DNA from: Melioribacteraceae bacterium
Lineage (GTDB): Bacteria > Bacteroidota > Ignavibacteria > Ignavibacteriales > Melioribacteraceae
Assembly (NCBI GenBank): GCA_022181065.1
Contig: BQMY01000117.1
Location: 1-64,000, forward strand
Direction of reading: 5' to 3'
DNA length: 64,000 bases
Positions 1 through 64,000 of the stretch are shown here, in pieces. The notes below the pieces were generated by a model, which saw only the letters and a program-made list of their open reading frames with translations, was not told the DNA's origin and made no database searches. Numbering within the stretch: position 1 is the first letter of the stretch; each line of letters starts with the position of its first letter. A program made the translations under genes and the position numbers.

Positions 1-40
1 AAACTCCGTTCTCGGTTAGTGGAACATCTTTAATTCTCAT
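1..40 (-). CDS. Possible 5' end of an unrecognised gene, cut by the window edge
   Basis: An ATG on the minus strand at position 40 opens a frame of 13 codons (MRIKDVPLTENGV) that runs off the left edge. It starts 3 bases after the stop of the small membrane protein upstream, as expected for the next gene of an operon. Too little is visible to name a family, and a chance frame of this length is possible. Confidence 0.3.
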   Translation of the reverse strand, partial: MRIKDVPLTENGV

Positions 41-43
41 AAC

Positions 44-250
44 TCACATGCCCTGTAAGTAAAAATAAAACACCACTATAATAACAAGCACCATCATATA
101 AAATACCGGACTCCTGCCACGTTTCTTCACGTTTTTGCTATATCGGATCCGGAGTTTTTTCTTTCTTTTCTCCTTTTCATCCTCTTCAGGTTTATAATGA
201 CGTGGCAGGTAATCAAAACTGCGATATTTCGGTTTTTTAACAAATAACAT
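44..250 (-). CDS. Small basic single-pass membrane protein, unknown function
   Basis: A 68-residue protein. The first 45 residues are very rich in lysine and arginine, with an EEDEKEKRKKK stretch, and are predicted to be cytoplasmic. One hydrophobic helix follows at about residues 50-66 (FYMMVLVIIVVFYFYL), ending almost at the C-terminus, so it looks tail-anchored. It lies 11 bases downstream of the lipid kinase gene on the same strand, so it is probably co-transcribed. I do not recognise the family. Tight spacing and a clear membrane segment argue for a real gene. Confidence 0.6.
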   Translation of the reverse strand: MLFVKKPKYRSFDYLPRHYKPEEDEKEKRKKKLRIRYSKNVKKRGRSPVFYMMVLVIIVVFYFYLQGM

Positions 251-261
251 CTAAATAATAT

Positions 262-1173
262 TTAACCAATTTTAATTGCGGATTTTAACACAGTTGCCGT
301 TAAAGATTCAACAGATGTTGATAAAACTTCGCCGTCAACATGTATAAAGTAAGGTTCATCAAGGTTTATTTCAATTTGTTCAAATTTGTAAAAATCAGCC
401 TCAGGAACTTTATCAAGTTTATTAACGAGCGCTAAAGGCAACTTATACAATATCTTTATTCTTGTAACAAAATTTATCACCGTTAAATTCAAGATACCAT
501 CATCAATCACCGCTTCGGGATTAAGAAAAAAACCGCCACCGGAAGTTATTCCATTCCCTATTGTCATCAGGAGCGCGTCAAATGTAGTTTTTTCTTTATC
601 ATCAAGGATAAGTTCACCTTTAACGGCCTTATACGTTTTAAGAGCCTTTAACAGCGATAGTATATACGCTTTAATGCCTGTCATCCCTGCGCTGATGCTC
701 TTTATATATGCTACTTGAGCATCAAATCCCAGACCCAGACTGTTTATAAAATACCGTGGATATTCTTTATTATCGGATAATTTATAATTTACTTTAACGA
801 TATCATATCTTTTATATTCGTTATTATTTACAATGAATTTGATATTCTCGATAAAATTTTCAGGATTATTGAGCATTCTGACAAAATCATTGCCGGAGCC
901 CACAGGTACTACTGTAAAGGCAAGATCGTCATTATTAAGCATCACTCCGTTAACTACTTCGTTCACAGTACCGTCCCCACCCACAGCAACGACTTTATGA
1001 TAGTCATTATAACTCAATGCGGAAACGTATTTAATCGCGTCTTCCCGACCTTTGGTAAGGTATATGTCTGCATCCAGATAATGCGATTGCAAAATCTTAT
1101 CTATTTTTTCAGCAGCCTCTAATCCCCTCCCGTTCCCTGCAGCAGGATTTACAACGAAGATTGTTTTACTCAT
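262..1173 (-). CDS. Diacylglycerol kinase-family lipid kinase (DgkB/YegS type)
   Basis: A 303-residue soluble lipid kinase of the DAGK catalytic family, which phosphorylates diacylglycerol or a related lipid at the inner face of the membrane. The N-terminal nucleotide-binding motif NPAAGNG is at residues 9-15 and the signature GGDGT at 65-69, followed by NEVVNG. The later GSGNDF motif and a C-terminal beta-domain (HVDGE) fit the full-length family. It sits 25 bases downstream of ftsY in a run of minus-strand genes that also holds a CDP-alcohol phosphatidyltransferase, so a lipid-recycling role fits. The exact substrate cannot be told from sequence alone. Confidence 0.9.
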   Translation of the reverse strand: MSKTIFVVNPAAGNGRGLEAAEKIDKILQSHYLDADIYLTKGREDAIKYVSALSYNDYHKVVAVGGDGTVNEVVNGVMLNNDDLAFTVVPVGSGNDFVRMLNNPENFIENIKFIVNNNEYKRYDIVKVNYKLSDNKEYPRYFINSLGLGFDAQVAYIKSISAGMTGIKAYILSLLKALKTYKAVKGELILDDKEKTTFDALLMTIGNGITSGGGFFLNPEAVIDDGILNLTVINFVTRIKILYKLPLALVNKLDKVPEADFYKFEQIEINLDEPYFIHVDGEVLSTSVESLTATVLKSAIKIG

Positions 1174-1198
1174 CGGATTTATAATTTTATGCGAAAAG

Positions 1199-2143
1199 TT
1201 AGTTTTGTGTGAACAAAGCGGTTACGAATGATTCGGAATCAAAATTCTGAAGGTCTTCCAATCCTTCGCCAACTCCTATATACCTTACCGGTATCTGAAG
1301 TTCGGCTGATACCTGAAAGATAACTCCACCTTTTGCGGTTCCATCAAGCTTGGTTACGATAAGACCACTTAACTCGGTGTATTTTGAAAATTCCTTAGCC
1401 TGCTGAATAACATTCTGCCCGGAATTACCGTCAACAACAAGAAGTGTTTCGTTTGGAGCATAATCGAATACCTTGGAAAGAACCCTTTTAATCTTTTTCA
1501 GCTCTTCCATCAGATTATTTTTGGTGTGTAATCTGCCTGCGGTATCAATCATAACCACATCGGCATTTTTATTTTTTGCAATATTGAGCGTATCAAACGC
1601 TACTGAGGAAGGATCAGCACCGGTTTTACTCTGGACAATATCAACACCGGCACGCTGCGCCCATACTTCCAGCTGTTCATTCGCGGCAGCCCGAAAAGTA
1701 TCAGCGGCACCAATTACAACTTTTAACCCGGATTTTTTAAAGTTATGTGCCAGTTTTCCAATTGTGGTTGTTTTCCCGGCACCATTTACTCCAACAATTA
1801 AAATGACGTAAGGTTTGTATTTGTCAATATCATCTTCAATTGTTGAATCTTTTCCATATTTAGATAATCGTCTACCAAGTTCGTTTTTTATCGTTTCAAG
1901 AACGTCTGTGTTTTCACGGTTTGTATTTTTCTTCAATTCTTTCCGGGTCTGGTCAATTATATCAATAGAAGTATCATAACCTATATCACTTGTAATAAGA
2001 ATCTCTTCGAGTTCCTCTAACAGGTTTTCGTCAATTTTAGCTTTTCCGCTCAGAGTTTCAGAAATTCTGTCAACTATTTTACTCCTGGTCTTGCCAAGAC
2101 CATCTTTTAGTTTATTAAAATTCAGATTTTTAAATAGTTTCAT
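1199..2143 (-). CDS. ftsY: Signal recognition particle receptor FtsY
   Basis: A 314-residue SRP-family GTPase that docks ribosome-SRP complexes at the membrane. The N-terminal helical N domain (about 1-100) is followed by the G domain: P-loop GVNGAGKTT at 118-126, DTFRAAA at 148-154, DTAGR at 200-204 and TKLDG at 264-268. The acidic A domain of proteobacterial FtsY is absent, so this is the short form. The start codon lies inside the 3' end of the phosphatidyltransferase gene (14-base overlap), consistent with translational coupling. Family assignment is secure. Confidence 0.97.
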   Translation of the reverse strand: MKLFKNLNFNKLKDGLGKTRSKIVDRISETLSGKAKIDENLLEELEEILITSDIGYDTSIDIIDQTRKELKKNTNRENTDVLETIKNELGRRLSKYGKDSTIEDDIDKYKPYVILIVGVNGAGKTTTIGKLAHNFKKSGLKVVIGAADTFRAAANEQLEVWAQRAGVDIVQSKTGADPSSVAFDTLNIAKNKNADVVMIDTAGRLHTKNNLMEELKKIKRVLSKVFDYAPNETLLVVDGNSGQNVIQQAKEFSKYTELSGLIVTKLDGTAKGGVIFQVSAELQIPVRYIGVGEGLEDLQNFDSESFVTALFTQN

Positions 2144-2708
2144 TTTTCGTATACCACCTTACTGATTCAACACCACGTATTGCATAACCAATTACAGAAC
2201 CGAAGCTTAATACCACGCTAAGGTAAAACAGAACATCGTGCAGCCACGGAATCTGCTGAACATCTAAAACAATTCCAATTAAATATAGCCCAATACTTAA
2301 AACAGTCCCTTTACCGAGAAGATTTGAGGGTAAAACTTTACCAATAATGTTACTTACAATTATTCCACCGGTAAATATTATTATATCCCGCGATACAATC
2401 AGCCAAAAATAAAAGTCACCAAGATAGCTCGATTCATATAACCTTATCACTACAAGTATAATGGCTATTTTGTCAGCAAAAGGATCAATGATCTTACCCC
2501 ACTCTGTAACCTGATCCAGTTTACGCGCAAAATAGCCGTCAAGAACATCCGTTACATAACCAAGGAGCATGAATAAAATAGTATAAATCCGGAACTCATA
2601 ACCATCCTCAAATCGTCCTATAAAATAGATGATTGGCATAATAACCAACAATCTTGAAAGGGACAGATAGTTTGAGACAGTATTAAATTTGCCGAATTTT
2701 TTTATCAT
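2130..2708 (-). CDS. pgsA: CDP-alcohol phosphatidyltransferase (PgsA-like)
   Basis: A 192-residue integral membrane enzyme that transfers a phosphatidyl group from CDP-diacylglycerol to an alcohol, most likely glycerol 3-phosphate. The diagnostic motif is complete: D54, D57, G58, A61, R62, G71, D75 and D79 (DVLDGYFAR ... GKIIDPFAD). Several hydrophobic helices surround it. Its ATG overlaps the TGA of the upstream protease gene and its end overlaps ftsY. Phosphatidylglycerophosphate synthase is the best guess, but other CDP-alcohol transferases share the motif, so substrate is inferred. Confidence 0.85.
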   Translation of the reverse strand: MIKKFGKFNTVSNYLSLSRLLVIMPIIYFIGRFEDGYEFRIYTILFMLLGYVTDVLDGYFARKLDQVTEWGKIIDPFADKIAIILVVIRLYESSYLGDFYFWLIVSRDIIIFTGGIIVSNIIGKVLPSNLLGKGTVLSIGLYLIGIVLDVQQIPWLHDVLFYLSVVLSFGSVIGYAIRGVESVRWYTKNETI

Positions 2709-5700
2709 CTTATAATCGCAAATTTTAACATTTTACTTTCGGTTTCGTTTCCCGTTTCATCGAGAGCCATAATTTTATAGATATAAATTCCTGAACCGAC
2801 CAATTTGCCATTTTCATCGCGGAGGTCCCATTCAAGACCACCATCTCCATCCTGCTCTTCCAATTCGGCAACTCGTTTACCGTTCAGCGTAAATATAATA
2901 ATTTTTACTCTTTTTGTAATATTGGCAAATGTTATTTTTGACGCGCCGTTTGAAGGATTAGGATAAACAAATACATCGGAAAGATCACTTGCCGAGCTGG
3001 ATATAACAATTACTCCGCCTGCTCCCTGATTTATCTTTATTCCATTTGAACCGGATGAGTATATATCCCGAAGAGTTATCTTAAAATCTTTACCAATATT
3101 CGCGATGCTGTGCTTAAAATGAACTTCAATTTCGTCGGAACTTCCATTGACTTTATTAACAGACTCTGCATAGTTATAATTTGGTTCCACACCGTAATTT
3201 GCCGGATTTAGCGCAGACTGTTCATCATATGGCAGATTAAACCTTATTTTTACAGATTTTTGCCCCGTTAATTCAAAAGATGATATAAAAAACTCTTCCC
3301 CGGAAATTGTACTGCTGACAGTAAAATTCACACTGCCGTTAGGTATCGGAGAGCCGTATGCGTCTCTCAGTTTTGAAGCAGTCAATGTTTGAGTACCTGT
3401 CGGCATTGATTCACTCATTGTCAGGAGATAAGAGAAATCATCTGCCGCTGAAATAGAATTTGGTTTACCAATCCCCGTAATCACAAAACTCTCAAGATTT
3501 TCTATCGTTTTATTGATCTTGCCGTCGAATTTAACAATTATATGTTTTGTTGTCACAGCTTCAGCGCTTACTAGTGATGCAGGTTTATGAGTGAAGACTC
3601 CTCGCGTTGTACTTTGTCCGGATTGTGGATTCGACATTGCCGGATCATTCGCTATAAGAGCATAAAAATATGTATTACCTTCAGAAACACCAATGGAATC
3701 GATGTAGTTTAGCTCGGAAGTTTCGGCAATTTCAGTTAAACTGCCAGGAGTCAATCCCCGAAAGATTTTGGTTGTGACACCCGCCGAAACATTCCATCGC
3801 AGATAATTCTTCCCGGTTGATATGCTGTATGCATCGAGAAATAATGGCACAGTAGCGGTAGTATTTCCGGCCAATTCTTTAAACTTTGTTCCATTTTCAT
3901 CAGGTAAACTGAACTCGGGAATTCCATTACCATCCAGATCGGCAATAAAAATACGGTTGGTATTTACTCCATCTTCATAGTAGATAACGTTATTCGCCCC
4001 ACCCGCATATTCAAAGATATATGCGTAAGGGAAAGTAAAAAGAAGCATTTCATCATTACCGTCACCGTTCAGGTCTTCGAGTCGGAGACTGCTCCTTACA
4101 TCTCTGAAAACCGTTGAAATAAACTCATTTGACGGGTTGATGACCGCGTCTCTCGCGATAATATTCAATTCATCATTTTTCAGATTAAAAACGTAGAAAT
4201 AATAAACCGGCGCTATATGGATATCATCATATGTCTGCAGGAGAACTGCCACATCTTCAAATCCGTCGCCGTCATAATCGCCGGTCGTGACCTTGCTCCT
4301 GTTACCCCACAATCCGGATGCTATTGTCGCGAAGTTAGTATAAGTATCCGCTCCTGTGGCTTCGTAACCCAAAATGTTACCATCACTATCAACAACCCAC
4401 AATTCTTTATTTCCGTCATTATCGAGATCTGCGATTGTCCCGGAATTTGAAAGTAATATATTCCCGAATACTTCATCATTATCAGGAACACTTAAATCAG
4501 CTTCCTGTGTAACGTCCAGGGACGGGGATACCTCTTTAACAGAAATCGTCGCGTCATCTTTTATTCCTATTAATTCCCACAATCCGTCATTATCAATATC
4601 CCCTGCCGTAATGGGCCAGAATGTTGCGTTGGAATCTTCAAATACGAGTGAAAAATCTGTAGAAAATTGTGATACCTGTGTTTCGAGATACGCGTTTCTC
4701 GCAAAATTGCTGAACAATTCAAGTTTGCCATCGTTGTTCATATCAGCCAGGAAAATTGGTCGCCTGTTTTCCAATGAATCAAGCTTCTCAAATTCACTAC
4801 CGTCAAACTGATAAAAATAGGTGTTTTGGGATAACGGGTATTCATTGGAGATTATATTTATATCTCCTGTTACAGATACGAACTGTTCAAATATATCCCC
4901 TGCCGGAAGATTATAACTCTTCTCACTGTTTGTAGCAGGTTTATAATAATCTTGAGTGGTAATAACGAAGTTATTTCCGTCATTCTTAAATATTGTGGAT
5001 AATCCTGTGAGATTAACAGCTTCAAAATAAAGTTCGTAAGTAGTGTTAAACTCGACAAGTGATTTCGGAATAAATCCATAGTGGAGCTGTTTGAAGAACT
5101 GATTATTTACTGTAAAACCATCAAGGGTGATAAAATTGAATTCTGTCTCCCCCTGTTTTCTGTAATACATTTTCATTACGGCGTATTCATCAGTATAAAA
5201 CGCTGCAAGAATAGTAGGTTCCTCACCATAATAAACGGGTCCCAAACTAACATCCTGAATACCCGGTGGAGTATGATCAACATGGAAGTTTACACGTTCT
5301 TCCAAAGTTCTGCCACTTAATAATTCCACTTCTAGTCTGAGTGTGAATGTTGTATCAGGAAGACCGGTTAAATCGAGATTGTAAATTTCTTCATCTTTGA
5401 ACTGGTTTTGCCCGTTCTCTGATAATATGGTCCATTCTTCAGGATTATCATCAATACCAAAACTAAGGGAATAAGACTGGAAATAAGCAGATAAAATTGT
5501 AGCGTTGATCTTCAATTCAGTTTCGCTTGTGGCAAAATCCTGAAGTGGATGGTTAAACTCAACTACAGAAGGTGCTGAAACTTCAATTGCCTTCGCAATA
5601 TCCAGTCTGCCGGCACCGGAGCGTTCATCCCAACCATCGTTAAGAATATCCACCGATGTTGATTTCATTATCTGTTTAATTTCACTGTTTGAATAATCAG

Positions 5701-6904
5701 CCTGTGATAGCAATAATGCAGCAGTAGCTGAAACAAATGGAGCTGCAGCTGAAGTTCCTGCTATTTTGGCATAACTGCCATTTAGATCAGTTGTAAGAAT
5801 ATTTAATCCGGGAGCAACCAGATCAAGAGTGGATCCGTAATTTGATTGCGCGTTCACATAATCATTTTCTGATGAGGAACCGACACAAATCACCTGAGAA
5901 TAACCGGATGGATAATGAGGCGCTGATGAACCCGAGTTTCCGGAACTCGCTACCATCACTACTCCCTGCTCATATGCGTACTCAATAACATCTTTCAGTA
6001 CATAGGAAAAAGCATTATCTCCAAAACTCATATTTAGAACCTGAACACCCATCGAAACGGCGTACAAAATCGCCGCGGCAACATCATCCTCTTCTCCATA
6101 GCCTGCGGGATCAAAAGCTCTTAAATTGAGCACTTTCCCCTTTTGCATAATTCCCGCTATACCCGAGATATTATTTGCTTCGGCGCCAAGAATACCTGCA
6201 ATATATGTACCGTGCCCATGCTCATCCATCGGATAATTATCCCAATCGAGATAATCCCCTCCTGTTGAATCAAAAGGAAAACCATCACGATCGGTAAAAT
6301 CCCATCCAAAGATATCATCAGTAAACCCGTTTCCATCATTATCAATTCCATCAACATCCGATTCATCATATCTGCCGTTATTATTCAAATCCTCGGCACT
6401 ATTCACGAACATACGGTTTTTCAAATCAGGATGGAAAAAATCAATACCGGTATCAATTACTCCAAGGATTATATCATCTGAACCCGTGGTGATATCCCAG
6501 GCATCGGAAACACCCAGTTTTTCAAATGCCCACTGCTCACTCAACAGACTGTCATTTGGAACAAAATCTACTTTATAAAGAGAGCCTGATTGAACATACT
6601 CAATTCGGGGATCATCTGAAATATTACTTATAAATTGATTTATGTCGTAATTTGCGGGAAAAACAAGCTTTTTAATTCGTTGTATTCTTTCTGACTTGCT
6701 ACCAGAAGTTTTTGCGGTAAGCTCGCTGAATAAATCCGCTTTCAGTGGTTTCTGTAAACCGCTTTTGTTAATGATACTTGAAATATCAGCATTTACATAA
6801 TCAAGCGGAACTTCATCTTTATATTTAATAAATAGTGTGGATTGAGAAAAGAGGCTCTGTGAAAAAAACAATAAGATTAACAAGCTGTATTTGCTAATCA
6901 TCAT
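2705..6904 (-). CDS. Secreted subtilisin-like (S8) protease with FG-GAP-type repeats and T9SS C-terminal tail
   Basis: A protein of about 1399 residues from the ATG at 6904. The upstream ATG at 6931 would add 9 residues, but the signal peptide (ISKYSLLILLFFSQSLFSQ) fits better from 6904. An S8 domain carries the triad D151 (GVIDTGID), H231 (GHGTYIAG) and S385 (GTSAAAP). An Asp/Asn-rich calcium-type insert (DLNNNGRYDESD) lies between D and H. Six DxDxDG-like repeats (DMNNDG, DIDNDG, DLDNDG, DYDGDG, DLNGDG, DLDGNG) at about 720-990 suggest a calcium-binding beta-propeller, followed by fibronectin/Ig-like strands. The last 85 residues (YPNPSNG ... GSGIYIYKI) are a T9SS type A sorting domain. So it is probably exported to the cell surface or medium by T9SS. 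Its start overlaps purF by 11 bases. Confidence 0.9.
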   Translation of the reverse strand: MMISKYSLLILLFFSQSLFSQSTLFIKYKDEVPLDYVNADISSIINKSGLQKPLKADLFSELTAKTSGSKSERIQRIKKLVFPANYDINQFISNISDDPRIEYVQSGSLYKVDFVPNDSLLSEQWAFEKLGVSDAWDITTGSDDIILGVIDTGIDFFHPDLKNRMFVNSAEDLNNNGRYDESDVDGIDNDGNGFTDDIFGWDFTDRDGFPFDSTGGDYLDWDNYPMDEHGHGTYIAGILGAEANNISGIAGIMQKGKVLNLRAFDPAGYGEEDDVAAAILYAVSMGVQVLNMSFGDNAFSYVLKDVIEYAYEQGVVMVASSGNSGSSAPHYPSGYSQVICVGSSSENDYVNAQSNYGSTLDLVAPGLNILTTDLNGSYAKIAGTSAAAPFVSATAALLLSQADYSNSEIKQIMKSTSVDILNDGWDERSGAGRLDIAKAIEVSAPSVVEFNHPLQDFATSETELKINATILSAYFQSYSLSFGIDDNPEEWTILSENGQNQFKDEEIYNLDLTGLPDTTFTLRLEVELLSGRTLEERVNFHVDHTPPGIQDVSLGPVYYGEEPTILAAFYTDEYAVMKMYYRKQGETEFNFITLDGFTVNNQFFKQLHYGFIPKSLVEFNTTYELYFEAVNLTGLSTIFKNDGNNFVITTQDYYKPATNSEKSYNLPAGDIFEQFVSVTGDINIISNEYPLSQNTYFYQFDGSEFEKLDSLENRRPIFLADMNNDGKLELFSNFARNAYLETQVSQFSTDFSLVFEDSNATFWPITAGDIDNDGLWELIGIKDDATISVKEVSPSLDVTQEADLSVPDNDEVFGNILLSNSGTIADLDNDGNKELWVVDSDGNILGYEATGADTYTNFATIASGLWGNRSKVTTGDYDGDGFEDVAVLLQTYDDIHIAPVYYFYVFNLKNDELNIIARDAVINPSNEFISTVFRDVRSSLRLEDLNGDGNDEMLLFTFPYAYIFEYAGGANNVIYYEDGVNTNRIFIADLDGNGIPEFSLPDENGTKFKELAGNTTATVPLFLDAYSISTGKNYLRWNVSAGVTTKIFRGLTPGSLTEIAETSELNYIDSIGVSEGNTYFYALIANDPAMSNPQSGQSTTRGVFTHKPASLVSAEAVTTKHIIVKFDGKINKTIENLESFVITGIGKPNSISAADDFSYLLTMSESMPTGTQTLTASKLRDAYGSPIPNGSVNFTVSSTISGEEFFISSFELTGQKSVKIRFNLPYDEQSALNPANYGVEPNYNYAESVNKVNGSSDEIEVHFKHSIANIGKDFKITLRDIYSSGSNGIKINQGAGGVIVISSSASDLSDVFVYPNPSNGASKITFANITKRVKIIIFTLNGKRVAELEEQDGDGGLEWDLRDENGKLVGSGIYIYKIMALDETGNETESKMLKFAIIR

Positions 6905-8390
6905 AATATGCTTCTTTATTAAAATTCTCATTTATCTTTACCGGATAATTACCTGAAAAACATGCTGTGCAGAATTCTTCCTTGTCATGATCCACCATCG
7001 CGTCGAGCATTTCATCAATTTCCATGTATGCCAGACTATCGACTCCCAGTTCCTGTCTGATTTTTTCGAGATCACCATTCATTTTATTTGCGATCAATTC
7101 TTCTCTCGAAGGGAAATCCATACCATAATAGCAAGGATAAGAGATCATCGGCGAAGATATTCTCAGGTGAACTTCTTTTGGGTTAGCTTCCTTGATCAGA
7201 TTTACAAGTAACTTTGAAGTGGTACCTCTCACAATTGAGTCATCAACTACAACGATAGTTCTACCTTCGAGAACACCCTTAACAGTATTAAATTTAATCT
7301 TAACTCCAATTTCGCGGTTCTGCTGACCGGGTATAATAAAAGTTCTCCCGATGTAATGGCTTCTGAGCAACCCGATTTCAAATTTGGAGCTTATGCCCAT
7401 TTTTTCGAGTTGACTCTGATATCCCAAAGCAGCGGTATTTGAACTGTCGGGTACACTAATTACGATTACTTTCCCACCATCTTTATCCTCAACGGGATGA
7501 TTCATCGCAAGCACTTTACCGAGTTTACGTCTGATTTTATCTACACTGGAATTAAAGATTTTACTGTCGGGTCTGGAGAAATAGATAAATTCAAATACAC
7601 AATGTTTGGTTTCGGTTTTTTCATCCAACATTCTGACAGATTTTATACCGTTTACATCTTTTGTATCTTTATCAATGATCACAATCTCACCGGGCTCAAC
7701 ATCTCTGATATATTCAGCGCTATTTATATCGAGCGCACATGATTCGGATGTGATTATAAATGAATCTTTGGTCTTGCCTATACAAAGCGGACGAAAACCC
7801 TGAGGGTCTCGTACACCGATAAGTTTTGTGTCTGTGAGCAGCACAATACTAAATGCTCCCTGAACTTTACCAAGAGCTTCACGGATCTGCTCTTCCTGCT
7901 TATCAAGCTTGCTTTTAGCAATCAGATGAAGTATAACTTCGGTATCAGATGTAGTTTGAAAGATAGAACCTTCATCAATCAGCTTCTTTCGAAGCTCGCG
8001 CGCATTTGTAAGGTTACCATTGTGCGCAACAGCGAGATTACCCAGACGGTAGTTTACAACAAATGGCTGGATATTCTTGTTAGACTTTGATGCTCCCGAA
8101 GTAGAATATCTGTTGTGACCAATTGCGGAGTTACCAATTAACTTTTCTGTAAATATATTTTTTGCCCCGAATATCTCTGATACAAGTCCCATATTTTTGT
8201 GAACATGAACCAGTTTTCTTCCCGGTTTTTTGGTGTTATCATTGAGTGTAACAATCCCGGCGGCTTCTTGCCCTCGATGTTGAAGAGCATGCAATCCGTA
8301 ATAGGTTTTTGCGGCTGCGCTATCATCACCTAAAATACCAAAAACACCACAGTTACAGACAGGTTTATCTAATTCGTTGCGCTTAATCAT
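6894..8390 (-). CDS. purF: Amidophosphoribosyltransferase PurF
   Basis: First committed step of purine synthesis: PRPP + glutamine to 5-phosphoribosylamine. About 498 residues from the ATG at 8390; a TTG at 8396 is the alternative. After a short propeptide, the N-terminal nucleophile cysteine is C14 in CGVFG. The glutaminase domain shows HRGQEAAG and GHNRYST, and the PRPP loop VVVDDSIVRGTTS is at about 380-392. Four cysteines (C264, C420, C474, C477) match the 4Fe-4S ligands of the Bacillus-type enzyme, so an oxygen-sensitive cluster is likely. A terminator and tRNA gene lie upstream, so it probably has its own promoter. Confidence 0.96.
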   Translation of the reverse strand: MIKRNELDKPVCNCGVFGILGDDSAAAKTYYGLHALQHRGQEAAGIVTLNDNTKKPGRKLVHVHKNMGLVSEIFGAKNIFTEKLIGNSAIGHNRYSTSGASKSNKNIQPFVVNYRLGNLAVAHNGNLTNARELRKKLIDEGSIFQTTSDTEVILHLIAKSKLDKQEEQIREALGKVQGAFSIVLLTDTKLIGVRDPQGFRPLCIGKTKDSFIITSESCALDINSAEYIRDVEPGEIVIIDKDTKDVNGIKSVRMLDEKTETKHCVFEFIYFSRPDSKIFNSSVDKIRRKLGKVLAMNHPVEDKDGGKVIVISVPDSSNTAALGYQSQLEKMGISSKFEIGLLRSHYIGRTFIIPGQQNREIGVKIKFNTVKGVLEGRTIVVVDDSIVRGTTSKLLVNLIKEANPKEVHLRISSPMISYPCYYGMDFPSREELIANKMNGDLEKIRQELGVDSLAYMEIDEMLDAMVDHDKEEFCTACFSGNYPVKINENFNKEAYYDD

Positions 8391-8417
8391 AGCCAAAAAA
8401 ATAGTGATTGAAATAAT

Positions 8418-8447
8418 ATAAAAAAAGGTACATTATTTATGCACCTT
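8418..8447 (-). terminator. Rho-independent terminator after tRNA-Pro
   Basis: On the minus strand AAGGTGCAT, loop AAATA, ATGTACCTT forms a 9-pair stem with one G-U pair, followed directly by a run of T. It lies 10 bases past the tRNA 3' end and would end the merR/tRNA transcript before purF. Confidence 0.8.
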
Positions 8448-8456
8448 ACAATGTTG

Positions 8457-8531
8457 TCGGAACGGCGGGATTTGAACCCGCGACCACTTGACCCCCAGTC
8501 AAGTACGCTAACCGGACTGCGCCACGTTCCG
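8457..8531 (-). tRNA. tRNA-Pro (anticodon GGG)
   Basis: A 75-base cloverleaf. The acceptor stem pairs CGGAACG with CGTTCCG. The D arm contains GCGCAGTCCGGTTAGCGT. The anticodon stem CTTGA/TCAAG encloses the loop CTGGGGG, giving anticodon GGG for CCC and CCU codons. The T arm is GCGGGTTCAAATCCCGC. The discriminator base is A and the 3' CCA is not encoded, so it must be added. It is followed by a clear terminator. Confidence 0.95.
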
Positions 8532-8538
8532 AGTTTAT

Positions 8539-8919
8539 TTAAATTTTAGATTTTAAATCTACTAAAAATTCTCTTACTTCTTCAAGGTCTTTTTTGATAT
8601 TATTTTTCTCTCTGGAGGGTGAGGATGCTTCTTTCTTATCAGTAATTAACTCTTCTTGTAATTCTGAGTTATCATTTCCTTCTTCAAGTATTTTTTTTGC
8701 ACCCTCAATAGTATATTTTTCTTCCCGGAGCAGTTTTTTAATCTTGAGAATCAGATTGATTTCTTTATTGGTATATATTCTGTTGCCTGCTCTGTTTTTG
8801 GAAGGTTTCAGCATCTCAAACTCGGTTTCCCAGTAGCGCAGAATATACTGCTCTAATCCGGTTATCTTGCTAACCTCGCTAATGGAATAATATAATTTTT
8901 TGAGACCGAAATCTTTCAT
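8539..8919 (-). CDS. MerR-family transcriptional regulator
   Basis: A 126-residue protein with an N-terminal MerR winged helix-turn-helix at about residues 9-75 (YYSISEVSKITGL, LRYWETEF, NRIYTNKEI). A charged C-terminal region follows, rich in Glu and Lys and possibly coiled coil. No cysteines suited to metal binding are visible, so it is not a typical metal sensor. It resembles the short MerR proteins common in Bacteroidetes and Chlorobi. It lies 7 bases upstream of tRNA-Pro and is probably on the same transcript. The target is unknown. Confidence 0.85.
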   Translation of the reverse strand: MKDFGLKKLYYSISEVSKITGLEQYILRYWETEFEMLKPSKNRAGNRIYTNKEINLILKIKKLLREEKYTIEGAKKILEEGNDNSELQEELITDKKEASSPSREKNNIKKDLEEVREFLVDLKSKI

Positions 8920-9061
8920 CAGGGATTTTCACTTTATTTAACACGACAAAATAAATAATTGGCTTTTAATATTCAAGATATTGCGGATATTATTACAAAA
9001 AGGTTTAACTTTTCCTCGTAAAGCATTATTTTCAAAGAGCTATGCCGACTCTAATTAACAA

Positions 9062-9493
9062 TCAGCCTTCGGCAATAATTTTCTCCAAAAGATATATAGC
9101 CGCATGGTATCCTAAATTTCTGAATCCGGAAATATAACCGTCACAAACTGCCGCGGTAATCGAGTTTTTTCTAAAATCTTCCCTTTCCGCCAGGTTGGAG
9201 AGGTGAACTTCAATTTTAGGCAGTTTGCACTCCGCAAGTGCATCTCTGATTGCTACGGATGTGTGGGAATATCCTCCCGGATTAATTACTAATGCGTCGA
9301 AATAACCGGGAGCAGCTTGTATTGTATCAATAATTTCACCTTCATGATTACTCTGCAAAAACTCGATTTTATGTCCCGCAAATTCTTTTTTTAATCCTTT
9401 TTCTATCTCGTCAAGAGTTAAAACTCCATAGTGACTCTTGTCTCTTTTTCCCAATAAATTCAGATTTGGACCGTTAATTACTACTATTTTCAT
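9062..9493 (-). CDS. aroQ: Type II 3-dehydroquinate dehydratase AroQ
   Basis: Third step of the shikimate pathway: dehydration of 3-dehydroquinate. About 143 residues from the ATG at 9493 (MKIVVINGPNLNLLG); an ATG at 9502 would add three residues. The family signatures are present: NGPNLNLLGKR with the active-site Arg, the catalytic Tyr in HYG, NPGGYSHTS, and EVHLSN near the C-terminal half. Length is normal for the small type II enzyme. The start lies within the end of the 95-residue gene, implying coupled translation. Confidence 0.95.
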   Translation of the reverse strand: MKIVVINGPNLNLLGKRDKSHYGVLTLDEIEKGLKKEFAGHKIEFLQSNHEGEIIDTIQAAPGYFDALVINPGGYSHTSVAIRDALAECKLPKIEVHLSNLAEREDFRKNSITAAVCDGYISGFRNLGYHAAIYLLEKIIAEG

Positions 9494-9761
9494 CGTTTTC
9501 ATCCATTCCGTTTATAATCTCTTTTAATTTGGGACTAAGGTTTTCCTCATCTATGCCCAATTCACGTAGCGCGCTCACCAGCGTTGTTACTTTCCTTTGT
9601 GTTGTAGATAGTTTGTTTATTACAACAACTTTACTCTCCTTCACCAGGCAATATCCGCCTTTGAAATCACCTCTTTCGAATCTTACTTTTGCGCCAACAG
9701 CAACCGCAAGTTCCTTTAATTCGCTGAGTAGATTTTCAAATTCTTTTTCTTTTATTTTCAT
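9474..9761 (-). CDS. Small conserved-looking protein, unknown function
   Basis: A 95-residue soluble protein with no signal peptide or membrane segment. It has an N-terminal amphipathic helix, a beta-hairpin region with GDFKGGYCLVKESKVVVINK, and a Lys/Glu-rich C-terminus. The overlap with aroQ and the intact frame make it a credible gene. I do not recognise a named family. The acidic and basic mix and small size would suit a regulatory or adaptor role, but nothing in the sequence proves it. Confidence 0.6.
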   Translation of the reverse strand: MKIKEKEFENLLSELKELAVAVGAKVRFERGDFKGGYCLVKESKVVVINKLSTTQRKVTTLVSALRELGIDEENLSPKLKEIINGMDENDENSSN

Positions 9762-9829
9762 TTGTTATCGCTGATAGTTCTTTTAATTTACAATTCAATT
9801 TAACTAAAGTTCATAAATATTAAAACTAT

Positions 9830-10780
9830 ATGAAATTCGCATCTATTGACATTGGCACCAATACAATTCTGCTCCTCCTCGCTGAGGCTGACTACTGTGC
9901 ACCATTAAATATTTACAATGATATAAATTATTACGAAATGCCAAGACTTGGTAAAGGACTTCTTCCTGGTGAACCGGTTAATATTAAAAGAATAAATCTG
10001 ATGAGGCAAGTTTTAACGAATTACCGGGAACGAATAATATCTTACGGGTGTGATAAAATATTGGTTAATGCTACGAACGCCTTCAGAATTGCATCAAACA
10101 GTAGTGAATTAAGCGATATCGTCGAGGAGATACTTGGAGTTCGACCCAATATTATTAAGGGGACAGATGAAGCATATCTGTCTCACCTCGGAGCAGTATC
10201 TCCGCGCATTAGTGGAAACGAAAAAGGAGCAGTAATTGATATTGGCGGCGGGAGCACGGAAATTACAATTGGTACTAAAACCAAAATTGAATTTTCACAC
10301 AGTTTTGATTTTGGTGTTGTATCTCTATCTGAAAAATACTTTAAGGGTATTATTCCGCATACTGATGAAATTAAATCATTGCGGGGCGAGGTAAGAGGGA
10401 AACTGTGTGATTTTCCGAATATCCGTGTTAGAAAGATTGTCGCGGTGGCGGGAACTCCCACTTCCCTATCAGCTATCAAACAAAATTTGATTGAATACAG
10501 GGATGAATTGATTGAGGGTTCGGTATTGTCAAAAACAGATTTGCGTAATCTTTATAATAAGCTGAAATCCAGTTCATCCGCTGAATTAATAAAGCGATAT
10601 CCAAATATACTTTCCGGGCGGGAGGATTTAATTTTTTCCGGTTTACTTATTCTTGAGGAAATTATTCAGAAACTTGGTAGTAATGAGCTAATTGTTAGTT
10701 CCAGAGGACTCCGATATGGCGCAATAACCCACCATCTGTTAAAAACTGAAAACCGGAACAATAATCGGCAGTCCGAATAG
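9830..10780 (+). CDS. Ppx/GppA-family phosphatase (exopolyphosphatase-like)
   Basis: A 316-residue member of the ASKHA phosphotransfer fold that hydrolyses polyphosphate or pppGpp. The N-terminal phosphate loop is FASIDIGTNTILLLLAE, followed by ATNAFRIASN, GTDEAYLSHLGA and the second loop IDIGGGSTEITIG. Its length matches the short, single-module form without the C-terminal HD domain of E. coli Ppx. It is divergent from the minus-strand aroQ block across a 68-base gap that must hold both promoters. The 3' end overlaps the convergent zinc-ribbon gene by 42 bases. Substrate preference is not determinable here. Confidence 0.9.
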   Translation: MKFASIDIGTNTILLLLAEADYCAPLNIYNDINYYEMPRLGKGLLPGEPVNIKRINLMRQVLTNYRERIISYGCDKILVNATNAFRIASNSSELSDIVEEILGVRPNIIKGTDEAYLSHLGAVSPRISGNEKGAVIDIGGGSTEITIGTKTKIEFSHSFDFGVVSLSEKYFKGIIPHTDEIKSLRGEVRGKLCDFPNIRVRKIVAVAGTPTSLSAIKQNLIEYRDELIEGSVLSKTDLRNLYNKLKSSSSAELIKRYPNILSGREDLIFSGLLILEEIIQKLGSNELIVSSRGLRYGAITHHLLKTENRNNNRQSE

Positions 10781-11443
10781 TAACGTAAAACTGATAAGCG
10801 CGGCAATGATGGAATAAAGGATTTTTTTAGTTCTGATATGAAATTGTACAAAAAATAGAAATAAAGTCCATAGCAGTAATATCCCTTCGATGCCAAATAG
10901 AAGATATGCAATACCACTCTTTAGTATAAATGGCGAAGGATTGAAAGTAAACCAGTACGTGCCAAATAAGGCAAACTCAACAGGTAGTAAAACGACTATA
11001 GACATTATAGCCGGAGTAGCGGCAAATGTAAACGTCGCGAATTGATCTTTCAGCCGCTCTTTATTACCTAAAAATTGATGTATCTTGAATACGCTAAAAC
11101 TGAGCAGCAGAAAAATTGGTAAAAAATATACGATTATATTCATGAAGTAAATCCAGAAATATTGAAAATCGAATTTCTGGAACGGAAGAATATTGCGAAC
11201 AATAAATGAAATCGAAAATACTTTTATTAGCAGCAGTATAAAAAACACAAGCGAATAGTTTTTGTGTTCTGCGAATATCACCTTTCGCAGTGAAACAAAT
11301 GGTTCTTCAATCAGTCGGAAAACAAACGAACCCAGATCAATGTTGACAACCCGTTCCCTGAGATAAGATTTACACTCGGTGCAGTTTAACGCGTAAAGAG
11401 CGTTTTTTGTACTACAATTCTCGCAAACATGATAGTTTTCCAT
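10739..11443 (-). CDS. Zinc-ribbon, multi-pass membrane protein (Yip1-like)
   Basis: A 234-residue protein. The first 26 residues hold a zinc ribbon, CENCSTKNALYALNCTEC. Five or so hydrophobic helices follow (for example FFILLLIKVFSISFI, IVYFLPIFLLLSFSVF, IAYLLFGIEGILLLWTLFLF), resembling Yip1-type membrane domains. It starts one base from the stop of the DUF5683 gene and therefore belongs to the parAB operon. Its 3' end overlaps ppx on the other strand. No enzymatic motif is visible and the role is unknown. Confidence 0.75.
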   Translation of the reverse strand: MENYHVCENCSTKNALYALNCTECKSYLRERVVNIDLGSFVFRLIEEPFVSLRKVIFAEHKNYSLVFFILLLIKVFSISFIVRNILPFQKFDFQYFWIYFMNIIVYFLPIFLLLSFSVFKIHQFLGNKERLKDQFATFTFAATPAIMSIVVLLPVEFALFGTYWFTFNPSPFILKSGIAYLLFGIEGILLLWTLFLFFVQFHIRTKKILYSIIAALISFTLLFGLPIIVPVFSF

Positions 11444-11952
11444 TACCTCAGGTAATACCTTATTTTTAGTTGTGGCGACTTTGTATACGGATTTTCACTT
11501 ACATCAAAATCGAAAAGATGCGCATCAACATAGGCATCAACCAAATTAAGAAAATAAGCCAAACCGAAATATACAGCAAACATATCTCGTTGATCCCTGT
11601 AAAACTCTCGCTCATTTAATAATACAGAACTACTTACACCTGTATAATCTGGTTGCAGACTTTGTGTATAAAGATCCCTATAATTTTGATAATCATTGTT
11701 GCTCGTTATCCAGCCATAAGTATAATATCCTAAAAAACCCCAAATAACCGGGATTTTCAGATAGGACTCGTTATAATATTGTCCCCAACCGGGTAACAAC
11801 GCGCTTCTTCCAACTGCTCCCCAGGGAGATTTTGTCATTTCGAATCCACTTTCTGATTTGACGGTTTGAACTGAATCAGGTTCCGTTTGAGCTATCAGAT
11901 TTGAGGATAAAATAAAGGAGATCGCGAGGAGACTAAATATTATTTTTTTCAA
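11443..11952 (-). CDS. DUF5683-family membrane/envelope protein
   Basis: The protein contains the DUF5683 features SALLPGWGQYYN and AYVDAHLFDFDVS and two hydrophobic segments. I prefer a TTG start at 11952, which gives KKIIFSLLAISFILSSNLIAQ, a clean signal peptide, and leaves only 20 bases of overlap with parB. ATG at 11991 or TTG at 12006 would add a polar leader ahead of it. About 169 residues from TTG 11952. The gene follows parB in many Bacteroidetes-related genomes, from general knowledge. Function is unknown. Confidence 0.8.
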   Translation of the reverse strand: MKKIIFSLLAISFILSSNLIAQTEPDSVQTVKSESGFEMTKSPWGAVGRSALLPGWGQYYNESYLKIPVIWGFLGYYTYGWITSNNDYQNYRDLYTQSLQPDYTGVSSSVLLNEREFYRDQRDMFAVYFGLAYFLNLVDAYVDAHLFDFDVSENPYTKSPQLKIRYYLR

Positions 11953-12877
11953 TGATATCGAAAAGCTCGAATAGTCGTTCAAGTTCATCATTTGAATAGA
12001 ATTCAATTACTACCTCTCCTGCCCCGTCTTTCTTCTGTTTACATAAAACTTTGGTTCCAAAGATCCGCCTTAACTTACTTTCAACGTCGAGATGCGCCGC
12101 AGTCTCTTTATCTTCAACATTTTTATGTCGTAGTTGTTCCTTGGGAGGCGCGCTGATATACTCTCGAACGAGGGTCTCGACTTTTCTCACAGAAAGACCC
12201 TGTTTGATAATTTTATCGAGAATTTGTAATTGCAGTTTTTTGTCAGGAAGATTTATAAGTGATCGCGCGTGACCGGCAGAGATTATTTCTTTCGCCAACG
12301 CATCCTGAATCGGTTCCGGTAATTTCAAGAGCCGAATACTGTTGGTAATTGTCGACCGATCCTTGCCAACGCGCTCCGCGATATCTTCCTGAGTGAGGTT
12401 ACATTCAACCATCAAACGCTGATAAGCAAGGGCAACTTCAATCGCGTTCAGCTTTTCCCGCTGAATATTCTCAATAAGCGCAAGCGCTACCATTGCTTCT
12501 TTGGTATCAACTTTTATAATATAGGCGGGTATCTCGCTAAATCCAATATCCTTGCAAGCTCTGAGGCGTCGTTCACCGGAAATAAGCTCATAACCTGAAT
12601 CTAAACTTCTTCTGACCGTTATCGGTTGGATTAGTCCATTTTCAAGGATTGACTTTTTCAGCTCTTCCAGGGCAGCTGGATCAAATTCCACCCTTGGCTG
12701 ATATGGATTTGGGACAATCTTCTTAACAGGTATTTTCGCAATAATGTCAAAAGATTGTCCATCATCCGTAATAATTTTGTTTGATGGTACAGTTATTTCT
12801 TTATCAACTTCACTCTTAACTTTTGGATTAATCAGGGCATCCAACCCCCTGCCCAGGCCGGGTTTAAATTTACTCAT
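11933..12877 (-). CDS. parB: Chromosome partitioning protein ParB
   Basis: A 314-residue ParB/Spo0J protein that binds parS sites and spreads near the origin using CTP. The N-terminal GRGLDALI box is at about residues 9-16. The ParB/Srx nuclease-like domain has NPYQPR and the GERRLRA motif at about 117-123, then the helix-turn-helix with TQEDIAERVGKDRSTI. A C-terminal dimerisation domain follows a linker. It is 12 bases downstream of parA. No parS palindrome close to TGTTTCACGTGAAACA was noticed in this window. Confidence 0.96.
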   Translation of the reverse strand: MSKFKPGLGRGLDALINPKVKSEVDKEITVPSNKIITDDGQSFDIIAKIPVKKIVPNPYQPRVEFDPAALEELKKSILENGLIQPITVRRSLDSGYELISGERRLRACKDIGFSEIPAYIIKVDTKEAMVALALIENIQREKLNAIEVALAYQRLMVECNLTQEDIAERVGKDRSTITNSIRLLKLPEPIQDALAKEIISAGHARSLINLPDKKLQLQILDKIIKQGLSVRKVETLVREYISAPPKEQLRHKNVEDKETAAHLDVESKLRRIFGTKVLCKQKKDGAGEVVIEFYSNDELERLFELFDIIEKNNI

Positions 12878-12889
12878 CTAATCTCTGCT

Positions 12890-13654
12890 TTAATTTTCTC
12901 TATCTTTGGATAAAAGCTCCGAAGCAAGAGCTATATAATTTTCCGCGCCGGTAGAAACCGCGTCATATAAAATTACCGGCTTCTGGTGGCTGGGTGCTTC
13001 AGATATTCTTACGTTTCGCTGAATTATGGTCTCAAATACCTTTTTACCAAAATATTTTTTGACTTCTTCCACCACCTGATTCGAAAGACGTAATCTTTTA
13101 TCAAACATTGTAAGTAGTACACCTTCAATCTGCAGATCGGAATTATAATGTTTTTTTACGATGTTTATTGTATTGAGCAACTGACCTAATCCTTCCAGGG
13201 CAAAATACTCACACTGTACCGGAATAATCACCGAATTTGCCGCCGTGAGGGCGTTTAATGTAAGTAAACCAAGAGAAGGAGGGCAATCTATGAAGATATA
13301 GTCATAATCATCTTTAATCGAGTTTAGTGAAGATTTCAGTAAACCTTCTCTTCCTTCCATAGAGACCATTTCAACTTCAGCACCAACAAGATTAATCGTT
13401 GCCGGAACTACATCAAGAAATGGCATATAAGTATTTTCGATACTCTCTTTTGGATCGCTCGCCCCCACTAAAAGGTCATAGACCGAACCATCCCTTGAAG
13501 CAACTCCAAGACCGGAAGAGGAATTCGACTGCGGGTCAATATCCACCAATAGTGTTTTTTGTTCAGCTGCAGCCACTGATGCTGATAAATTGATAGCGGT
13601 TGTAGTTTTACCCACACCACCTTTTTGGTTAGCAATAGCAATAATTTTAGCCAT
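12890..13654 (-). CDS. parA: Chromosome partitioning ATPase ParA/Soj
   Basis: A 254-residue ParA ATPase that moves ParB-parS complexes over the nucleoid. The deviant Walker A motif KGGVGKTTTAINL is at residues 11-23, Walker A' DIDPQSNSSSG follows, and the switch region is FIDCPPSLGLL. There is no N-terminal DNA-binding extension, so this is the chromosomal Soj type rather than a plasmid type. It opens the parA-parB-DUF5683-zinc-ribbon block and starts 22 bases after the UPF0173 hydrolase gene. Confidence 0.97.
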   Translation of the reverse strand: MAKIIAIANQKGGVGKTTTAINLSASVAAAEQKTLLVDIDPQSNSSSGLGVASRDGSVYDLLVGASDPKESIENTYMPFLDVVPATINLVGAEVEMVSMEGREGLLKSSLNSIKDDYDYIFIDCPPSLGLLTLNALTAANSVIIPVQCEYFALEGLGQLLNTINIVKKHYNSDLQIEGVLLTMFDKRLRLSNQVVEEVKKYFGKKVFETIIQRNVRISEAPSHQKPVILYDAVSTGAENYIALASELLSKDREN

Positions 13655-13676
13655 ATTATATTACGCCTTCCCTGAA

Positions 13677-14354
13677 TTAGATCTCAATTTCCTGACCAAA
13701 TTCAAGAACTTTAGCATTTTTCCCCATTTTAGTTATCTTTTCAGCAAATTCATTTGGATCTGCTTCAATTACCGGAAATGTGTTGTAGTGCATAGGAATT
13801 GCAACTTCGGGATTACATAATTCAACGGCTTTTACCGCGTCATCTATACCCATAGTGAAGTTATCCCCTATTGGTAAAATCATATAGTCAATTTTGTTCA
13901 TTTCACCGATAAGCTTCATATCATAAAACAAACCTGTATCACCGGTGTGATAAATAGTTTTTCCGTCAATAGTTATAAGTACACCGGCAGGTTCACCGGC
14001 ATATTCCCCATCAGGAGTTTTGGAACCATGATGCGCGATCGTAAACTTGATACGTCCGAAATCAAAATTAAATCCACCACCAATGTGCATATTATGAGCC
14101 TGATAACCTCTACCGGCACAATAATCAGCTAATTCATTTACACAAATAAAAAGCGGTGAACACCGATCAGCAATTTTGAAGGAATCACCCAAATGATCGC
14201 CATGACCGTGAGTTAATATAATGTAATCAGCGTCAATTTCATCCGATTTAACGGGAGCTACAGGGTTGTCATCTAAAAATGGATCAATTACAATTTTTTT
14301 TCCATCTTCGAGAGTTAATAAAAATCCTGAATGCGATAAATATCTCAGTTTCAT
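13677..14354 (-). CDS. UPF0173 metal-dependent hydrolase (metallo-beta-lactamase fold)
   Basis: A 225-residue metallo-beta-lactamase-fold protein. The metal motif THGHGDHLGD is at about residues 49-58, with later ligands in IAHHGSKT, HTGDTG and a C-terminal PMHYNTFP. The N-terminus (KLRYLSHSGFLLTLEDG) matches UPF0173/YtkL-type proteins. The substrate is not known for most members. It lies directly upstream of parA on the same strand, separated by 22 bases. Confidence 0.9.
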   Translation of the reverse strand: MKLRYLSHSGFLLTLEDGKKIVIDPFLDDNPVAPVKSDEIDADYIILTHGHGDHLGDSFKIADRCSPLFICVNELADYCAGRGYQAHNMHIGGGFNFDFGRIKFTIAHHGSKTPDGEYAGEPAGVLITIDGKTIYHTGDTGLFYDMKLIGEMNKIDYMILPIGDNFTMGIDDAVKAVELCNPEVAIPMHYNTFPVIEADPNEFAEKITKMGKNAKVLEFGQEIEI

Positions 14355-14444
14355 ACTTTATCCCCGTCTTTAGAAAATTTCCAAACAAATTTAACTAAAA
14401 TTAAAATAAGTTTTGAACAGAAAATAATATAGAAAATTTATAAG

Positions 14445-15128
14445 TCAATATGAATAGCTTTTAAAAATAGCTCTCAGAAACTGAAATATTGCTCGTAATG
14501 GCTGCATTTTCGAGGTATTAAGATCATTATAAATTGTTGGTACGGGCACGCTCCCAAATTGAGCGCCTTTTTTCGCGGCAATTATTAGAATCTCGGTTTC
14601 GGCACCCCAATTATTACTGATTCCATTAAAGGATCGAATAAATCTTGAGTTATAGCCCCTGAAACCGGATTGGCTATCGAATACTTTCTTCCCGGTTTTA
14701 ATGTAAACCATTGCAGATGTGATCTTATTACTTAATATTCTTTGTACAGGCATGGATTTGGTATCATTCATTCTTGAACCAATCACAATATCATAATTTT
14801 TCAGGGCAGCAATAAAGAGCGGAATTTTCTCAGGCTCATGCTGAAGATCCCCATCGAGGGTAATAACCGGATCATATCCTTTATTAAACGCGTGCTCAAA
14901 GCCGGTTCTAAGCGCTGCACCCTTACCAATATTGACTTCATGCCTTAGAAGTGAAATATTTTGTGGTGGGTATTCGCTAATTTTGTAATTGTCAGTTGAG
15001 CCATCATCAATCAGAAAAACATGATCAACATACGGAATCGTTCTTTTAACAACTTCATCAATGGTAAATCTTTCATTGAAAAAAGGAATAATCGCGCAAG
15101 TTCTATTTTTGTTTTCCGAACTGCTCAA
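14445..15128 (-). CDS. Family 2 glycosyltransferase (dolichol-phosphate mannosyltransferase-like)
   Basis: A 227-residue GT2 enzyme with a GT-A fold: AIIPFFNERFTIDEV, then DDGSTDN for nucleotide and metal binding, GKGAALRTGFEHA, and TLDGDLQHEPEKI as the DxD-like region. It lacks the C-terminal membrane helices of polyprenol-phosphate mannosyltransferases of the long type. The start is a TTG inside the end of cdaA (26-base overlap). Likely activity: transfer of a sugar from a nucleotide sugar to a polyprenyl phosphate or glycan. The acceptor is unknown. Confidence 0.85.
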   Translation of the reverse strand: MSSSENKNRTCAIIPFFNERFTIDEVVKRTIPYVDHVFLIDDGSTDNYKISEYPPQNISLLRHEVNIGKGAALRTGFEHAFNKGYDPVITLDGDLQHEPEKIPLFIAALKNYDIVIGSRMNDTKSMPVQRILSNKITSAMVYIKTGKKVFDSQSGFRGYNSRFIRSFNGISNNWGAETEILIIAAKKGAQFGSVPVPTIYNDLNTSKMQPLRAIFQFLRAIFKSYSY

Positions 15129-15921
15129 ATATACCTTTCCACCCTTTTTCTTTTGAAATAAATATACTGTCGTTCAGGCGTTTCCTGAGGGATTCTTTCG
15201 ATAGCCCCCTTATCAATTCACCATTTTCAGTAAGGGAAATACTTCCGGTTTCTTCTGACACTATAACACTTATTACATCTGCCTGCTCAGAAATACCAAG
15301 TCCCGCTTTATGCCTCATCCCCAGCGCGATTCCGTCAACAGCATTAATCTGGGATAAAGGGAGTGTACATCTTGCGGCTTCGATAGTATCTCCTTTAATG
15401 ACTACAGCACCATCATGTAGTGGCGATCGCGGATAAAATATGGAACGGAGTAAATTTTTATTTGCTTTGGCACTTATTATTTCACCTGTTTCTATCACAC
15501 TTTTTATGCTGGAACTTTTACTTATTACTATCAGCGCACCATGCTGGAATCTTGCCATTTCGAATGCGGCGTCACAGATTATATCGATAACATTCTGTTC
15601 CTCCTTCTGCATGAACATACCTAACAGAGGATTGCGTCCCAACATAAGAAGTAATCTTCTAATCTCCGGCTGAAATAAGATAATAAACGCTATGACCCAA
15701 ATATCGGATACAAGTTTTAGTAACCAGCCGAGTGCTTTAAGATTTGAAGCCTGCGCAAGGAATGATAGTAACAGGACAATGATCAGACCAATAAATATTT
15801 GAGAGGCGATTGTTCCCCTGATGACCGTAAATAGTTTATAAATCAGGTAGGAGACAAGAACAATATCAACCAGATCGAGAAAAGAAAATGATAAAAATCC
15901 AATCTTAAAGAGTTCAAACAT
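15103..15921 (-). CDS. cdaA: Membrane diadenylate cyclase CdaA
   Basis: Makes the second messenger c-di-AMP from two ATP. Of the 272 residues, the first 90 or so form three membrane helices. The DAC domain then shows the two active-site motifs: HDGAVVI at about residues 167-173 and a RHKAGLGISE motif near 205. The usual RHR is RHK here, a conservative change. It overlaps folP by 8 bases, an arrangement common in Bacteroidetes and Chlorobi, and the downstream GT2 by 26. No phosphodiesterase gene is in the window. Confidence 0.95.
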   Translation of the reverse strand: MFELFKIGFLSFSFLDLVDIVLVSYLIYKLFTVIRGTIASQIFIGLIIVLLLSFLAQASNLKALGWLLKLVSDIWVIAFIILFQPEIRRLLLMLGRNPLLGMFMQKEEQNVIDIICDAAFEMARFQHGALIVISKSSSIKSVIETGEIISAKANKNLLRSIFYPRSPLHDGAVVIKGDTIEAARCTLPLSQINAVDGIALGMRHKAGLGISEQADVISVIVSEETGSISLTENGELIRGLSKESLRKRLNDSIFISKEKGWKGIFEQFGKQK

Positions 15922-16990
15922 TATCGGTCATTTCCGGTGTTTTATAAAATTTTAATAGTTGACGTGCCTGAAACAAATTTCTAACGTTGTGTGTACGAAC
16001 AAAATCCACACCATTTTTTATTGCTAATAACTCGGAAATTATTGTGGCATTTTCTCTTTCATCAACTTCCAAATTCAACGATTTTCCAATATACGATTTT
16101 TTTGATAAACCTATTAACACAGGGTAGCCAAATAATTTAAATTCCGAACAGCGATCAATAATTTCGAAATTATCCTTCACCCTTTTGCCAAATCCTATAC
16201 CGGGATCGAGTATGAATTTATGGAAATTCCTTTTTTCAATCTGATCAATTTTTCGCTGGAAATAAGCTAGTACTTCTTCAACTACATCAGTATAGAAAGG
16301 ATTATTTTGCATTGTTTGAGGATTCCCATTCATGTGCATCCCGATTAAGGGAATATCATTCCGGGAACACACATCAAGAATCCAATAATCAGAATCAAAA
16401 CAGCTGATGTCATTCACGATATCCGCGCCGATTTCAACAGCCTTTTCAGCTACTAATGATTTTGTTGTATCTATTGAAATGATACTTTTCGGGAAACTAT
16501 TTTTTATTTCCTTGATAACAGGAAGTACCCGCCGCATTTCTTCATCAACTTCCACAGAAGGAGCACCTGGTCTGGAAGATTCTCCCCCTACGTCAATAAT
16601 ATCAGCACCATCAGAAATAAGTTTTTCCGCGTGTTTCAAGGCTTTTTCAATAGTGTCATAATTTCCCCCGTCCGAGAAAGAATCGGGAGTTACATTTAGT
16701 ATCCCCATAATCCCAAATGATTCTGATTTAATTCCTGAATCATTAAGAATCTTGACCGCAAATTCATCCATTTCCCGAGGGAAACAATTACTTTTCAACT
16801 TTTCGAGCATTAAATAACTTCCATCATCTCCCTCAATCACAATATTATTATTTGAAACCGGGTTATTCTTAAACAAGGTAAATTCGAATTCTTTAGGGAG
16901 ATAGTTCTTCAACTGCGGGAAATTACTGCAATACCTTTTATAAAGATATTCTTTGCTCAAATCAATTTTTCGGGGATATAATTCTTTCAT
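15914..16990 (-). CDS. folP: Dihydropteroate synthase FolP with N-terminal extension
   Basis: Condenses p-aminobenzoate with the pterin diphosphate in folate synthesis. The TIM-barrel begins with GIMGILNVTPDSFSDGG at about residues 93-109, followed by GADIIDVGGESSRPGA, SIDTTKSLVAEKA, DPGIGFGK and the C-terminal VRTHNV. At 358 residues it is longer than E. coli FolP (about 280): roughly 90 extra residues precede the barrel, as in some Chlorobi-type homologues. It forms an operon with cdaA. A perfect hairpin lies just upstream of its start. Confidence 0.95.
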   Translation of the reverse strand: MKELYPRKIDLSKEYLYKRYCSNFPQLKNYLPKEFEFTLFKNNPVSNNNIVIEGDDGSYLMLEKLKSNCFPREMDEFAVKILNDSGIKSESFGIMGILNVTPDSFSDGGNYDTIEKALKHAEKLISDGADIIDVGGESSRPGAPSVEVDEEMRRVLPVIKEIKNSFPKSIISIDTTKSLVAEKAVEIGADIVNDISCFDSDYWILDVCSRNDIPLIGMHMNGNPQTMQNNPFYTDVVEEVLAYFQRKIDQIEKRNFHKFILDPGIGFGKRVKDNFEIIDRCSEFKLFGYPVLIGLSKKSYIGKSLNLEVDERENATIISELLAIKNGVDFVRTHNVRNLFQARQLLKFYKTPEMTDNV

Positions 16991-17001
16991 AAGTATTTGA
17001 A

Positions 17002-17027
17002 CCCCGACTTCTCGAATGAAGTCGGGG
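17002..17027 (-). terminator. Perfect 10-bp hairpin between nagA and folP, terminator-like
   Basis: CCCCGACTTC, loop TCGAAT, GAAGTCGGGG: a 10-pair GC-rich stem. It is 14 bases after the nagA stop and 11 bases before the folP ATG on the minus strand. The sequence after it on the minus strand is TTCAAATACTT, not a T run, so it is not a canonical terminator. It may be a weak terminator, an RNA-stabilising 3' end for nagA, or a structure masking folP translation start. Confidence 0.55.
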
Positions 17028-17041
17028 GCACAAAATAAAAT

Positions 17042-18205
17042 CTATTGTTTTTTATAACGAATTTTACCATCCATAATGGTGTACCTTACGTTGTATTCTT
17101 CATCAAGAATAACAATATCAGCATGTTTACCTGAAGCAAGAATACCTCTTCCCGCGCCGACAACCTTAGCTCCGTTGAGAGTTGCCATTCTTACAGCATC
17201 AGTTATTTTTGCGCCTGTAGTTTCAACTATATTTTTTATCGCTATGTTCAATGTTAGTGTACTACCGGCAATTGTACCATCTTCAAGAATCGCTTTATTA
17301 CCCTGAACAACAACTTTCTGATCAGAAAATTGTGACTCTTCACCTTCGTGCATTCCACCAACTCTGATCGAATCAGTAATAAGGATTATTCCTTTGGGGG
17401 TTTTGAATTTAAGGAGCATTTCCATAACAGCCGGATGAACGTGATAAGTATCGGCGATTAGTTCAATTTTTAATTCGTCCCTCAAAAGAGCCGCTGTAAC
17501 CACACTTGGTTTTCTATGATGCAAACTTTTCATAGCATTAAACATATGAGTAACATGAGCAGCGCCATGATCAATCGCAAGATCAATTTCTTCATAACTG
17601 GCTGTGGAGTGCCCTATCGAACACACTACACCCCTGAATGCCGCTTCCCTGATCACATCCATCGCGCCGGGTAATTCAGGTGCTATCGTCATCATCTTCA
17701 AATAACCACCGGATGCTTCCCACATTTCTGTAAATGATTCAACCGAAGGTTTCCAGAGATAATCTTTATTCATAGCGCCCTTTAACTCAACATTCAGATA
17801 TGGACCTTCCATGTGAATACCCTTAATGTTTGAGTCAGGATTATTCTTTATATATTTTGCCAGCCTGCGTAAATCTTCCAACACACGTTCTTTTTGTTTG
17901 GCGTGCAAACTCGCCATAACGGTTGTTGAACCATGTTCAAGAAAATATTTTGAAATTTTTTCAATACTATCATCATTTTCATCTGAAAAACCGAAACCGC
18001 CGGCTCCGCCATGTACAAGTAAGTCAACAAAGCCCGGCATTATCATCCAATTATCTTCACAATATATCTTCTCATCAGCTGATTCAACATCCACCGTATC
18101 AGCAGCGCCCAAATCATATATTTTATCTTTTTTGATTGTCAGGGCACCATTTTTAACTTTTCTGAAGGGGGTAATAATTTTACCGCCAACAATAGCTAAA
18201 TCCAT
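17042..18205 (-). CDS. nagA: N-acetylglucosamine-6-phosphate deacetylase NagA
   Basis: Converts GlcNAc-6-phosphate to glucosamine-6-phosphate plus acetate, the step before NagB. A 387-residue amidohydrolase with the N-terminal PGFVDLLVHGGAG motif, the metal ligand region KGIHMEGPYLN, SIGHSTASYEEI, the substrate region HMFNAMKSLHHR and TDSIR near the C-terminal third. It heads toward folP but a hairpin separates them. rpe lies 26 bases upstream. nagB is about 3.5 kb away on the other strand, so the two steps are not in one operon. Confidence 0.95.
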   Translation of the reverse strand: MDLAIVGGKIITPFRKVKNGALTIKKDKIYDLGAADTVDVESADEKIYCEDNWMIMPGFVDLLVHGGAGGFGFSDENDDSIEKISKYFLEHGSTTVMASLHAKQKERVLEDLRRLAKYIKNNPDSNIKGIHMEGPYLNVELKGAMNKDYLWKPSVESFTEMWEASGGYLKMMTIAPELPGAMDVIREAAFRGVVCSIGHSTASYEEIDLAIDHGAAHVTHMFNAMKSLHHRKPSVVTAALLRDELKIELIADTYHVHPAVMEMLLKFKTPKGIILITDSIRVGGMHEGEESQFSDQKVVVQGNKAILEDGTIAGSTLTLNIAIKNIVETTGAKITDAVRMATLNGAKVVGAGRGILASGKHADIVILDEEYNVRYTIMDGKIRYKKQ

Positions 18206-18231
18206 AATTTTTTTTCCTGCTATAATTATTA

Positions 18232-18891
18232 TTATTTATTTACAATTTCAACAAACTCCCTTGTGGTCTTTGCAATATCCTCGGTCTTGAATATTGCGGA
18301 ACCGGCGACAAAAACATCACAGCCAGCGCCAGCACAAACAGAAATTGTATCTTTCTTTATTCCGCCATCAACTTCAATTAAAAAATTGTAGCCTAATTTT
18401 GTTCTCAGATCATTAAGTTCTTTTATTTTAGCTACCGCCGAAGGGATAAATTTTTGTCCGCCAAAGCCAGGGTTTACTGACATAACAAGTACCATATCAA
18501 CATATTCGAGAATCTCATATAAGGCCCAGACAGGTGTCGCCGGATTTATTGACACACCCGCTTTTGCGCCGAGGTCTTTAATGTGTGAGATTGTGCGGTG
18601 TAAATGCTTGCAAACTTCCTGATGTACTGTTACATAATCAGAGCCGGCTTTAACATAAGATTCAATACAAACATCGGGATTTTCAACCATCAAATGAGTA
18701 TCAACAGTTAAACCGGTTGCATCTTTAGCGGCTTTAACTATCAAGGATCCGTATGATATCTCGGGAACAAAATGTCCATCCATGATATCACAATGTATCC
18801 AACCTGCCCCGCCCTGTTCAGCCAATTTTATATCGTTCGCAAGATTACCAAAATCAGCAGATAGTATTGAGGGTGCGATTATTTTACTCAT
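18232..18891 (-). CDS. rpe: Ribulose-phosphate 3-epimerase Rpe
   Basis: Interconverts ribulose 5-phosphate and xylulose 5-phosphate in the pentose phosphate pathway. A 219-residue TIM barrel with the family signatures APSILSADFGNL, HCDIMDGHFVPEISYG, DTHLMVENPD, VMSVNPGFGGQKF and EVDGGIKKDT, covering metal-binding His and Asp residues. Length is typical. It sits between the PASTA gene (15 bases upstream) and nagA (26 bases downstream), all minus strand, so one transcript is likely. Confidence 0.97.
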   Translation of the reverse strand: MSKIIAPSILSADFGNLANDIKLAEQGGAGWIHCDIMDGHFVPEISYGSLIVKAAKDATGLTVDTHLMVENPDVCIESYVKAGSDYVTVHQEVCKHLHRTISHIKDLGAKAGVSINPATPVWALYEILEYVDMVLVMSVNPGFGGQKFIPSAVAKIKELNDLRTKLGYNFLIEVDGGIKKDTISVCAGAGCDVFVAGSAIFKTEDIAKTTREFVEIVNK

Positions 18892-18906
18892 AATTTTTTA
18901 ATTCCT

Positions 18907-19638
18907 TTATTGAACATTTTTCGCAACAAATACATCAACACTATCACCGTATGGTACAAGTTCATCCGGCGATGGATATTGTTCGATTATTGTATTTGGC
19001 AGTAATGACCTGGAAGCAATGTAGGTTATTTTTCCCAATCTCAGAGAGTTTTCCCTTAATTTTCTCTCCCCCGTCGCGACAACTTGACCTATGATATTGG
19101 GCACACGTATTTTACCAACCTGAGGACCAACGCTTACCTGAAGACTAACTGTATCCCCTTTTGCCAGGCGTGTACCCGGATCGTATTTTTGCCCGATTAT
19201 CAAATCACGAGGATACTCTGATCGAATTTGTTCAACTTCTCCCATGATTAATCCGAGTCTGTTTACAGTTACTCTGGCGTCCCTGATAGTTTTACCGTTC
19301 AGATCAGGCATGCTGATCAGTGGATCCCCGCCGCTTACATAAATATAAATTCTACGATTTTCCTTAACCATAGTTCCTGGTCTGGGGTTTTGGAAAATAA
19401 CATGATCTTTTGGCACGCGTTCATCATATCGGGGCCCTTCAACAACAGGATTGAGATTAAGGGATTGAAGCATCGAAACCGCTTCTTCTTTTGATTTACC
19501 TTCAAAGTTCGGAAGTTCGTGTTCCACAGATTCAACAACTGAAGGCATCACAACTAAATCAACTATATAAAAAAGACCAATTGCGATAAAAAGAAATATT
19601 GTAGAATAGATCAGTAATTTTTTAAAAATAGTTTTCAT
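18907..19638 (-). CDS. Membrane-anchored protein with three PASTA domains
   Basis: A 243-residue protein: an N-terminal membrane helix (LLIYSTIFLFIAIGLFYIVDLV) and then three tandem PASTA repeats at about 38-105, 106-170 and 171-243. PASTA units elsewhere bind peptidoglycan in penicillin-binding proteins and serine/threonine kinases. Here there is no kinase or transpeptidase domain, so it is a stand-alone periplasmic PASTA protein that may act as an envelope scaffold. It is first in a probable PASTA-rpe-nagA transcript. Exact function unknown. Confidence 0.85.
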   Translation of the reverse strand: MKTIFKKLLIYSTIFLFIAIGLFYIVDLVVMPSVVESVEHELPNFEGKSKEEAVSMLQSLNLNPVVEGPRYDERVPKDHVIFQNPRPGTMVKENRRIYIYVSGGDPLISMPDLNGKTIRDARVTVNRLGLIMGEVEQIRSEYPRDLIIGQKYDPGTRLAKGDTVSLQVSVGPQVGKIRVPNIIGQVVATGERKLRENSLRLGKITYIASRSLLPNTIIEQYPSPDELVPYGDSVDVFVAKNVQ

Positions 19639-19665
19639 ATCCGGTCAGCGTTAAAATTTATTGCA

Positions 19666-19698
19666 CAAATATACAAAATAAAAATATGTTAATAACAA
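19666..19698 (-). promoter_or_regulatory. Possible Bacteroidetes-type promoter for the PASTA-rpe-nagA block
   Basis: On the minus strand a TATATTTG box (19666-19673) matches the Bacteroidetes -7 consensus TAnnTTTG about 28 bases upstream of the PASTA start. The upstream element is weak: a TTG occurs 22 bases away rather than the ideal 19, and TTA at 19. Confidence 0.4.
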
Positions 19699-19921
19699 TT
19701 AACAAAGGTCGTAAAATTGATTTAGTTGATGAAATTATGATTAAATCAGGGGTCAATTTTTGCATATTCACACTATTTATAATTAAGAGAGGATTAATGA
19801 CACACTTATTATTTCATTTTTTTTTACTATTTTTTTTATCTTACACATCATTAAAAAAGTTAACGACCTCACTTTATAAGAGGTTCTCTCTTTATAATTT
19901 CGAATAATTCAAGGAGAATGT

Positions 19922-21580
19922 ATGTTCAAAAATCATCCCAAAGGGCTTCCGGTTCTGTTCTTTACGGAACTGTGGGAACGTTTTGGTTTCTACTTAATGC
20001 TTGGTATTTTTACTCTTTACATGATTGACCCCGAAGCAAATGGCGGAATGGGCTTTAGTGACTTTAAAGCTGCTGATATTTACGGCACTTATCTCGCGCT
20101 TGTATATCTCACTCCTTTTCTTGGCGGATTGCTTGCTGACAGAGTTTTAGGTTATCGTCTCGCTATTACCATTGGTGGTGCCTTGATGGGGCTCGGTTAT
20201 ATTGGACTTGCATTCCCGGGAGACGGAATATTCTTTATTTCATTGCTTTTGATAATTGTTGGTAACGGGTTCTTCAAACCGAATATTTCCACACTTGTAG
20301 GTAATCTTTACAACAATGACAAATTCAAGGAATATAAAGATTCCGGTTTCAACATTTTTTACATGGGTATCAATATTGGTGCTTTTGTCTGTAACTTCGT
20401 TGCGGCTTATCTTAGAAATGAATATGACTGGGGTTATGCTTTCGCGGCTGCAGGTATTGGTATGTTTCTTGGGCTTATCTGGTTCTGGGCAGGTCAGAAG
20501 CATGTCAAGGAAGCTGATGTTATCAAACCGGCAAGAGCAGGTGATACTCCCCTGTCAAAACTTCTATTTACAATTTTTGTTCCCGCGTTTGGATTTGGAT
20601 TTATCGGATGGTTCATTCCAAACATGATTTTTGGGCAGCCTGTTCTTGGTTCAAACTCAACCGATGCTTTCTTATTTGCTGCGATTCCTATTATTTACTA
20701 TTACGCATCGCTCTATTTCAAGGCAGAACCTTCTGAAAAAGCTCCGATTGGCGCCTTGTTATCAGTATTTGGTGTTGTAATAATATTCTGGGCAATTTTC
20801 CACCAGAATGGTTCAGCTCTTACAATATGGGCGGAAAGATATACCGACCGTGAGTTGCCGGCGGCAGTTGAAGGTGTTGCTGAAACTTTCCGTTTTGTGC
20901 AGGAAGTTGATACAACCCAAGGTACTTATCCTGTGCTTGATGGTCATGGTGTTCCTCTCACAAATGAAGATGGTTCAGTTGTAACAGAGGTTGGTCCAAA
21001 TCCATATCTTAAAAATCTGGATAAAGCGAAGTGGCCAACAGGTGATCAGTCACTCAAATTGCTCTCTACAGAAATTTATCAGTCCATAAATCCGTTTTTT
21101 GTGGTATTCCTGACACCTCTCGTGGTTGGATTCTTTAATTTCCTACGCAGGAAAAAGAAAGAACCATCTACACCGGGTAAAATTGGACTAGGTATGCTTA
21201 TCACAGCGGCATCTACCACGATCATGATGTTGGCAGTATTAGCCGGTGATAATGGTGCAATGAAGAGTTCACCTATGTGGCTAATCATGACTTACGGTGT
21301 GATAACTGTAGGTGAATTATTCCTGAGCCCGATGGGTCTTGCTCTTGTATCCAAATTGAGTCCTCAGCGTCTTACAGCGTTAATGATGGGCGGATGGTTT
21401 CTTGCTACAGCAGTCGGTAATAAACTATCTGGTGTATTATCAGGATTGTGGGGAGGCATAGATAATAAAGTTTATTTCTTCGCCATAAACTTTGTCGGCG
21501 CTCTTTTTGGCGCATTATTGATATTCTTGCTGCTCAAGTGGTTGAAACAGGTAGTTAAGGAACATACCGGTCATCACTAG
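19922..21580 (+). CDS. POT/PTR-family proton-coupled oligopeptide transporter
   Basis: A 552-residue inner-membrane transporter for di- and tripeptides. The N-terminus PVLFFTELWERFGFYLMLGIF holds the ExxER-type motif of POT proteins (ELWERFGFY). The family block FNIFYMGINIGAF follows, and about 14 hydrophobic helices are visible. A long periplasmic or cytoplasmic insert (about residues 310-365, with many Asp, Glu and Gly) separates two helix groups. The start is fixed by an AAGGAG ribosome site 7 bases upstream. The 283-base gap upstream is AT-rich and separates it from the divergent PASTA block. A structured terminator follows. Confidence 0.93.
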   Translation: MFKNHPKGLPVLFFTELWERFGFYLMLGIFTLYMIDPEANGGMGFSDFKAADIYGTYLALVYLTPFLGGLLADRVLGYRLAITIGGALMGLGYIGLAFPGDGIFFISLLLIIVGNGFFKPNISTLVGNLYNNDKFKEYKDSGFNIFYMGINIGAFVCNFVAAYLRNEYDWGYAFAAAGIGMFLGLIWFWAGQKHVKEADVIKPARAGDTPLSKLLFTIFVPAFGFGFIGWFIPNMIFGQPVLGSNSTDAFLFAAIPIIYYYASLYFKAEPSEKAPIGALLSVFGVVIIFWAIFHQNGSALTIWAERYTDRELPAAVEGVAETFRFVQEVDTTQGTYPVLDGHGVPLTNEDGSVVTEVGPNPYLKNLDKAKWPTGDQSLKLLSTEIYQSINPFFVVFLTPLVVGFFNFLRRKKKEPSTPGKIGLGMLITAASTTIMMLAVLAGDNGAMKSSPMWLIMTYGVITVGELFLSPMGLALVSKLSPQRLTALMMGGWFLATAVGNKLSGVLSGLWGGIDNKVYFFAINFVGALFGALLIFLLLKWLKQVVKEHTGHH

Positions 21581-21617
21581 ATGTAGTTGAAATCATTGTT
21601 TTTTTTAGTGATATTTG

Positions 21618-21702
21618 AAAGGTTAACTCTGAAAAATATTTTAATTTTGAAGTAGTGATTTGACCGAACACTATTTCTGTTAGAATACCGGAGTTAACCT
21701 TT
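21618..21702 (+). terminator. Two-tier hairpin terminator or structured leader between POT gene and nagB
   Basis: An outer perfect 12-pair stem (AAAGGTTAACTC with GAGTTAACCTTT, 21618-21629 and 21691-21702) ends in a T run. Inside its 61-base loop is a second stem, GAAGTAGTG with CACTATTTC (21649-21657 and 21669-21677), nine pairs with one G-U. It lies 38 bases past the POT stop and 37 bases before nagB. It is most simply a terminator for the transporter gene, but could be an attenuator for nagB. Confidence 0.7.
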
Positions 21703-21739
21703 TTTTATGGAGTGAATTAGGAAATAGTGGAGTATTAAA

Positions 21740-22507
21740 ATGCTTGTAATTATTAAAGAAGATTACGACAAACTTAGCGCGGAAGCCGCCAAAATAGTAG
21801 CCGACCGTTTAAGAAAAAAACCAAACCTGGTTCTTGGTCTCGCAACGGGCTCTACCCCTCTCGGGTTATACAAAGAGCTAATAAGATTGCATCAGAATGA
21901 AGGTCTGGATTTTTCAAAAGTTACGACTTTTAACCTCGATGAGTATGTTGGCTTAGCCCCTACTCATGATCAGAGTTATCATTATTTTATGAAAACCAAC
22001 TTTTTTGAACATGTGAATCTCGCTAAACGATTTGTCCATCTTCCGGATGGTATGACTAAAGACGTAAACGCGTTCTGCCAATGGTATGAAGAGCGCATCT
22101 CCGAATTCGGAGGAATTGACCTGCAAATACTTGGAATAGGTCAGAATGGTCATATTGCGTTTAATGAGCCCGGCTCCTCACTTGGTTCAAGAACACGTAT
22201 TAAAACTCTTACAAAAAATACCAGACAAGCAAACGCCCGTTTCTTCGAACAGAATGAAGAAGTACCAAAATATGCCATCACAATGGGTGTAGGTACAATT
22301 ATGGACGCGAAGGAACTTTTGCTCGTCGCAAATGGTGAAGGTAAAGCCGACGCTATTAAAGGTGCATGTGAGGGTCCTATCTCAGCTATGGCTCCGGCAT
22401 CAATCATACAAATGCACAGAAATGCTATTGTTGTGACTGATAAATCAGCTGGTGCCAAATTGCAGGGTAGCTACGTGGATAGTTGGGAAAACGTTGTGTT
22501 TGACTAA
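21740..22507 (+). CDS. nagB: Glucosamine-6-phosphate deaminase NagB
   Basis: Converts glucosamine-6-phosphate to fructose-6-phosphate and ammonia. A 255-residue protein, slightly shorter than E. coli NagB (266). Signatures: LGLATGSTPLGLYKEL, the active-site stretch TFNLDEYVGL, HIAFNEPGS and the catalytic region GIGQNGH. A GGAG ribosome site precedes the ATG. It is followed after 17 bases by the GlmU-like gene, so degradation and activation of amino sugars are encoded side by side. Confidence 0.95.
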   Translation: MLVIIKEDYDKLSAEAAKIVADRLRKKPNLVLGLATGSTPLGLYKELIRLHQNEGLDFSKVTTFNLDEYVGLAPTHDQSYHYFMKTNFFEHVNLAKRFVHLPDGMTKDVNAFCQWYEERISEFGGIDLQILGIGQNGHIAFNEPGSSLGSRTRIKTLTKNTRQANARFFEQNEEVPKYAITMGVGTIMDAKELLLVANGEGKADAIKGACEGPISAMAPASIIQMHRNAIVVTDKSAGAKLQGSYVDSWENVVFD

Positions 22508-22524
22508 CTAATTTCGGATAAATT

Positions 22525-23787
22525 ATGGCTGATAGTATTTGTATTTTCGAAGGTATCTACTTCAACAGACTACTCCCACTCGCCTATCTCAGACCTGTGT
22601 ACGATTTGAGATGCGGCATATTATCGCTTAGAGGTAAAATTGAACGATATTACTCTCAGGTTCCTATAACCCTTCATTGTAGAAATTACATGGCTGATTA
22701 TATGGAATTGAAACATCCCGAACACAAGGTAAATGTTCTTCAGAGCGATAATGTACTTTTTATTAATGGAAGAGTTATTGTTGACGAAGAATTCAGCCGT
22801 AAGATTTCTCTTGAAGGCCCGGAAAAATTATACATGTGCGGTGAAACAGTTGTAGCGGCAAGAGTTTCCGGTGAAAAACTGGAAGAGCTCAAAAAGGCTA
22901 TGAATGATGTTCTTTCGCAAGGTGATTTTTCCGGACTCGAAATTGAAGAAATTGATGCCAATATAATTCATTATCCCTGGGATCTTGTTAAGAATAATGA
23001 GAAGGAGCTAATCTCTGATTTTTATCTGCTTCGAAATGAAATAGAAACTAAAGATAATTATGAACGCTACGATGGTGTATTTCTTCTGAACGAAAAAGAT
23101 ATTTTCATTGGTGATGAGGCAAAAATATACCCGGGCGCTGTGCTTGATGCTGAAGAAGGACCAATTTTCATTGGCAAAGGCGCAAAAGTTTTACCCGGAG
23201 CTTCTATTCAGGGTCCGGCGTTTATCGGCGATTATACGATTGTTAAAATGGGCGCCAGATTGTATCATAATTCAAATATTGGCCGTGTTTGTAAAATCGG
23301 AGGTGAAGTTGAAAATACAATTGTGCACTCATTTTCAAATAAACAGCACGATGGTTTTTTAGGAAATTCTTACCTCGGCTCGTGGGTAAATCTCGGAGCG
23401 GGTACAAATAATAGTGACCTTAAAAATAATTATGGTTCCATTAAAGTTTATATCAATGGCGAACCCGTTGATAGTGGTTCACAGTTTGTTGGATTAACCA
23501 TGGGAGACCACTCTAAATCAGCAATTAACAGTACATTTAATACAGGAACTGTGATTGGAGTTTCCTGTAATATTTACGGATCAGGCTTTCCTCCAAGATA
23601 TGTGCCTTCATTCGGCTGGGGTGGTTCAGACGCTATGACTTCTTATGATCTTGAAAGAAGTATTGAAGTTGCCCAGCGTGTTATGGAGCGTAGAGATGTT
23701 GAAATGAAAGCTGCTGATGAAAAAATGTTCCGTAAGGTTTTCGACCTTACACGCGAGGAAAGAAGAAAACGCGGAATGCCGAACTAA
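22525..23787 (+). CDS. GlmU-like bifunctional UDP-GlcNAc synthesis enzyme (bacteroidete form)
   Basis: A 420-residue protein of the alternative GlmU family found in Bacteroidetes and Chlorobi. The N-terminal half is a divergent nucleotidyltransferase domain beginning with FEGIYFNRLLPLAYLRPVYDLRCG (first 20 residues or so are diagnostic: RPVYDLRCG). The C-terminal half (about 190-390) is a left-handed beta-helix of hexapeptide repeats (IFIGDEAKIYPGAVL, PIFIGKGAKVLPGA) ending with GAGTNNSDLKNN and SAINSTFNTG. It likely supplies UDP-GlcNAc for cell wall and LPS from glucosamine-1-phosphate. It lies 17 bases after nagB. Confidence 0.85.
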   Translation: MADSICIFEGIYFNRLLPLAYLRPVYDLRCGILSLRGKIERYYSQVPITLHCRNYMADYMELKHPEHKVNVLQSDNVLFINGRVIVDEEFSRKISLEGPEKLYMCGETVVAARVSGEKLEELKKAMNDVLSQGDFSGLEIEEIDANIIHYPWDLVKNNEKELISDFYLLRNEIETKDNYERYDGVFLLNEKDIFIGDEAKIYPGAVLDAEEGPIFIGKGAKVLPGASIQGPAFIGDYTIVKMGARLYHNSNIGRVCKIGGEVENTIVHSFSNKQHDGFLGNSYLGSWVNLGAGTNNSDLKNNYGSIKVYINGEPVDSGSQFVGLTMGDHSKSAINSTFNTGTVIGVSCNIYGSGFPPRYVPSFGWGGSDAMTSYDLERSIEVAQRVMERRDVEMKAADEKMFRKVFDLTREERRKRGMPN

Positions 23788-23793
23788 TCCCCT

Positions 23794-25410
23794 ATGTTAA
23801 AAAACTATTTCTACTTGGCAAGATTTGCCGGATATCTAAACGAAAAGATATCCGGATTGAATATTTCCGATATTTTTACTCAGGAAAAAGATACTATATA
23901 TATACATCTCAACGGCGATGAAGATTTTCCATACAAACATCTGGTACTTTCCACCAATAGTCAGCTCCCCTACCTGATCATTAAATCAGATCACCGCAAA
24001 GCTAAAAAGAATATTACATACTTTTTTCAGGATTTGCATGGAGCAAAAATTGAAAGCGTCTCAATCGCCCTCGGTGAACGGGATATAAAGATTAAAACAG
24101 ATTCCGGTGAACTTCATTACATTTTACGGGGTAATCGTTCAAATATATACTTTCTTAAAAATAGTGTAATCCATCCCTTCAAGGCTGGTAAGAATGATGC
24201 CAAAGATAAGTTGTTTGATGAACTTAATTCCCAAATATACGTTTCCGCCCCCGATATTTATTTTGAGGAAAATATTTTAGCTGACAACAAACTAAGGAAA
24301 AAGGAGTATCCCTTCGTTTCCAAAGAACTATATAAAGAGGCCGCCCTCCATGGTAAAACTGATGCTTTAATGCCGGAAAGTTTATCTGGTATTATTGAAA
24401 GTATATACGAATCAAAAATAGCGGTATATTTTGATCAATTTCTCGAGAAGGTTGTTTTCGTACCGGAAAACTTCAAATCTTACAAAGTGCCTGAAGATGC
24501 ATTCATCACAGATGATATGAACGATGCAATAAGAGAATACCTCATCCTCAATTTCAAGACAGCTAAAATATCCAACCTCAGCAAAGATTTATCCCGATTT
24601 TTTGAAAAAGAGATTGGTAAGTTATCATCAAAAATAAATAATCTTAAATCCAGAGTTGAAGCCGGCTCCCGACACGAAGAATATTATCATTTCGGGAACT
24701 TGCTGCTGGCAAATTTGTATTCTTTCAATAAAGGTGAAAAATCTGTTATGCTCACCGATTATGAAGGAAATTCGATTGAAGTTAAGCTCAATGAAAAAAT
24801 ATCACCAAACCAAAATGTTGAAGCGTATTTTGAAAAAGCAAAAAACGAAAAAATAAATTTTGAAAAATCAACGGAATTGTATAATAATACAGTTTTAAAA
24901 TATCAGGAATTATTAAAACTGCACACTGAATTTGATAATTGTGAAAAGTTTGAAGAACTAAAAGAAATCCACGGGAAAGTTTTCCCTTCCGGAAAATCAA
25001 AAAAAATGATACAGGAAGACTCGAAAATAAAATATCGACACTATCTTATCGACACAAAATATCATGTGTTTGTCGGCAGGGATAGTAAAAGTAACGATTT
25101 ACTGAGTACACGTTTCGCGAAACAAAACGATTACTGGTTTCATGCGCGAGGTTTACCCGGGTCTCATGTAGTTCTTCGCGTTGAAAACACAAAAGAAGTT
25201 GTGCCGAAAAATATATTGAAAAACGCGGCATCTATTGCTGCATTCTGGAGTAAGGCAAAAACCGCGAAAGTCGCTCCTGTTTCTTACACTTTTGGTAAAT
25301 TTGTTTACAAGAAAAAAGGGTTTGATCCCGGACAGGTTGCGCTATCCAAAGAAAGTGTACTCCTGGTAAAACCTGAAATTCCTTCGAATACTGAGCTCGT
25401 TGATGAATAA
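23794..25410 (+). CDS. NFACT/RqcH-family ribosome quality control protein
   Basis: A 538-residue NFACT protein. NFACT-N covers about residues 1-160, a helical and coiled-coil middle region follows (LSSKINNLKSRVEAG, then PNQNVEAYFEKAKN), and the NFACT-R domain is C-terminal (FVGRDSKSNDLLSTR, DYWFHARGLPGSHVVLR, about 425-538). In B. subtilis RqcH binds stalled 50S subunits and directs alanine tailing. The Asp-Arg pair needed for tRNA recruitment there is not seen; the aligned place reads GERD. Starts 6 bases after the GlmU-like gene and overlaps the rhodanese gene. Confidence 0.85.
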   Translation: MLKNYFYLARFAGYLNEKISGLNISDIFTQEKDTIYIHLNGDEDFPYKHLVLSTNSQLPYLIIKSDHRKAKKNITYFFQDLHGAKIESVSIALGERDIKIKTDSGELHYILRGNRSNIYFLKNSVIHPFKAGKNDAKDKLFDELNSQIYVSAPDIYFEENILADNKLRKKEYPFVSKELYKEAALHGKTDALMPESLSGIIESIYESKIAVYFDQFLEKVVFVPENFKSYKVPEDAFITDDMNDAIREYLILNFKTAKISNLSKDLSRFFEKEIGKLSSKINNLKSRVEAGSRHEEYYHFGNLLLANLYSFNKGEKSVMLTDYEGNSIEVKLNEKISPNQNVEAYFEKAKNEKINFEKSTELYNNTVLKYQELLKLHTEFDNCEKFEELKEIHGKVFPSGKSKKMIQEDSKIKYRHYLIDTKYHVFVGRDSKSNDLLSTRFAKQNDYWFHARGLPGSHVVLRVENTKEVVPKNILKNAASIAAFWSKAKTAKVAPVSYTFGKFVYKKKGFDPGQVALSKESVLLVKPEIPSNTELVDE

Positions 25411-25906
25411 ACAATTTCTGTTAAATATAGTATATATTCTTCTTGGTAGTGCTTTGCTTGGAATTTCTTACAATGTCATTTCTCCGAATGGCATTCCCCT
25501 TTTCGCGGAAAAGACCCAATTAATTAAAACCGGTCTCGATGATTTTATTACAAGCCCTAATAACTCTGAAGAAAATACCGCTCGCGAAATTGATCTCAAA
25601 ACAGCTTTTGAGATTCATCAGAAAGGTCTGGCAAAATTTGTGGACGGAAGAGATGAATGGGAGTATGGCGAAGGTAGAATCGCTGGTGCGATAAATATAC
25701 CGGATTACAATTTTGAGGATCACATCGACAAATACAATTCGATGGATAAAAGCTTAAATTATATTGTCTATTGTGGTGGCGAAGATTGTGATATAAGTAT
25801 CCGACTTGCAAAGAAAATGAAAGAGCTGGGTTTCACTAATGTTTACGTTTTTTCCGGTGGTTGGGATCAGTGGTTTGCGGCTAATTTCCCGGTAGATAAT
25901 GACTAG
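25403..25906 (+). CDS. Membrane-anchored rhodanese-like protein
   Basis: About 167 residues from the ATG at 25403, 8 bases inside the NFACT gene. An N-terminal hydrophobic helix (FLLNIVYILLGSALLGISYNVI) anchors a single rhodanese domain at about 60-165. It has FVDGRDEWEYGEGRIAGAINI and the active-site loop VYCGGEDCD, where the first Cys is the expected catalytic residue; a second Cys follows four residues later. The pair of cysteines could allow a disulfide. It is immediately followed by the MauE/DoxX-like gene, so the two likely act together in membrane thiol or sulfur chemistry. Confidence 0.85.
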   Translation: MNKQFLLNIVYILLGSALLGISYNVISPNGIPLFAEKTQLIKTGLDDFITSPNNSEENTAREIDLKTAFEIHQKGLAKFVDGRDEWEYGEGRIAGAINIPDYNFEDHIDKYNSMDKSLNYIVYCGGEDCDISIRLAKKMKELGFTNVYVFSGGWDQWFAANFPVDND

Positions 25907-26333
25907 TTTTTTAAGCTCAAATATTACCCTGCTCGTTTTCAGAATTATTCTTGCAATAGTATTTATTTTTGCCGGAATGGAGAAAGCCGCGAATCCCGCC
26001 GATTTTTCAGAAGCAGTCGCTAATTATCGTGTAATCTCCCTTTTCTTGCAGAATATTGTCGCAATCGTAATACCCTGGGTTGAAGTCGTTTCAGGAATTT
26101 TACTGCTATATGGTAAATTTCTTAAGGAAAACAGCACTATAATTTCAGTACTTCTTATTGCTTTTAACATTCTTGTTCTGCAGGCTATGCTGAGAGGACT
26201 TGATATTGATTGTGGATGTTTTGGTACAATCGATGCACAGATAGTGGGATTTAGAAAACTGCTCGAAAATTTTGCCTTACTTGCTATGGGAATCTCGATA
26301 TTCCGTTTTTCCAAGAGTGAAACAAATGATTAA
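25899..26333 (+). CDS. MauE/DoxX-family membrane protein
   Basis: A 144-residue protein with four predicted helices. The N-terminus (LLVFRIILAIVFIFAGMEKAANP) matches DoxX/MauE proteins, and the DCGCFG motif at about residues 106-111 is the conserved cysteine pair of the MauE branch, thought to take part in disulfide transfer. It overlaps the rhodanese gene by 8 bases and the first GT9 gene by 8 bases. Physiological partner unknown. Confidence 0.85.
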   Translation: MTSFLSSNITLLVFRIILAIVFIFAGMEKAANPADFSEAVANYRVISLFLQNIVAIVIPWVEVVSGILLLYGKFLKENSTIISVLLIAFNILVLQAMLRGLDIDCGCFGTIDAQIVGFRKLLENFALLAMGISIFRFSKSETND

Positions 26334-27345
26334 TACCAAAGATATCAATCAGATTTTAATCATCAAACTCAGGGGAATTGGTGATGTAGTACTTTCTACT
26401 ATTGTGCTAAAATCTCTCAGACTAGAATTCCCCACCGCCCGAATCGATTATCTGACCGAAAAACCGGGGAATTTTCTTCTTGAACCACTTGAAGAAGTTG
26501 CCGATATACTAATTTTCAAAAAGAAAACCTTGAGTGATCGACTTAAAACGTTTCTTGAGGTAAGAAAAAACAAGTATGATCTGGTAATTGATTTTTATTC
26601 CAATCCGGGCACAGCTCAGATAACATATTTTTCAGGAGCGAAGTATCGAGCCGGGTTCCCTTACAAAGGCAGGAAGTACGCATATAATCTATACGGTCCA
26701 TCAGAAAGAGATAAATATCATGCCGCTGATCTTCATTTAGAGTTCTTGAAAAATATTGGGATTAGAACGGTTTCCGAGCCGGAACTCCAATTTGGTATTT
26801 TTGACCATGAGTTAGGTTCAGCCGGGAAATTTCGAGATAAACTTAATCTACATGAAAAAAAATTGGTAGGACTCTCCCCTAGTGGTGGATGGCAGTCAAA
26901 AAAAGCCCCGGCAGTAATCTTTATCAATGCCGCCAAAGCCTTAAAGGTGATTGAGCCGGATATTCATTTTTTGATCCACTGGGGTCCCGGAGATGAATCA
27001 GACGCGAATAAAATCACCGGTGAATTAGGCAAAGACGCGACACTCGCGCCTCCTACCTCAATTAGAGAAATGGGAGCTTTCCTGAAAATATGTGATGTCG
27101 TTTTGGCTAATGATAGCGGTCCGATGCACATATGCGCTGCGGTAGGTACTCCGGTACTCGGATTATTTGGCCCAACAAGTCCGTCCCTGCAAGGACCCTA
27201 TGGTAAATTCAATTCTTATATCCACAATGGTGATTTACATTGTATAGAATGCAACCTGTTGCAATGCCCCCACAATCAAGAGTGTTTTAATGAATTATCT
27301 TCTTCAAAAATCGCTGAAGAACTGAAGAAATTGCTCAATAATTAA
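26326..27345 (+). CDS. Family 9 glycosyltransferase (heptosyltransferase-like), copy 1
   Basis: About 339 residues from the ATG at 26326, overlapping the preceding gene by 8 bases; an in-frame start at 26272 would put 54 bases inside that gene and is less likely. GT9 features: ILIIKLRGIGDVVLST at the N-terminus, VGLSPSGGWQSKKAP as the nucleotide-sugar region, and NDSGPMHICAAVGTPVLGLFGPT. The C-terminus carries a cysteine cluster (CIECNLLQCPHNQEC). Probably adds heptose or a related sugar to lipopolysaccharide core at the cytoplasmic face. Confidence 0.9.
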   Translation: MINTKDINQILIIKLRGIGDVVLSTIVLKSLRLEFPTARIDYLTEKPGNFLLEPLEEVADILIFKKKTLSDRLKTFLEVRKNKYDLVIDFYSNPGTAQITYFSGAKYRAGFPYKGRKYAYNLYGPSERDKYHAADLHLEFLKNIGIRTVSEPELQFGIFDHELGSAGKFRDKLNLHEKKLVGLSPSGGWQSKKAPAVIFINAAKALKVIEPDIHFLIHWGPGDESDANKITGELGKDATLAPPTSIREMGAFLKICDVVLANDSGPMHICAAVGTPVLGLFGPTSPSLQGPYGKFNSYIHNGDLHCIECNLLQCPHNQECFNELSSSKIAEELKKLLNN

Positions 27346-27354
27346 GAACAAACG

Positions 27355-28419
27355 TTGCTGAAAAAAATAGAAATATTATTTCGGAAATTCATTTTCAAAC
27401 TTCTGATAGTTCTATCTTCCCGAAAAAGAGGTACATCTCATCCTGAATTAAAAAAAATAAACAGGGTTACTTTTATAAGGCTGAATCGAATCGGTGACGC
27501 ATTGGTTGTAACCCCCATATTTTCAGCACTCAAAAAATATTATAACTTCCAAATTGTTGTTTTGGCAGATAGAAAAAACTTCTTTGTTTTTAAGAACAAT
27601 CCCCACATCGATGAAATAATTACATTCCAAAAGGGTATATCGGGAATTAAATCTGCCATTACTGTATTAAACAATTCAGAAATCGTTGTTGATTTACACG
27701 ATGATGTTTCCACTACCGTTTCTTATCTAATTGCTCTATGCAAATCACCATACAAGTTCGCCTTAAAGAAAGAGAACTTCAATTTGTTTTCTCATACCAT
27801 TTCCAAACCTGATCCCACTGAATCACATGTTATAGATCGTGTCCTCAAATTATTGGAATTGTTTGATCTCGAAAAACCGGTAAATGCAAATGTGGAGTTC
27901 TATCCTTCTCATGATGCGTTGGAAACGGTATCTAAAAAGATGAATGAGCTAAATCCCGAGAAAATATTTCATCTTGGAATAAACATTTCTGCCGGTAGTG
28001 ACGCAAGATTTTGGGGTGTTAATCGTTACAGAGAATTGATAAGGGAAGTTCTGGCAAAATATAACAATATCCATATCACACTCCTGGCCGCGCCGGGCGA
28101 CATTGCCGCAGGAGAAGAAATATCACATGAACTATGCAGTCTCTATTACAGCAACAGTTTTGAAGAGTTTGGAGCCTTTATCTCGAAACTTGACCTGCTA
28201 TTTACACCCGATACTTCTACTGTTCACTTGGCATCATCCTCGAAAATACCTATGTTTGGTCTATATGTAAAATATAACACAAACAACAAAATCTGGTACC
28301 CTTATAAATCAAATTACGATTGTGTAATAACAGAAGAACCAAATTTTGACAATCTTGATACAGATAAAGTTATATCATCATTTTTAGCGTTTTTTGAGAA
28401 AAATTATTATGAAAAATAA
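27355..28419 (+). CDS. Family 9 glycosyltransferase (heptosyltransferase-like), copy 2
   Basis: A 354-residue protein from a TTG start at 27355, 9 bases after copy 1. GT9 elements: VTFIRLNRIGDALVVTPIFSAL and the C-terminal TPDTSTVHLASSSKIPMFGLY, in the position of the DSGPMH block. It lacks the C-terminal cysteine cluster present in copies 1 and 3. The N-terminal 35 residues are basic and hydrophobic, fitting membrane association. Probably a second step of core oligosaccharide assembly; acceptor unknown. Confidence 0.85.
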   Translation: MLKKIEILFRKFIFKLLIVLSSRKRGTSHPELKKINRVTFIRLNRIGDALVVTPIFSALKKYYNFQIVVLADRKNFFVFKNNPHIDEIITFQKGISGIKSAITVLNNSEIVVDLHDDVSTTVSYLIALCKSPYKFALKKENFNLFSHTISKPDPTESHVIDRVLKLLELFDLEKPVNANVEFYPSHDALETVSKKMNELNPEKIFHLGINISAGSDARFWGVNRYRELIREVLAKYNNIHITLLAAPGDIAAGEEISHELCSLYYSNSFEEFGAFISKLDLLFTPDTSTVHLASSSKIPMFGLYVKYNTNNKIWYPYKSNYDCVITEEPNFDNLDTDKVISSFLAFFEKNYYEK

Positions 28420-29539
28420 AATTCCAACTTGCAAAAGTTTCACCGGGTATAAACCTTGTCATCCTGACCATAACTGCTGGGAAAACGGCTGCAAGGAAAA
28501 TATACCTCACGGAACTAAAATTCTTATAATAAATCTTGACGCAATGGGCGACGTTCTTATGACAACCGCTCAGTTAACAGGTTTGAAGAGAAAGTTTCCC
28601 CAATCAACAATCCATTGGATCACTCTTAAGATCGCAGCTCCGCTTTTACACCATAATCATCTAATTGATAAAGTTTGGGAGTATAATTTTGAATCTTTAT
28701 CAATCCTTCAAAACATAAAGTTTGATTATGTTATGAATGTTGATAAATCGCAACGTTCATGCTCGATCTTAAACTCCGTAAATTCTGAGAATAAGTTAGG
28801 TTTCGGGATGGATGAGAATGGAAAAATTATCCCGGTAAATAAAGGCGCATACTACAATTATCAACTGGGCATGGATGATCATCTCAAGTTCAAAGTAAAC
28901 CAGCGTACCGGTCAGGATTATCTCGCCGAAACATTTGAGAATGATTATCGACGTGATAGATATGTTTTTAACTTCACTGATGATGAAAATGAGTTTATAG
29001 AAAGTTACAGAGCTGATCAAAATATTTCTGATGGTGATTTTATTGTTGGATTTAATACAGGGTGTTCAAACTTGTACCCGAATAAGAAAATGACGGTAGA
29101 ACAGCATATCGCCATAATTGATAAGCTGCTTCAGCTAAAAAAATATAAGATTATGCTTCTTGGCGGTCCGGAGGATACCGAACGAAATAGTCAGATTTCA
29201 CGTCATTTCGGGGACAAGATTATTAATACTCCCACAAGCGAAGGAGTGAGACGAGGAGCGTGCTATGAAAGCATTCCACAGGTAATTGTCACAGGAGATT
29301 CTTTCGGGATGCACCTTGCAATCGCGCTTCAGAAATACGTTATCGCATGGTTTGGTCTTAGTTGCTGGACTGAAATTGATTTATACGATAATGGTGTGAA
29401 ATTGATACCAGAGGGTCTTGATTGCGCTCCATGCTGGAAGAAGAAATGCCCCTTTAACCTCGAGTGCATTCAGATGATTGATCTGGAAAATATTGTAAAT
29501 TCAATTGAAGAATATTTTAATCGGAATGGAAAAAAATAA
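28409..29539 (+). CDS. Family 9 glycosyltransferase with N- and C-terminal cysteine clusters, copy 3
   Basis: About 376 residues from the ATG at 28409, which overlaps copy 2 by 11 bases; a TTG at 28394 would add five residues. The N-terminus has four cysteines (C8, C17, C23, C28) before the GT9 domain begins (ILIINLDAMGDVLMTTAQL). The later block GDSFGMHLAIALQKYVIAWFG corresponds to the usual DSGPMH region. The C-terminus has CAPCWKKKCPFNLEC. Both clusters could bind zinc or an iron-sulfur centre. Probably a lipopolysaccharide sugar transferase. Confidence 0.85.
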   Translation: MKNKIPTCKSFTGYKPCHPDHNCWENGCKENIPHGTKILIINLDAMGDVLMTTAQLTGLKRKFPQSTIHWITLKIAAPLLHHNHLIDKVWEYNFESLSILQNIKFDYVMNVDKSQRSCSILNSVNSENKLGFGMDENGKIIPVNKGAYYNYQLGMDDHLKFKVNQRTGQDYLAETFENDYRRDRYVFNFTDDENEFIESYRADQNISDGDFIVGFNTGCSNLYPNKKMTVEQHIAIIDKLLQLKKYKIMLLGGPEDTERNSQISRHFGDKIINTPTSEGVRRGACYESIPQVIVTGDSFGMHLAIALQKYVIAWFGLSCWTEIDLYDNGVKLIPEGLDCAPCWKKKCPFNLECIQMIDLENIVNSIEEYFNRNGKK

Positions 29540-30407
29540 ACTCCGTGATTTATGGGAAGTAAAAAATAGACCATTACTTCTCGATGGTGCAATCGGAAGT
29601 TTACTTCAAAACAAAGGTGCTATCGGTCTCCCTTCCTACTTGTGGACCAGTGGAATAGTTCTAACCAACAGGGAGAGTATAAGAGAAATTCACTTACAAT
29701 ATTTGCAAGCCGGTGCTGATATCATCACTACAAACACATTCAGACTCGGAAATACAAATTCAACTCTCGATACAAAACTGATTCAACAAATCATTTCCAC
29801 AGAAATGACAATTCTAAACGAATTAAAGCCAGATTTCACTTTTTTGATTGCGGGTTCAAACGGGCCTGCGGAAGATTGCTACCAAAAAGTGAGGAAAATT
29901 TCACACTCACAACTGATGGAAAAGCACAAAAGAGTAATTGATACACTATGGGAGTCGGGAGTTGACTTCGTTCTTAATGAAACCCTTTCCCACTTTGATG
30001 AAATTTTATTTACATCACAATATTGTTTCGAAAATAATATCGAGTATGTACCAAGTATTTATCTGGATGGAACAGGTCGCCTGCTCAGCGGTGAACCAAT
30101 TACCGAAATATTGGAAGAAATCTTAAAATATCAACCAGCCGCGATTTCAGTCAATTGTATCTCTTTGAGTACATTTTCTAAGATATATGAGTCTTTAACT
30201 AATTTTGAGTCTCCATTCGGATTCTATCTTAACTGTGGACTGTCGGATATAAACTCATCAGTAATTTCTGATGTTTTAAGTCCGCAGACCTATTCAGATT
30301 TTGTGAAGTACTATCTGCAATACAATCCGGTTTTTGTAGGGAGCTGCTGCGGCTCTACCCCCGAACACACAAAGAAAATGAGAATTTTAATAGATGAATT
30401 ATATTGA
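29526..30407 (+). CDS. Homocysteine S-methyltransferase-family protein
   Basis: About 293 residues from the ATG at 29526, overlapping copy 3 of the GT9 genes by 14 bases; a TTG at 29505 is the alternative. The TIM-barrel methyltransferase fold begins with LLLDGAIGSLLQNKG. Zinc ligands are visible as the Cys in ISVNCISL and the adjacent pair in GSCCGSTPEHT. This matches the Hcy-binding domain of MetH/MmuM, without any cobalamin or folate domain, so the methyl donor may be S-methylmethionine or another small molecule. Its 3' end overlaps ispE. Confidence 0.85.
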   Translation: MEKNKLRDLWEVKNRPLLLDGAIGSLLQNKGAIGLPSYLWTSGIVLTNRESIREIHLQYLQAGADIITTNTFRLGNTNSTLDTKLIQQIISTEMTILNELKPDFTFLIAGSNGPAEDCYQKVRKISHSQLMEKHKRVIDTLWESGVDFVLNETLSHFDEILFTSQYCFENNIEYVPSIYLDGTGRLLSGEPITEILEEILKYQPAAISVNCISLSTFSKIYESLTNFESPFGFYLNCGLSDINSSVISDVLSPQTYSDFVKYYLQYNPVFVGSCCGSTPEHTKKMRILIDELY

Positions 30408-31242
30408 ACTGAAAGCTCCCGCTAAAATTAATATCGGACTTTACATTACTTCAAAAAGAGAAGATGGCTATCATAATCTTTATACTTTGTTTTATCCCGT
30501 GTACGGTCTTTTTGACACTTTGAAATTCAGGTTATCAGAGACTCAGAGTTTCAGCTCAAATTCACCCGAGATAGCCTTTGATGAAAATAACTTGATCATA
30601 AAAGCATTAAGAATCCTGGAAAATGAATCAGGAAAAACATTAAATGTTGATATTTCATGCGATAAGAATATCCCGCTGGGTGCAGGATTAGGTGGCGGTA
30701 GTTCAGACGCAGCTGCAACTCTCCTCGCGCTGAATGAAATTTACAGATTACGCATACCATTAGAACGGCTTAAGGAGTTAGCCCTTTTGCTTGGATCGGA
30801 TGTACCATTTTTTATCAGAGCGAAACCCGCAATTGGTGAATCGCGAGGTGAGAAACTTACAGAAGTAGATCTATTTATCGACAGCTACCTTGTTATTGTT
30901 AATCCCGGGATTCATATTTCCACAGGTGAAGCCTTCAAAAACATTAAACCGAAAGCAACAATTTTTGATTATACCAGAATTTTATCGGATGGTAAATTAA
31001 ATTTGGCGAATCAACCCACTCCGGTGAATGACTTCGAAGATTTTGTTTTCAAGACGCACCCGGAGATAGCAATAATAAAGCATAAACTATATAAATCAGG
31101 TGCCTGTTTTTCCCAGATGAGTGGTAGTGGATCATCCGTCTATGGTTTATTTAAGGATAAAATCAATGAGGAGTCGCTGAGGCTTTTGTTTCCTGCAAAC
31201 TATCTTGTGAAAGTTGTTCCTCCCGCTCCTGGATTTCACTAA
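30394..31242 (+). CDS. ispE: 4-diphosphocytidyl-2-C-methyl-D-erythritol kinase IspE
   Basis: Phosphorylates CDP-methylerythritol in the MEP isoprenoid pathway. A 282-residue GHMP kinase: substrate motif APAKINIGLYI at residues 8-18, RxDGYH, the ATP-binding glycine-rich stretch IPLGAGLGGGSSDAAATL at about 91-108, and MSGSGSSVYGLF near the C-terminus. It overlaps the methyltransferase gene by 14 bases. Its last 80 bases lie antisense to the convergent histidine kinase gene. Length is normal. Confidence 0.96.
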   Translation: MNYIELKAPAKINIGLYITSKREDGYHNLYTLFYPVYGLFDTLKFRLSETQSFSSNSPEIAFDENNLIIKALRILENESGKTLNVDISCDKNIPLGAGLGGGSSDAAATLLALNEIYRLRIPLERLKELALLLGSDVPFFIRAKPAIGESRGEKLTEVDLFIDSYLVIVNPGIHISTGEAFKNIKPKATIFDYTRILSDGKLNLANQPTPVNDFEDFVFKTHPEIAIIKHKLYKSGACFSQMSGSGSSVYGLFKDKINEESLRLLFPANYLVKVVPPAPGFH

Positions 31243-32614
31243 CTTTTGAAAAATATACTAAAAAAGTTGTTCCGGGTCTGTCAGGTCTGGCAATTCTTGA
31301 AGGAGACTCGGTTGCTATTTTAATTCCAAGTCGCTGAGTAATTTCGTAAACAAGTGAAAGACCCATTCCACTCCCCTCATATTCACAGTTTTTTGTATTT
31401 GCACCTCGGAAAAACTGCTCGAATATTCTGGATTGTTCATGCTTGGGAATTCCAATACCATCATCACTGATTTCTACTATTACATTTTCTCCCGAACGCT
31501 CTACTTTTATTCTAACGATACCACCCCTGGTATTATACTTGATTGCGTTACAAATCAGATTAGAGAGAGCAAGCTCAATAAGGACTTTATCTCCGATTAT
31601 TTCCCCATGATATCCTTTATTATCGTAAAAGGATACGTCTATACCTTTTGTTCTGGAACGCTCCGCATACTTATCAATCATACTTGAAATTATATCATAA
31701 AGGATCACTTTCTCCTGATTAGTAACATTCAACAATCTTAGCTTTGATATTCTTAATATATTATTTATCAATTCGATCGCTTCTTCAGAGCGTTTTCTTG
31801 CGCGAATAAGTTTCTCTTCAACTTTTTCATTAACCGGTCCGAGATATTTTTGCAAGATTAAATCTACAATGGACTGCACTGCTGAAACGGGTGTTTTGAT
31901 TTCGTGCACAACACCCATTATATATTTTTGCTTTGCGAATTCAGCTTCATGCAATTTTTCAATGTTTTCTCTTAACTCCTGTTCCCTTTTATATAATGAT
32001 CTGGCGATTCGATTAGCCAGCAACACACTTATTGCCATCATAGAAGCAAAAACCATGATGAATAATATAATATAGCTTTCGGAAAGGGTTCTTGGTTGAA
32101 GATATAATCCTGAGATATAATTCGATGCCACAATACCTTTATACTGCAGAACAATTAGTAATGAATAAACAACCGTAACTATACCGCACATAGTATAAAT
32201 GACGTACCCTGGTAAAATTAAACTACCAACGATCATCTGAAAAATGAAAAATGGATAAATAGGTGATTCGACTATTCCGGTGTATGATATTAGCACAAAA
32301 AGCGCTGATAAATCCAATATTATTTGAACCAGAGACAAGTGCAGACAATTAAACTTTCCAGGTACACACTGGATTTTTGGTCTTATTATCTGTACCGCAA
32401 GATTGTAGCCCAGAATTAATAAAAAAGTAGAAAATATTGCTATTTTTTGAGAACTGTCAAAATTAAATGCTAATAGTGTCTCTCCGGCCACAAGAAAAAC
32501 AAGGAGTAACAGCGCGAAAAAATACCTTAATCTTATAAACCAGAGGTTTCTTCTTCTTATTGCTGTCCAGAACTCATCATAATGATGTGCCCATTTTGGA
32601 ACAAGTGCAATCAT
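31163..32614 (-). CDS. Membrane sensor histidine kinase, copy A
   Basis: A 483-residue kinase. About six membrane helices fill residues 30-205, with little periplasmic domain. Then come a short linker coiled coil, HisKA with phospho-acceptor H237 (MGVVHEIKTPVSA) and HATPase_c with SNLICNAIKYN, ISDDGIGIP and SGMGLSLVYE. The last 30 residues are antisense to ispE and unlike the kinase core. It is a paralogue of the next gene. No response regulator is adjacent, so the partner lies elsewhere. An AGAGGT ribosome site precedes the ATG. Confidence 0.92.
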   Translation of the reverse strand: MIALVPKWAHHYDEFWTAIRRRNLWFIRLRYFFALLLLVFLVAGETLLAFNFDSSQKIAIFSTFLLILGYNLAVQIIRPKIQCVPGKFNCLHLSLVQIILDLSALFVLISYTGIVESPIYPFFIFQMIVGSLILPGYVIYTMCGIVTVVYSLLIVLQYKGIVASNYISGLYLQPRTLSESYIILFIMVFASMMAISVLLANRIARSLYKREQELRENIEKLHEAEFAKQKYIMGVVHEIKTPVSAVQSIVDLILQKYLGPVNEKVEEKLIRARKRSEEAIELINNILRISKLRLLNVTNQEKVILYDIISSMIDKYAERSRTKGIDVSFYDNKGYHGEIIGDKVLIELALSNLICNAIKYNTRGGIVRIKVERSGENVIVEISDDGIGIPKHEQSRIFEQFFRGANTKNCEYEGSGMGLSLVYEITQRLGIKIATESPSRIARPDRPGTTFLVYFSKVSEIQEREEQLSQDSLQETKASATPH

Positions 32615-32670
32615 CTCTACCTCTCGCTTTGCTCCTGTTAATAAGAATATAAGTCATTAAACTCATTTTC

Positions 32671-34041
32671 TCAACTTTTTACAGGGAGTATTATCTTAAA
32701 CTCAGTGCCGGGTCTGCTATTTTTTTTAAGAATTGACGGACTTTTAATAAATACACTACCTTTATGGGCTTCAAAAATATTTTTAACAACTGCCAACCCG
32801 GTTCCTGTACCCTCGATATTAGAATTTTTTGCGTTGGAAGCTCTGTAATATTCTTCAAAAATACGCTTCTGGTCTTCTTCAGGGATACCTATCCCATCAT
32901 CAATAATTTTGATACTTATTTTATCTTCTTTTTTAAGAATTATATTAACTGTTCCGCCATCAGGAGTATATTTTACCGCGTTACCAATTAAATTTGAAAA
33001 TGCCAATTGTAATAAAACCGGATCACCGGCGAATTCAGAAGCGGAGAAAGAATCTAAATCCAGGTTCAAATCTATTTCTTTTCGTCTGGCGATAGACTCA
33101 TAGTTAGCGGCAATCCTGGCGATCAATTCAGACAAGTTCAACTCTTCATGGTTAACCTGATTCAATACCTTAAACTTTGATAAACGCAGAATATTATTGA
33201 TATTGTCAATACTCTCCGTAATTCGGTTTTTTGATTTACCAATTAACTGTGAAGCATCTTCATCAATCTTTCCGGAATAGCCTCCAAGTACAAGATCAAG
33301 AAAGGAGTGAGCGGCCGCAATCGGTGATTTTAGCTCATGAACAACTGCCATAGTGTACTTTTGTTTATTTATTTCCGCTTCGGCAAGTTCTTCCATAGCA
33401 GTTCTCAACTCTTTCTCTCTATTGTAAAGTTCCGCCGCAATGCGTCTGGTAAGAAGGATGGAAGAAATTATCATAACACCGAATATAAACATGGACCCAA
33501 TCAGAAATGTAAGATCATCATATAAACTAAGTGAAAATAATCCCTCAATCTTATGGTGAGGAATCACTCCCTGATATTCCAAAAAACTAAATACCGAAAA
33601 GATGACAATAATCGAGGCACCAATAGAGTATATAATAATGCCGGGTAATAAAATACTCCCGATGATCATATGAAAAACAAAAAACATAAAAATGGGTGCT
33701 TCCAAACCACCACTAACATATACGACAATAGATAGCGCTACTATATCTTGTAAAATTTGTAAAAACGCGTAATTTAATGTTTTGTGGTTATTTTCCTCCG
33801 TTAGATTCTTAATCAAGTGCTCAAATAATATATTATAACTAAAAATGAGGAACATTACGGTTAGAATAGTGTAAAATTGAAAGTCGCTGAGCACTACACC
33901 CGGAATTACTTTTAAGGAAATCAAATATCCCATTAGCAAGGCAACGGCAAAATATCTCAGGTTAATAAACCATCTGTTATAACGTGTTACGAGATTTAGT
34001 ATTTCGTTCGACTTGAAGATTTCGTGTGGATATAGCTGCAT
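32671..34041 (-). CDS. Membrane sensor histidine kinase, copy B
   Basis: A 456-residue paralogue of copy A with the same layout: N-terminal RYNRWFINLRYFAV, about six helices to residue 200, HisKA with H235 (MAVVHELKSPIAA), and HATPase_c with SNLIGNAVKYTPDGG, IIDDGIGIP and GTGLAVVKN. It lies 56 bases upstream of copy A, so both are probably on one transcript. The stimulus may be sensed in or near the membrane because no sizeable periplasmic sensor exists. The response regulator is not in the window. Confidence 0.92.
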   Translation of the reverse strand: MQLYPHEIFKSNEILNLVTRYNRWFINLRYFAVALLMGYLISLKVIPGVVLSDFQFYTILTVMFLIFSYNILFEHLIKNLTEENNHKTLNYAFLQILQDIVALSIVVYVSGGLEAPIFMFFVFHMIIGSILLPGIIIYSIGASIIVIFSVFSFLEYQGVIPHHKIEGLFSLSLYDDLTFLIGSMFIFGVMIISSILLTRRIAAELYNREKELRTAMEELAEAEINKQKYTMAVVHELKSPIAAAHSFLDLVLGGYSGKIDEDASQLIGKSKNRITESIDNINNILRLSKFKVLNQVNHEELNLSELIARIAANYESIARRKEIDLNLDLDSFSASEFAGDPVLLQLAFSNLIGNAVKYTPDGGTVNIILKKEDKISIKIIDDGIGIPEEDQKRIFEEYYRASNAKNSNIEGTGTGLAVVKNIFEAHKGSVFIKSPSILKKNSRPGTEFKIILPVKS

Positions 34042-34103
34042 AGAAACATTCCGGGTTTGCTTTACACTAAATTACACAATTTTAAGTTATCGCAAAAGAT
34101 TCG

Positions 34104-34111
34104 TAAATTTG
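34104..34111 (+). promoter_or_regulatory. Possible Bacteroidetes-type -7 box for grx-groES
   Basis: TAAATTTG matches TAnnTTTG about 90 bases upstream of the glutaredoxin ATG, in the divergent gap with the histidine kinases. The matching -33 TTG is absent at the ideal spacing (TTA instead), so this is tentative. Confidence 0.3.
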
Positions 34112-34189
34112 TGTAGAAGTTTGATTCATATTTTTTTTAGATACCTGAAACTTTGTGTTAATTATTACATCATATGTTAATAAAAATGA

Positions 34190-34194
34190 TGAGG
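34190..34194 (+). promoter_or_regulatory. Ribosome binding site deciding the glutaredoxin start
   Basis: GAGGT lies 6 bases before the ATG at 34200. This supports that start over an in-frame GTG at 34155, which has no such site. Confidence 0.7.
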
Positions 34195-34199
34195 TAATT

Positions 34200-34448
34200 A
34201 TGCAAAATCAACCAAAAGTAATCATGTTCTCAACTCCAACATGTTCTTTTTGTAACACTGCAAAAAGATACTTCAAAGAGAAAAAAATCAGATTTAAGGA
34301 TATTGACGTAAGCCGGGACATGTCCGCAGCCAAAGATATGCAAAGAAGAACCGGCCAAACAGGTGTACCCGTTATCCTGATAAATAACAGACCTGTTGTT
34401 GGATTTGATAAAAATAAAATTGACAGAATGCTAAATATTACAAATTAA
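34200..34448 (+). CDS. Glutaredoxin-like thiol oxidoreductase
   Basis: An 82-residue protein. The glutaredoxin core starts KVIMFSTPTCSFCNTAK, with the redox pair C15 and C18 separated by two residues, then DIDVSRD, the cis-proline block GQTGVPVILINNRPVVGFD, and a C-terminal helix. It resembles NrdH/YruB-type small glutaredoxins. It lies 14 bases upstream of groES and is probably co-transcribed, which suggests a link to protein folding or redox stress. Confidence 0.9.
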   Translation: MQNQPKVIMFSTPTCSFCNTAKRYFKEKKIRFKDIDVSRDMSAAKDMQRRTGQTGVPVILINNRPVVGFDKNKIDRMLNITN

Positions 34449-34462
34449 ATTGGAGTACTATT

Positions 34463-34735
34463 ATGAAAATTAAACCAATGGACGATAGAATTCTTATAGA
34501 ATTCGTTGAAGAAAATACAAAAACCGCAGGTGGAATTATCATTCCCGATACAGTAAAAGAAAAGCCCAAAATGGGTAAAGTTGTAGCGGTTGGTACAGAT
34601 GAAGATCTGAAAGAAAATATAAAAGAAGGTGATTTTGTACTTTTCGCCAAATATGGTGGTGAAGATATTGAAGTTGAAGGAAAAGAATTCAAGATTGTGC
34701 AGCGAGCTGATATTCTGGCGATAGTAGAACAATAA
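34463..34735 (+). CDS. groES: Co-chaperonin GroES
   Basis: A 90-residue GroES: KIKPMDDRILIEFVEE, the mobile loop TAGGIIIPDTVKEKP at about residues 21-35, GKVVAVG and the C-terminal KIVQRADILAIVE. It caps GroEL during folding in the cytoplasm. A GGAG ribosome site precedes the ATG. Unusually groEL does not follow: a terminator ends the transcript five bases after the stop. So either groEL is elsewhere or this is an extra GroES copy. Confidence 0.96.
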   Translation: MKIKPMDDRILIEFVEENTKTAGGIIIPDTVKEKPKMGKVVAVGTDEDLKENIKEGDFVLFAKYGGEDIEVEGKEFKIVQRADILAIVEQ

Positions 34736-34740
34736 AATTA

Positions 34741-34765
34741 AACCCTGCCAGCGCAGGGTTTTTTA
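34741..34765. terminator. Bidirectional terminator between groES and the lipoprotein gene
   Basis: AACCCTGC, loop CAGC, GCAGGGTT: an 8-pair perfect stem, followed by TTTT on the plus strand and preceded by AT-rich sequence on the other side. It sits between convergent genes; the lipoprotein stop codon lies in its T tract. Confidence 0.85.
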
Positions 34766-35608
34766 TTCTCTTTCTAAAATTTTTACAATGGCTTTCTGAC
34801 CTTTTGAAGATTTTATCCTCAAACCGGTATCATCCAGCAAATCAATCGAAATGAATTCCAGTTCAGTTTCTCCTCTTGTTCTGGCCTTATAAATCAAACT
34901 CATTACTTCTCCCGAACCGGTAATAGACTGGCTCAGGGATGAAATACGAATACTTAATCCACTGGTAACCTTCAAATTACCAGATTGACCATCCCTGATA
35001 ACAACTGTAGTGTCAGAATATTGAGGTACAACACCAATTCCGAAAAATTCATTTGCGAGTGAACCGCTTTCAATGCTAATTAACTCAAGAAGAGTTGTAT
35101 CGAATGAAGCAATCGTGGTCATATCATAAAGATTTGAAACATCATCAACTATGATGGAAAGAGTATCAACCGAGTCAATTAGTGTATTTGTGGTTCGTGG
35201 AAAATACCTTAACGATGTACCGGCTAATGCGTCGATATAAAAAGTCAACGTTTCCGGTCCGCCTTCTATTCCGGCATTTAATCCCATCAGACTGAAAATA
35301 TATTTTCCATCATCCAGGTTCTGTAAGTATGCGGTTTTGAAAGGCAGATACTCTCCATAGGGAATAAATTCGAATAAGGAGTCGGAAAAATCGATATATT
35401 CAAGCTTGTACCTGAAATTTATCGCTTCATCTCCACCTACCCATGAAATTGTAACATCATCTGTAGTAAGAGTATCTCCATCCTCGGGAGCTTCAACAAA
35501 TTGCAGAAATTCCGGCGGAGAGTCAATTAGCGAACCATCTTGCTTACACGAATAAAAAGTAAACAAAATCAGAATAGCAAAAGTTATATTTAGTGTTTTA
35601 TTTTTCAT
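34763..35608 (-). CDS. Secreted lipoprotein with cohesin-like domain
   Basis: A 281-residue protein with a type II signal peptide: LNITFAILILFTFYSC, Cys20 being the lipid-modified residue. The first half (about 30-130) resembles a fibronectin-like domain (PEDGDTLTTDDVTISWVGG, GKYIFSLMGLNA). The second half (about 140-275) has the strand pattern of a cohesin-type domain (LELISIESGSL, ITGSGEVMSLIYKARTRGETELEF). It lies 49 bases downstream of the second beta-barrel gene pair and may be part of that envelope system. It is not claimed to bind a dockerin, since none was seen. Confidence 0.7.
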   Translation of the reverse strand: MKNKTLNITFAILILFTFYSCKQDGSLIDSPPEFLQFVEAPEDGDTLTTDDVTISWVGGDEAINFRYKLEYIDFSDSLFEFIPYGEYLPFKTAYLQNLDDGKYIFSLMGLNAGIEGGPETLTFYIDALAGTSLRYFPRTTNTLIDSVDTLSIIVDDVSNLYDMTTIASFDTTLLELISIESGSLANEFFGIGVVPQYSDTTVVIRDGQSGNLKVTSGLSIRISSLSQSITGSGEVMSLIYKARTRGETELEFISIDLLDDTGLRIKSSKGQKAIVKILERE

Positions 35609-35657
35609 TGGCGCTTGAAATATTCCAATATATAATCATCAGTGAAATGCTGTGTTT

Positions 35658-37070
35658 CTAATAATTTATTCTGATTATCGGTGAAAAGACCAGGTAATTA
35701 TCAAGTCTGTAATATGGAATTGCTTGAGTATTATTGTTGTAGCCTTTGTAATACTTAAATTCAAATCCGAATACTTTACTTAGCATTACCCTGCTCTTGA
35801 AACCAAAATAACCGTAATTATCAGAAAAATCATAATTGATCTGTAATGTTAGGTTATGCTTCAGCATTCCGTTTGATTTAATTAGTGATGCTTCGGTAAA
35901 CAAGTTAAATTTAGTACCTTCCCTACCTGAATTAAGCTCTGTTAAACTCCTTAGATCGGGCACAATATAATTATGGACAATATCGTTTATTGAGAAACCA
36001 AGTCCGGCATTAAGGTTCCACATATTCAGCACATTAACAAATTCTCTGTAATCGGCAAAAAATACAAAGAAATTATTTAATGAGTAAAATTGGGTAATAT
36101 AGTCAATATTAAAGTCATCAAAACCATACTCTGCAACCCGGAACATTCCTTCCAATTTAAAATGAAGCCTGGCTAATTCAGGCATAACCATTTTCAAAGG
36201 ATTTCCCGTTAGGCGGAAATAAATATTTTCTCCACCCTTGTATAACCTTCTACCATAACTGTCGTCATTAAATGTAAAAGTCGGCTGCCTCGCCGGAATA
36301 CCGAATCCCAAGTCGAGAGTATAGCCCGAATAAGCGCTTTTGGGAAGTATTGAATCCATAAATGTAGTTGAAACGCCCATAAAATAGTCAGTAAAATACC
36401 ACCCGGGATAGTTGATATGATCATTTCCCCACCTGCCAAAATATGAAAACAATAATCGGTTTTTAGCTCCAATATTCATTTTATAAAACATCAATTTTGG
36501 TTGGGTAAAATGAAGGAATATATCAAAATTATAATTCCTTGAAGTACTTGATTCCGACTTTGTGAGATCTACATCAGAATAGAGTCTGCTTTTTAAGTAT
36601 TCATAAGTATTCTCACCCAATATTTTCTTTATCACCAAATGATCTTCAACAGGATCAAAGAAATAATTTTTACTGGAAGTACCACCATCATTTTTTTGAG
36701 GAGTGTAAAATCTTATATACTCAATTTCGTCATCATAATAACGTTTTCTCAGCTCAATAAACACCTTACCATCATAGATGTACTGAATCCGATTTTCAAT
36801 ATCATACGATTCGGCAGGTAAACCGTTAATTCTAAATGCATTTTTAACTACAAATCGATTAAAAATATGGCGTACCATTCCCGGTTCGGTTATATCCCAG
36901 ACAGGTTTGAGATCGTTAAAAGCAATAGTATTATACTCGAGATTACTATAAATATTTTTGGCTCTTTCCAGCTTTTCATCCTGAGCATTTACATGTTGCG
37001 AAGATGTGAAAAGAAAAACGATAAACAATGAAAGGAATTTTATCCCGCTCAAGTAATATTTAGAAGCCAT
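35658..37070 (-). CDS. Predicted outer-membrane beta-barrel protein, type B, copy 2
   Basis: A 470-residue protein with an N-terminal signal peptide (LSLFIVFLFTSSQHVNAQ). The mature N-terminus IYSNLEYNTIAFNDLK and the VKNAFRING and ELRKRYYDDE blocks are shared with the type B protein at 38731. The remainder is rich in alternating aromatic strands (for example FFVFFADYREFVNVLNMWNL) and it ends FSPIIRINY, with the terminal aromatic typical of outer-membrane barrels. An AGGT ribosome site precedes the start, which overlaps the upstream type A gene by 11 bases. I do not recognise a named family. Confidence 0.75.
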   Translation of the reverse strand: MASKYYLSGIKFLSLFIVFLFTSSQHVNAQDEKLERAKNIYSNLEYNTIAFNDLKPVWDITEPGMVRHIFNRFVVKNAFRINGLPAESYDIENRIQYIYDGKVFIELRKRYYDDEIEYIRFYTPQKNDGGTSSKNYFFDPVEDHLVIKKILGENTYEYLKSRLYSDVDLTKSESSTSRNYNFDIFLHFTQPKLMFYKMNIGAKNRLLFSYFGRWGNDHINYPGWYFTDYFMGVSTTFMDSILPKSAYSGYTLDLGFGIPARQPTFTFNDDSYGRRLYKGGENIYFRLTGNPLKMVMPELARLHFKLEGMFRVAEYGFDDFNIDYITQFYSLNNFFVFFADYREFVNVLNMWNLNAGLGFSINDIVHNYIVPDLRSLTELNSGREGTKFNLFTEASLIKSNGMLKHNLTLQINYDFSDNYGYFGFKSRVMLSKVFGFEFKYYKGYNNNTQAIPYYRLDNYLVFSPIIRINY

Positions 37071-38589
37071 ATCTGTACCTCACACCAAACATTGTGCTAC
37101 CCGAATTTTCCCACTCATGAGTCGAGCGGTATAATGGTGAAAATATAATTCCGGTAACAAATCTGAACTTATGACCTCCTTCTAATTCAAGTAATTTTAG
37201 CCAGAAATCAGCTTTAAGTACACTATCAAAAATTCTCAGGTTGGCACCAAATATTTCATTGTCAATTCTTTTTTGTTTTGGCACAAATGCCAGATTGAAA
37301 TTTATTATTGGCTGCCATTTGTTGTAAACCTCATTACTGCTCACACTACCCTTGTAGTATGTTGCCTTAACAACATTGTAAGTACCTAATCCAAAATCCA
37401 TTCTGAATCTTAACAGTTTCTCATCACTATCATTCCAGTAGAATGAAAATGTTGTCGCAAATTCATTAAAGGTGAAAAATGCGTACGAACTATCCGCTGA
37501 ACCGAATGAAACACCAGGATTATCAAAGTTTTTACCACCGGTGACAAAATGAAGATTGAGAAAAGGAATATCAAAATAACGGGTAGTACTTATATCAAAT
37601 GAAAGTCCAGTACCTACATTCAATTTCGGTTTATCAGACCCCACAAATGGCATTGCAGAAGCAACAGATTCCGAACCTACCGCAAATCTCCCCATAATTT
37701 TAGCATCTATTACCAGATCGTTTTTCATTCGTTTTTTATCACCTGTAATGAAGAACAATCCTCTTCCACCAATATTCAACGCCATACTCTGCCAGGGATG
37801 CAAATTGAGTAAATCACTCTCCATTGACATTTCTGCACTGAGAATGGTAAAATCGAGATCCATCTCTTTATGATAAAAACTTGCATGCGCTAGTGAAGCG
37901 TCGATCATAAATTCCGCGCCTGATGAAACAGCTCGGCGTCTGGCTCGCGGACTTAAATTTTCAGCTCCATTACCCGAAATTAAAGCAACACTTTTGGGAT
38001 AAATATGTTTACTATGAATCCACATATCGTTTAGGAAATCTGTATTATCAAGGCTTGTCATACCACGTTTAATCTCATATTCCTCAATAGGGATATTTAA
38101 TCTGGAATATGGTTCGTATTGCCCAAGGCTTGATATCACAAAATTAGTGATTGAAGTATATAATTCCGGATCAGAGAAATACAATTCATTCAAATCCGCG
38201 AAAGAAAGCAATGTTTCTCTTTGGGGTTCCTGCACCGTTGTAGAAGCGCCTCCAAAGAAATCCGAGCGTGTTTCCTGGGAAGCAGCCCGAAGATACTCAA
38301 CCCTCAATAAAGTTAGACTATCGATATTAATATTCTTCTGAATGAAAACAAAAAAGTAAGTATAGTCTTCTGAGGCAAAGAATTTAACAGGGTTATTACC
38401 AAGTGTAGGTACTACCGCGGGTAATTTTTCCAGATCGGAATTGGTAAGACTCAATTGCATCGAGTGGATATCGAGATAATCCACATCGAATTCAATTCTA
38501 TCTTCTATTCTTTGATAATACTCACTCAATTCCTGGGCATAAAATAAAGAGGATAATGAGACAAGCAGTAGTACCACAAACTTTGTCAT
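37060..38589 (-). CDS. Predicted outer-membrane beta-barrel protein, type A, copy 2
   Basis: A 509-residue protein with signal peptide KFVVLLLVSLSSLFYAQ. The N-terminal 200 residues form a non-barrel region with DYLDIHSMQLSL, DNTDFLNDMWIHSKHIY and a Ser/Arg-rich turn. The last 280 residues have alternating hydrophobic strands and end GVRYRYGF, a barrel-type terminal Phe. It is paralogous to the gene at 40133, sharing the N-terminal block around DYL(D/N)IH and the RYRYG end. It opens the second A-B pair, behind a terminator. No known family name. Confidence 0.75.
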   Translation of the reverse strand: MTKFVVLLLVSLSSLFYAQELSEYYQRIEDRIEFDVDYLDIHSMQLSLTNSDLEKLPAVVPTLGNNPVKFFASEDYTYFFVFIQKNINIDSLTLLRVEYLRAASQETRSDFFGGASTTVQEPQRETLLSFADLNELYFSDPELYTSITNFVISSLGQYEPYSRLNIPIEEYEIKRGMTSLDNTDFLNDMWIHSKHIYPKSVALISGNGAENLSPRARRRAVSSGAEFMIDASLAHASFYHKEMDLDFTILSAEMSMESDLLNLHPWQSMALNIGGRGLFFITGDKKRMKNDLVIDAKIMGRFAVGSESVASAMPFVGSDKPKLNVGTGLSFDISTTRYFDIPFLNLHFVTGGKNFDNPGVSFGSADSSYAFFTFNEFATTFSFYWNDSDEKLLRFRMDFGLGTYNVVKATYYKGSVSSNEVYNKWQPIINFNLAFVPKQKRIDNEIFGANLRIFDSVLKADFWLKLLELEGGHKFRFVTGIIFSPLYRSTHEWENSGSTMFGVRYRYGF

Positions 38590-38697
38590 AATCAGGTATA
38601 AAATTAAGTTTCTAAATAACCAATTTTGAAAAACATAAAACTGTTTTTATTTCTCCGTTTTATGTTGAAATATTTTATCTACTTTATTTTACCCCCT

Positions 38698-38737
38698 GGA
38701 AAAAAGGAAGGCTACTAACCGGAAAACCGGTTAGTAG
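38698..38737 (-). terminator. Terminator between the two beta-barrel gene pairs
   Basis: On the minus strand CTACTAACCGG, loop TTTT, CCGGTTAGTAG makes a perfect 11-pair stem, followed by CCTTCCTTTTTTCC. The left arm includes the stop codon of the type B gene. It should end or reduce transcription of the first pair before the second. Confidence 0.8.
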
Positions 38738-40122
38738 TTAATTTTAAGTATCGGAGAAAATACAACGTAATCACCTCTCCATAATGCATCGTACTGTTTT
38801 GCGTCGATACCAAAGTTATTCATAACTTTAACTTCGAAACCAAATGTTGAACTGATCATGGCTTTTACAGTAGCGCCATAATATCCCCAACCATCTGATA
38901 CATTATAACCACCTAGGACTTGAAGATCATGCTGAATCAAGCCACCGTTGTTATCAATACCAACGTTAAATGTCATAAAGTGCTTGAATTTATCAAAATC
39001 TTCGCGATTTTCAAGATCAATCACGCTTAAAGTTGCCTGATCAATTCTTAATTTGTGAAGATCATGAGAAGCAAGACCCGCACCTGCATAAAGCTGACCA
39101 AAATCGAACATGTTGGTGATATCTCTGTAAATCCAACTTAGACTAAAGTAGTTTTTAACAGCAACAAAATCCTGATTAACGTTATAAATTCCAAAATCTT
39201 TGTATTTGTAATCAGCATAGGTAATAAAACTTTCAACATTCAGATAAACATTCTCAAACTCTTCGGTAATGTTTTTAAGAAGATCACCCGAAAGAGCGAA
39301 ATATGCGGAACTACCAGATTTAAACATAGGCATAGTAGGTAGATCAGCAATAAAAGGTTTTGATGTATTTGTACCGGTACCAACTGATAATTTGTAAGTA
39401 TAATCAGAAGGATCGTCGCCAAGAGCGTTATAATACGTGAGGCTAACTCCAGCAACATATTCTGCCGAGAACCAACCTGGTAAGAATATTTTATCAAAAC
39501 CCCACTTACCGAATAATGAAAGAAGGTATTTATTTCTTACACCCGAAGTAGTTGACCAAAACATAAGTTCAGGTTCGAGCATATTCAGGTCAATATCAAA
39601 ATAATAGCCATATTTGGTTTCGTAAACGTCCTTTGTCACATCACTGAAAAAGTAAGTCTGTTCCTGCATCTTGTCATAAAGTCGCGGACCAATAATTTCT
39701 TTAAGATAGAAACCATCCTCCACGGGATCGAACAAAGGAATTGGCTTTACTTCATCTGACTGATCAATAGAAATAAACGCGAAATATTCAAATTCTTCAT
39801 CATAATACCTTCTTCTAAGGTCAACGATAACTTCTCCATCGAAAACAGCATTAGCTTTTTCCATAACTACCTGAACATCGGCAGGTTGACCATTTATTCT
39901 GAAGGCATTTTTAACTGCGAATTTGTTAAATAACTCCCTGATAAAACCGGGATCATTTATAAACCACTTTCTTTTCAAGTCATCAAACGCTATTGTATTG
40001 TACTCAAGATTTGAGTAAATAGTATTCAACTCCTCTTTAGACTGTGATCCATTAGTTTCCTGAGCGTAATTAACATTTGTCAGGATAAATACTGTCAATA
40101 TATATAAAACTAATTTCTTCAT
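38731..40122 (-). CDS. Predicted outer-membrane beta-barrel protein, type B, copy 1
   Basis: About 463 residues from the ATG at 40122, with an AGGT ribosome site 8 bases upstream; the TTG at 40131 has none. Signal peptide KKLVLYILTVFILTNVNYAQ. The mature protein starts with a Glu/Asn/Ser-rich linker and then IYSNLEYNTIAFDDLK, FAVKNAFRINGQPAD, DLRRRYYDEEFEY, the block shared with copy 2. The C-terminal part has barrel-like strands and ends FSPILKINY. It lies 10 bases after type A copy 1, so the A-B pair is translated together. Function unknown. Confidence 0.75.
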   Translation of the reverse strand: MKKLVLYILTVFILTNVNYAQETNGSQSKEELNTIYSNLEYNTIAFDDLKRKWFINDPGFIRELFNKFAVKNAFRINGQPADVQVVMEKANAVFDGEVIVDLRRRYYDEEFEYFAFISIDQSDEVKPIPLFDPVEDGFYLKEIIGPRLYDKMQEQTYFFSDVTKDVYETKYGYYFDIDLNMLEPELMFWSTTSGVRNKYLLSLFGKWGFDKIFLPGWFSAEYVAGVSLTYYNALGDDPSDYTYKLSVGTGTNTSKPFIADLPTMPMFKSGSSAYFALSGDLLKNITEEFENVYLNVESFITYADYKYKDFGIYNVNQDFVAVKNYFSLSWIYRDITNMFDFGQLYAGAGLASHDLHKLRIDQATLSVIDLENREDFDKFKHFMTFNVGIDNNGGLIQHDLQVLGGYNVSDGWGYYGATVKAMISSTFGFEVKVMNNFGIDAKQYDALWRGDYVVFSPILKINY

Positions 40123-40132
40123 TGTCGTCAAC

Positions 40133-41665
40133 CTAGTTATTTAATCCATATCTGTATCTGATTTGCACTGCGGCACCGCCATCTGTCTCCCAACCTTCCG
40201 CATCACGGAAGAACGGAGCGGAAACATAATTTGCTTCGAGTCTGAACATATGATCCGGTGCAATCTGGAAGATTGTCAACCATGCCCAATAATTAAATGC
40301 GCTGTCGAAAAATTTGAGTTTGGCACCCATTACCGGGTTATTTTTCGGAGCCCAGGTATAATTAAGAGCGATCATCGGCTGGAATTTTGCAAACACCTGC
40401 TTTGAACCAAGCAGAGCGTCAGTGGCGTTAACCCACTCAGCTTCAACAACATCATAATATCCGGCGCCTATGTCCATTCTGAATCTGCTTGTTAATTTAT
40501 CCGACGTGTTCCAGAAAAATGACATACTTACTTCAGCTTCGTTAAATGTGTGATAGGAAAACTTCCTGGTTCCCTTAAACACATATACTGCCGGATCAGT
40601 TACATCCCTGTCACCTGTTGAGAAGTAGAAATTCAGATATGGGAAATTACCCATTTTTGAAAAATTAAACTGACCGTAAATACCTGTACCAAAATTAAGA
40701 GCAGGAGGATCACCAAATATCCATGGTTGTGCATCATAGATATCACGTGTTCCAAGATTAACTCTTGCGCCAAACTTGGCATTCAGGAAGGTTGAATTAC
40801 TTATCCCGCGTTTATCGCCGGCAAGCATGAATAACATTTTTATACCAGCTCTAACAGTCATAGACTGATGCGGCAATACATTTACAACCGGCTGAGTAAA
40901 ATCCAGTTCAACACTTGCACCACCATCCTCAAGAATAGCGTTCATACTTTCGTGAGAAAAACTGATTTTTGAAATACTGGCGTCAATTTTAAATGCCGTA
41001 CTGCTACCAGCGCTTCTTCCTCTTCGGGAACTACCGGCGGCTTCATCTTTGAACCAGTGTATTTCATAAGTTTTAGCGTAATTAATGAAATCGGTATTAT
41101 CGCGCGAAGTTAAACCCAAGCTGGTTTTAATATCACCTTCAGTATTAATTCTTAACAAAGACTGTGGAGGGTCTTCAGGATTTAACCTTAAATGTTCCAT
41201 CACCATCTTTTGCATAGAATAATAATACTCAGGATTATTGAGTTTTAGATTGTGCAAATCACTAAACTTCAACACAACTGTGGTATCATCAGAGATATCT
41301 CCGATGGCGGAGAAAAAGCCTCCTTCAGCACTGGTATTAACCCTTATTTCATCCACATAAAGCAAATAAAGGGAATCAATTCCCAGCCCTTCGTTCAGAA
41401 AGATTAGACGATAAGACACATTATCATCCTCAATAAAACCAAAAGGCTCATTTTTACTTACTCTCGGGATACTTTTAAGTAACGGATCAATACCATCCTG
41501 TGGATAGACAGGGATGTAGTGTATATTGAGATAATCCTTGTCTTTCCTCAACTTGAGATCAATTTTATCAACAAGGTCTTCAGCCTGTTGCTGTGCCAGA
41601 ATTGAAGTGAACAATGCTGACACAAGGAAAAAACCTAAAACTATATTTAATATTTTTTTATCCAT
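40133..41665 (-). CDS. Predicted outer-membrane beta-barrel protein, type A, copy 1
   Basis: A 510-residue protein with signal peptide KKILNIVLGFFLVSALFTSILAQ. N-terminal non-barrel segment with DYLNIHYIPVYP, LNEGLGIDSLYLLYVDEIR and DNTDFINYAKTYEIHWFKDE, then a Gly/Ser/Arg-rich turn and about 280 residues of alternating barrel strands ending AAVQIRYRYGLNN. It is paralogous to the gene at 37060. It lies 37 bases downstream of the 365-residue secreted protein and so is in the gldL-like operon. Not recognised beyond outer-membrane barrel. Confidence 0.75.
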   Translation of the reverse strand: MDKKILNIVLGFFLVSALFTSILAQQQAEDLVDKIDLKLRKDKDYLNIHYIPVYPQDGIDPLLKSIPRVSKNEPFGFIEDDNVSYRLIFLNEGLGIDSLYLLYVDEIRVNTSAEGGFFSAIGDISDDTTVVLKFSDLHNLKLNNPEYYYSMQKMVMEHLRLNPEDPPQSLLRINTEGDIKTSLGLTSRDNTDFINYAKTYEIHWFKDEAAGSSRRGRSAGSSTAFKIDASISKISFSHESMNAILEDGGASVELDFTQPVVNVLPHQSMTVRAGIKMLFMLAGDKRGISNSTFLNAKFGARVNLGTRDIYDAQPWIFGDPPALNFGTGIYGQFNFSKMGNFPYLNFYFSTGDRDVTDPAVYVFKGTRKFSYHTFNEAEVSMSFFWNTSDKLTSRFRMDIGAGYYDVVEAEWVNATDALLGSKQVFAKFQPMIALNYTWAPKNNPVMGAKLKFFDSAFNYWAWLTIFQIAPDHMFRLEANYVSAPFFRDAEGWETDGGAAVQIRYRYGLNN

Positions 41666-41702
41666 ACCATTCTGCTAGCTATTTAATTGGAAGATCAATG
41701 AC

Positions 41703-42800
41703 CTACATTATTATTGTGGCTTCGTATTCGTACTCTACATTTTTCTCATACTGCGTACTAAATCTCATCTTGATTTTCACCGGTACTTCGTCTCCTATCT
41801 CAAGAACATCAATAAATTCCTGATTAAGGTCAAGAGAAACAATTGTAAAGTAACCTGACTGAGCGAAGTTACCACCTCTACCCGGCATTAAAAAATCAGC
41901 CGGTTCCGAAGTAATCTGTAAATTCCGCAATTTTGCAGGAGCAGCTACAAGACTACCGTCCTCTTCAACGTAACCTGTGTAAATAAAATAGAAAGTAAGC
42001 AGTTTCTTATTAAATGGTGAAATGTAATAAACACCACCTTCTTCAGCTTCATCAGCATTACTAAGATCTTTCCAGGTAACAAAACCGCTAAGTTGAGGTG
42101 GAATAACGTTAAATGACCACCTTGTATCTTTCAGTTCTCCTGTTTCAGCCTCTTTGTACTGGAATTCCTGACCGTTATACATACCAATTACAGTATAACT
42201 TTGCCCAAGCGATTCGTCTTTTTTCAAAACTTCATCCAGATTGACAACAGCACCCCTTCCCGTATCAATAACCTGACCGCCGCTATTCTGCACTTCATAT
42301 GAATATTTTAGCGGATCTGTGTACTCCGCGGTAGCAAAACTGAAAGTTTCCTTTTCACCGGGATAGTAACTTTCCCTTATACTAACCTTGGCGGGCATGT
42401 TGGGATTATCAACCAAAAGGAGGTAGTAACCCGATTGTGTTCTTCTTCTTGTTTCATCGACAAAATCGAGGTCTATTCTTACATAGTAAGTACCGGCTTT
42501 ATCAGTAACGCCATAAACTTCATAAACTACAGTTTCACCACGTTCACCACCCTTTAGCTGGTTTGGTGCCTGGAAATACTCTGTAAGCTCTTTTAATTCG
42601 TTACCCGATTCATCAAGAAGAGTAGCTTTGATGTCGTTAATTTTTTTGATGTTCGTTAAAACTATCTGCTTTCTTGCCGGCACCTTAAATTGTTGAAGCG
42701 CTACCACGTGAATGGTATCACTTACATTAAAGCCCTGCCCCGCCAGAAAACTGACAGTCAGAAGGAAAAGTATTATCACTCTTTTCATAGGACCCTTCAT
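41703..42800 (-). CDS. Secreted Ig-like periplasmic protein, possible split GldM part
   Basis: A 365-residue protein from ATG 42800 (ATG 42788 possible) with signal peptide KRVIILFLLTVSFLAGQG. Repeated beta-rich segments suggest several Ig-like domains at about 25-130, 135-230 and 235-365 (GTYYVRIDLDF, PGEKETFSFATAEY, VPVKIKMRFSTQYEKN). It lies after the GldM-like gene, so it may supply the periplasmic domains that full GldM carries on its own chain. That is an inference from order and size; no GldM motif is directly visible. A hairpin lies between the two genes. Confidence 0.65.
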   Translation of the reverse strand: MKGPMKRVIILFLLTVSFLAGQGFNVSDTIHVVALQQFKVPARKQIVLTNIKKINDIKATLLDESGNELKELTEYFQAPNQLKGGERGETVVYEVYGVTDKAGTYYVRIDLDFVDETRRRTQSGYYLLLVDNPNMPAKVSIRESYYPGEKETFSFATAEYTDPLKYSYEVQNSGGQVIDTGRGAVVNLDEVLKKDESLGQSYTVIGMYNGQEFQYKEAETGELKDTRWSFNVIPPQLSGFVTWKDLSNADEAEEGGVYYISPFNKKLLTFYFIYTGYVEEDGSLVAAPAKLRNLQITSEPADFLMPGRGGNFAQSGYFTIVSLDLNQEFIDVLEIGDEVPVKIKMRFSTQYEKNVEYEYEATIIM

Positions 42801-42825
42801 ATCTTTTATAACTGATTACAAAACA

Positions 42826-42848
42826 GATGCGGTAAAAAATACCGCATC
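42826..42848 (-). terminator. Hairpin inside the envelope operon, possible attenuator
   Basis: On the minus strand GATGCGGTA, loop TTTTT, TACCGCATC forms a perfect 9-pair stem, followed by TGTTTTGTAATC. It lies 8 bases past the GldM-like stop and 26 bases before the next start. The T run is broken, so it would be a weak terminator or an mRNA processing or stabilising signal. Confidence 0.5.
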
Positions 42849-42856
42849 AGACAAAA

Positions 42857-43471
42857 CTAAAATAGCACATCAGCCGCTTTGGTTTTAACACCGCCGCCAG
42901 AAGATACATTTACTACAAAGTCAACCTTATCACTAGTAATAAGATTGTTACCATCTTCATAATGAAGTTCTTCTTTCAATTGCTCCAGAAGATGATCGGT
43001 TAGATATCCGGGCAATTCTCTTTCAACTTCACAATATGCCACAAAATTATACTTTCCGGTACGTTTGAATTCACCAAGAAAAACCGCGTTTCCGCTTTGT
43101 GTTTCAATAACAAAACGTTCGTTTGAAATCTGTGTTGAATTTATACCACCTTCAGGCCAACCGGATGGTGATCGTTTACTATCAGGATTAACATCTATGA
43201 AGTAGAGCACTTTGGCTTTTTCTTCCTCTGAAACTAATCCTGCCGGTGTCATAACAATCTTGTGAGGTTCTTTATTTTTCAGGCTATAGTCAGAATCTCT
43301 TTGCGGTACCTGCAAAACAATCGGCTGACTGTAAGAACGAGCCAAACTCGTGATCATCTTATCCCTGATTTCATGCTCTATGTGTTCAAGCTCATCTCGT
43401 TCGGTGATAACAATAAGCAATTCAACAAGAATAACGATGTAGAGTACGAAGTAAACCATACTTTTTTTCAT
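42857..43471 (-). CDS. GldM-like single-pass inner-membrane protein
   Basis: A 204-residue protein: two lysines at the N-terminus, one membrane helix at about 5-22 (MVYFVLYIVILVELLIVI) and a periplasmic domain of about 180 residues with a long amphipathic helix after the membrane segment (ITERDELEHIEHEIRDK). Position behind a GldL-like gene, topology and the helix-then-beta layout match GldM/PorM, but it is less than half the usual GldM length. A glutamate (E17) lies in the membrane helix, as the Asp does in ExbD, TolR and MotB. A strong GGAGG site at 43480-43484 precedes the ATG. GldM assignment is an inference. Confidence 0.6.
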   Translation of the reverse strand: MKKSMVYFVLYIVILVELLIVITERDELEHIEHEIRDKMITSLARSYSQPIVLQVPQRDSDYSLKNKEPHKIVMTPAGLVSEEEKAKVLYFIDVNPDSKRSPSGWPEGGINSTQISNERFVIETQSGNAVFLGEFKRTGKYNFVAYCEVERELPGYLTDHLLEQLKEELHYEDGNNLITSDKVDFVVNVSSGGGVKTKAADVLF

Positions 43472-43491
43472 CGTAATTACCTCCTACTTGA

Positions 43492-44037
43492 TTATGAGCT
43501 CTTAAGAGTCTCTTTCATTTCACTAAGTGCCTGAAGATTCTTTTTATTTATGTCGTTAACTTTTTCAGATATTTTGTCGAATCTTTCCAAATACCCGTCA
43601 ATCATCTTAACTTCATCTTCAGTAAGACTTTTTAAGATGTCAACACTATCTTTGATCTCTTTTGCGTTTATATTGATCTTGGCCTGAGCAGCACCTGCCG
43701 CGTCGGCTTTTTCTTTATCTTCTTTCCCATGGGGCTCTTCAGGTGTGAAGAATGTCACGAAAGCCAGGATAAAGAGCATTACAAACTCTATATAGAGTGC
43801 TATCATTACCCATTGAATACCGATACGATCGCCATCTAGCAAAAATTCCGGTACAAGTGGGTTACCTGCTACGCTGGCTCCTAATCCACGCAAACCGACG
43901 ATGATAATCAAGATTGCCGCACCGATATAAACTAATCCCATTACGTTATTAGCATACTGTGGTACGAAATAATAAACCATAAATCTTCCGATAAAGGTTC
44001 TTGGTTCATGCCGATTGCGTTTTTTTGATTCAGCCAC
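43492..44037 (-). CDS. GldL-like two-helix motor protein
   Basis: A 181-residue protein starting at a GTG (44037) with a strong GGAGG site. Two membrane helices: about 31-49 (NVMGLVYIGAAILIIIVGL) and 75-97 (QWVMIALYIEFVMLFILAFV). E84 in the second helix sits where GldL/PorL carries its essential glutamate, and the helix ends AFVTFFTPEEP, recalling the SAFEP end of GldL. The C-terminal half is a charged cytoplasmic coiled coil. In T9SS and gliding, GldL forms a pentameric proton-driven stator around GldM. Family match is by topology, motif and neighbour, not by search. Confidence 0.65.
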   Translation of the reverse strand: MAESKKRNRHEPRTFIGRFMVYYFVPQYANNVMGLVYIGAAILIIIVGLRGLGASVAGNPLVPEFLLDGDRIGIQWVMIALYIEFVMLFILAFVTFFTPEEPHGKEDKEKADAAGAAQAKININAKEIKDSVDILKSLTEDEVKMIDGYLERFDKISEKVNDINKKNLQALSEMKETLKSS

Positions 44038-44043
44038 TGCTTA

Positions 44044-44048
44044 CCTCC
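44044..44048 (-). promoter_or_regulatory. Strong Shine-Dalgarno site of the GldL-like gene
   Basis: GGAGG lies 6 bases before the GTG at 44037. It is the best support for using this non-ATG start. Confidence 0.75.
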
Positions 44049-44095
44049 AAGAAATATTGATGAATGTTATTAAGATACTTTGTATTATATTAAGT

Positions 44096-44128
44096 CAAAT
44101 ATACAAATTACTGACAAATTAGCAAAAA
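44096..44128 (-). promoter_or_regulatory. Bacteroidetes-type promoter of the GldL/GldM-like operon
   Basis: On the minus strand TTTTTTG (with the -33 TTG at 44123-44125), a 19-base spacer and TATATTTG (44096-44103). This is the Bacteroidetes sigma consensus TTTG-N19-TAnnTTTG with exact spacing. Transcription would begin near 44088, giving a leader of about 50 bases before the GTG start. Confidence 0.65.
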
Positions 44129-44487
44129 ATAATTATTCGATTTTTATATATTGAATTTAAAATGTTTATTAAATCGTTCGATGATGCATATCATCTAAAA
44201 TTTTCATAAGAGGCGTTTGTATCGGCACATCACTTGGTCGCAATATATCAAATAAGGTAGAAATATCAAATAATGTATAGTACAATCTTAATTTATAACA
44301 ACAATTTAATAACGTAATGAATATTTTCAAGTTTTAAATTATTACTTTTTTAATATTTTGTTGCAACCCGAGTGAATGAGGCTAGATTATTTTGGACTGA
44401 TATAGAACATGCAATAATGTTATATTTTTCAATAACATTAATATTAAAAATAAAAGTTATAGTCAAGCATACGTCATAAAGAAATAA

Positions 44488-46053
44488 TTATTTATGATCT
44501 GCATCAACAAACCATTGAAAAAATTCCTTTAACACTTCCCTGCGTTTTTCACCAAGAAAATAAAAATTTATTCCTCTAGGATTCACTTCCCAGAATTCTT
44601 CCTCCGTTGTTCCAAAAATTATATCCCTGATCTTGTTGATACGGGAAAGCGGCTCAACCTTCATATCCTCAAAGATCACCTTCGCAAGCCCCGTTTCATT
44701 ATTCAATAAATAAAATCCCGCGAGCTTTGCCTGAGCAATCCTTACACCAATAAGAGAAATTTCCTTCGACTTGTCCTTACCCGGTTTATCATCCAGGGGC
44801 TCGTCCAAATTAAGGAATTGCCTCAATAAAGGTTCAATATTAGATACTTTTTTCTCATATGCCAGCTCATTAAGACGACAAAGATCATGAGCTGCGGTTT
44901 CAAGTATAAAAAGGACACCATTCTTACTTGCTTCATGACCGTAATACCTGAAGTGATATGAAATTCGTTCAACTTCTTTGGGATTAGTATCAAGAAGTAA
45001 TTCGGCAACTATTCGATAATGCTCAAGTGTATTAAACGCGGTTCTTGGGGATTTATCCGTAATAGCGAGTCGCAAATATGTATTAAAATATTGGAAGACT
45101 GTTAAAAGACACCCTTCATCTTTGTTTTTGATTGCTTCAAAGGAAATTAATTCTGTGTTAAGTAATACTCCACCAGCGACATCTCTTAGCGAAAGATGTG
45201 CTTTATGGAATATTAACTCATATAACCTGAATACTTTTCTTTCAAGAAGAATCTTCCGCGATTCTATTTTATTCATCACAAAAGAACTATAGCTCGAAAA
45301 ATCAGGATCGAGGTACTCAAGTCCGGTACGCTTAAACCACTTCTCGGGAAGTTTCCGTTTAATCTCGAGATATTTAACGGTAAACTCGCGAAGAGTATTT
45401 AAACACAGGAGGATAACTGCTCTATCCCCCTGATAAATTGAATTAAGCGCTATATCCCCGATAAAATTGATATCCTCATTAATACCATCCCTGAGATTAA
45501 CACTGTATCGTATCTTTCCCCTGCCAAGCTTGAAAAAGGTATTTATTATATTAACTTTTATATAAGTTAGAAAATTTTGTGGACGCAGAAAGTTAAAAAC
45601 ATAAATAAAATGAGGTACAAATATTAAAAGATTCACTACAACCAGAAAAAGTGTAAGAGTTAATGTAAAGTAAGGTATCCGGTCTTCTTTAAGTGTATTT
45701 GTAACGAGGATAGTATTTACCGAAGTTATAACAAATATTGAAAAAACTACCTGATTTACTCTGTTGCTCATGAAAATGTCCATGATTTTCGGGGAGTATT
45801 TGTTCGCCGCAAGCTGAACCACAATGGCGACGGCCGTAATTTCTATACCAAGAACAGCAGCAATTACTTCACTCATTCCCCCTACTGTATTTGTGAGGTT
45901 CCCAATATCATTCGCAAATATGTGTTTGAATAACATGATGTTATTCAGTTCCAGTATATGATCCACAAATCTGCTGAAAATAAATGTGAGTCCGCTGATT
46001 ATCATTAAAATAATCAGTGAGCGCATCCAATTGAAATTGGTTTGGCTGTTCAT
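44488..46053 (-). CDS. DUF2254-like membrane protein
   Basis: A 521-residue protein with about four membrane helices in its first 160 residues. The segment VLGIEITAVAIVVQLAANKYSPK followed by NRVNQVVFSIFVI resembles the conserved block of DUF2254 membrane proteins. The remaining 350 residues are helical and cytoplasmic, without a recognised enzyme motif. A terminator of the MFS gene lies upstream, so it has its own promoter. A 450-base gap follows. Function unknown. Confidence 0.65.
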   Translation of the reverse strand: MNSQTNFNWMRSLIILMIISGLTFIFSRFVDHILELNNIMLFKHIFANDIGNLTNTVGGMSEVIAAVLGIEITAVAIVVQLAANKYSPKIMDIFMSNRVNQVVFSIFVITSVNTILVTNTLKEDRIPYFTLTLTLFLVVVNLLIFVPHFIYVFNFLRPQNFLTYIKVNIINTFFKLGRGKIRYSVNLRDGINEDINFIGDIALNSIYQGDRAVILLCLNTLREFTVKYLEIKRKLPEKWFKRTGLEYLDPDFSSYSSFVMNKIESRKILLERKVFRLYELIFHKAHLSLRDVAGGVLLNTELISFEAIKNKDEGCLLTVFQYFNTYLRLAITDKSPRTAFNTLEHYRIVAELLLDTNPKEVERISYHFRYYGHEASKNGVLFILETAAHDLCRLNELAYEKKVSNIEPLLRQFLNLDEPLDDKPGKDKSKEISLIGVRIAQAKLAGFYLLNNETGLAKVIFEDMKVEPLSRINKIRDIIFGTTEEEFWEVNPRGINFYFLGEKRREVLKEFFQWFVDADHK

Positions 46054-46099
46054 TCTAAAATCTCAAGTTGTTTTTCTTCTTAAGTTAATCAAATCTTGT

Positions 46100-46130
46100 G
46101 GAAAAAGTAAATCCGGCATAAGCCGGATTT
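46100..46130 (-). terminator. Terminator after the MFS transporter gene
   Basis: AAATCCGGC, loop ATAA or TTAT, GCCGGATTT: a perfect 9-pair stem at 46109-46130, seven bases past the MFS stop, followed on the minus strand by ACTTTTTCC. Confidence 0.75.
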
Positions 46131-46136
46131 AATAAT

Positions 46137-47678
46137 TTAACTTTCTTTAGTCCTGAAACCTTTTAACATCCATTTTTTTGCCAGAATCAATCCAACGGGA
46201 CTCACCATAGCGATAATTGCGTACACAAGCCATAAAAACTCTGAATTCATTTGCTCCGGTGCTGTATCGAGCGGAATGTACTGAGTCAGGAACCATCCAG
46301 AGAAAAATCCGGTAATTACTTTTGTTAAAAACCACGGAAACTGACCTACTCCCATATACATTCCGGTCTTCCCTTTCGGGGCAATCTCGGCAATCCACTG
46401 TAAAAATCTGGGCTGCCACATTGCTTCACCTATGGTCATAAGTAAAATATATATTAAAAATAGTGAGGGGTTAGGGCCTAAAACGAGCAAAAATGTAGGT
46501 ACTGCCATAACAAAAGTACCATAAATCATCATTTTATAGACATCGGCTTTTGCGGTCAAACCTGCAACTACCGGAGCCAAAACAAAAATTAATATCGGAT
46601 TCAGATTCGAGAATACCTCAAAATTCTCGCTAACAAACGAACCCGCAAATGCTCTGTCGAGATAGTAAGGAACTGTTAACCAGTTATGCGCGAACAAGGT
46701 TTGAACCGGAATCAATATAAAAATGAAAAAAACAAAACGAACATCACGGAAAGGATGATCATTTCTTGCTTTGAGATATTCACGAATGGCACCACCAAAT
46801 AACGCCAGTGCGATTAGGAGAATATATTCATTAACGTACATAAAATATAAAACAAGAGCTATCAGGAATAACAAACCCCAAATAATGGCAGGAATATTAT
46901 TGAGCTTCTCTTTATTTTCATCTGTTGTTTCTTCTTCATCACTTCCGGAAACTTTTTTATATGCTGCTTTATCCGCTGCCTTTGTGATAAGAATCACTGA
47001 AAACATCAATGCAAATATGGTAAGCACGACATAAATCCAGAAAACGCCGGTCAAACCGTTGGGTGTGAATACATCCTCAAAATATGGTCTGGTGCTGGAT
47101 GATATTACCCCTGAAAAGAACGCGCCAAGATTCATAAATCCGTAGATGACAGCATATCCCATCGAAGCTGTTTTTTCATCGGTATATCTTTTGACACCTG
47201 CATACGCGGCCGGCTGGTATAACCCATAGCCCAAAGTTACAAGTAGCAGCCCGAATACCATCATAAAGAACATTGGTGACCACAATCCGCCGTCAAGCCC
47301 AAGTGTACCCGATAATGCCACAAATACACGCCCCACAAGCATCGCGAATAACGCAAGCGCAAGCGATAACCTGATTCCAAGTTTATCCGACATTCCACCA
47401 AGAAGAAGCATAGCCAGAGTGATACCTCCGGTAAGTCCACTATAAACATACCCTGAGTGAATATCAGACAATGCGACATTTTCAGAACAATATTTGCCCA
47501 GAATTGTTAAAATCCCGAAGTAAACAAGTCCCTCCAGAATATATGGAACATAAATGCCCCACAATGCGCGTGGCGCGTGTGCAAATGCCCTGAAAGTCTG
47601 CCCCAATTCACTAATAGAATCAGAAAGAACTTCACCAAATGTTTTGCTTTCTTCTACCTGCTTGTTAATATCTGCCAT
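46137..47678 (-). CDS. MFS transporter (POT-related)
   Basis: A 513-residue transporter with 12 or more helices. The loop GGMSDKLGIRLSLALALFAMLVGR fits the MFS loop 2-3 motif (GxxSDRxGRR), and PRFLQWIAEIAPKGKTGMYMG resembles the later block of POT/nitrate-type carriers. A charged cytoplasmic loop (DEEETTDENKEK) splits the two halves. The substrate cannot be read from sequence. It lies 16 bases downstream of murB but ends in its own terminator. Confidence 0.85.
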   Translation of the reverse strand: MADINKQVEESKTFGEVLSDSISELGQTFRAFAHAPRALWGIYVPYILEGLVYFGILTILGKYCSENVALSDIHSGYVYSGLTGGITLAMLLLGGMSDKLGIRLSLALALFAMLVGRVFVALSGTLGLDGGLWSPMFFMMVFGLLLVTLGYGLYQPAAYAGVKRYTDEKTASMGYAVIYGFMNLGAFFSGVISSSTRPYFEDVFTPNGLTGVFWIYVVLTIFALMFSVILITKAADKAAYKKVSGSDEEETTDENKEKLNNIPAIIWGLLFLIALVLYFMYVNEYILLIALALFGGAIREYLKARNDHPFRDVRFVFFIFILIPVQTLFAHNWLTVPYYLDRAFAGSFVSENFEVFSNLNPILIFVLAPVVAGLTAKADVYKMMIYGTFVMAVPTFLLVLGPNPSLFLIYILLMTIGEAMWQPRFLQWIAEIAPKGKTGMYMGVGQFPWFLTKVITGFFSGWFLTQYIPLDTAPEQMNSEFLWLVYAIIAMVSPVGLILAKKWMLKGFRTKES

Positions 47679-47693
47679 ATCTGTGCCTTTTTG

Positions 47694-48725
47694 TTAAATA
47701 ATATTTACTTCGGTTTCCAGCATGATCCCGAACTTTTCATACACCTTGTTTTGTATCTTTTTTGAAAATGCCTGAATTTCCTTTCCCGATTCCACACCGT
47801 AGTTAACTATTACCAGAGGCTGATTTATATATGTGCCTGTGTTCCCCTCTCTCACCCCTTTCAAACCGGACTGTTCGATCAGCCATGCAGCGGGAATTTT
47901 ATATTTGTCACCAATCTTGAAGAAAGTTAGCTTCCCGTGTTTTTTCTGTACCCTGCCAAGTTTTGATTTGGTGAGTTCAGGATTTTTGAAAAAGCTTCCA
48001 GCATTCCCTATTTCTTCAGGATTTGGGAGCTTGCTCTCTCGTACAGATTTAACAAAATCGCGTATTTCTGATGCGGTTAATTCTTCTTTGTCGGTATGCT
48101 GAAATTTTTCCTGTAACTCCCTGTATGAAAGTATAAAGGACTTTTCTTTTGTTAATTTGAATTTTACGGAAGTGATCAACAACTCATTTTTGTATTTTCT
48201 TTTAAAGATGCTATTACGATACCCGAATTCGCATTCAATATTTAAGAATTGTCTTGATTCTCCCGTTCGGATATTCAATGTATCACAACTGATCATAATA
48301 TCCTTTAACTCAACCCCATAAGCTCCGATATTCTGTACAGGCGCGGCACCCACCGTTCCGGGAATAAGAGAAAGGTTTTCCAGTCCGTTATACCCCTTAT
48401 CGCAACAAACGTTCACCAGATCATCCCAATTCACTCCGCCACCGGCATGAACTATAACATTATCACCTTCAACATTTTCAAACTCGATTCCACCAAGTCT
48501 GTTCAAAATAACAAGTCCATCATAATCGCCGGTGAAGAGGATATTACTCCCCTCACCCATTATCTGCACAGCTCCAAAACTGCTTACAATTTCAGGCAGA
48601 CTTACCAGGTCTGCAAATTCTTCCAGAAAAAGAAACGCTGAAGCTTTAGCGTCGATACCAAAAGAATTTAATTCTTTCAGACTTTTATTTTCTTCAATTT
48701 GTATCAATTTTACCAATTCCGCCAA
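47694..48725 (-). CDS. murB: UDP-N-acetylenolpyruvoylglucosamine reductase MurB (type I)
   Basis: Reduces UDP-GlcNAc-enolpyruvate to UDP-MurNAc in peptidoglycan synthesis, using FAD and NADPH. FAD-binding motifs MGEGSNILFTGDYDGLV and NLSLIPGTVGAAPVQNIGAYGVEL, the conserved YRNSIFK with Tyr and Arg, and the catalytic Ser in NAGSFFKNP. At 343 residues with these inserts it is the E. coli-like type I form. The start is uncertain: TTG at 48725 overlaps comEC by 16 bases, and TTG at 48707, just past the comEC stop, fits the usual N-terminus too. Confidence 0.95.
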   Translation of the reverse strand: MAELVKLIQIEENKSLKELNSFGIDAKASAFLFLEEFADLVSLPEIVSSFGAVQIMGEGSNILFTGDYDGLVILNRLGGIEFENVEGDNVIVHAGGGVNWDDLVNVCCDKGYNGLENLSLIPGTVGAAPVQNIGAYGVELKDIMISCDTLNIRTGESRQFLNIECEFGYRNSIFKRKYKNELLITSVKFKLTKEKSFILSYRELQEKFQHTDKEELTASEIRDFVKSVRESKLPNPEEIGNAGSFFKNPELTKSKLGRVQKKHGKLTFFKIGDKYKIPAAWLIEQSGLKGVREGNTGTYINQPLVIVNYGVESGKEIQAFSKKIQNKVYEKFGIMLETEVNII

Positions 48726-51055
48726 TCAACATTAGTTATTTCTTTCCCATCCGTACTTAAAATTATGCAGCCGGAAATATCAGTTCTCAGCACTTTCGTG
48801 TTTGCCGCCTTCAGATCACCAAGGACTCGTTCCGCCGGATGTCCATATCTGTTTCTTCTACCTGAGCTTATCAACGCATATTCAGGCGTAACTTCCGCCA
48901 AAAATTCTTTTGATGTTCCGTACTTGCTGCCATGATGACTAACTTTCAGCACATCCGAATCGAGGAAATCAGAATATTTTTTTATGAATCGTTCCTCAAC
49001 GAGAAAACCGGCATCACCCGTAAATAAGAAGGATATATCTCCATAAACTATCTTCAACACACCACTTCTGTCGTTTTCAGTAACAGGTAAAGAACTATCC
49101 TGCAAATAATCTCTCAATATATAAATTCCAACATTATCAAACTCAATTTTTTTAGCCGAATACTCCTCAATTAGTACATTATTATCCTCTAAAAATTTAT
49201 AATATGCCGAATACTTCCGGGTATTGATTTTTCCTGGCAGCATAACTTTGTCTATAAGTCTATTCCTTATCAAAGATACACTACCACCCGCATGATCAGA
49301 ATCAAGATGACTAATGAATGCCAAATCTATTTTGTCAATACCATTTCTCCGGAGGAAAGGGAAAATATATCGCACACCAGAATCAGGGTATTTATAATTT
49401 CCCGCATCTATCAAAATAGTCTTCTTGTTTGGTGTAATAAACAGGACGGCATCACCCTGACCAATGTCAAGCATAACCATTTTAAGTTTGTTCGTATCTA
49501 GAGGATTGCTAGCTATTATTGGTGAAATATATACAATTGCCGCTATCAATCCTGACGAAAATAAGGTCTTGCGCAGAATTGACCGTTTACCGAAAATTAT
49601 CCAACAAAAAATGAAAGCTGCGATATAATATGAGATTAGCCACCAAACAGAAGGCTGAAGACTTACAGATTTACCGATAAATTCATTTGAAAAAGATGTA
49701 AGTGTAACCAGAATATTCGTAAAACTATCAGCGGATGCCGCAAAAATATTGGAAACCATACCACTTAACGGATAAAAGAGAAACAATAATATCGTTGAGA
49801 AAAGAATTAAACCCGCTAATGGTATCGCGAAAAAATTGTTCACCAGCCCGGTCGGAGAAAAATAACCCCAGTGATAAAGTAAAACCGGTATCGTCGCCAC
49901 CTGAGCTGCAATAGTAACCGCAATTGCAGATATAAACTTTCTTCTCACACCCGAAATCAAATATTTCTCATAATATGGTTCAAGTAAACGCAGCACCAGC
50001 AGTATTCCGGCAACGGCTGAAAATGATAGCTGAAAACCGGCTTCAAAGAGTTGGTAAGGTTCATATATCAACAAAATAATAAAGGCCAGGGACATAGAAT
50101 TAAATCCATCGCTATCCCGACCAAATAAAACCGCAATCATAAATATTACTGCCATTGTAACGGCGCGAATTACCGGCGCATTTCCACCAGATACAAAGAT
50201 AAAAATCACCAAAACAGGAATTGAAAGCAGAATGCGTTTTTTTAGACCGAATCGTCCTAAAACCGCGAGTAATAAAATCAAGATATAACCGACATGCAAA
50301 CCTGATACCGCTAAAATGTGAATGATGCCTCCTGTTACAAAATCTGAATAAACCTCATCGTCAATATCACTTCTCTCACCCAGCGTCAGAGCCTTTATGA
50401 TACCCTTTGTTACGCTGCTAACTGACAGGGAATCAACAATCTCTGAGCCGGCTAGTCGGATATAGTGAATAACCTTTTGAAATGATAAGGCTTTCGATTC
50501 AAGAATCTTAATATTACTTTTTTCCGATAATGAGGTTCTTGCATAAATATCTCTGGCATAATACTGCTCTTTAAGGGAATATTCACCCGGATTGGAGATT
50601 TCTTCAATACTTTGAATACTACCTTTATAAATAAGTGTATCCCCTGGATTTAATTCTTTCACAATCTCAGGATTATATGCGTATGCAAGAAGTTTACCTT
50701 CGGGATGAAATAATGTGCTATCCCTTGAAATTATAACATTTTGTAATATTATTCGCTTGTAATCACTTCCAGGGCTGACAGATTCTACTTCTCCACGGAC
50801 ATCTAAACTTTCTAAATAAAAATCATGAAATTCTTTTGTTCGATATTCGTTAACTGAATAATAAATAAAACCACATTGGAAGATTATCAGGGAGGTAAGT
50901 GTGAGAGAAATGATCTGCTTGGAGGGACTCATAAATCTTAATAATAATGCAAATAGAATAAATAACCCAAGTATAAGAGCAGGCAGAAAAATATCAACAT
51001 TTCCACTAATTCTCTCGGCAGTTATTCCTGTGGCAAATAAAATAGCAAATTTCAC
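48710..51055 (-). CDS. comEC: ComEC/Rec2 DNA uptake channel protein
   Basis: A 781-residue membrane protein for passage of single-stranded DNA in natural transformation. Order: N-terminal helices and an OB-like DUF4131 region (about 90-190), the Competence helices with GLHVGYILILLL at about 245-260, and a C-terminal metallo-beta-lactamase-type domain (MLDIGQGDAVLFI, ISHLDSDHAGGS, FTGDAGFL, SHHGSKYGTSKEF). The start is a GTG at 51055, 11 bases after the upstream gene. Downstream it overlaps murB by 16 bases. Suggests competence, if the other com genes exist. Confidence 0.93.
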   Translation of the reverse strand: MKFAILFATGITAERISGNVDIFLPALILGLFILFALLLRFMSPSKQIISLTLTSLIIFQCGFIYYSVNEYRTKEFHDFYLESLDVRGEVESVSPGSDYKRIILQNVIISRDSTLFHPEGKLLAYAYNPEIVKELNPGDTLIYKGSIQSIEEISNPGEYSLKEQYYARDIYARTSLSEKSNIKILESKALSFQKVIHYIRLAGSEIVDSLSVSSVTKGIIKALTLGERSDIDDEVYSDFVTGGIIHILAVSGLHVGYILILLLAVLGRFGLKKRILLSIPVLVIFIFVSGGNAPVIRAVTMAVIFMIAVLFGRDSDGFNSMSLAFIILLIYEPYQLFEAGFQLSFSAVAGILLVLRLLEPYYEKYLISGVRRKFISAIAVTIAAQVATIPVLLYHWGYFSPTGLVNNFFAIPLAGLILFSTILLFLFYPLSGMVSNIFAASADSFTNILVTLTSFSNEFIGKSVSLQPSVWWLISYYIAAFIFCWIIFGKRSILRKTLFSSGLIAAIVYISPIIASNPLDTNKLKMVMLDIGQGDAVLFITPNKKTILIDAGNYKYPDSGVRYIFPFLRRNGIDKIDLAFISHLDSDHAGGSVSLIRNRLIDKVMLPGKINTRKYSAYYKFLEDNNVLIEEYSAKKIEFDNVGIYILRDYLQDSSLPVTENDRSGVLKIVYGDISFLFTGDAGFLVEERFIKKYSDFLDSDVLKVSHHGSKYGTSKEFLAEVTPEYALISSGRRNRYGHPAERVLGDLKAANTKVLRTDISGCIILSTDGKEITNVDWRNW

Positions 51056-51066
51056 CAGAGGCTGTT

Positions 51067-51972
51067 TTAATTCTTTAGCAACTCCAATATGGTCCTCTTA
51101 ACGTCAATGAGAGAATTTATCTTATGGGATAATTTTCCCGAGTTTGGACCCGATGCCATCGAGAAGACCGGATTTCGGGTATGTGTCTTCACAGAAATAT
51201 CTTCAAAATTTCCGTGATCAGATATAATCAAAATATCAGTTTCATCATCTTGTTGCAATAATAAGGAAGAAAGAAACGCATCCAGTTCAGAATAAATTGT
51301 ATCGAGATTTTCCTTTATTCTTCCATGTCCGATATGATCAGTTAAAAAATACTCAAACACAGTAAAGTCATTTACAGACGAAATCTTAAGCAACCGCTCC
51401 GCTGCAATTTCCGGTTGAACAAGACGTATATCAAGATTAAGCCGTGTACGCCAGCGTTCGTTTGTGATATCGTTGCTGAGGGCCTCCCCATTTTCAAGAT
51501 CAGTTTGAGTTTTTAATTTTATATCGCTGAACAATGCGCTTAACGCAAATGCTCCAATTCTCTTCTTTTGCTTGTTCAGATAATCAAAAAATATTTGAGG
51601 ATATGCGTTAACGAACTCACTTTTCAAACCCATATCTTTTACTGCTTTGAACAGATTTTCCCTTTTCATTGTATCTTGATGTAATGAATAAGGAAACGGA
51701 CCAAAATGTTTTCCTATAAATTGTGATGCATTCATGCCGCAAAGCAATGAAACCTGTCCTGTGCCGCTCTGTGGTAGTCCGTCGATATCAAGATTTGCGT
51801 CCACGGGGAATATTTCTTTATCGTCGGTAGAAAGATGTTGTGTGGTAAGCGAAGGCACATTCTCAAAGTTATCGGTAATAAACCTGAAGTTATACCTGAA
51901 AAAAGGATTCTTTTCGGGATTTTCCTCACCCAACCCAACACCATCGAGAAATATAAGTATTACCCGACTCAC
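51067..51972 (-). CDS. Alkaline phosphatase-superfamily metalloenzyme
   Basis: A 301-residue enzyme from a GTG start. The metal-binding positions of the superfamily are present: LIFLDGVGLGE near the N-terminus (first Asp), a nucleophile Ser/Thr in LPQSGTGQVSL, FLTDHIGHG for the second metal site and IISDHGNFED with the Asp-His pair. This layout resembles phosphoglycerate mutase (AlkP-type) and phosphopentomutase relatives, but size and details do not fit those. Lies between dtd and comEC, translationally coupled to dtd by one base. Substrate unknown. Confidence 0.75.
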   Translation of the reverse strand: MSRVILIFLDGVGLGEENPEKNPFFRYNFRFITDNFENVPSLTTQHLSTDDKEIFPVDANLDIDGLPQSGTGQVSLLCGMNASQFIGKHFGPFPYSLHQDTMKRENLFKAVKDMGLKSEFVNAYPQIFFDYLNKQKKRIGAFALSALFSDIKLKTQTDLENGEALSNDITNERWRTRLNLDIRLVQPEIAAERLLKISSVNDFTVFEYFLTDHIGHGRIKENLDTIYSELDAFLSSLLLQQDDETDILIISDHGNFEDISVKTHTRNPVFSMASGPNSGKLSHKINSLIDVKRTILELLKN

Positions 51973-52427
51973 TATTTGTCCTTCGATTCTACGAGAATTG
52001 TTACAGGTCCGTCATTTATGATTTTCACCTCCATCATAGCAGCGAATATTCCAGTCTTCACCTTATCATGACCCAGGTTTTCTACCATCCTTTTCACAAA
52101 TTTATTGTATAATTCTTCCGCTATTTCAGGATGAGCCGCGGAAGTAAAATTGGGTCTGTTACCTTTTCGGGCATCTCCATAAAGTGTAAATTGGGAGATA
52201 ACCAAAACATCACCCGAAATATCCTTCAGGGATATATTCATTTTTCCATTTTCATCCTCAAATACGCGAAGATTGCAACACTTGTCAGCTACAAATTTTA
52301 CATCATCTTCTGTATCACCCTCTTTTACTCCAAGGAGAATTACCATTCCCTGTCCAATTCGCTCAGAATGTTTTGGCTCTTCAATTTCAACGCCGCCACT
52401 GCTAACTCTCTGTACTAATGCCCTCAT
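51972..52427 (-). CDS. dtd: D-aminoacyl-tRNA deacylase Dtd
   Basis: Removes D-amino acids from mischarged tRNA. A 151-residue protein with RALVQRVSSGGVEI, the SQFTLYGD motif carrying the active-site residues, and the C-terminal NDGPVTI, which holds the Gly-cisPro element. Length is typical. Its ATG overlaps the prmC stop by one base (TAATG), so they are coupled. Confidence 0.95.
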   Translation of the reverse strand: MRALVQRVSSGGVEIEEPKHSERIGQGMVILLGVKEGDTEDDVKFVADKCCNLRVFEDENGKMNISLKDISGDVLVISQFTLYGDARKGNRPNFTSAAHPEIAEELYNKFVKRMVENLGHDKVKTGIFAAMMEVKIINDGPVTILVESKDK

Positions 52428-53281
52428 TATACCTGTCCTTCCACTACCCTGCTGATATCAAGATAATCTTTATGATATTTTATATTTTTTAATCCATGGT
52501 CTTTCATCACATCACCTATTTTTTCAGCCATACCATCACCCGATTCAAAATAAAGACTTCCCCCCGCCATGAGTAATTTTGCTGCAATATTTGATATTCT
52601 GCTGTAAAACTTGTATCCATCAGCATCATCTGTAAGCGCGATGCGGGGTTCGTGCAATACAATCTCTTTCTGTAATCCTTTATAGTCATCTTCAGGAACA
52701 TAGGGTGGATTGGAGACTATCATATCAAATTTACCGAGTGTGCTGACATCATCCGACATTATATCGAATTGTTTTAGTTCACAATTTTCTATTTCATGAT
52801 GTTTTTGATTTTTCCAGGCTACTTTCAAGGCTTCTCTTGAAATATCTATTGCGGTAACAGAGCATTCGGGCAAATTTTTAGCAAGTGACAACGCAATACA
52901 TCCTGAACCCGTACCAATATCGAGAATCCGGAGTGAGTCGTTTTTATTGTTTTCTATAATTTTCTCAACCAGTATCTCGGTCTCCTGACGGGGTATCAGC
53001 ACGTTTTCATTGACAATAAAATGCATTCCGAAGAACTCAACATTCCCGATTATATATTGCAGGGGTTCGTTTTTTGCCCTTCTGGAGATAAAATCTCTGT
53101 AAATACTCTTTTCTTCATCTGTTAGTGGCTGCTCAAAACGCAGATATAGATCGAGTCTGCCGCAATTGAGTATATCAGCCAGAAGTAACTCCGCGTTCAT
53201 TCTCGCAGAATCTATACCTTTTTTTTCGAGATATTCGGTGGAGAGTTGAAGAGATTCCAATACTGTAAGCATAATAACCAT
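52427..53281 (-). CDS. prmC: Peptide chain release factor N5-glutamine methyltransferase PrmC
   Basis: Methylates the Gln of the GGQ loop in release factors, using S-adenosylmethionine. 284 residues with an N-terminal helical domain (about 1-80), the SAM-binding loop ILDIGTGSGCIALSLA and the catalytic NPPY in IVSNPPYVPEDD. Starts at ATG 53281 (or 53272). It heads the prmC-dtd-phosphatase-comEC-murB block and lies behind the strong terminator of the oxidase operon. Confidence 0.95.
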   Translation of the reverse strand: MVIMLTVLESLQLSTEYLEKKGIDSARMNAELLLADILNCGRLDLYLRFEQPLTDEEKSIYRDFISRRAKNEPLQYIIGNVEFFGMHFIVNENVLIPRQETEILVEKIIENNKNDSLRILDIGTGSGCIALSLAKNLPECSVTAIDISREALKVAWKNQKHHEIENCELKQFDIMSDDVSTLGKFDMIVSNPPYVPEDDYKGLQKEIVLHEPRIALTDDADGYKFYSRISNIAAKLLMAGGSLYFESGDGMAEKIGDVMKDHGLKNIKYHKDYLDISRVVEGQV

Positions 53282-53299
53282 AAATATTTACAGCAAAGA

Positions 53300-53338
53300 T
53301 AAAAAAAAGGGGGATAACAAAAAATGTTATCCCCCTTT
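53300..53338 (-). terminator. Strong terminator closing the respiratory operon
   Basis: On the minus strand AAAGGGGGATAACA, loop of five, TGTTATCCCCCTTT: a perfect 14-pair stem followed by TTTTT. It lies 20 bases after the stop of the last cytochrome c gene. Confidence 0.9.
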
Positions 53339-53358
53339 GAGTAAAACTGAAATATTTA

Positions 53359-54717
53359 TTATTTGGCTTCCGGCTGGTAAGTCTGGATTATATACTCGGC
53401 AACTGCTTTTGCTTCTGCCGGTTTCAAGCCCTGATTTGGCATTGCGGGGTATTCAGGGTTAATCTTAACCGGGTTAAGAATGAAGTTTGCCAATTTATCA
53501 ACGTCACCTTCATATTTAGGAAGAGTTTCATTGTAAGGAGGTCCTACAACTTTCTTATCAAACTGATGGCAAGCAACGCACTTACCATTATATATATCAG
53601 CGCCGCTGATCACTTCCCCGCCCAAACCAAATTCGGCGAGAAATTCAGCATGTTTAATTTCATAATTTTCAACCAACTGGATATACTGGTCTTTCGTTGC
53701 CGTATTGAACGCAAACTGATCTTTCATTACAAAAACAACCAGGAACAACAACATCAGGAATGTTGCTGAAGTAATATGTTTTGTATGATTATTTCTTAGC
53801 ATCAGATAAAACAGGTTACTTAACATCACAAGCAGGAAGAATACAAAGATTCCCGCGAAGAATATACTTCCTGTAAGCGCGACATCCGATTTTGAAAGAA
53901 TATTTGCTACCAAAAATATTGGTATGATCAACATTGAAACCAAACCGGTAGATAAAGAAAACTTCTTAACATATTCCGCATATTCTTCACTAACAAGTTT
54001 CTTCTGCTCCGAGCTTGGTCGGAAGTAATAATAAAGCATTACAAGTGATGCAAGAGTGATAGCTAAAAACAAAAACTGTATATAATAAGTAATTGTGTCG
54101 AATGAAAATAAAAGTAATAGGAAATCATTCGCTTCAGCAACTTTGTCAGTCTGTGACGCTAATTGAATCGCGCCAACAAAAATATATGTAGCTACTAATA
54201 AAAATATTACCCCATAAAAACCGGTAGAGGCAAACATGCCTCCCATCGAAAACTTATAGCTTGCGATTTCTCTTTTATACTCTTCAGATTTTATTTCTTC
54301 TTTTCCAAGATAGGTAAATAAGTCTGTGAAGTGGAAAGAGTGTTTGTAAAGTGAAAGCAAACCCGCCGCAACGAGGAATAATATTAGTGAAAGCAGAAGA
54401 TAACCCGGAACACTCGATCCGCTAAGGTGCAGCAATTGGGCGTAGCAAAAAACAGCGCTTAACATTGGCACAACACCAAGTGCAAGTGGTAAACTTTTAT
54501 TAAAAGCGGCTAAATCAGCAAAATCTTTTGCCAGTTTATAATATTTACCTTCCCCTGCTTCGGGACCTTTTTTCCTTAAAAACAAGGAAATCAAACTCGC
54601 GCCGGTTATGAAACTTAGATATGGAACAAGTATCACAAGCGTGAGCATGAGTATATACCTCAATAATACAATATGATGAGCCGATTGAGGAAGAATATGA
54701 TTGTCCAGGAAATCCAT
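53359..54717 (-). CDS. Multi-pass membrane protein with C-terminal cytochrome c domain
   Basis: A 452-residue protein: about eight membrane helices over residues 20-350, then a periplasmic class I cytochrome c domain of about 80 residues with the heme site CVACH and a Met ligand in YPAMPNQ. The helical part is not a recognised oxidase subunit. It is last in the act/cox operon, 21 bases after ctaB. It could be the membrane-bound electron carrier to CoxB, since CoxB here lacks a fused cytochrome c. That role is an inference. Confidence 0.8.
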   Translation of the reverse strand: MDFLDNHILPQSAHHIVLLRYILMLTLVILVPYLSFITGASLISLFLRKKGPEAGEGKYYKLAKDFADLAAFNKSLPLALGVVPMLSAVFCYAQLLHLSGSSVPGYLLLSLILFLVAAGLLSLYKHSFHFTDLFTYLGKEEIKSEEYKREIASYKFSMGGMFASTGFYGVIFLLVATYIFVGAIQLASQTDKVAEANDFLLLLFSFDTITYYIQFLFLAITLASLVMLYYYFRPSSEQKKLVSEEYAEYVKKFSLSTGLVSMLIIPIFLVANILSKSDVALTGSIFFAGIFVFFLLVMLSNLFYLMLRNNHTKHITSATFLMLLFLVVFVMKDQFAFNTATKDQYIQLVENYEIKHAEFLAEFGLGGEVISGADIYNGKCVACHQFDKKVVGPPYNETLPKYEGDVDKLANFILNPVKINPEYPAMPNQGLKPAEAKAVAEYIIQTYQPEAK

Positions 54718-54738
54718 CTGCGGTTTACCTTAAATTTC

Positions 54739-55623
54739 TTAAAAAAGTAACTTATCTACCGATAAAACTGAAACAACTAATAACACATAAATATTAACCG
54801 ATAAAAATGCTTTTCGGTATATGACCCGATCCAATGAATCGGATAAAATTGATTTCGAACTTAATACCAGCCAAAAACTTAAAAGTAGCACACCGGAAAT
54901 TCCAACAATACTGGCTGAGATATCAAATAGTGGAATAAGAAGGCTGCTGAAACCCAACGCTGCAATCCATACGAAAGTAATTCGTCTCAACTGTATGCTG
55001 CTGAAAAGTTTTGTGAGAGTGGGAAAACCGGCTTTATCGTAATCTTCACCAAACAAAAGGAGCAACAGCCAAAAATGGGGAATCTGCCAAATAAAAAAGA
55101 ACATTGCAAGCGCAAGAATATGTGGATCAGTTAAAGAACCACCCATTGCGCTCCAACCAATAACAGGTGGAATCGCGCCGATTATGGAACCAGGTACAAC
55201 TGCCATAGCGTATTTTTTCTTCAACGGTGTGTATATAGCGTTATACCACACAAGTGTTACAAAGCCTAAAAGCAAAACTGTCTCATTAATAAAAGCTAAT
55301 ACCAAACTTCCGGATATAATCTGCAAAAAAGCGAATATTAAAGCGTTTTCGGGAGAGATCTTCCCTGCCGGTATCGGACGTGATTTGGTTCTATCCATTA
55401 GCGCGTCAGTATCCCGCTCCTGAAAATGATTTAACGCTGATGAACCACACGCGAGTAAAAAGACTCCAATGACAGGTGCTAAAATTGCTGGTGTTAACTG
55501 ACCGGTAAACATTACTGCCCCAATCCCAACAGAAATAGCCACAAAGAATGTAATTCTGAATTTGCTCAACTCAAGAAATACATTCATCTTGTCATGGATA
55601 TATGTAGCCGCAATGCTGCTCAA
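54739..55623 (-). CDS. ctaB: Protoheme IX farnesyltransferase CtaB (heme O synthase)
   Basis: Attaches a farnesyl group to heme b to give heme O for the oxidase. 294 residues from a TTG at 55623 that overlaps coxB; an ATG at 55587 would give 282 residues. Nine or so helices and the prenyltransferase motif ALNHFQERDTDALMDRT followed by SRPIPAG, with the Asp and Arg ligands. No ctaA (heme A synthase) is in the window, so whether heme O is further oxidised to heme A is not decided. Confidence 0.95.
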   Translation of the reverse strand: MSSIAATYIHDKMNVFLELSKFRITFFVAISVGIGAVMFTGQLTPAILAPVIGVFLLACGSSALNHFQERDTDALMDRTKSRPIPAGKISPENALIFAFLQIISGSLVLAFINETVLLLGFVTLVWYNAIYTPLKKKYAMAVVPGSIIGAIPPVIGWSAMGGSLTDPHILALAMFFFIWQIPHFWLLLLLFGEDYDKAGFPTLTKLFSSIQLRRITFVWIAALGFSSLLIPLFDISASIVGISGVLLLSFWLVLSSKSILSDSLDRVIYRKAFLSVNIYVLLVVSVLSVDKLLF

Positions 55624-56288
55624 TTAGTCTCCATATTTTCTGCCATTTCGGAAGCAGGTTCAACTTTTGTGGAATCAACTTCATACCATGAAGCAAATTC
55701 CTGCTCGGGCATTACTACAACCGCGGAATACATCATTGAGTGTTTTAATCCGCAATATTCAGCGCAGGCAATATCATAAGTGCCAACTTTGTCTGCCGTA
55801 AACGCCAGATAGTTTATACGTCCCGCAATTACATCTTCTTTTATTCTGAATGCAGGGATATACAGTGAATGGTTGACATCAAATGATTCAAGATTGAGTT
55901 TAATCGGAGTTTTTACCGGTACGTACAAAGTGTCGGTTGATTTACCATTTTCATAATCAAATTGCCATTCCCACATGCGTGCTTTGGCTTCAATTTCAAA
56001 AGCGCCTTCGGGTACTTCCCTGATAGTTTTATAACCAAGATAACCGTAATAAAACATTGTCAATACAAGTATAGTAGGGATACCAATCCAGATAATCTCC
56101 AACCAGATATTTCCATGAATATCAACAGGTTTATGACCTTTTTTCCTGTGGTACTTAAAAACAAAATAAATCATCGTGACGGTAACACCAACAAGTAGCA
56201 GGAGCGAGATTGCTGTAATGTAAAGCATCACATCGTCAACGGCGCCCGTAGTTCTGCTTGCTGCTTGTCCGGATAGTAAAAAATACAT
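55620..56288 (-). CDS. coxB: Cytochrome c oxidase subunit II CoxB
   Basis: About 222 residues from the ATG at 56288, which has an AGGTGAGG ribosome site; a GTG at 56300 is the alternative. Two membrane helices (LLLLVGVTVTMIYFVF, IIWIGIPTILVLTMFY) precede a CuA domain: DVNHSLYIPAF for the first His and CAEYCGLKHSMM for the Cys, Cys, His and Met ligands. There is no C-terminal cytochrome c fusion. It lies after coxD, so the usual order with coxB first is not kept. Confidence 0.95.
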   Translation of the reverse strand: MYFLLSGQAASRTTGAVDDVMLYITAISLLLLVGVTVTMIYFVFKYHRKKGHKPVDIHGNIWLEIIWIGIPTILVLTMFYYGYLGYKTIREVPEGAFEIEAKARMWEWQFDYENGKSTDTLYVPVKTPIKLNLESFDVNHSLYIPAFRIKEDVIAGRINYLAFTADKVGTYDIACAEYCGLKHSMMYSAVVVMPEQEFASWYEVDSTKVEPASEMAENMETN

Positions 56289-56296
56289 TTTCAACC

Positions 56297-56587
56297 TCAC
56301 CTGTTAACTACATCTAAGAAAGTTAAAACAAATATTACCACAATGGTAAAACCGCTCACCAATAAAAAGACCTTAAATATTGGTTCTTCATATTTAATAT
56401 GCATGAAGATATTTATCACAAGAGCTGATTTTATTGCTGCTATAAGCATAGCAATCGCGAGGGCGACCATGCCGAAATCAATTCCGGCAACCGTTACGGT
56501 AATTGAAGTTAACGCTATAAGAGCCAACCAGACTAATATATAGGTTCCGTATCCGGTAGAATGATGATTAGTTTCTTCTTGATGCAT
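56297..56587 (-). CDS. coxD: Cytochrome c oxidase subunit IV (CoxD)
   Basis: A 96-residue protein with three membrane helices (YILVWLALIALTSITV, MVALAIAMLIAAIKSALVIN, VFLLVSGFTIVVIFVLTFL), matching the small prokaryotic subunit IV. The His-rich N-terminus (HQEETNHH) is common in this family. It lies between coxC (9 bases upstream) and coxB (overlapping leader). It stabilises the core complex, from general knowledge. Confidence 0.85.
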   Translation of the reverse strand: MHQEETNHHSTGYGTYILVWLALIALTSITVTVAGIDFGMVALAIAMLIAAIKSALVINIFMHIKYEEPIFKVFLLVSGFTIVVIFVLTFLDVVNR

Positions 56588-56596
56588 TCTTAATCC

Positions 56597-57226
56597 TTAA
56601 TGTATTAAATAGAATAGCGGGAAAAGGAAAATCCAAATCAAATCGACCAGATGCCAATACAATCCCGAGTTTTCAAGTTTTACATAATTATCGTGTGTTA
56701 CACTACCTCTGCTGACAAAAACCAGCATGAATAGTAATATTACAATACCAATTATAATATGCAGCCCGTGTAATCCGGTCATAATATAATACAATCCGAA
56801 AAATACAATTTCGCCATCCTGCTTGTTAAGCATAGTTTCACTTCCCGGGTAGAGGTCGTGAGAAAATTTGGAGGACCATTCAAAATATTTATTAACCATA
56901 AAACCGAAGGCGAAAAATATGGTCAATACCAGATTGATAATTGATAAAAATTTATTCTTTTTCTGAAGCGCAAGGATTGAAAGCGCCATAGTTAAACTGG
57001 AAGTAAGCAGAATTATAGTATTCAGCGTTCCCATCGTTGTATCAAGTTCCAAAGCAGCTAGCTTGAACTGATCGGGATACTGGAATCTATATACCGCGTA
57101 TGCCAAAAACATTCCGCCAAACAATAATACTTCTGTAAAGAGGAACAACCACATTCCCATTTTGGCGCCGACATCGTCGCGGTGCACATGATGATCTACT
57201 GCTGCTGCCTGATTACTTTGACTCAT
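56597..57226 (-). CDS. coxC: Cytochrome c oxidase subunit III CoxC
   Basis: A 209-residue protein of five helices, the short five-helix form of subunit III. Signatures: MGMWLFLFTEVLLFGGMF with the conserved Glu, and TGLHGLHIIIGIV, with a C-terminal GLYWHLVDLIWIFLFPLFYL. Overlaps coxA by 14 bases. It has a His-rich N-terminus (VDHHVHRDD). Confidence 0.95.
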   Translation of the reverse strand: MSQSNQAAAVDHHVHRDDVGAKMGMWLFLFTEVLLFGGMFLAYAVYRFQYPDQFKLAALELDTTMGTLNTIILLTSSLTMALSILALQKKNKFLSIINLVLTIFFAFGFMVNKYFEWSSKFSHDLYPGSETMLNKQDGEIVFFGLYYIMTGLHGLHIIIGIVILLFMLVFVSRGSVTHDNYVKLENSGLYWHLVDLIWIFLFPLFYLIH

Positions 57227-58856
57227 CGTTCATTTCCTCCAACTGGCTGAAATCATAAGGTTCACGGGTAACTGTTGGTATTTCATGGAAGTTTTCCAAT
57301 GGTGGTGGTGACGCTGTATGCCATTCCAGAGTAACACCTCCCCAGGGATTTCTCGGCGCTTTCGGACCTTTGAACGCACTGTAAAATATATTTCCAAAAA
57401 CTATTATCATTGTTATACCCATTAGCCATGAACCAACTGTTGATATAACATGCAAGTCTGTGAATTCAGGAAGATAATCGAAGTATCTTCTTGGCATACC
57501 CATGTAACCAAGAATAAACTTGGGGAAATAGAGCATATTAAACGCTACGAAAAATAATCCAACGCCCCAGTTTGCGAGTTTAATATTATACATTCTGCCA
57601 AACATTTTCGGGAACCAGTAATATAATGCCGCAAAGAATATTGTTCCTGTACCGCCAAACATTACATAGTGGAAATGCGCCACAACAAAATAAGTATCGT
57701 GAAGATGAATATCTGTCGCAAGTGAACCAACTACTAGTCCGGTTAAACCACCAATAGAAAATAACACGATAAATGCCATTACCCATAGTAGTGGCGGTTT
57801 CGGATCAATCGAACCTTTATACATGGTCGCAACCCAGTTGAACACTTTAACACCACTTGGAAGCGCAACAATAAATGTCAACAGGGAAAATATTATACGC
57901 GCTGTATCACTGATACCACTGGTGAACATATGGTGAGCCCATACGAGGTAACCAACAAACGCGATTGCCAATGAAGAAAACGCAATAGCTTTATAGCCAA
58001 AAATGGTTCTTCTCGCAAATGTGGGTATTATCTCCGAAACAACACCCATCGCCGGTAATATCATAATATAAACCGCCGGATGAGAATATATCCAGAACAA
58101 ATGCTGATACAAAATCGGGTCACCACCCAACGCAGGATCAAAAATACCAACACCAAAAGCTCTTTCCAGAATTACAAGAAGAATTGTAATACCAATAATT
58201 GGAGTAGCGATTATCTGAATCCATGCTGTTGAATAAATACTCCAGATAAAGAGAGGCATGCGGAAAAATCCCATACCGGGTGCGCGCAATCTGTGAACGG
58301 TGGTTACAAAATTTATACCTGTTAGTATTGATGAAAAACCAAGTACAAACGCCGCGAATATCGCCAATGAAACATTTGTTCCTGTTCTGACACTATAAGG
58401 GATATAGAATGTCCATCCTGTGTCAATCGGGCCACCCGGGAGAAACAGGGATACAAGAACCAGAACCGCTCCAATCATGTAAACATACCATGAAAGAAGA
58501 TTCAGCCTCGGGAAGGAGACGTCTTTTGCACCCAGCTGGATCGGAAGAAAGAAATTCCCGAATATCGCCGGAAGACCCGGTACGATAAAAAGGAAGATCA
58601 TAATTACACCATGAAGTGTAAAAAATGTATTGTATGTCTGGGCGCTCACGATGGTCTCACCGGGAGCTATCAATTCAAGTCTCATCAACAAACCGAGGAT
58701 GACACCTACAATAAAAAATCCGGAAATAGTATAGAGGTACATCAAACCGATACGTTTATGATCGGTAGTCAACAACCAGGCAAGAATCCCTGAATGTTTA
58801 TTCGTACTCTCTTCGTAAAAACTCTTTTCGGAAACAGCAATAGTTCCGTTTGCCAT
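57213..58856 (-). CDS. coxA: Cytochrome c oxidase subunit I CoxA (A2-type)
   Basis: Catalytic subunit that reduces oxygen and pumps protons. 547 residues, 12 helices. Ligands: low-spin heme His in FFTLHGVIMI, CuB His and the cross-linked Tyr in YSHPAVYI, the His pair in WAHHMFTSG, and the heme His residues in VAHFHYVM. The D-channel Asp is in GAKDVSFPRLN and the K-channel Lys in DPKPPLLW. The Glu of the A1 motif GHPEV is replaced, giving the A2-type YSHPxV. An AAGGAG site precedes the ATG. Confidence 0.97.
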   Translation of the reverse strand: MANGTIAVSEKSFYEESTNKHSGILAWLLTTDHKRIGLMYLYTISGFFIVGVILGLLMRLELIAPGETIVSAQTYNTFFTLHGVIMIFLFIVPGLPAIFGNFFLPIQLGAKDVSFPRLNLLSWYVYMIGAVLVLVSLFLPGGPIDTGWTFYIPYSVRTGTNVSLAIFAAFVLGFSSILTGINFVTTVHRLRAPGMGFFRMPLFIWSIYSTAWIQIIATPIIGITILLVILERAFGVGIFDPALGGDPILYQHLFWIYSHPAVYIMILPAMGVVSEIIPTFARRTIFGYKAIAFSSLAIAFVGYLVWAHHMFTSGISDTARIIFSLLTFIVALPSGVKVFNWVATMYKGSIDPKPPLLWVMAFIVLFSIGGLTGLVVGSLATDIHLHDTYFVVAHFHYVMFGGTGTIFFAALYYWFPKMFGRMYNIKLANWGVGLFFVAFNMLYFPKFILGYMGMPRRYFDYLPEFTDLHVISTVGSWLMGITMIIVFGNIFYSAFKGPKAPRNPWGGVTLEWHTASPPPLENFHEIPTVTREPYDFSQLEEMNDESK

Positions 58857-58869
58857 TTATCGAAACTCC

Positions 58870-59640
58870 TTAATTCTTCTTATTTTTTCTGAGAGTTAAA
58901 ATTCCAAAAAATCCAGCAACAAATATTAACATTACACTCCCGATAATTCTGGTAAGATTAAGAGTATATCCCCTACCTTCGGGATCGTAACTGAAACAAA
59001 ACTGCAAAACTTTGGCAATTGTCGGACTCGTTTTACCACTCTCTGCGTCCAGCAAAGCCATTTTAACATCAAACTGGTTGTATGTATCACCAAACAAATA
59101 TCTCGATATCTTACCGTCCGGCGCGATTGTTATAAGAGTACCGGCGTGAAGAAATTCATCACCCTGTTTCTTGAAACGAAAACCAACCGATTCGGTAAGT
59201 TTATTGATTGTCAAACTGTCACCTGTTAAGAAATTCCAGGCGCTTTCAGGAAATTCACGTTTGATTCCATGCAGATAATTTTTCTTCCAGTTTGCGGCAA
59301 CTTTATAATCTTCGGAATGGTCAAAACTGATCGTTACCACCTGAAAATCTTCCTCAGGAGTTAAATCAACTCTGTCAACAACCCAAGCAAGTTCGGTTAG
59401 CAACGGACTACAAATACCGGGGCATTCATAATAAACCAATGCCAGCAGTGTAGGCTGCTCATGGATTACCTTTTCAAGTGAAACTGTATCACCGTGAGAG
59501 TTTACAAATTCAAGCTCGAGTGGTATATATTCACCAAGTTTTTCATCTACACCAACCTCAATTTCCTGTTGGGTGTCAGCAAATAAAAAAGCTGATATAA
59601 ATAAAATTATTAACAATATGTAATTACCGGTTTTCAGCAT
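58870..59640 (-). CDS. SCO1/SenC-type copper chaperone
   Basis: Delivers copper to the CuA site of the oxidase in the periplasm. 256 residues: signal peptide or anchor (ILLIILFISAFLFA), thioredoxin fold with the copper motif YECPGICSPLL (Cys, three residues, Cys) and the third ligand His in FLHAGT, then a C-terminal membrane helix (SVMLIFVAGFFGIL). The last helix makes it a bitopic protein, longer than plain SCO1. Fits its position before coxA. Confidence 0.92.
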   Translation of the reverse strand: MLKTGNYILLIILFISAFLFADTQQEIEVGVDEKLGEYIPLELEFVNSHGDTVSLEKVIHEQPTLLALVYYECPGICSPLLTELAWVVDRVDLTPEEDFQVVTISFDHSEDYKVAANWKKNYLHGIKREFPESAWNFLTGDSLTINKLTESVGFRFKKQGDEFLHAGTLITIAPDGKISRYLFGDTYNQFDVKMALLDAESGKTSPTIAKVLQFCFSYDPEGRGYTLNLTRIIGSVMLIFVAGFFGILTLRKNKKN

Positions 59641-59644
59641 ATAT

Positions 59645-60559
59645 TTAGGATATACTCTCTTTTAGCTTGTTATACAAGTTTGACCATTCGTCGTCACTCA
59701 AACGTGTCACATTACTCTTAAAACCTAAATCCATCGGAGATACTGATACAGCTGTCTTGAATATTTCAGCAGATTCAAATTGTTTTTCAAGAAAATGCGA
59801 AAGAACTGTTTTTTTACAGTAAACCACTTGCTTCAAGCCCTGATCCATATTGGAATCATATTTACCGATCGCTGATTTTAACAAAGCTGATTCAATTTTA
59901 TTTTCTTCAATCACTTTCTGAACGGCCAAATTAACCGGTATAGTATTCGGTTTAACTTCACCTTTGGAAATATTGTAAGTCATATCCAGTGTAGCGACTT
60001 CTTCATCGGTAATCTCGGGATAATCATCCGCAAACGTTCTTACGTAATGGATCATAGCCACTCTGTCCTCTACAGGCAGATATTCATATGCAGCCATACC
60101 GTTTTGAAGAATACCTTCCTGAAGTGTTTTGTACAAATCAGGAAATGTTCTACCATTTGTCCATCCATCCGCGTTGTGGAAATTTCTTGGCGGGGGATTT
60201 AGAGCAGCACCAGCAGGACCTTTACCCATACCGTCCGAGGCATGGCAGGAAGCACAATTCTGCTCGTACAATTCTTTACCTTTTTCCACCAAATCGCCGG
60301 GAGCCTGAATTTTTGCCAAATCCATAGCAGGTACAATTCCACCCTTCTGCATTTCGACACTTCTTCTTACATCAGCCGAATCGAGAATAACTTCAGGAGC
60401 TTCATTAAATGAAATCGTGTCAAGGCTATTCAAATAATATATTCCGCCTATAACCGCGACAACTAAAAAGTAAGGATATGCCCAGCCAAAAAGTCGTACA
60501 GGGTCTTTTAACAATTCAACAAAGCGAAGTTCGTCTTCCAATTTTCTATTGTTTTCCAT
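59645..60559 (-). CDS. Membrane-anchored monoheme cytochrome c with long C-terminal region
   Basis: About 304 residues from the ATG at 60559; a TTG at 60571 would add four. An N-terminal membrane helix (LFGWAYPYFLVVAVIGGIYYL), then one cytochrome c domain with heme site CASCH at about residue 100 and a probable Met ligand in NGMAAYEYLP. The last 130 residues after the domain have no recognised fold, hydrophilic with heptad-like spacing. It lies between actF and the SCO gene, so it may be an extra electron carrier between complex III and the oxidase. Confidence 0.85.
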   Translation of the reverse strand: MENNRKLEDELRFVELLKDPVRLFGWAYPYFLVVAVIGGIYYLNSLDTISFNEAPEVILDSADVRRSVEMQKGGIVPAMDLAKIQAPGDLVEKGKELYEQNCASCHASDGMGKGPAGAALNPPPRNFHNADGWTNGRTFPDLYKTLQEGILQNGMAAYEYLPVEDRVAMIHYVRTFADDYPEITDEEVATLDMTYNISKGEVKPNTIPVNLAVQKVIEENKIESALLKSAIGKYDSNMDQGLKQVVYCKKTVLSHFLEKQFESAEIFKTAVSVSPMDLGFKSNVTRLSDDEWSNLYNKLKESIS

Positions 60560-60574
60560 TCCAGAATCCAAAAA

Positions 60575-61765
60575 TTATAATCTGAAGTTAATACCGCGTT
60601 TCAATTTCGGGTCGCCAACAGGCATCATATTCATTTTTTTATAAAGTGTAGCAAAAACCGTGATTACAAGTCCAACCGCAAGGATTGGGAAACCTAATTC
60701 CATCCAGCCAAAAGGTACACCATCTTTACTGTAAGTTGGCATAACAAGCCAGAACAGATCCACGATGTGAGCAAAGAGTATCCATAGTGCCATAAACTTT
60801 AAAACTTTCGGATTACTCTTCGATGGCTGTGATAACAATCCGAAATAAGGAACCACAAAATGTACAATCATCAGGAATATACTGGCGTAAACCCAGCTAC
60901 CTTCCCAACGGTCGATAAACCAGAAAGTTTCTTCCGGAAGGTTGGCGTACCAGTAAAGCATATACTGACTGAACGCGATATATGCCCAGAAGTTTATGAA
61001 AGCAAAAAGTAAAGCACCAAGCGCGTAATAATGGTCTTTGTTTATTCCTTTGGCAAAATAGCCGTTTTCGTCCATCTTGATAATGATGAAAGTCCCCGCC
61101 GCGATCGCTGCTAAAATGGTGCCTGAGAAATAGTACACACCATACATAGTAGAGAACCAGTGGGGTTCAAGACTCATCAACCAGTCAATCGAGGCAAAGG
61201 TTAATGTGATTGCGAAAACAGGCATAAATATCGCTGAAAGCCTGATGTTTCTTGTAGTAAGACTCTGATCACCCGATTTATCCTGCTTTCTTGAATTACT
61301 TGTAATCATAAAATAAAAGGCAATCCAGAGTAGGAAAAATACGGCAATTCTGATTGTAAAGAACTCCATATTAAGATATGGTGCTTTAGATTTCAATATT
61401 TTATCTGTCGCGACCACATCACTGTGCGTCCAGTGGTACATGTCATGCATATTAAGATAAACAGGAATAGCCACAATCGGGAGTACAATCAGCACAGCGG
61501 CGAGTACTTCCATAACACGTCTGAACGGTACACTCCAAACCGCGCCCATAAGATATTCTATACCTATCATGAACAAGGCACCAAGCCCGATAGAGGTAAG
61601 GAACATAAGTACAATAAGATTATTGTATGCCGCGCGGGTGTGGTCAGTAAAGTAAGCTATAACAGCAATCACTAAACCTAATGCAAATAAACCGTAGCCG
61701 AGTTTGGTTATTAAATCCGGCAACTCTTTTTTTGTATAATCAATTTTTATGGAAGTTGAACTCAT
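60575..61765 (-). CDS. actF: Alternative complex III membrane subunit ActF
   Basis: A 396-residue protein with about ten helices, paralogue of ActC in the NrfD-like family that quinol oxidation requires. Segments such as VPFRRVMEVLAAVLIVLP and FASIDWLMSLEPHWFSTMYGVYYF match ActF proteins (quinol:cytochrome c oxidoreductase quinone-binding subunit 2). Its ATG overlaps the TGA of the actD-actE fusion and an AAGGAG site precedes it. Complete length. Confidence 0.92.
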   Translation of the reverse strand: MSSTSIKIDYTKKELPDLITKLGYGLFALGLVIAVIAYFTDHTRAAYNNLIVLMFLTSIGLGALFMIGIEYLMGAVWSVPFRRVMEVLAAVLIVLPIVAIPVYLNMHDMYHWTHSDVVATDKILKSKAPYLNMEFFTIRIAVFFLLWIAFYFMITSNSRKQDKSGDQSLTTRNIRLSAIFMPVFAITLTFASIDWLMSLEPHWFSTMYGVYYFSGTILAAIAAGTFIIIKMDENGYFAKGINKDHYYALGALLFAFINFWAYIAFSQYMLYWYANLPEETFWFIDRWEGSWVYASIFLMIVHFVVPYFGLLSQPSKSNPKVLKFMALWILFAHIVDLFWLVMPTYSKDGVPFGWMELGFPILAVGLVITVFATLYKKMNMMPVGDPKLKRGINFRL

Positions 61766-62901
61766 TGTAAATCTGTCTCCTTAGCATTTAGAGATCTCTG
61801 TAAAGCGCGCAGGTACAAAATCGATGCCCATCTTTCTTCTCTTGTCATAAGTGACGAGTAGGATGGCATAACATTCTGACCTTCCATAATTACATGATAA
61901 ATTCTTCCGTCGCTCCAATTCCTGACTTTCTCGGAATGCAAACTGGGTGGATTTGGAAATTGTCCGCGTAAACGGCTATCCCCTTCTCCGAAATATCCGT
62001 GACAAGGACTGCAATACGTGTTATATTTTTCTTCACCGAGTTTCAGGTTTTCCTTTGAAGGAAGCAGCGGATTAACCATTGCAACAGCCGCCTCTTCAGG
62101 TTTACCAATGTATAGATATGGTAAATTGTTTCTTGATACAGTACCCGCCACAGGGGTCAACATCGCTCTGTTTTCACCGTAGAATGAAAAATCATCCTGT
62201 GCGATAACTTTCTCCTGATGCATCATCCAGTCAAAAGGAGTCATAAACAGAAGTTTGTTCATGGTAAAGTAAGTCGCGCCTGATACAATAATAAATGTTA
62301 CAAGCAAGAATCCTAAAAATTTTGGTTCAAGAATAACATTTTTATGATTTATCTCTTCATTGTCATAATAAACAGGTGTAATTTCTTTTCCGCCAATTTC
62401 GGCAAGGAAAGCTTTTACATCAACTTCATTGAACAACTTATCTTTTGCTTCAATCGAAACACCAAACTTGTCAACCGATACTTTTTTCATGTATTCGGAA
62501 TCGTGAAGCGGGTGTTTGTTGTTTGGAAATTTGAAGAACACAATCAGCATTGACATCACAGTCGCTATTGAAGCTGAAAGTACAGTAACCTCAAACATAA
62601 CGGGTACATATGCCGGGAACGGGAAGAAAGGTTTTCCACCGATTACCTGAGGATAGTCAATTACTGACATCCAGAACATCAATGCTAATGCGGTAAAAGT
62701 ACCGGTCAAACCGAACACAAGCGCGAAATACCCCAATTTTGAAGGCGGCAATTTCATCGCGTGATCCATACCATGTACTGGATATGGGGTGTTAACATCG
62801 TAATCTTTGTAACCTTTTTCCGATACTTTCTCGGCAGCATGAATAATATCATCCGGTGTATCGAAAATAGCGGTTATTGAATGAAGTATTTTTTCGCTCA
62901 T
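61762..62901 (-). CDS. ActD-ActE fusion of alternative complex III
   Basis: About 379 residues from the ATG at 62901, preceded by GGAGG; a TTG at 62907 lies inside the actC stop and is less likely. The N-terminal 210 residues are the DUF3341/ActD part (HSITAIFDTPDDIIHAAEKV, then two helices). After a third membrane helix, the C-terminal cytochrome c domain has CSPCH near residue 295 and a Met ligand in VMPSY. The subunits are separate genes in some lineages. The fusion is known from Bacteroidetes-type clusters. Confidence 0.92.
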   Translation of the reverse strand: MSEKILHSITAIFDTPDDIIHAAEKVSEKGYKDYDVNTPYPVHGMDHAMKLPPSKLGYFALVFGLTGTFTALALMFWMSVIDYPQVIGGKPFFPFPAYVPVMFEVTVLSASIATVMSMLIVFFKFPNNKHPLHDSEYMKKVSVDKFGVSIEAKDKLFNEVDVKAFLAEIGGKEITPVYYDNEEINHKNVILEPKFLGFLLVTFIIVSGATYFTMNKLLFMTPFDWMMHQEKVIAQDDFSFYGENRAMLTPVAGTVSRNNLPYLYIGKPEEAAVAMVNPLLPSKENLKLGEEKYNTYCSPCHGYFGEGDSRLRGQFPNPPSLHSEKVRNWSDGRIYHVIMEGQNVMPSYSSLMTREERWASILYLRALQRSLNAKETDLQ

Positions 62902-62903
62902 AA

Positions 62904-64000
62904 TCAATGTCCTCCATGGCTTGGCTGAGCGTCATCATTAACCGCTTTAACTTCAGCGATAGATACAACCGGCAATGTTTTGGTGAACAACAACAACAGA
63001 GTAAAGAATAAACCAAAACTACCAATCAAAATACCCGCGTCAGTCAAAGTTGGTTTATAGTAAGCCCAACTTGATGGAAGGAAATCTCTTGAAAGTGATG
63101 TAACTGTAATAACAAATCTTTCAAACCACATACCAACATTCACAAGCACACCAATAATAAACATTGCCGGAATATGTCTTCTGATTTTTTTGAACCAGAA
63201 TAACTGTGGGAATATCACGTTACATGAAACCATAATCCAGTATGCCCACGCGTACGGACCAAATAAACGGTTCATAAACGCGAACTGTTCGGGCTGCACA
63301 CCACTATACCAGGCAATGAAAAACTCCATCGCGTAGGCATAACCAACGAGCGAACCGGTAAGTATAATGATTTTGTTCATCTTCTCAAGAGTATTGAGAG
63401 TAATTATATGTTCAAAATTGAAAATCTTTCTGATAAATATCAGTACGTTCTGCACCATGGCAAAGCCTGAGAACACAGCACCCGCAACGAAATACGGCGG
63501 GAATATTGTAGTATGCCAACCCGGCATGATTGAAACGGCGAAGTCATAACTAACAATGGTATGTACAGAAAGTACAAGCGGAGTAGCGAAACCGGCAAGA
63601 ATAAGATATACCATTTCATAATGCTGCCAGTGTCTGTTTGAATGTCTCCAACCCATACTGAATACCGAATAAATAAGCTTCTTGATTTTGTTAGTCGTTT
63701 TATCCCTCAAAGTTGCAAAATCGGGGATAAGTCCAACGTACCAGAAAATCAATGAAACGGTAAAGTAGGTAGATACCGCAAACACGTCCCAAAGTAGTGG
63801 CGAAATAAAGTTTGGCCACAATGAGTGCTGGTTAGGATATGGAAGAAGATAAAGCGGCAACCAAGGGCGACCGATATGTATTGCCGGGAAAATAAGCGCG
63901 GTAATAACGGCGAAGATGGTCATACCTTCTGCAAACCTTGCAATACCTGTTCTCCACTTCTGTCTGAAAAGGAATAGAATCGCCGAAATAAGAGTTCCCG
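62904..64000 (-). CDS. actC: Alternative complex III subunit ActC (NrfD-like), 5' end beyond the window
   Basis: The visible part covers 365 codons: the frame stays open past the Met at 63923 to the right edge ([15 protein letters not shown]...IARFAEG before MTIFAV), so the true start lies outside. The family blocks are [25 protein letters not shown] and [14 protein letters not shown]. About eight helices remain visible. ActC binds quinol. actA and actB are expected further upstream, out of view. Ends GGH then TGA, followed by the fusion gene. Confidence 0.93.

Follow-up and report, generated by a model that had tools for sequence, protein, structure and literature searches.

In Flavobacterium gliding, the giant surface protein SprB, a repetitive protein exported by the T9SS, is encoded beside the outer-membrane barrel SprF, and among ion-driven stators MotA has four transmembrane (TM) helices. 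Few kinds of ion-driven envelope motor are known, according to one account (PMC9389320). A usual mark of ion-driven stators is a conserved Glu and Arg within two membrane helices together with a one-TM partner, and Glu49 in TMH2 of GldL is described as strictly conserved and as required by the F. johnsoniae motor (PMC8986121). A further paper describes disulfides that tie SprF and PorG to GldK, and assigns type A cargo to PorV and type B cargo to a dedicated carrier in the systems known so far (PMC12635249). Here we describe an operon in which a pair of membrane proteins with GldL/GldM-like (PorL/PorM-like) architecture is encoded together with predicted outer-membrane barrels, followed in several relatives by the gene of a giant protein with a T9SS sorting domain.

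The sequence analysed, called the window hereafter, is a stretch of 64,000 nt from a Melioribacteraceae bacterium (assembly GCA_022181065.1, contig BQMY01000117.1, positions 1 to 64,000). Eight open reading frames run on the minus strand from 44037 down to 34763, with the positions and order given by the initial annotation, and their predicted products A, B, C, D1, E1, D2, E2 and F comprise 181, 204, 365, 510, 466, 509, 470 and 281 aa, respectively. The operon layout is A (two TM helices), B (one TM helix), C (secreted) and then D, E, D and E. Upstream of A lies U (44488..46053, minus strand), a DUF2254 membrane protein (Pfam PF10011, E = 3.3e-14). It is a frequent neighbour: a GTDB genome scan found 35 loci, 18 of which have a DUF2254 gene immediately preceding A, and a homologue is present in 11 of the 20 neighbourhoods of the order-level set; histidine kinase genes, as well as DUF2254 genes, lie near some loci. 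A Bacteroidetes-type promoter-like site, TTTG-N19-TATATTTG (44096..44126, minus strand), is placed 59 bp ahead of the GTG start of A. Such a site does precede A, as had been claimed, but the pattern is not rare in the window (4 occurrences against 1.81 expected, with 4 or more in 11 of 100 shuffles), so its support comes mainly from its position.

All eight proteins were scanned against Pfam and NCBIfam, and only chance matches were obtained, with no convincing family for A to E; the barrel pairs D and E, described at the outset as unrecognised, fit no family in either database. PF01618 (MotA/ExbB/TolQ) did not match any operon protein in the Pfam scan, and no TonB-like match was found in the operon by the Pfam and NCBIfam scans. 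Five ExbB/TolQ/MotA-type matches were found elsewhere in the same genome. PDB sequence searches with the A and B profiles returned coiled-coil or chance matches only and were discarded.

Protein A (43492..44037, minus strand) has hydrophobic segments at residues 31-49 and 77-95 according to hydropathy. The reading of A as a two-helix protein with a membrane Glu was borne out, for Glu84 is present in 64 of 64 homologues. Arg50 is found in 62 of the 64 non-identical homologues aligned to the A profile, the others having Lys (one) or a gap (one). These residues are placed like Lys27 and Glu49 of GldL, each of which occurs in 16/16 GldL sequences, and in both families a GA motif precedes the basic residue, with the G 11 positions before it, A having Arg where GldL has Lys. 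Two TM helices were predicted by hydropathy in 45 of the 64 homologues, four in 18 and five in one, and in the 13 four-helix proteins that were laid out the A motif corresponds to the last two helices. In having a membrane pair with an acidic membrane residue, and in these four-TM homologues (18/64), the operon also resembles ExbBD, TolQR and MotAB, from which it differs by the lack of a PF01618 match and by little profile similarity.

Protein B (42857..43471, minus strand) has a single hydrophobic segment (residues 5-23, hydropathy) and a periplasmic domain. Tyr11 and Glu24-Arg25-Asp26 are conserved in 45 of 45 homologues, and Glu17, which lies inside the helix, in 39 of 45; Lys3 is at the spacing of GldM Arg9 from the Tyr in 22 of 45, with a gap in 15. 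Two further B-like proteins, each a second copy, are not among the 45: L207:4072 (499 aa), which fell to the length filter, and L156:10571. At the position of the ERD motif they have SDRD and KDRE. The A-B pair shares with GldL/GldM the combination of a two-TM and a one-TM protein in one operon, a beta-rich periplasmic extension, a Glu in the second TM helix and, in the first, a basic residue with equal spacing from the GA motif. It differs in the longer inter-helix loop of A, in Arg instead of Lys, in the extra Glu17 of the B helix, in a shaft divided into B and C, and in the lack of a profile match. Instead of GldK and GldN, neither of which has a counterpart beside the operon, as had been pointed out, there are outer-membrane barrels.

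The anatomy of A and B is like that of GldL and GldM, yet the profile comparisons gave weak scores, so membership of the two proteins in these families is not established. A had no match over the cut-off with TIGR03513 (GldL), which detects GldL in 28 of 118 genomes of the phylum, and B had none with TIGR03517 (GldM). In profile-profile comparison with GldL, the A core gave P-values of 0.015 to 0.033 locally and of 0.83 and 0.0054 globally; full-length A gave P = 0.024, but its alignment fell on the tail and not on the helices. Five distant A proteins gave P = 5.6e-4 and the four-TM forms 0.0051 and 0.028, while pooled A sets gave P-values of 0.0079 to 0.11, and pooling brought no improvement (P = 0.019 and 0.061 against GldL). 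The B helix scored P = 0.011 against the GldM helix, and whole B gave P-values of 0.073 to 1. Against ExbB/TolQ/MotA-type proteins (30 sequences), seven of eight comparisons of A-type profiles gave P-values of 0.098 to 0.35, and three of the four A-type profiles fit GldL better (P = 5.6e-4, 0.0051 and 0.028) than this group. The A core of the window's subfamily gave P = 0.012 out of register with a five-sequence ExbB/TolQ-type group, compared with 0.031 for GldL. Decoy tests in which A and B themselves were set aside were underpowered: A ranked first of 4 decoys, three of which came from one family, and B ranked first of 17 in a near tie (15.0 vs 14.9). The likeness to GldL/GldM noted in the initial annotation accordingly stands for architecture and charged membrane residues and fails for family membership by profile, and the sequence similarity is not significant.

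Protein C (41703..42800, minus strand) has a signal-like N-terminus, and its AlphaFold2 model (pLDDT 91.4) contains three Ig-like beta domains, in agreement with its earlier description as a secreted Ig-like protein. The model matches Ig strings in the PDB in a generic way (best Foldseek E = 1.6e-9 at a TM of about 0.24; VIA Z of at most 7.8), and GldM was not among the matches listed in these fold searches. In L156 and L207, a single polypeptide carries an N-terminal B match followed by a match to the middle of C, and such B-C fused forms have 499-537 aa in distant relatives. Since B- and C-like segments occur in one protein, C may be the outer portion of a longer shaft of the B type that has become a protein of its own; a weaker reading of the fusion would be that nothing but Ig domains is shared.

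The next four genes are D1 (40133..41665), E1 (38731..40131), D2 (37060..38589) and E2 (35658..37070), all on the minus strand, D2 and E2 being second copies of D and E by conservation and the start of E2 overlapping the end of D2. The E1 model (pLDDT 83.3) has a barrel of about 14 strands and an N-terminal alpha/beta region. Its best chains are CymD, TodX and FadL (Z of 12.8-13.6 over 202-243 residues), and other barrels gave Z-scores of 10-12.6, including CymA of Klebsiella (12.6), OmpG (up to 12.5) and, from the T9SS translocon, PorV (11.8), with autotransporters matching as well. Because CymA, OmpG and PorV score near FadL, E resembles a barrel type and not clearly one family. D1 is predicted to be an outer-membrane barrel with an N-terminal periplasmic region, from its conservation and its profile link to E (P = 1.6e-4 directly, and stronger through distant homologues). 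For the four predicted barrels, the support thus consists of a model of E1, of which E2 is the paralogue, and, for the two D proteins, of the profile link. After residue 30, no cysteine is present in 29 of 32 D and 26 of 30 E proteins, so disulfide coupling as in SprF and PorG is not applicable to most of them.

Behind the last E, 15 of the 35 loci have a gene on the strand of the operon and five others have one in the opposite orientation; L078, whose next gene is D, was set aside from the 15. Eleven of these 15 genes, located 7-84 bp behind E, form a single family by BLAST links and code for proteins with a signal-like start and Ig-like repeats, and in the other 4 loci a different gene occupies this place. 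Extended stretches from five genomes yielded three complete giant proteins of 5,413, 5,237 and 4,635 aa and two cut genes coding for at least 4,684 and at least 1,557 aa, with Pfam matches to Kre9_KNH and others. All four sequences that reach the C-terminus end in a T9SS type A sorting domain over the cut-off, and from its size and repeats we infer that the giant protein is an adhesin. Behind the giant gene, three of the four carry a lipoprotein homologous to F (identity 25-32%, E = 7e-33 to 3e-46). F itself (34763..35608, minus strand) has a lipoprotein-like N-terminus, as expected of the closing lipoprotein gene. In the window and its near relative L076, F directly follows E2, and the interval where relatives have the giant gene is a gap at 35609..35657. 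Apart from the shared sorting domain, the giant protein was found neither in the window nor in the next 20 kb of the contig, so the window represents a version of the operon without the giant gene. The gene was therefore invisible to the initial annotation, which had the window as its material. The layout resembles that of SprB and SprF in the pairing of a giant, repetitive, T9SS-exported protein with an outer-membrane barrel; it differs in a sorting domain of type A instead of type B, in two barrel types with hardly any cysteines, and in the motor-like genes within the same operon.

The gene order is conserved beyond this strain. Within the order, the A profile matched 20 of the 58 near genomes (own genome included), and sequence search gave an identical count. 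Among 20 neighbourhoods from 19 other genomes, A, B and C are consecutive in 20/20 and D is next in 19/20. In the GTDB scan, which overlaps this set in genomes, 27 of the 35 loci have A, B, C and D consecutively and 17 have D-E-D-E. The eight loci outside the 27 are three cut by contig ends (L097, L105 and L107), two with a protein of about 300 aa behind A-B-C (L104 and L106) and three with the A motif alone (L108-L110).

Across the class, the A profile reached 164 of 391 genomes (E <= 0.01) and the B profile 116 of 294. Most B-bearing genomes outside the order have a single B match, and the open frames with these matches are for the most part 500-800 aa long; in L209 an A of the 450-aa type adjoins a long B. 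In many of 20 stretches from outside the order, two genes behind B, X and Y, match the D and E profiles (X, 97.1 percent with D and 83.6 with E; Y, 97.4 percent with E and 96.8 with D). The pair is often accompanied by an OmpA-domain protein. A PorE label for such neighbours had been derived from a single protein and chiefly picks out the OmpA domain. It was dropped, as the three examples checked, in L192, L193 and L196, proved to be VWA plus OmpA proteins.

The reading we put forward, tentatively and at somewhat less than even probability, is that a GldLM-like motor acts on outer-membrane barrels that carry or export a giant T9SS adhesin. The operon would then encode a trans-envelope machine found in the class of the Ignavibacteria. 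A, probably in five copies, and B, probably in two, would make up a motor in the inner membrane, ion-driven and of the GldLM/MotAB type, in which ions passing Glu84 and Arg50 of A would turn or tilt B. Lengthened by the Ig-like C, B would carry force across the periplasm into contact with the barrels D and E, entering them through their N-terminal periplasmic regions, and the barrels may hold, move or help release the adhesin-like giant, comparable to SprF and the GldLM energy chain for SprB in Flavobacterium. What the analysis shows are the genes, their order and conservation, the membrane charges, the models of C and E and the sorting domain of the giant; stoichiometry, ion flow, force, contacts between the parts, adhesion and adhesin movement are what the reading adds. 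Several observations speak against it: the giant is absent from the operon in the window and in L076, a different gene takes its place in 4 of 15 loci, and in five more the following gene lies on the opposite strand; no motor family is matched significantly, and the ExbB-type comparison gave the P-value of 0.012 mentioned above; the giant has a type A sorting domain, D and E are almost cysteine-free, and GldK and GldN are not alongside; and the motility record of cultured relatives, given below, does not point to gliding.

The main rival, which we consider somewhat unlikely, is a T9SS energy chain with A substituting for GldL and B for GldM, and with D/E or X/Y in place of the GldK/GldN hub, that would power SprA. 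SprA is present in 57 of the 58 near genomes, and all 43 B-bearing genomes hand-picked from about 100 outside the order have it too, while GldL over the cut-off was found in 0/58 near genomes and 0/284 genomes of the class. GldM (profile search) and GldN (PF19841 over the cut-off) were each found in 0/58 near genomes by profiles that matched no control genome either; with these three profiles the second gldKLMN cluster that the initial annotation had suggested looking for did not appear. Genomic context also favours a T9SS chain in places. In L201, a B-X-Y-OmpA operon begins 985 bp after SprA, though SprA lies within only 1 of the 20 stretches. The 450-aa A adjoins PorU-like genes in L148 and L152 and, in L161, a fragment with a weak PorU2-like match (PorU-type neighbours at 3 of 6 such loci in all), but the two PorU-like scores, 189 and 126 bits, are below the cut-off of 420. 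A PorE-like gene behind E in L041 is likewise under its cut-off. A 1,961-aa neighbour in L153, considered as PorU, was rejected on check. Against this rival, all 38 near genomes without A have SprA, which means that A is not needed for the T9SS within the order. Given SprA in nearly all near genomes and A in 20 of them, a separate motor powering barrels fits better here than a divergent T9SS core, the two options having been left side by side when the locus was first described.

If the membrane pair does not act as a motor at all, the operon could encode a static trans-envelope scaffold or signalling complex displaying the adhesin. This would agree with the lack of motor family profile matches, with force and ion flow being our inference, and with the DUF2254 and histidine kinase genes near some loci; we regard it as improbable, as the conserved Glu and Arg in two membrane helices with a one-TM partner would be hard to explain. 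A Ton- or Tol-like importer, in which the motor opens FadL-like barrels for hydrophobic or large substrates, seems very improbable. The nearest chains of the E model are the FadL, TodX and CymD channels and paired barrels would suit transporters, but the barrel likeness is generic, extending to CymA, OmpG and autotransporters, similarity to ExbB/TolQ is hardly detectable, the operon has no TonB-like match, and surface display accounts better for the genes of the giant T9SS cargo and the lipoprotein.

Returning to the motor acting on adhesin-carrying barrels, a wider interpretation would make it a second machine for gliding or for propelling adhesins in Bacteroidota, independent of the known one, with its own proton motor, an Ig-like shaft, carriers and a giant T9SS adhesin in one operon. 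In the same interpretation, the motor family would also be the missing T9SS energy chain of SprA-bearing lineages without recognisable GldLMN, and its four-TM members would link GldL-type and MotA-type layouts. Taken as a whole, we judge this unlikely. A note to a motility table in one source, which speaks against gliding, gives Ignavibacterium album as seemingly non-motile and Melioribacter roseus as moving by flagella (PMC9318685), and no gliding report was among the matches listed. Literature searches on the T9SS, SprA, gliding and adhesins of Ignavibacteria, Kapabacteria and Melioribacter likewise had no such motor among the matches listed.

The operon thus provides a candidate motor, common in the class, that matches no Pfam or NCBIfam family and is accompanied by what is likely its outer-membrane end and, in relatives, by a probable cargo. 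Genomes that have SprA but yielded no GldL, GldM or GldN leave a gap to which the operon is relevant, and the occurrence of two-TM and four-TM forms in one family bears on the relation between GldL and MotA-like stators. In these bacteria, it may be an unrecognised machine that moves or exports adhesins.

A sequence scan placed two terminator-like hairpins on the minus strand inside the operon, one at the junction of the barrel genes E1 and D2 (38712-38737) and the other between B, the one-TM protein gene, and C, the secreted Ig-like protein gene (42826-42848). Across 34000-46200, 12 terminator-like sites were observed versus 8.7 expected. These internal hairpins could set the dosage of the operon's parts. 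Downstream of the operon, two tandem, mutually related membrane histidine kinases are encoded on the minus strand (31163-34041), and in the relative's locus L023 the lipoprotein gene F is followed by a histidine-kinase homologue.

Variant operons were detected in relatives. L192, L193, L196 and similar loci carry B-X-Y-OmpA operons, in which X and Y are D/E-like genes; the VWA-OmpA protein (about 440-455 aa, found in all three loci checked, L192, L193 and L196) could bind peptidoglycan. In two A-B-C variants, D-E is replaced by one protein of about 300 aa (L104:12879-13787 and L106:4262-5134), which is possibly a small barrel.

The T9SS translocon SprA is present in 57 of 58 genomes of the order (own genome included), and the two-TM protein A in 20 of 58. 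Profile searches found no GldL, GldM or GldN in the 58 genomes, and the GldM and GldN profiles matched no control genome. In the minus-strand subtilase (S8) at 2705-6931, profile matches identified FG-GAP repeats together with a sorting domain of the T9SS type, the latter scoring above the NCBIfam cut-off; because of this sorting domain, the source genome probably exports T9SS cargo.
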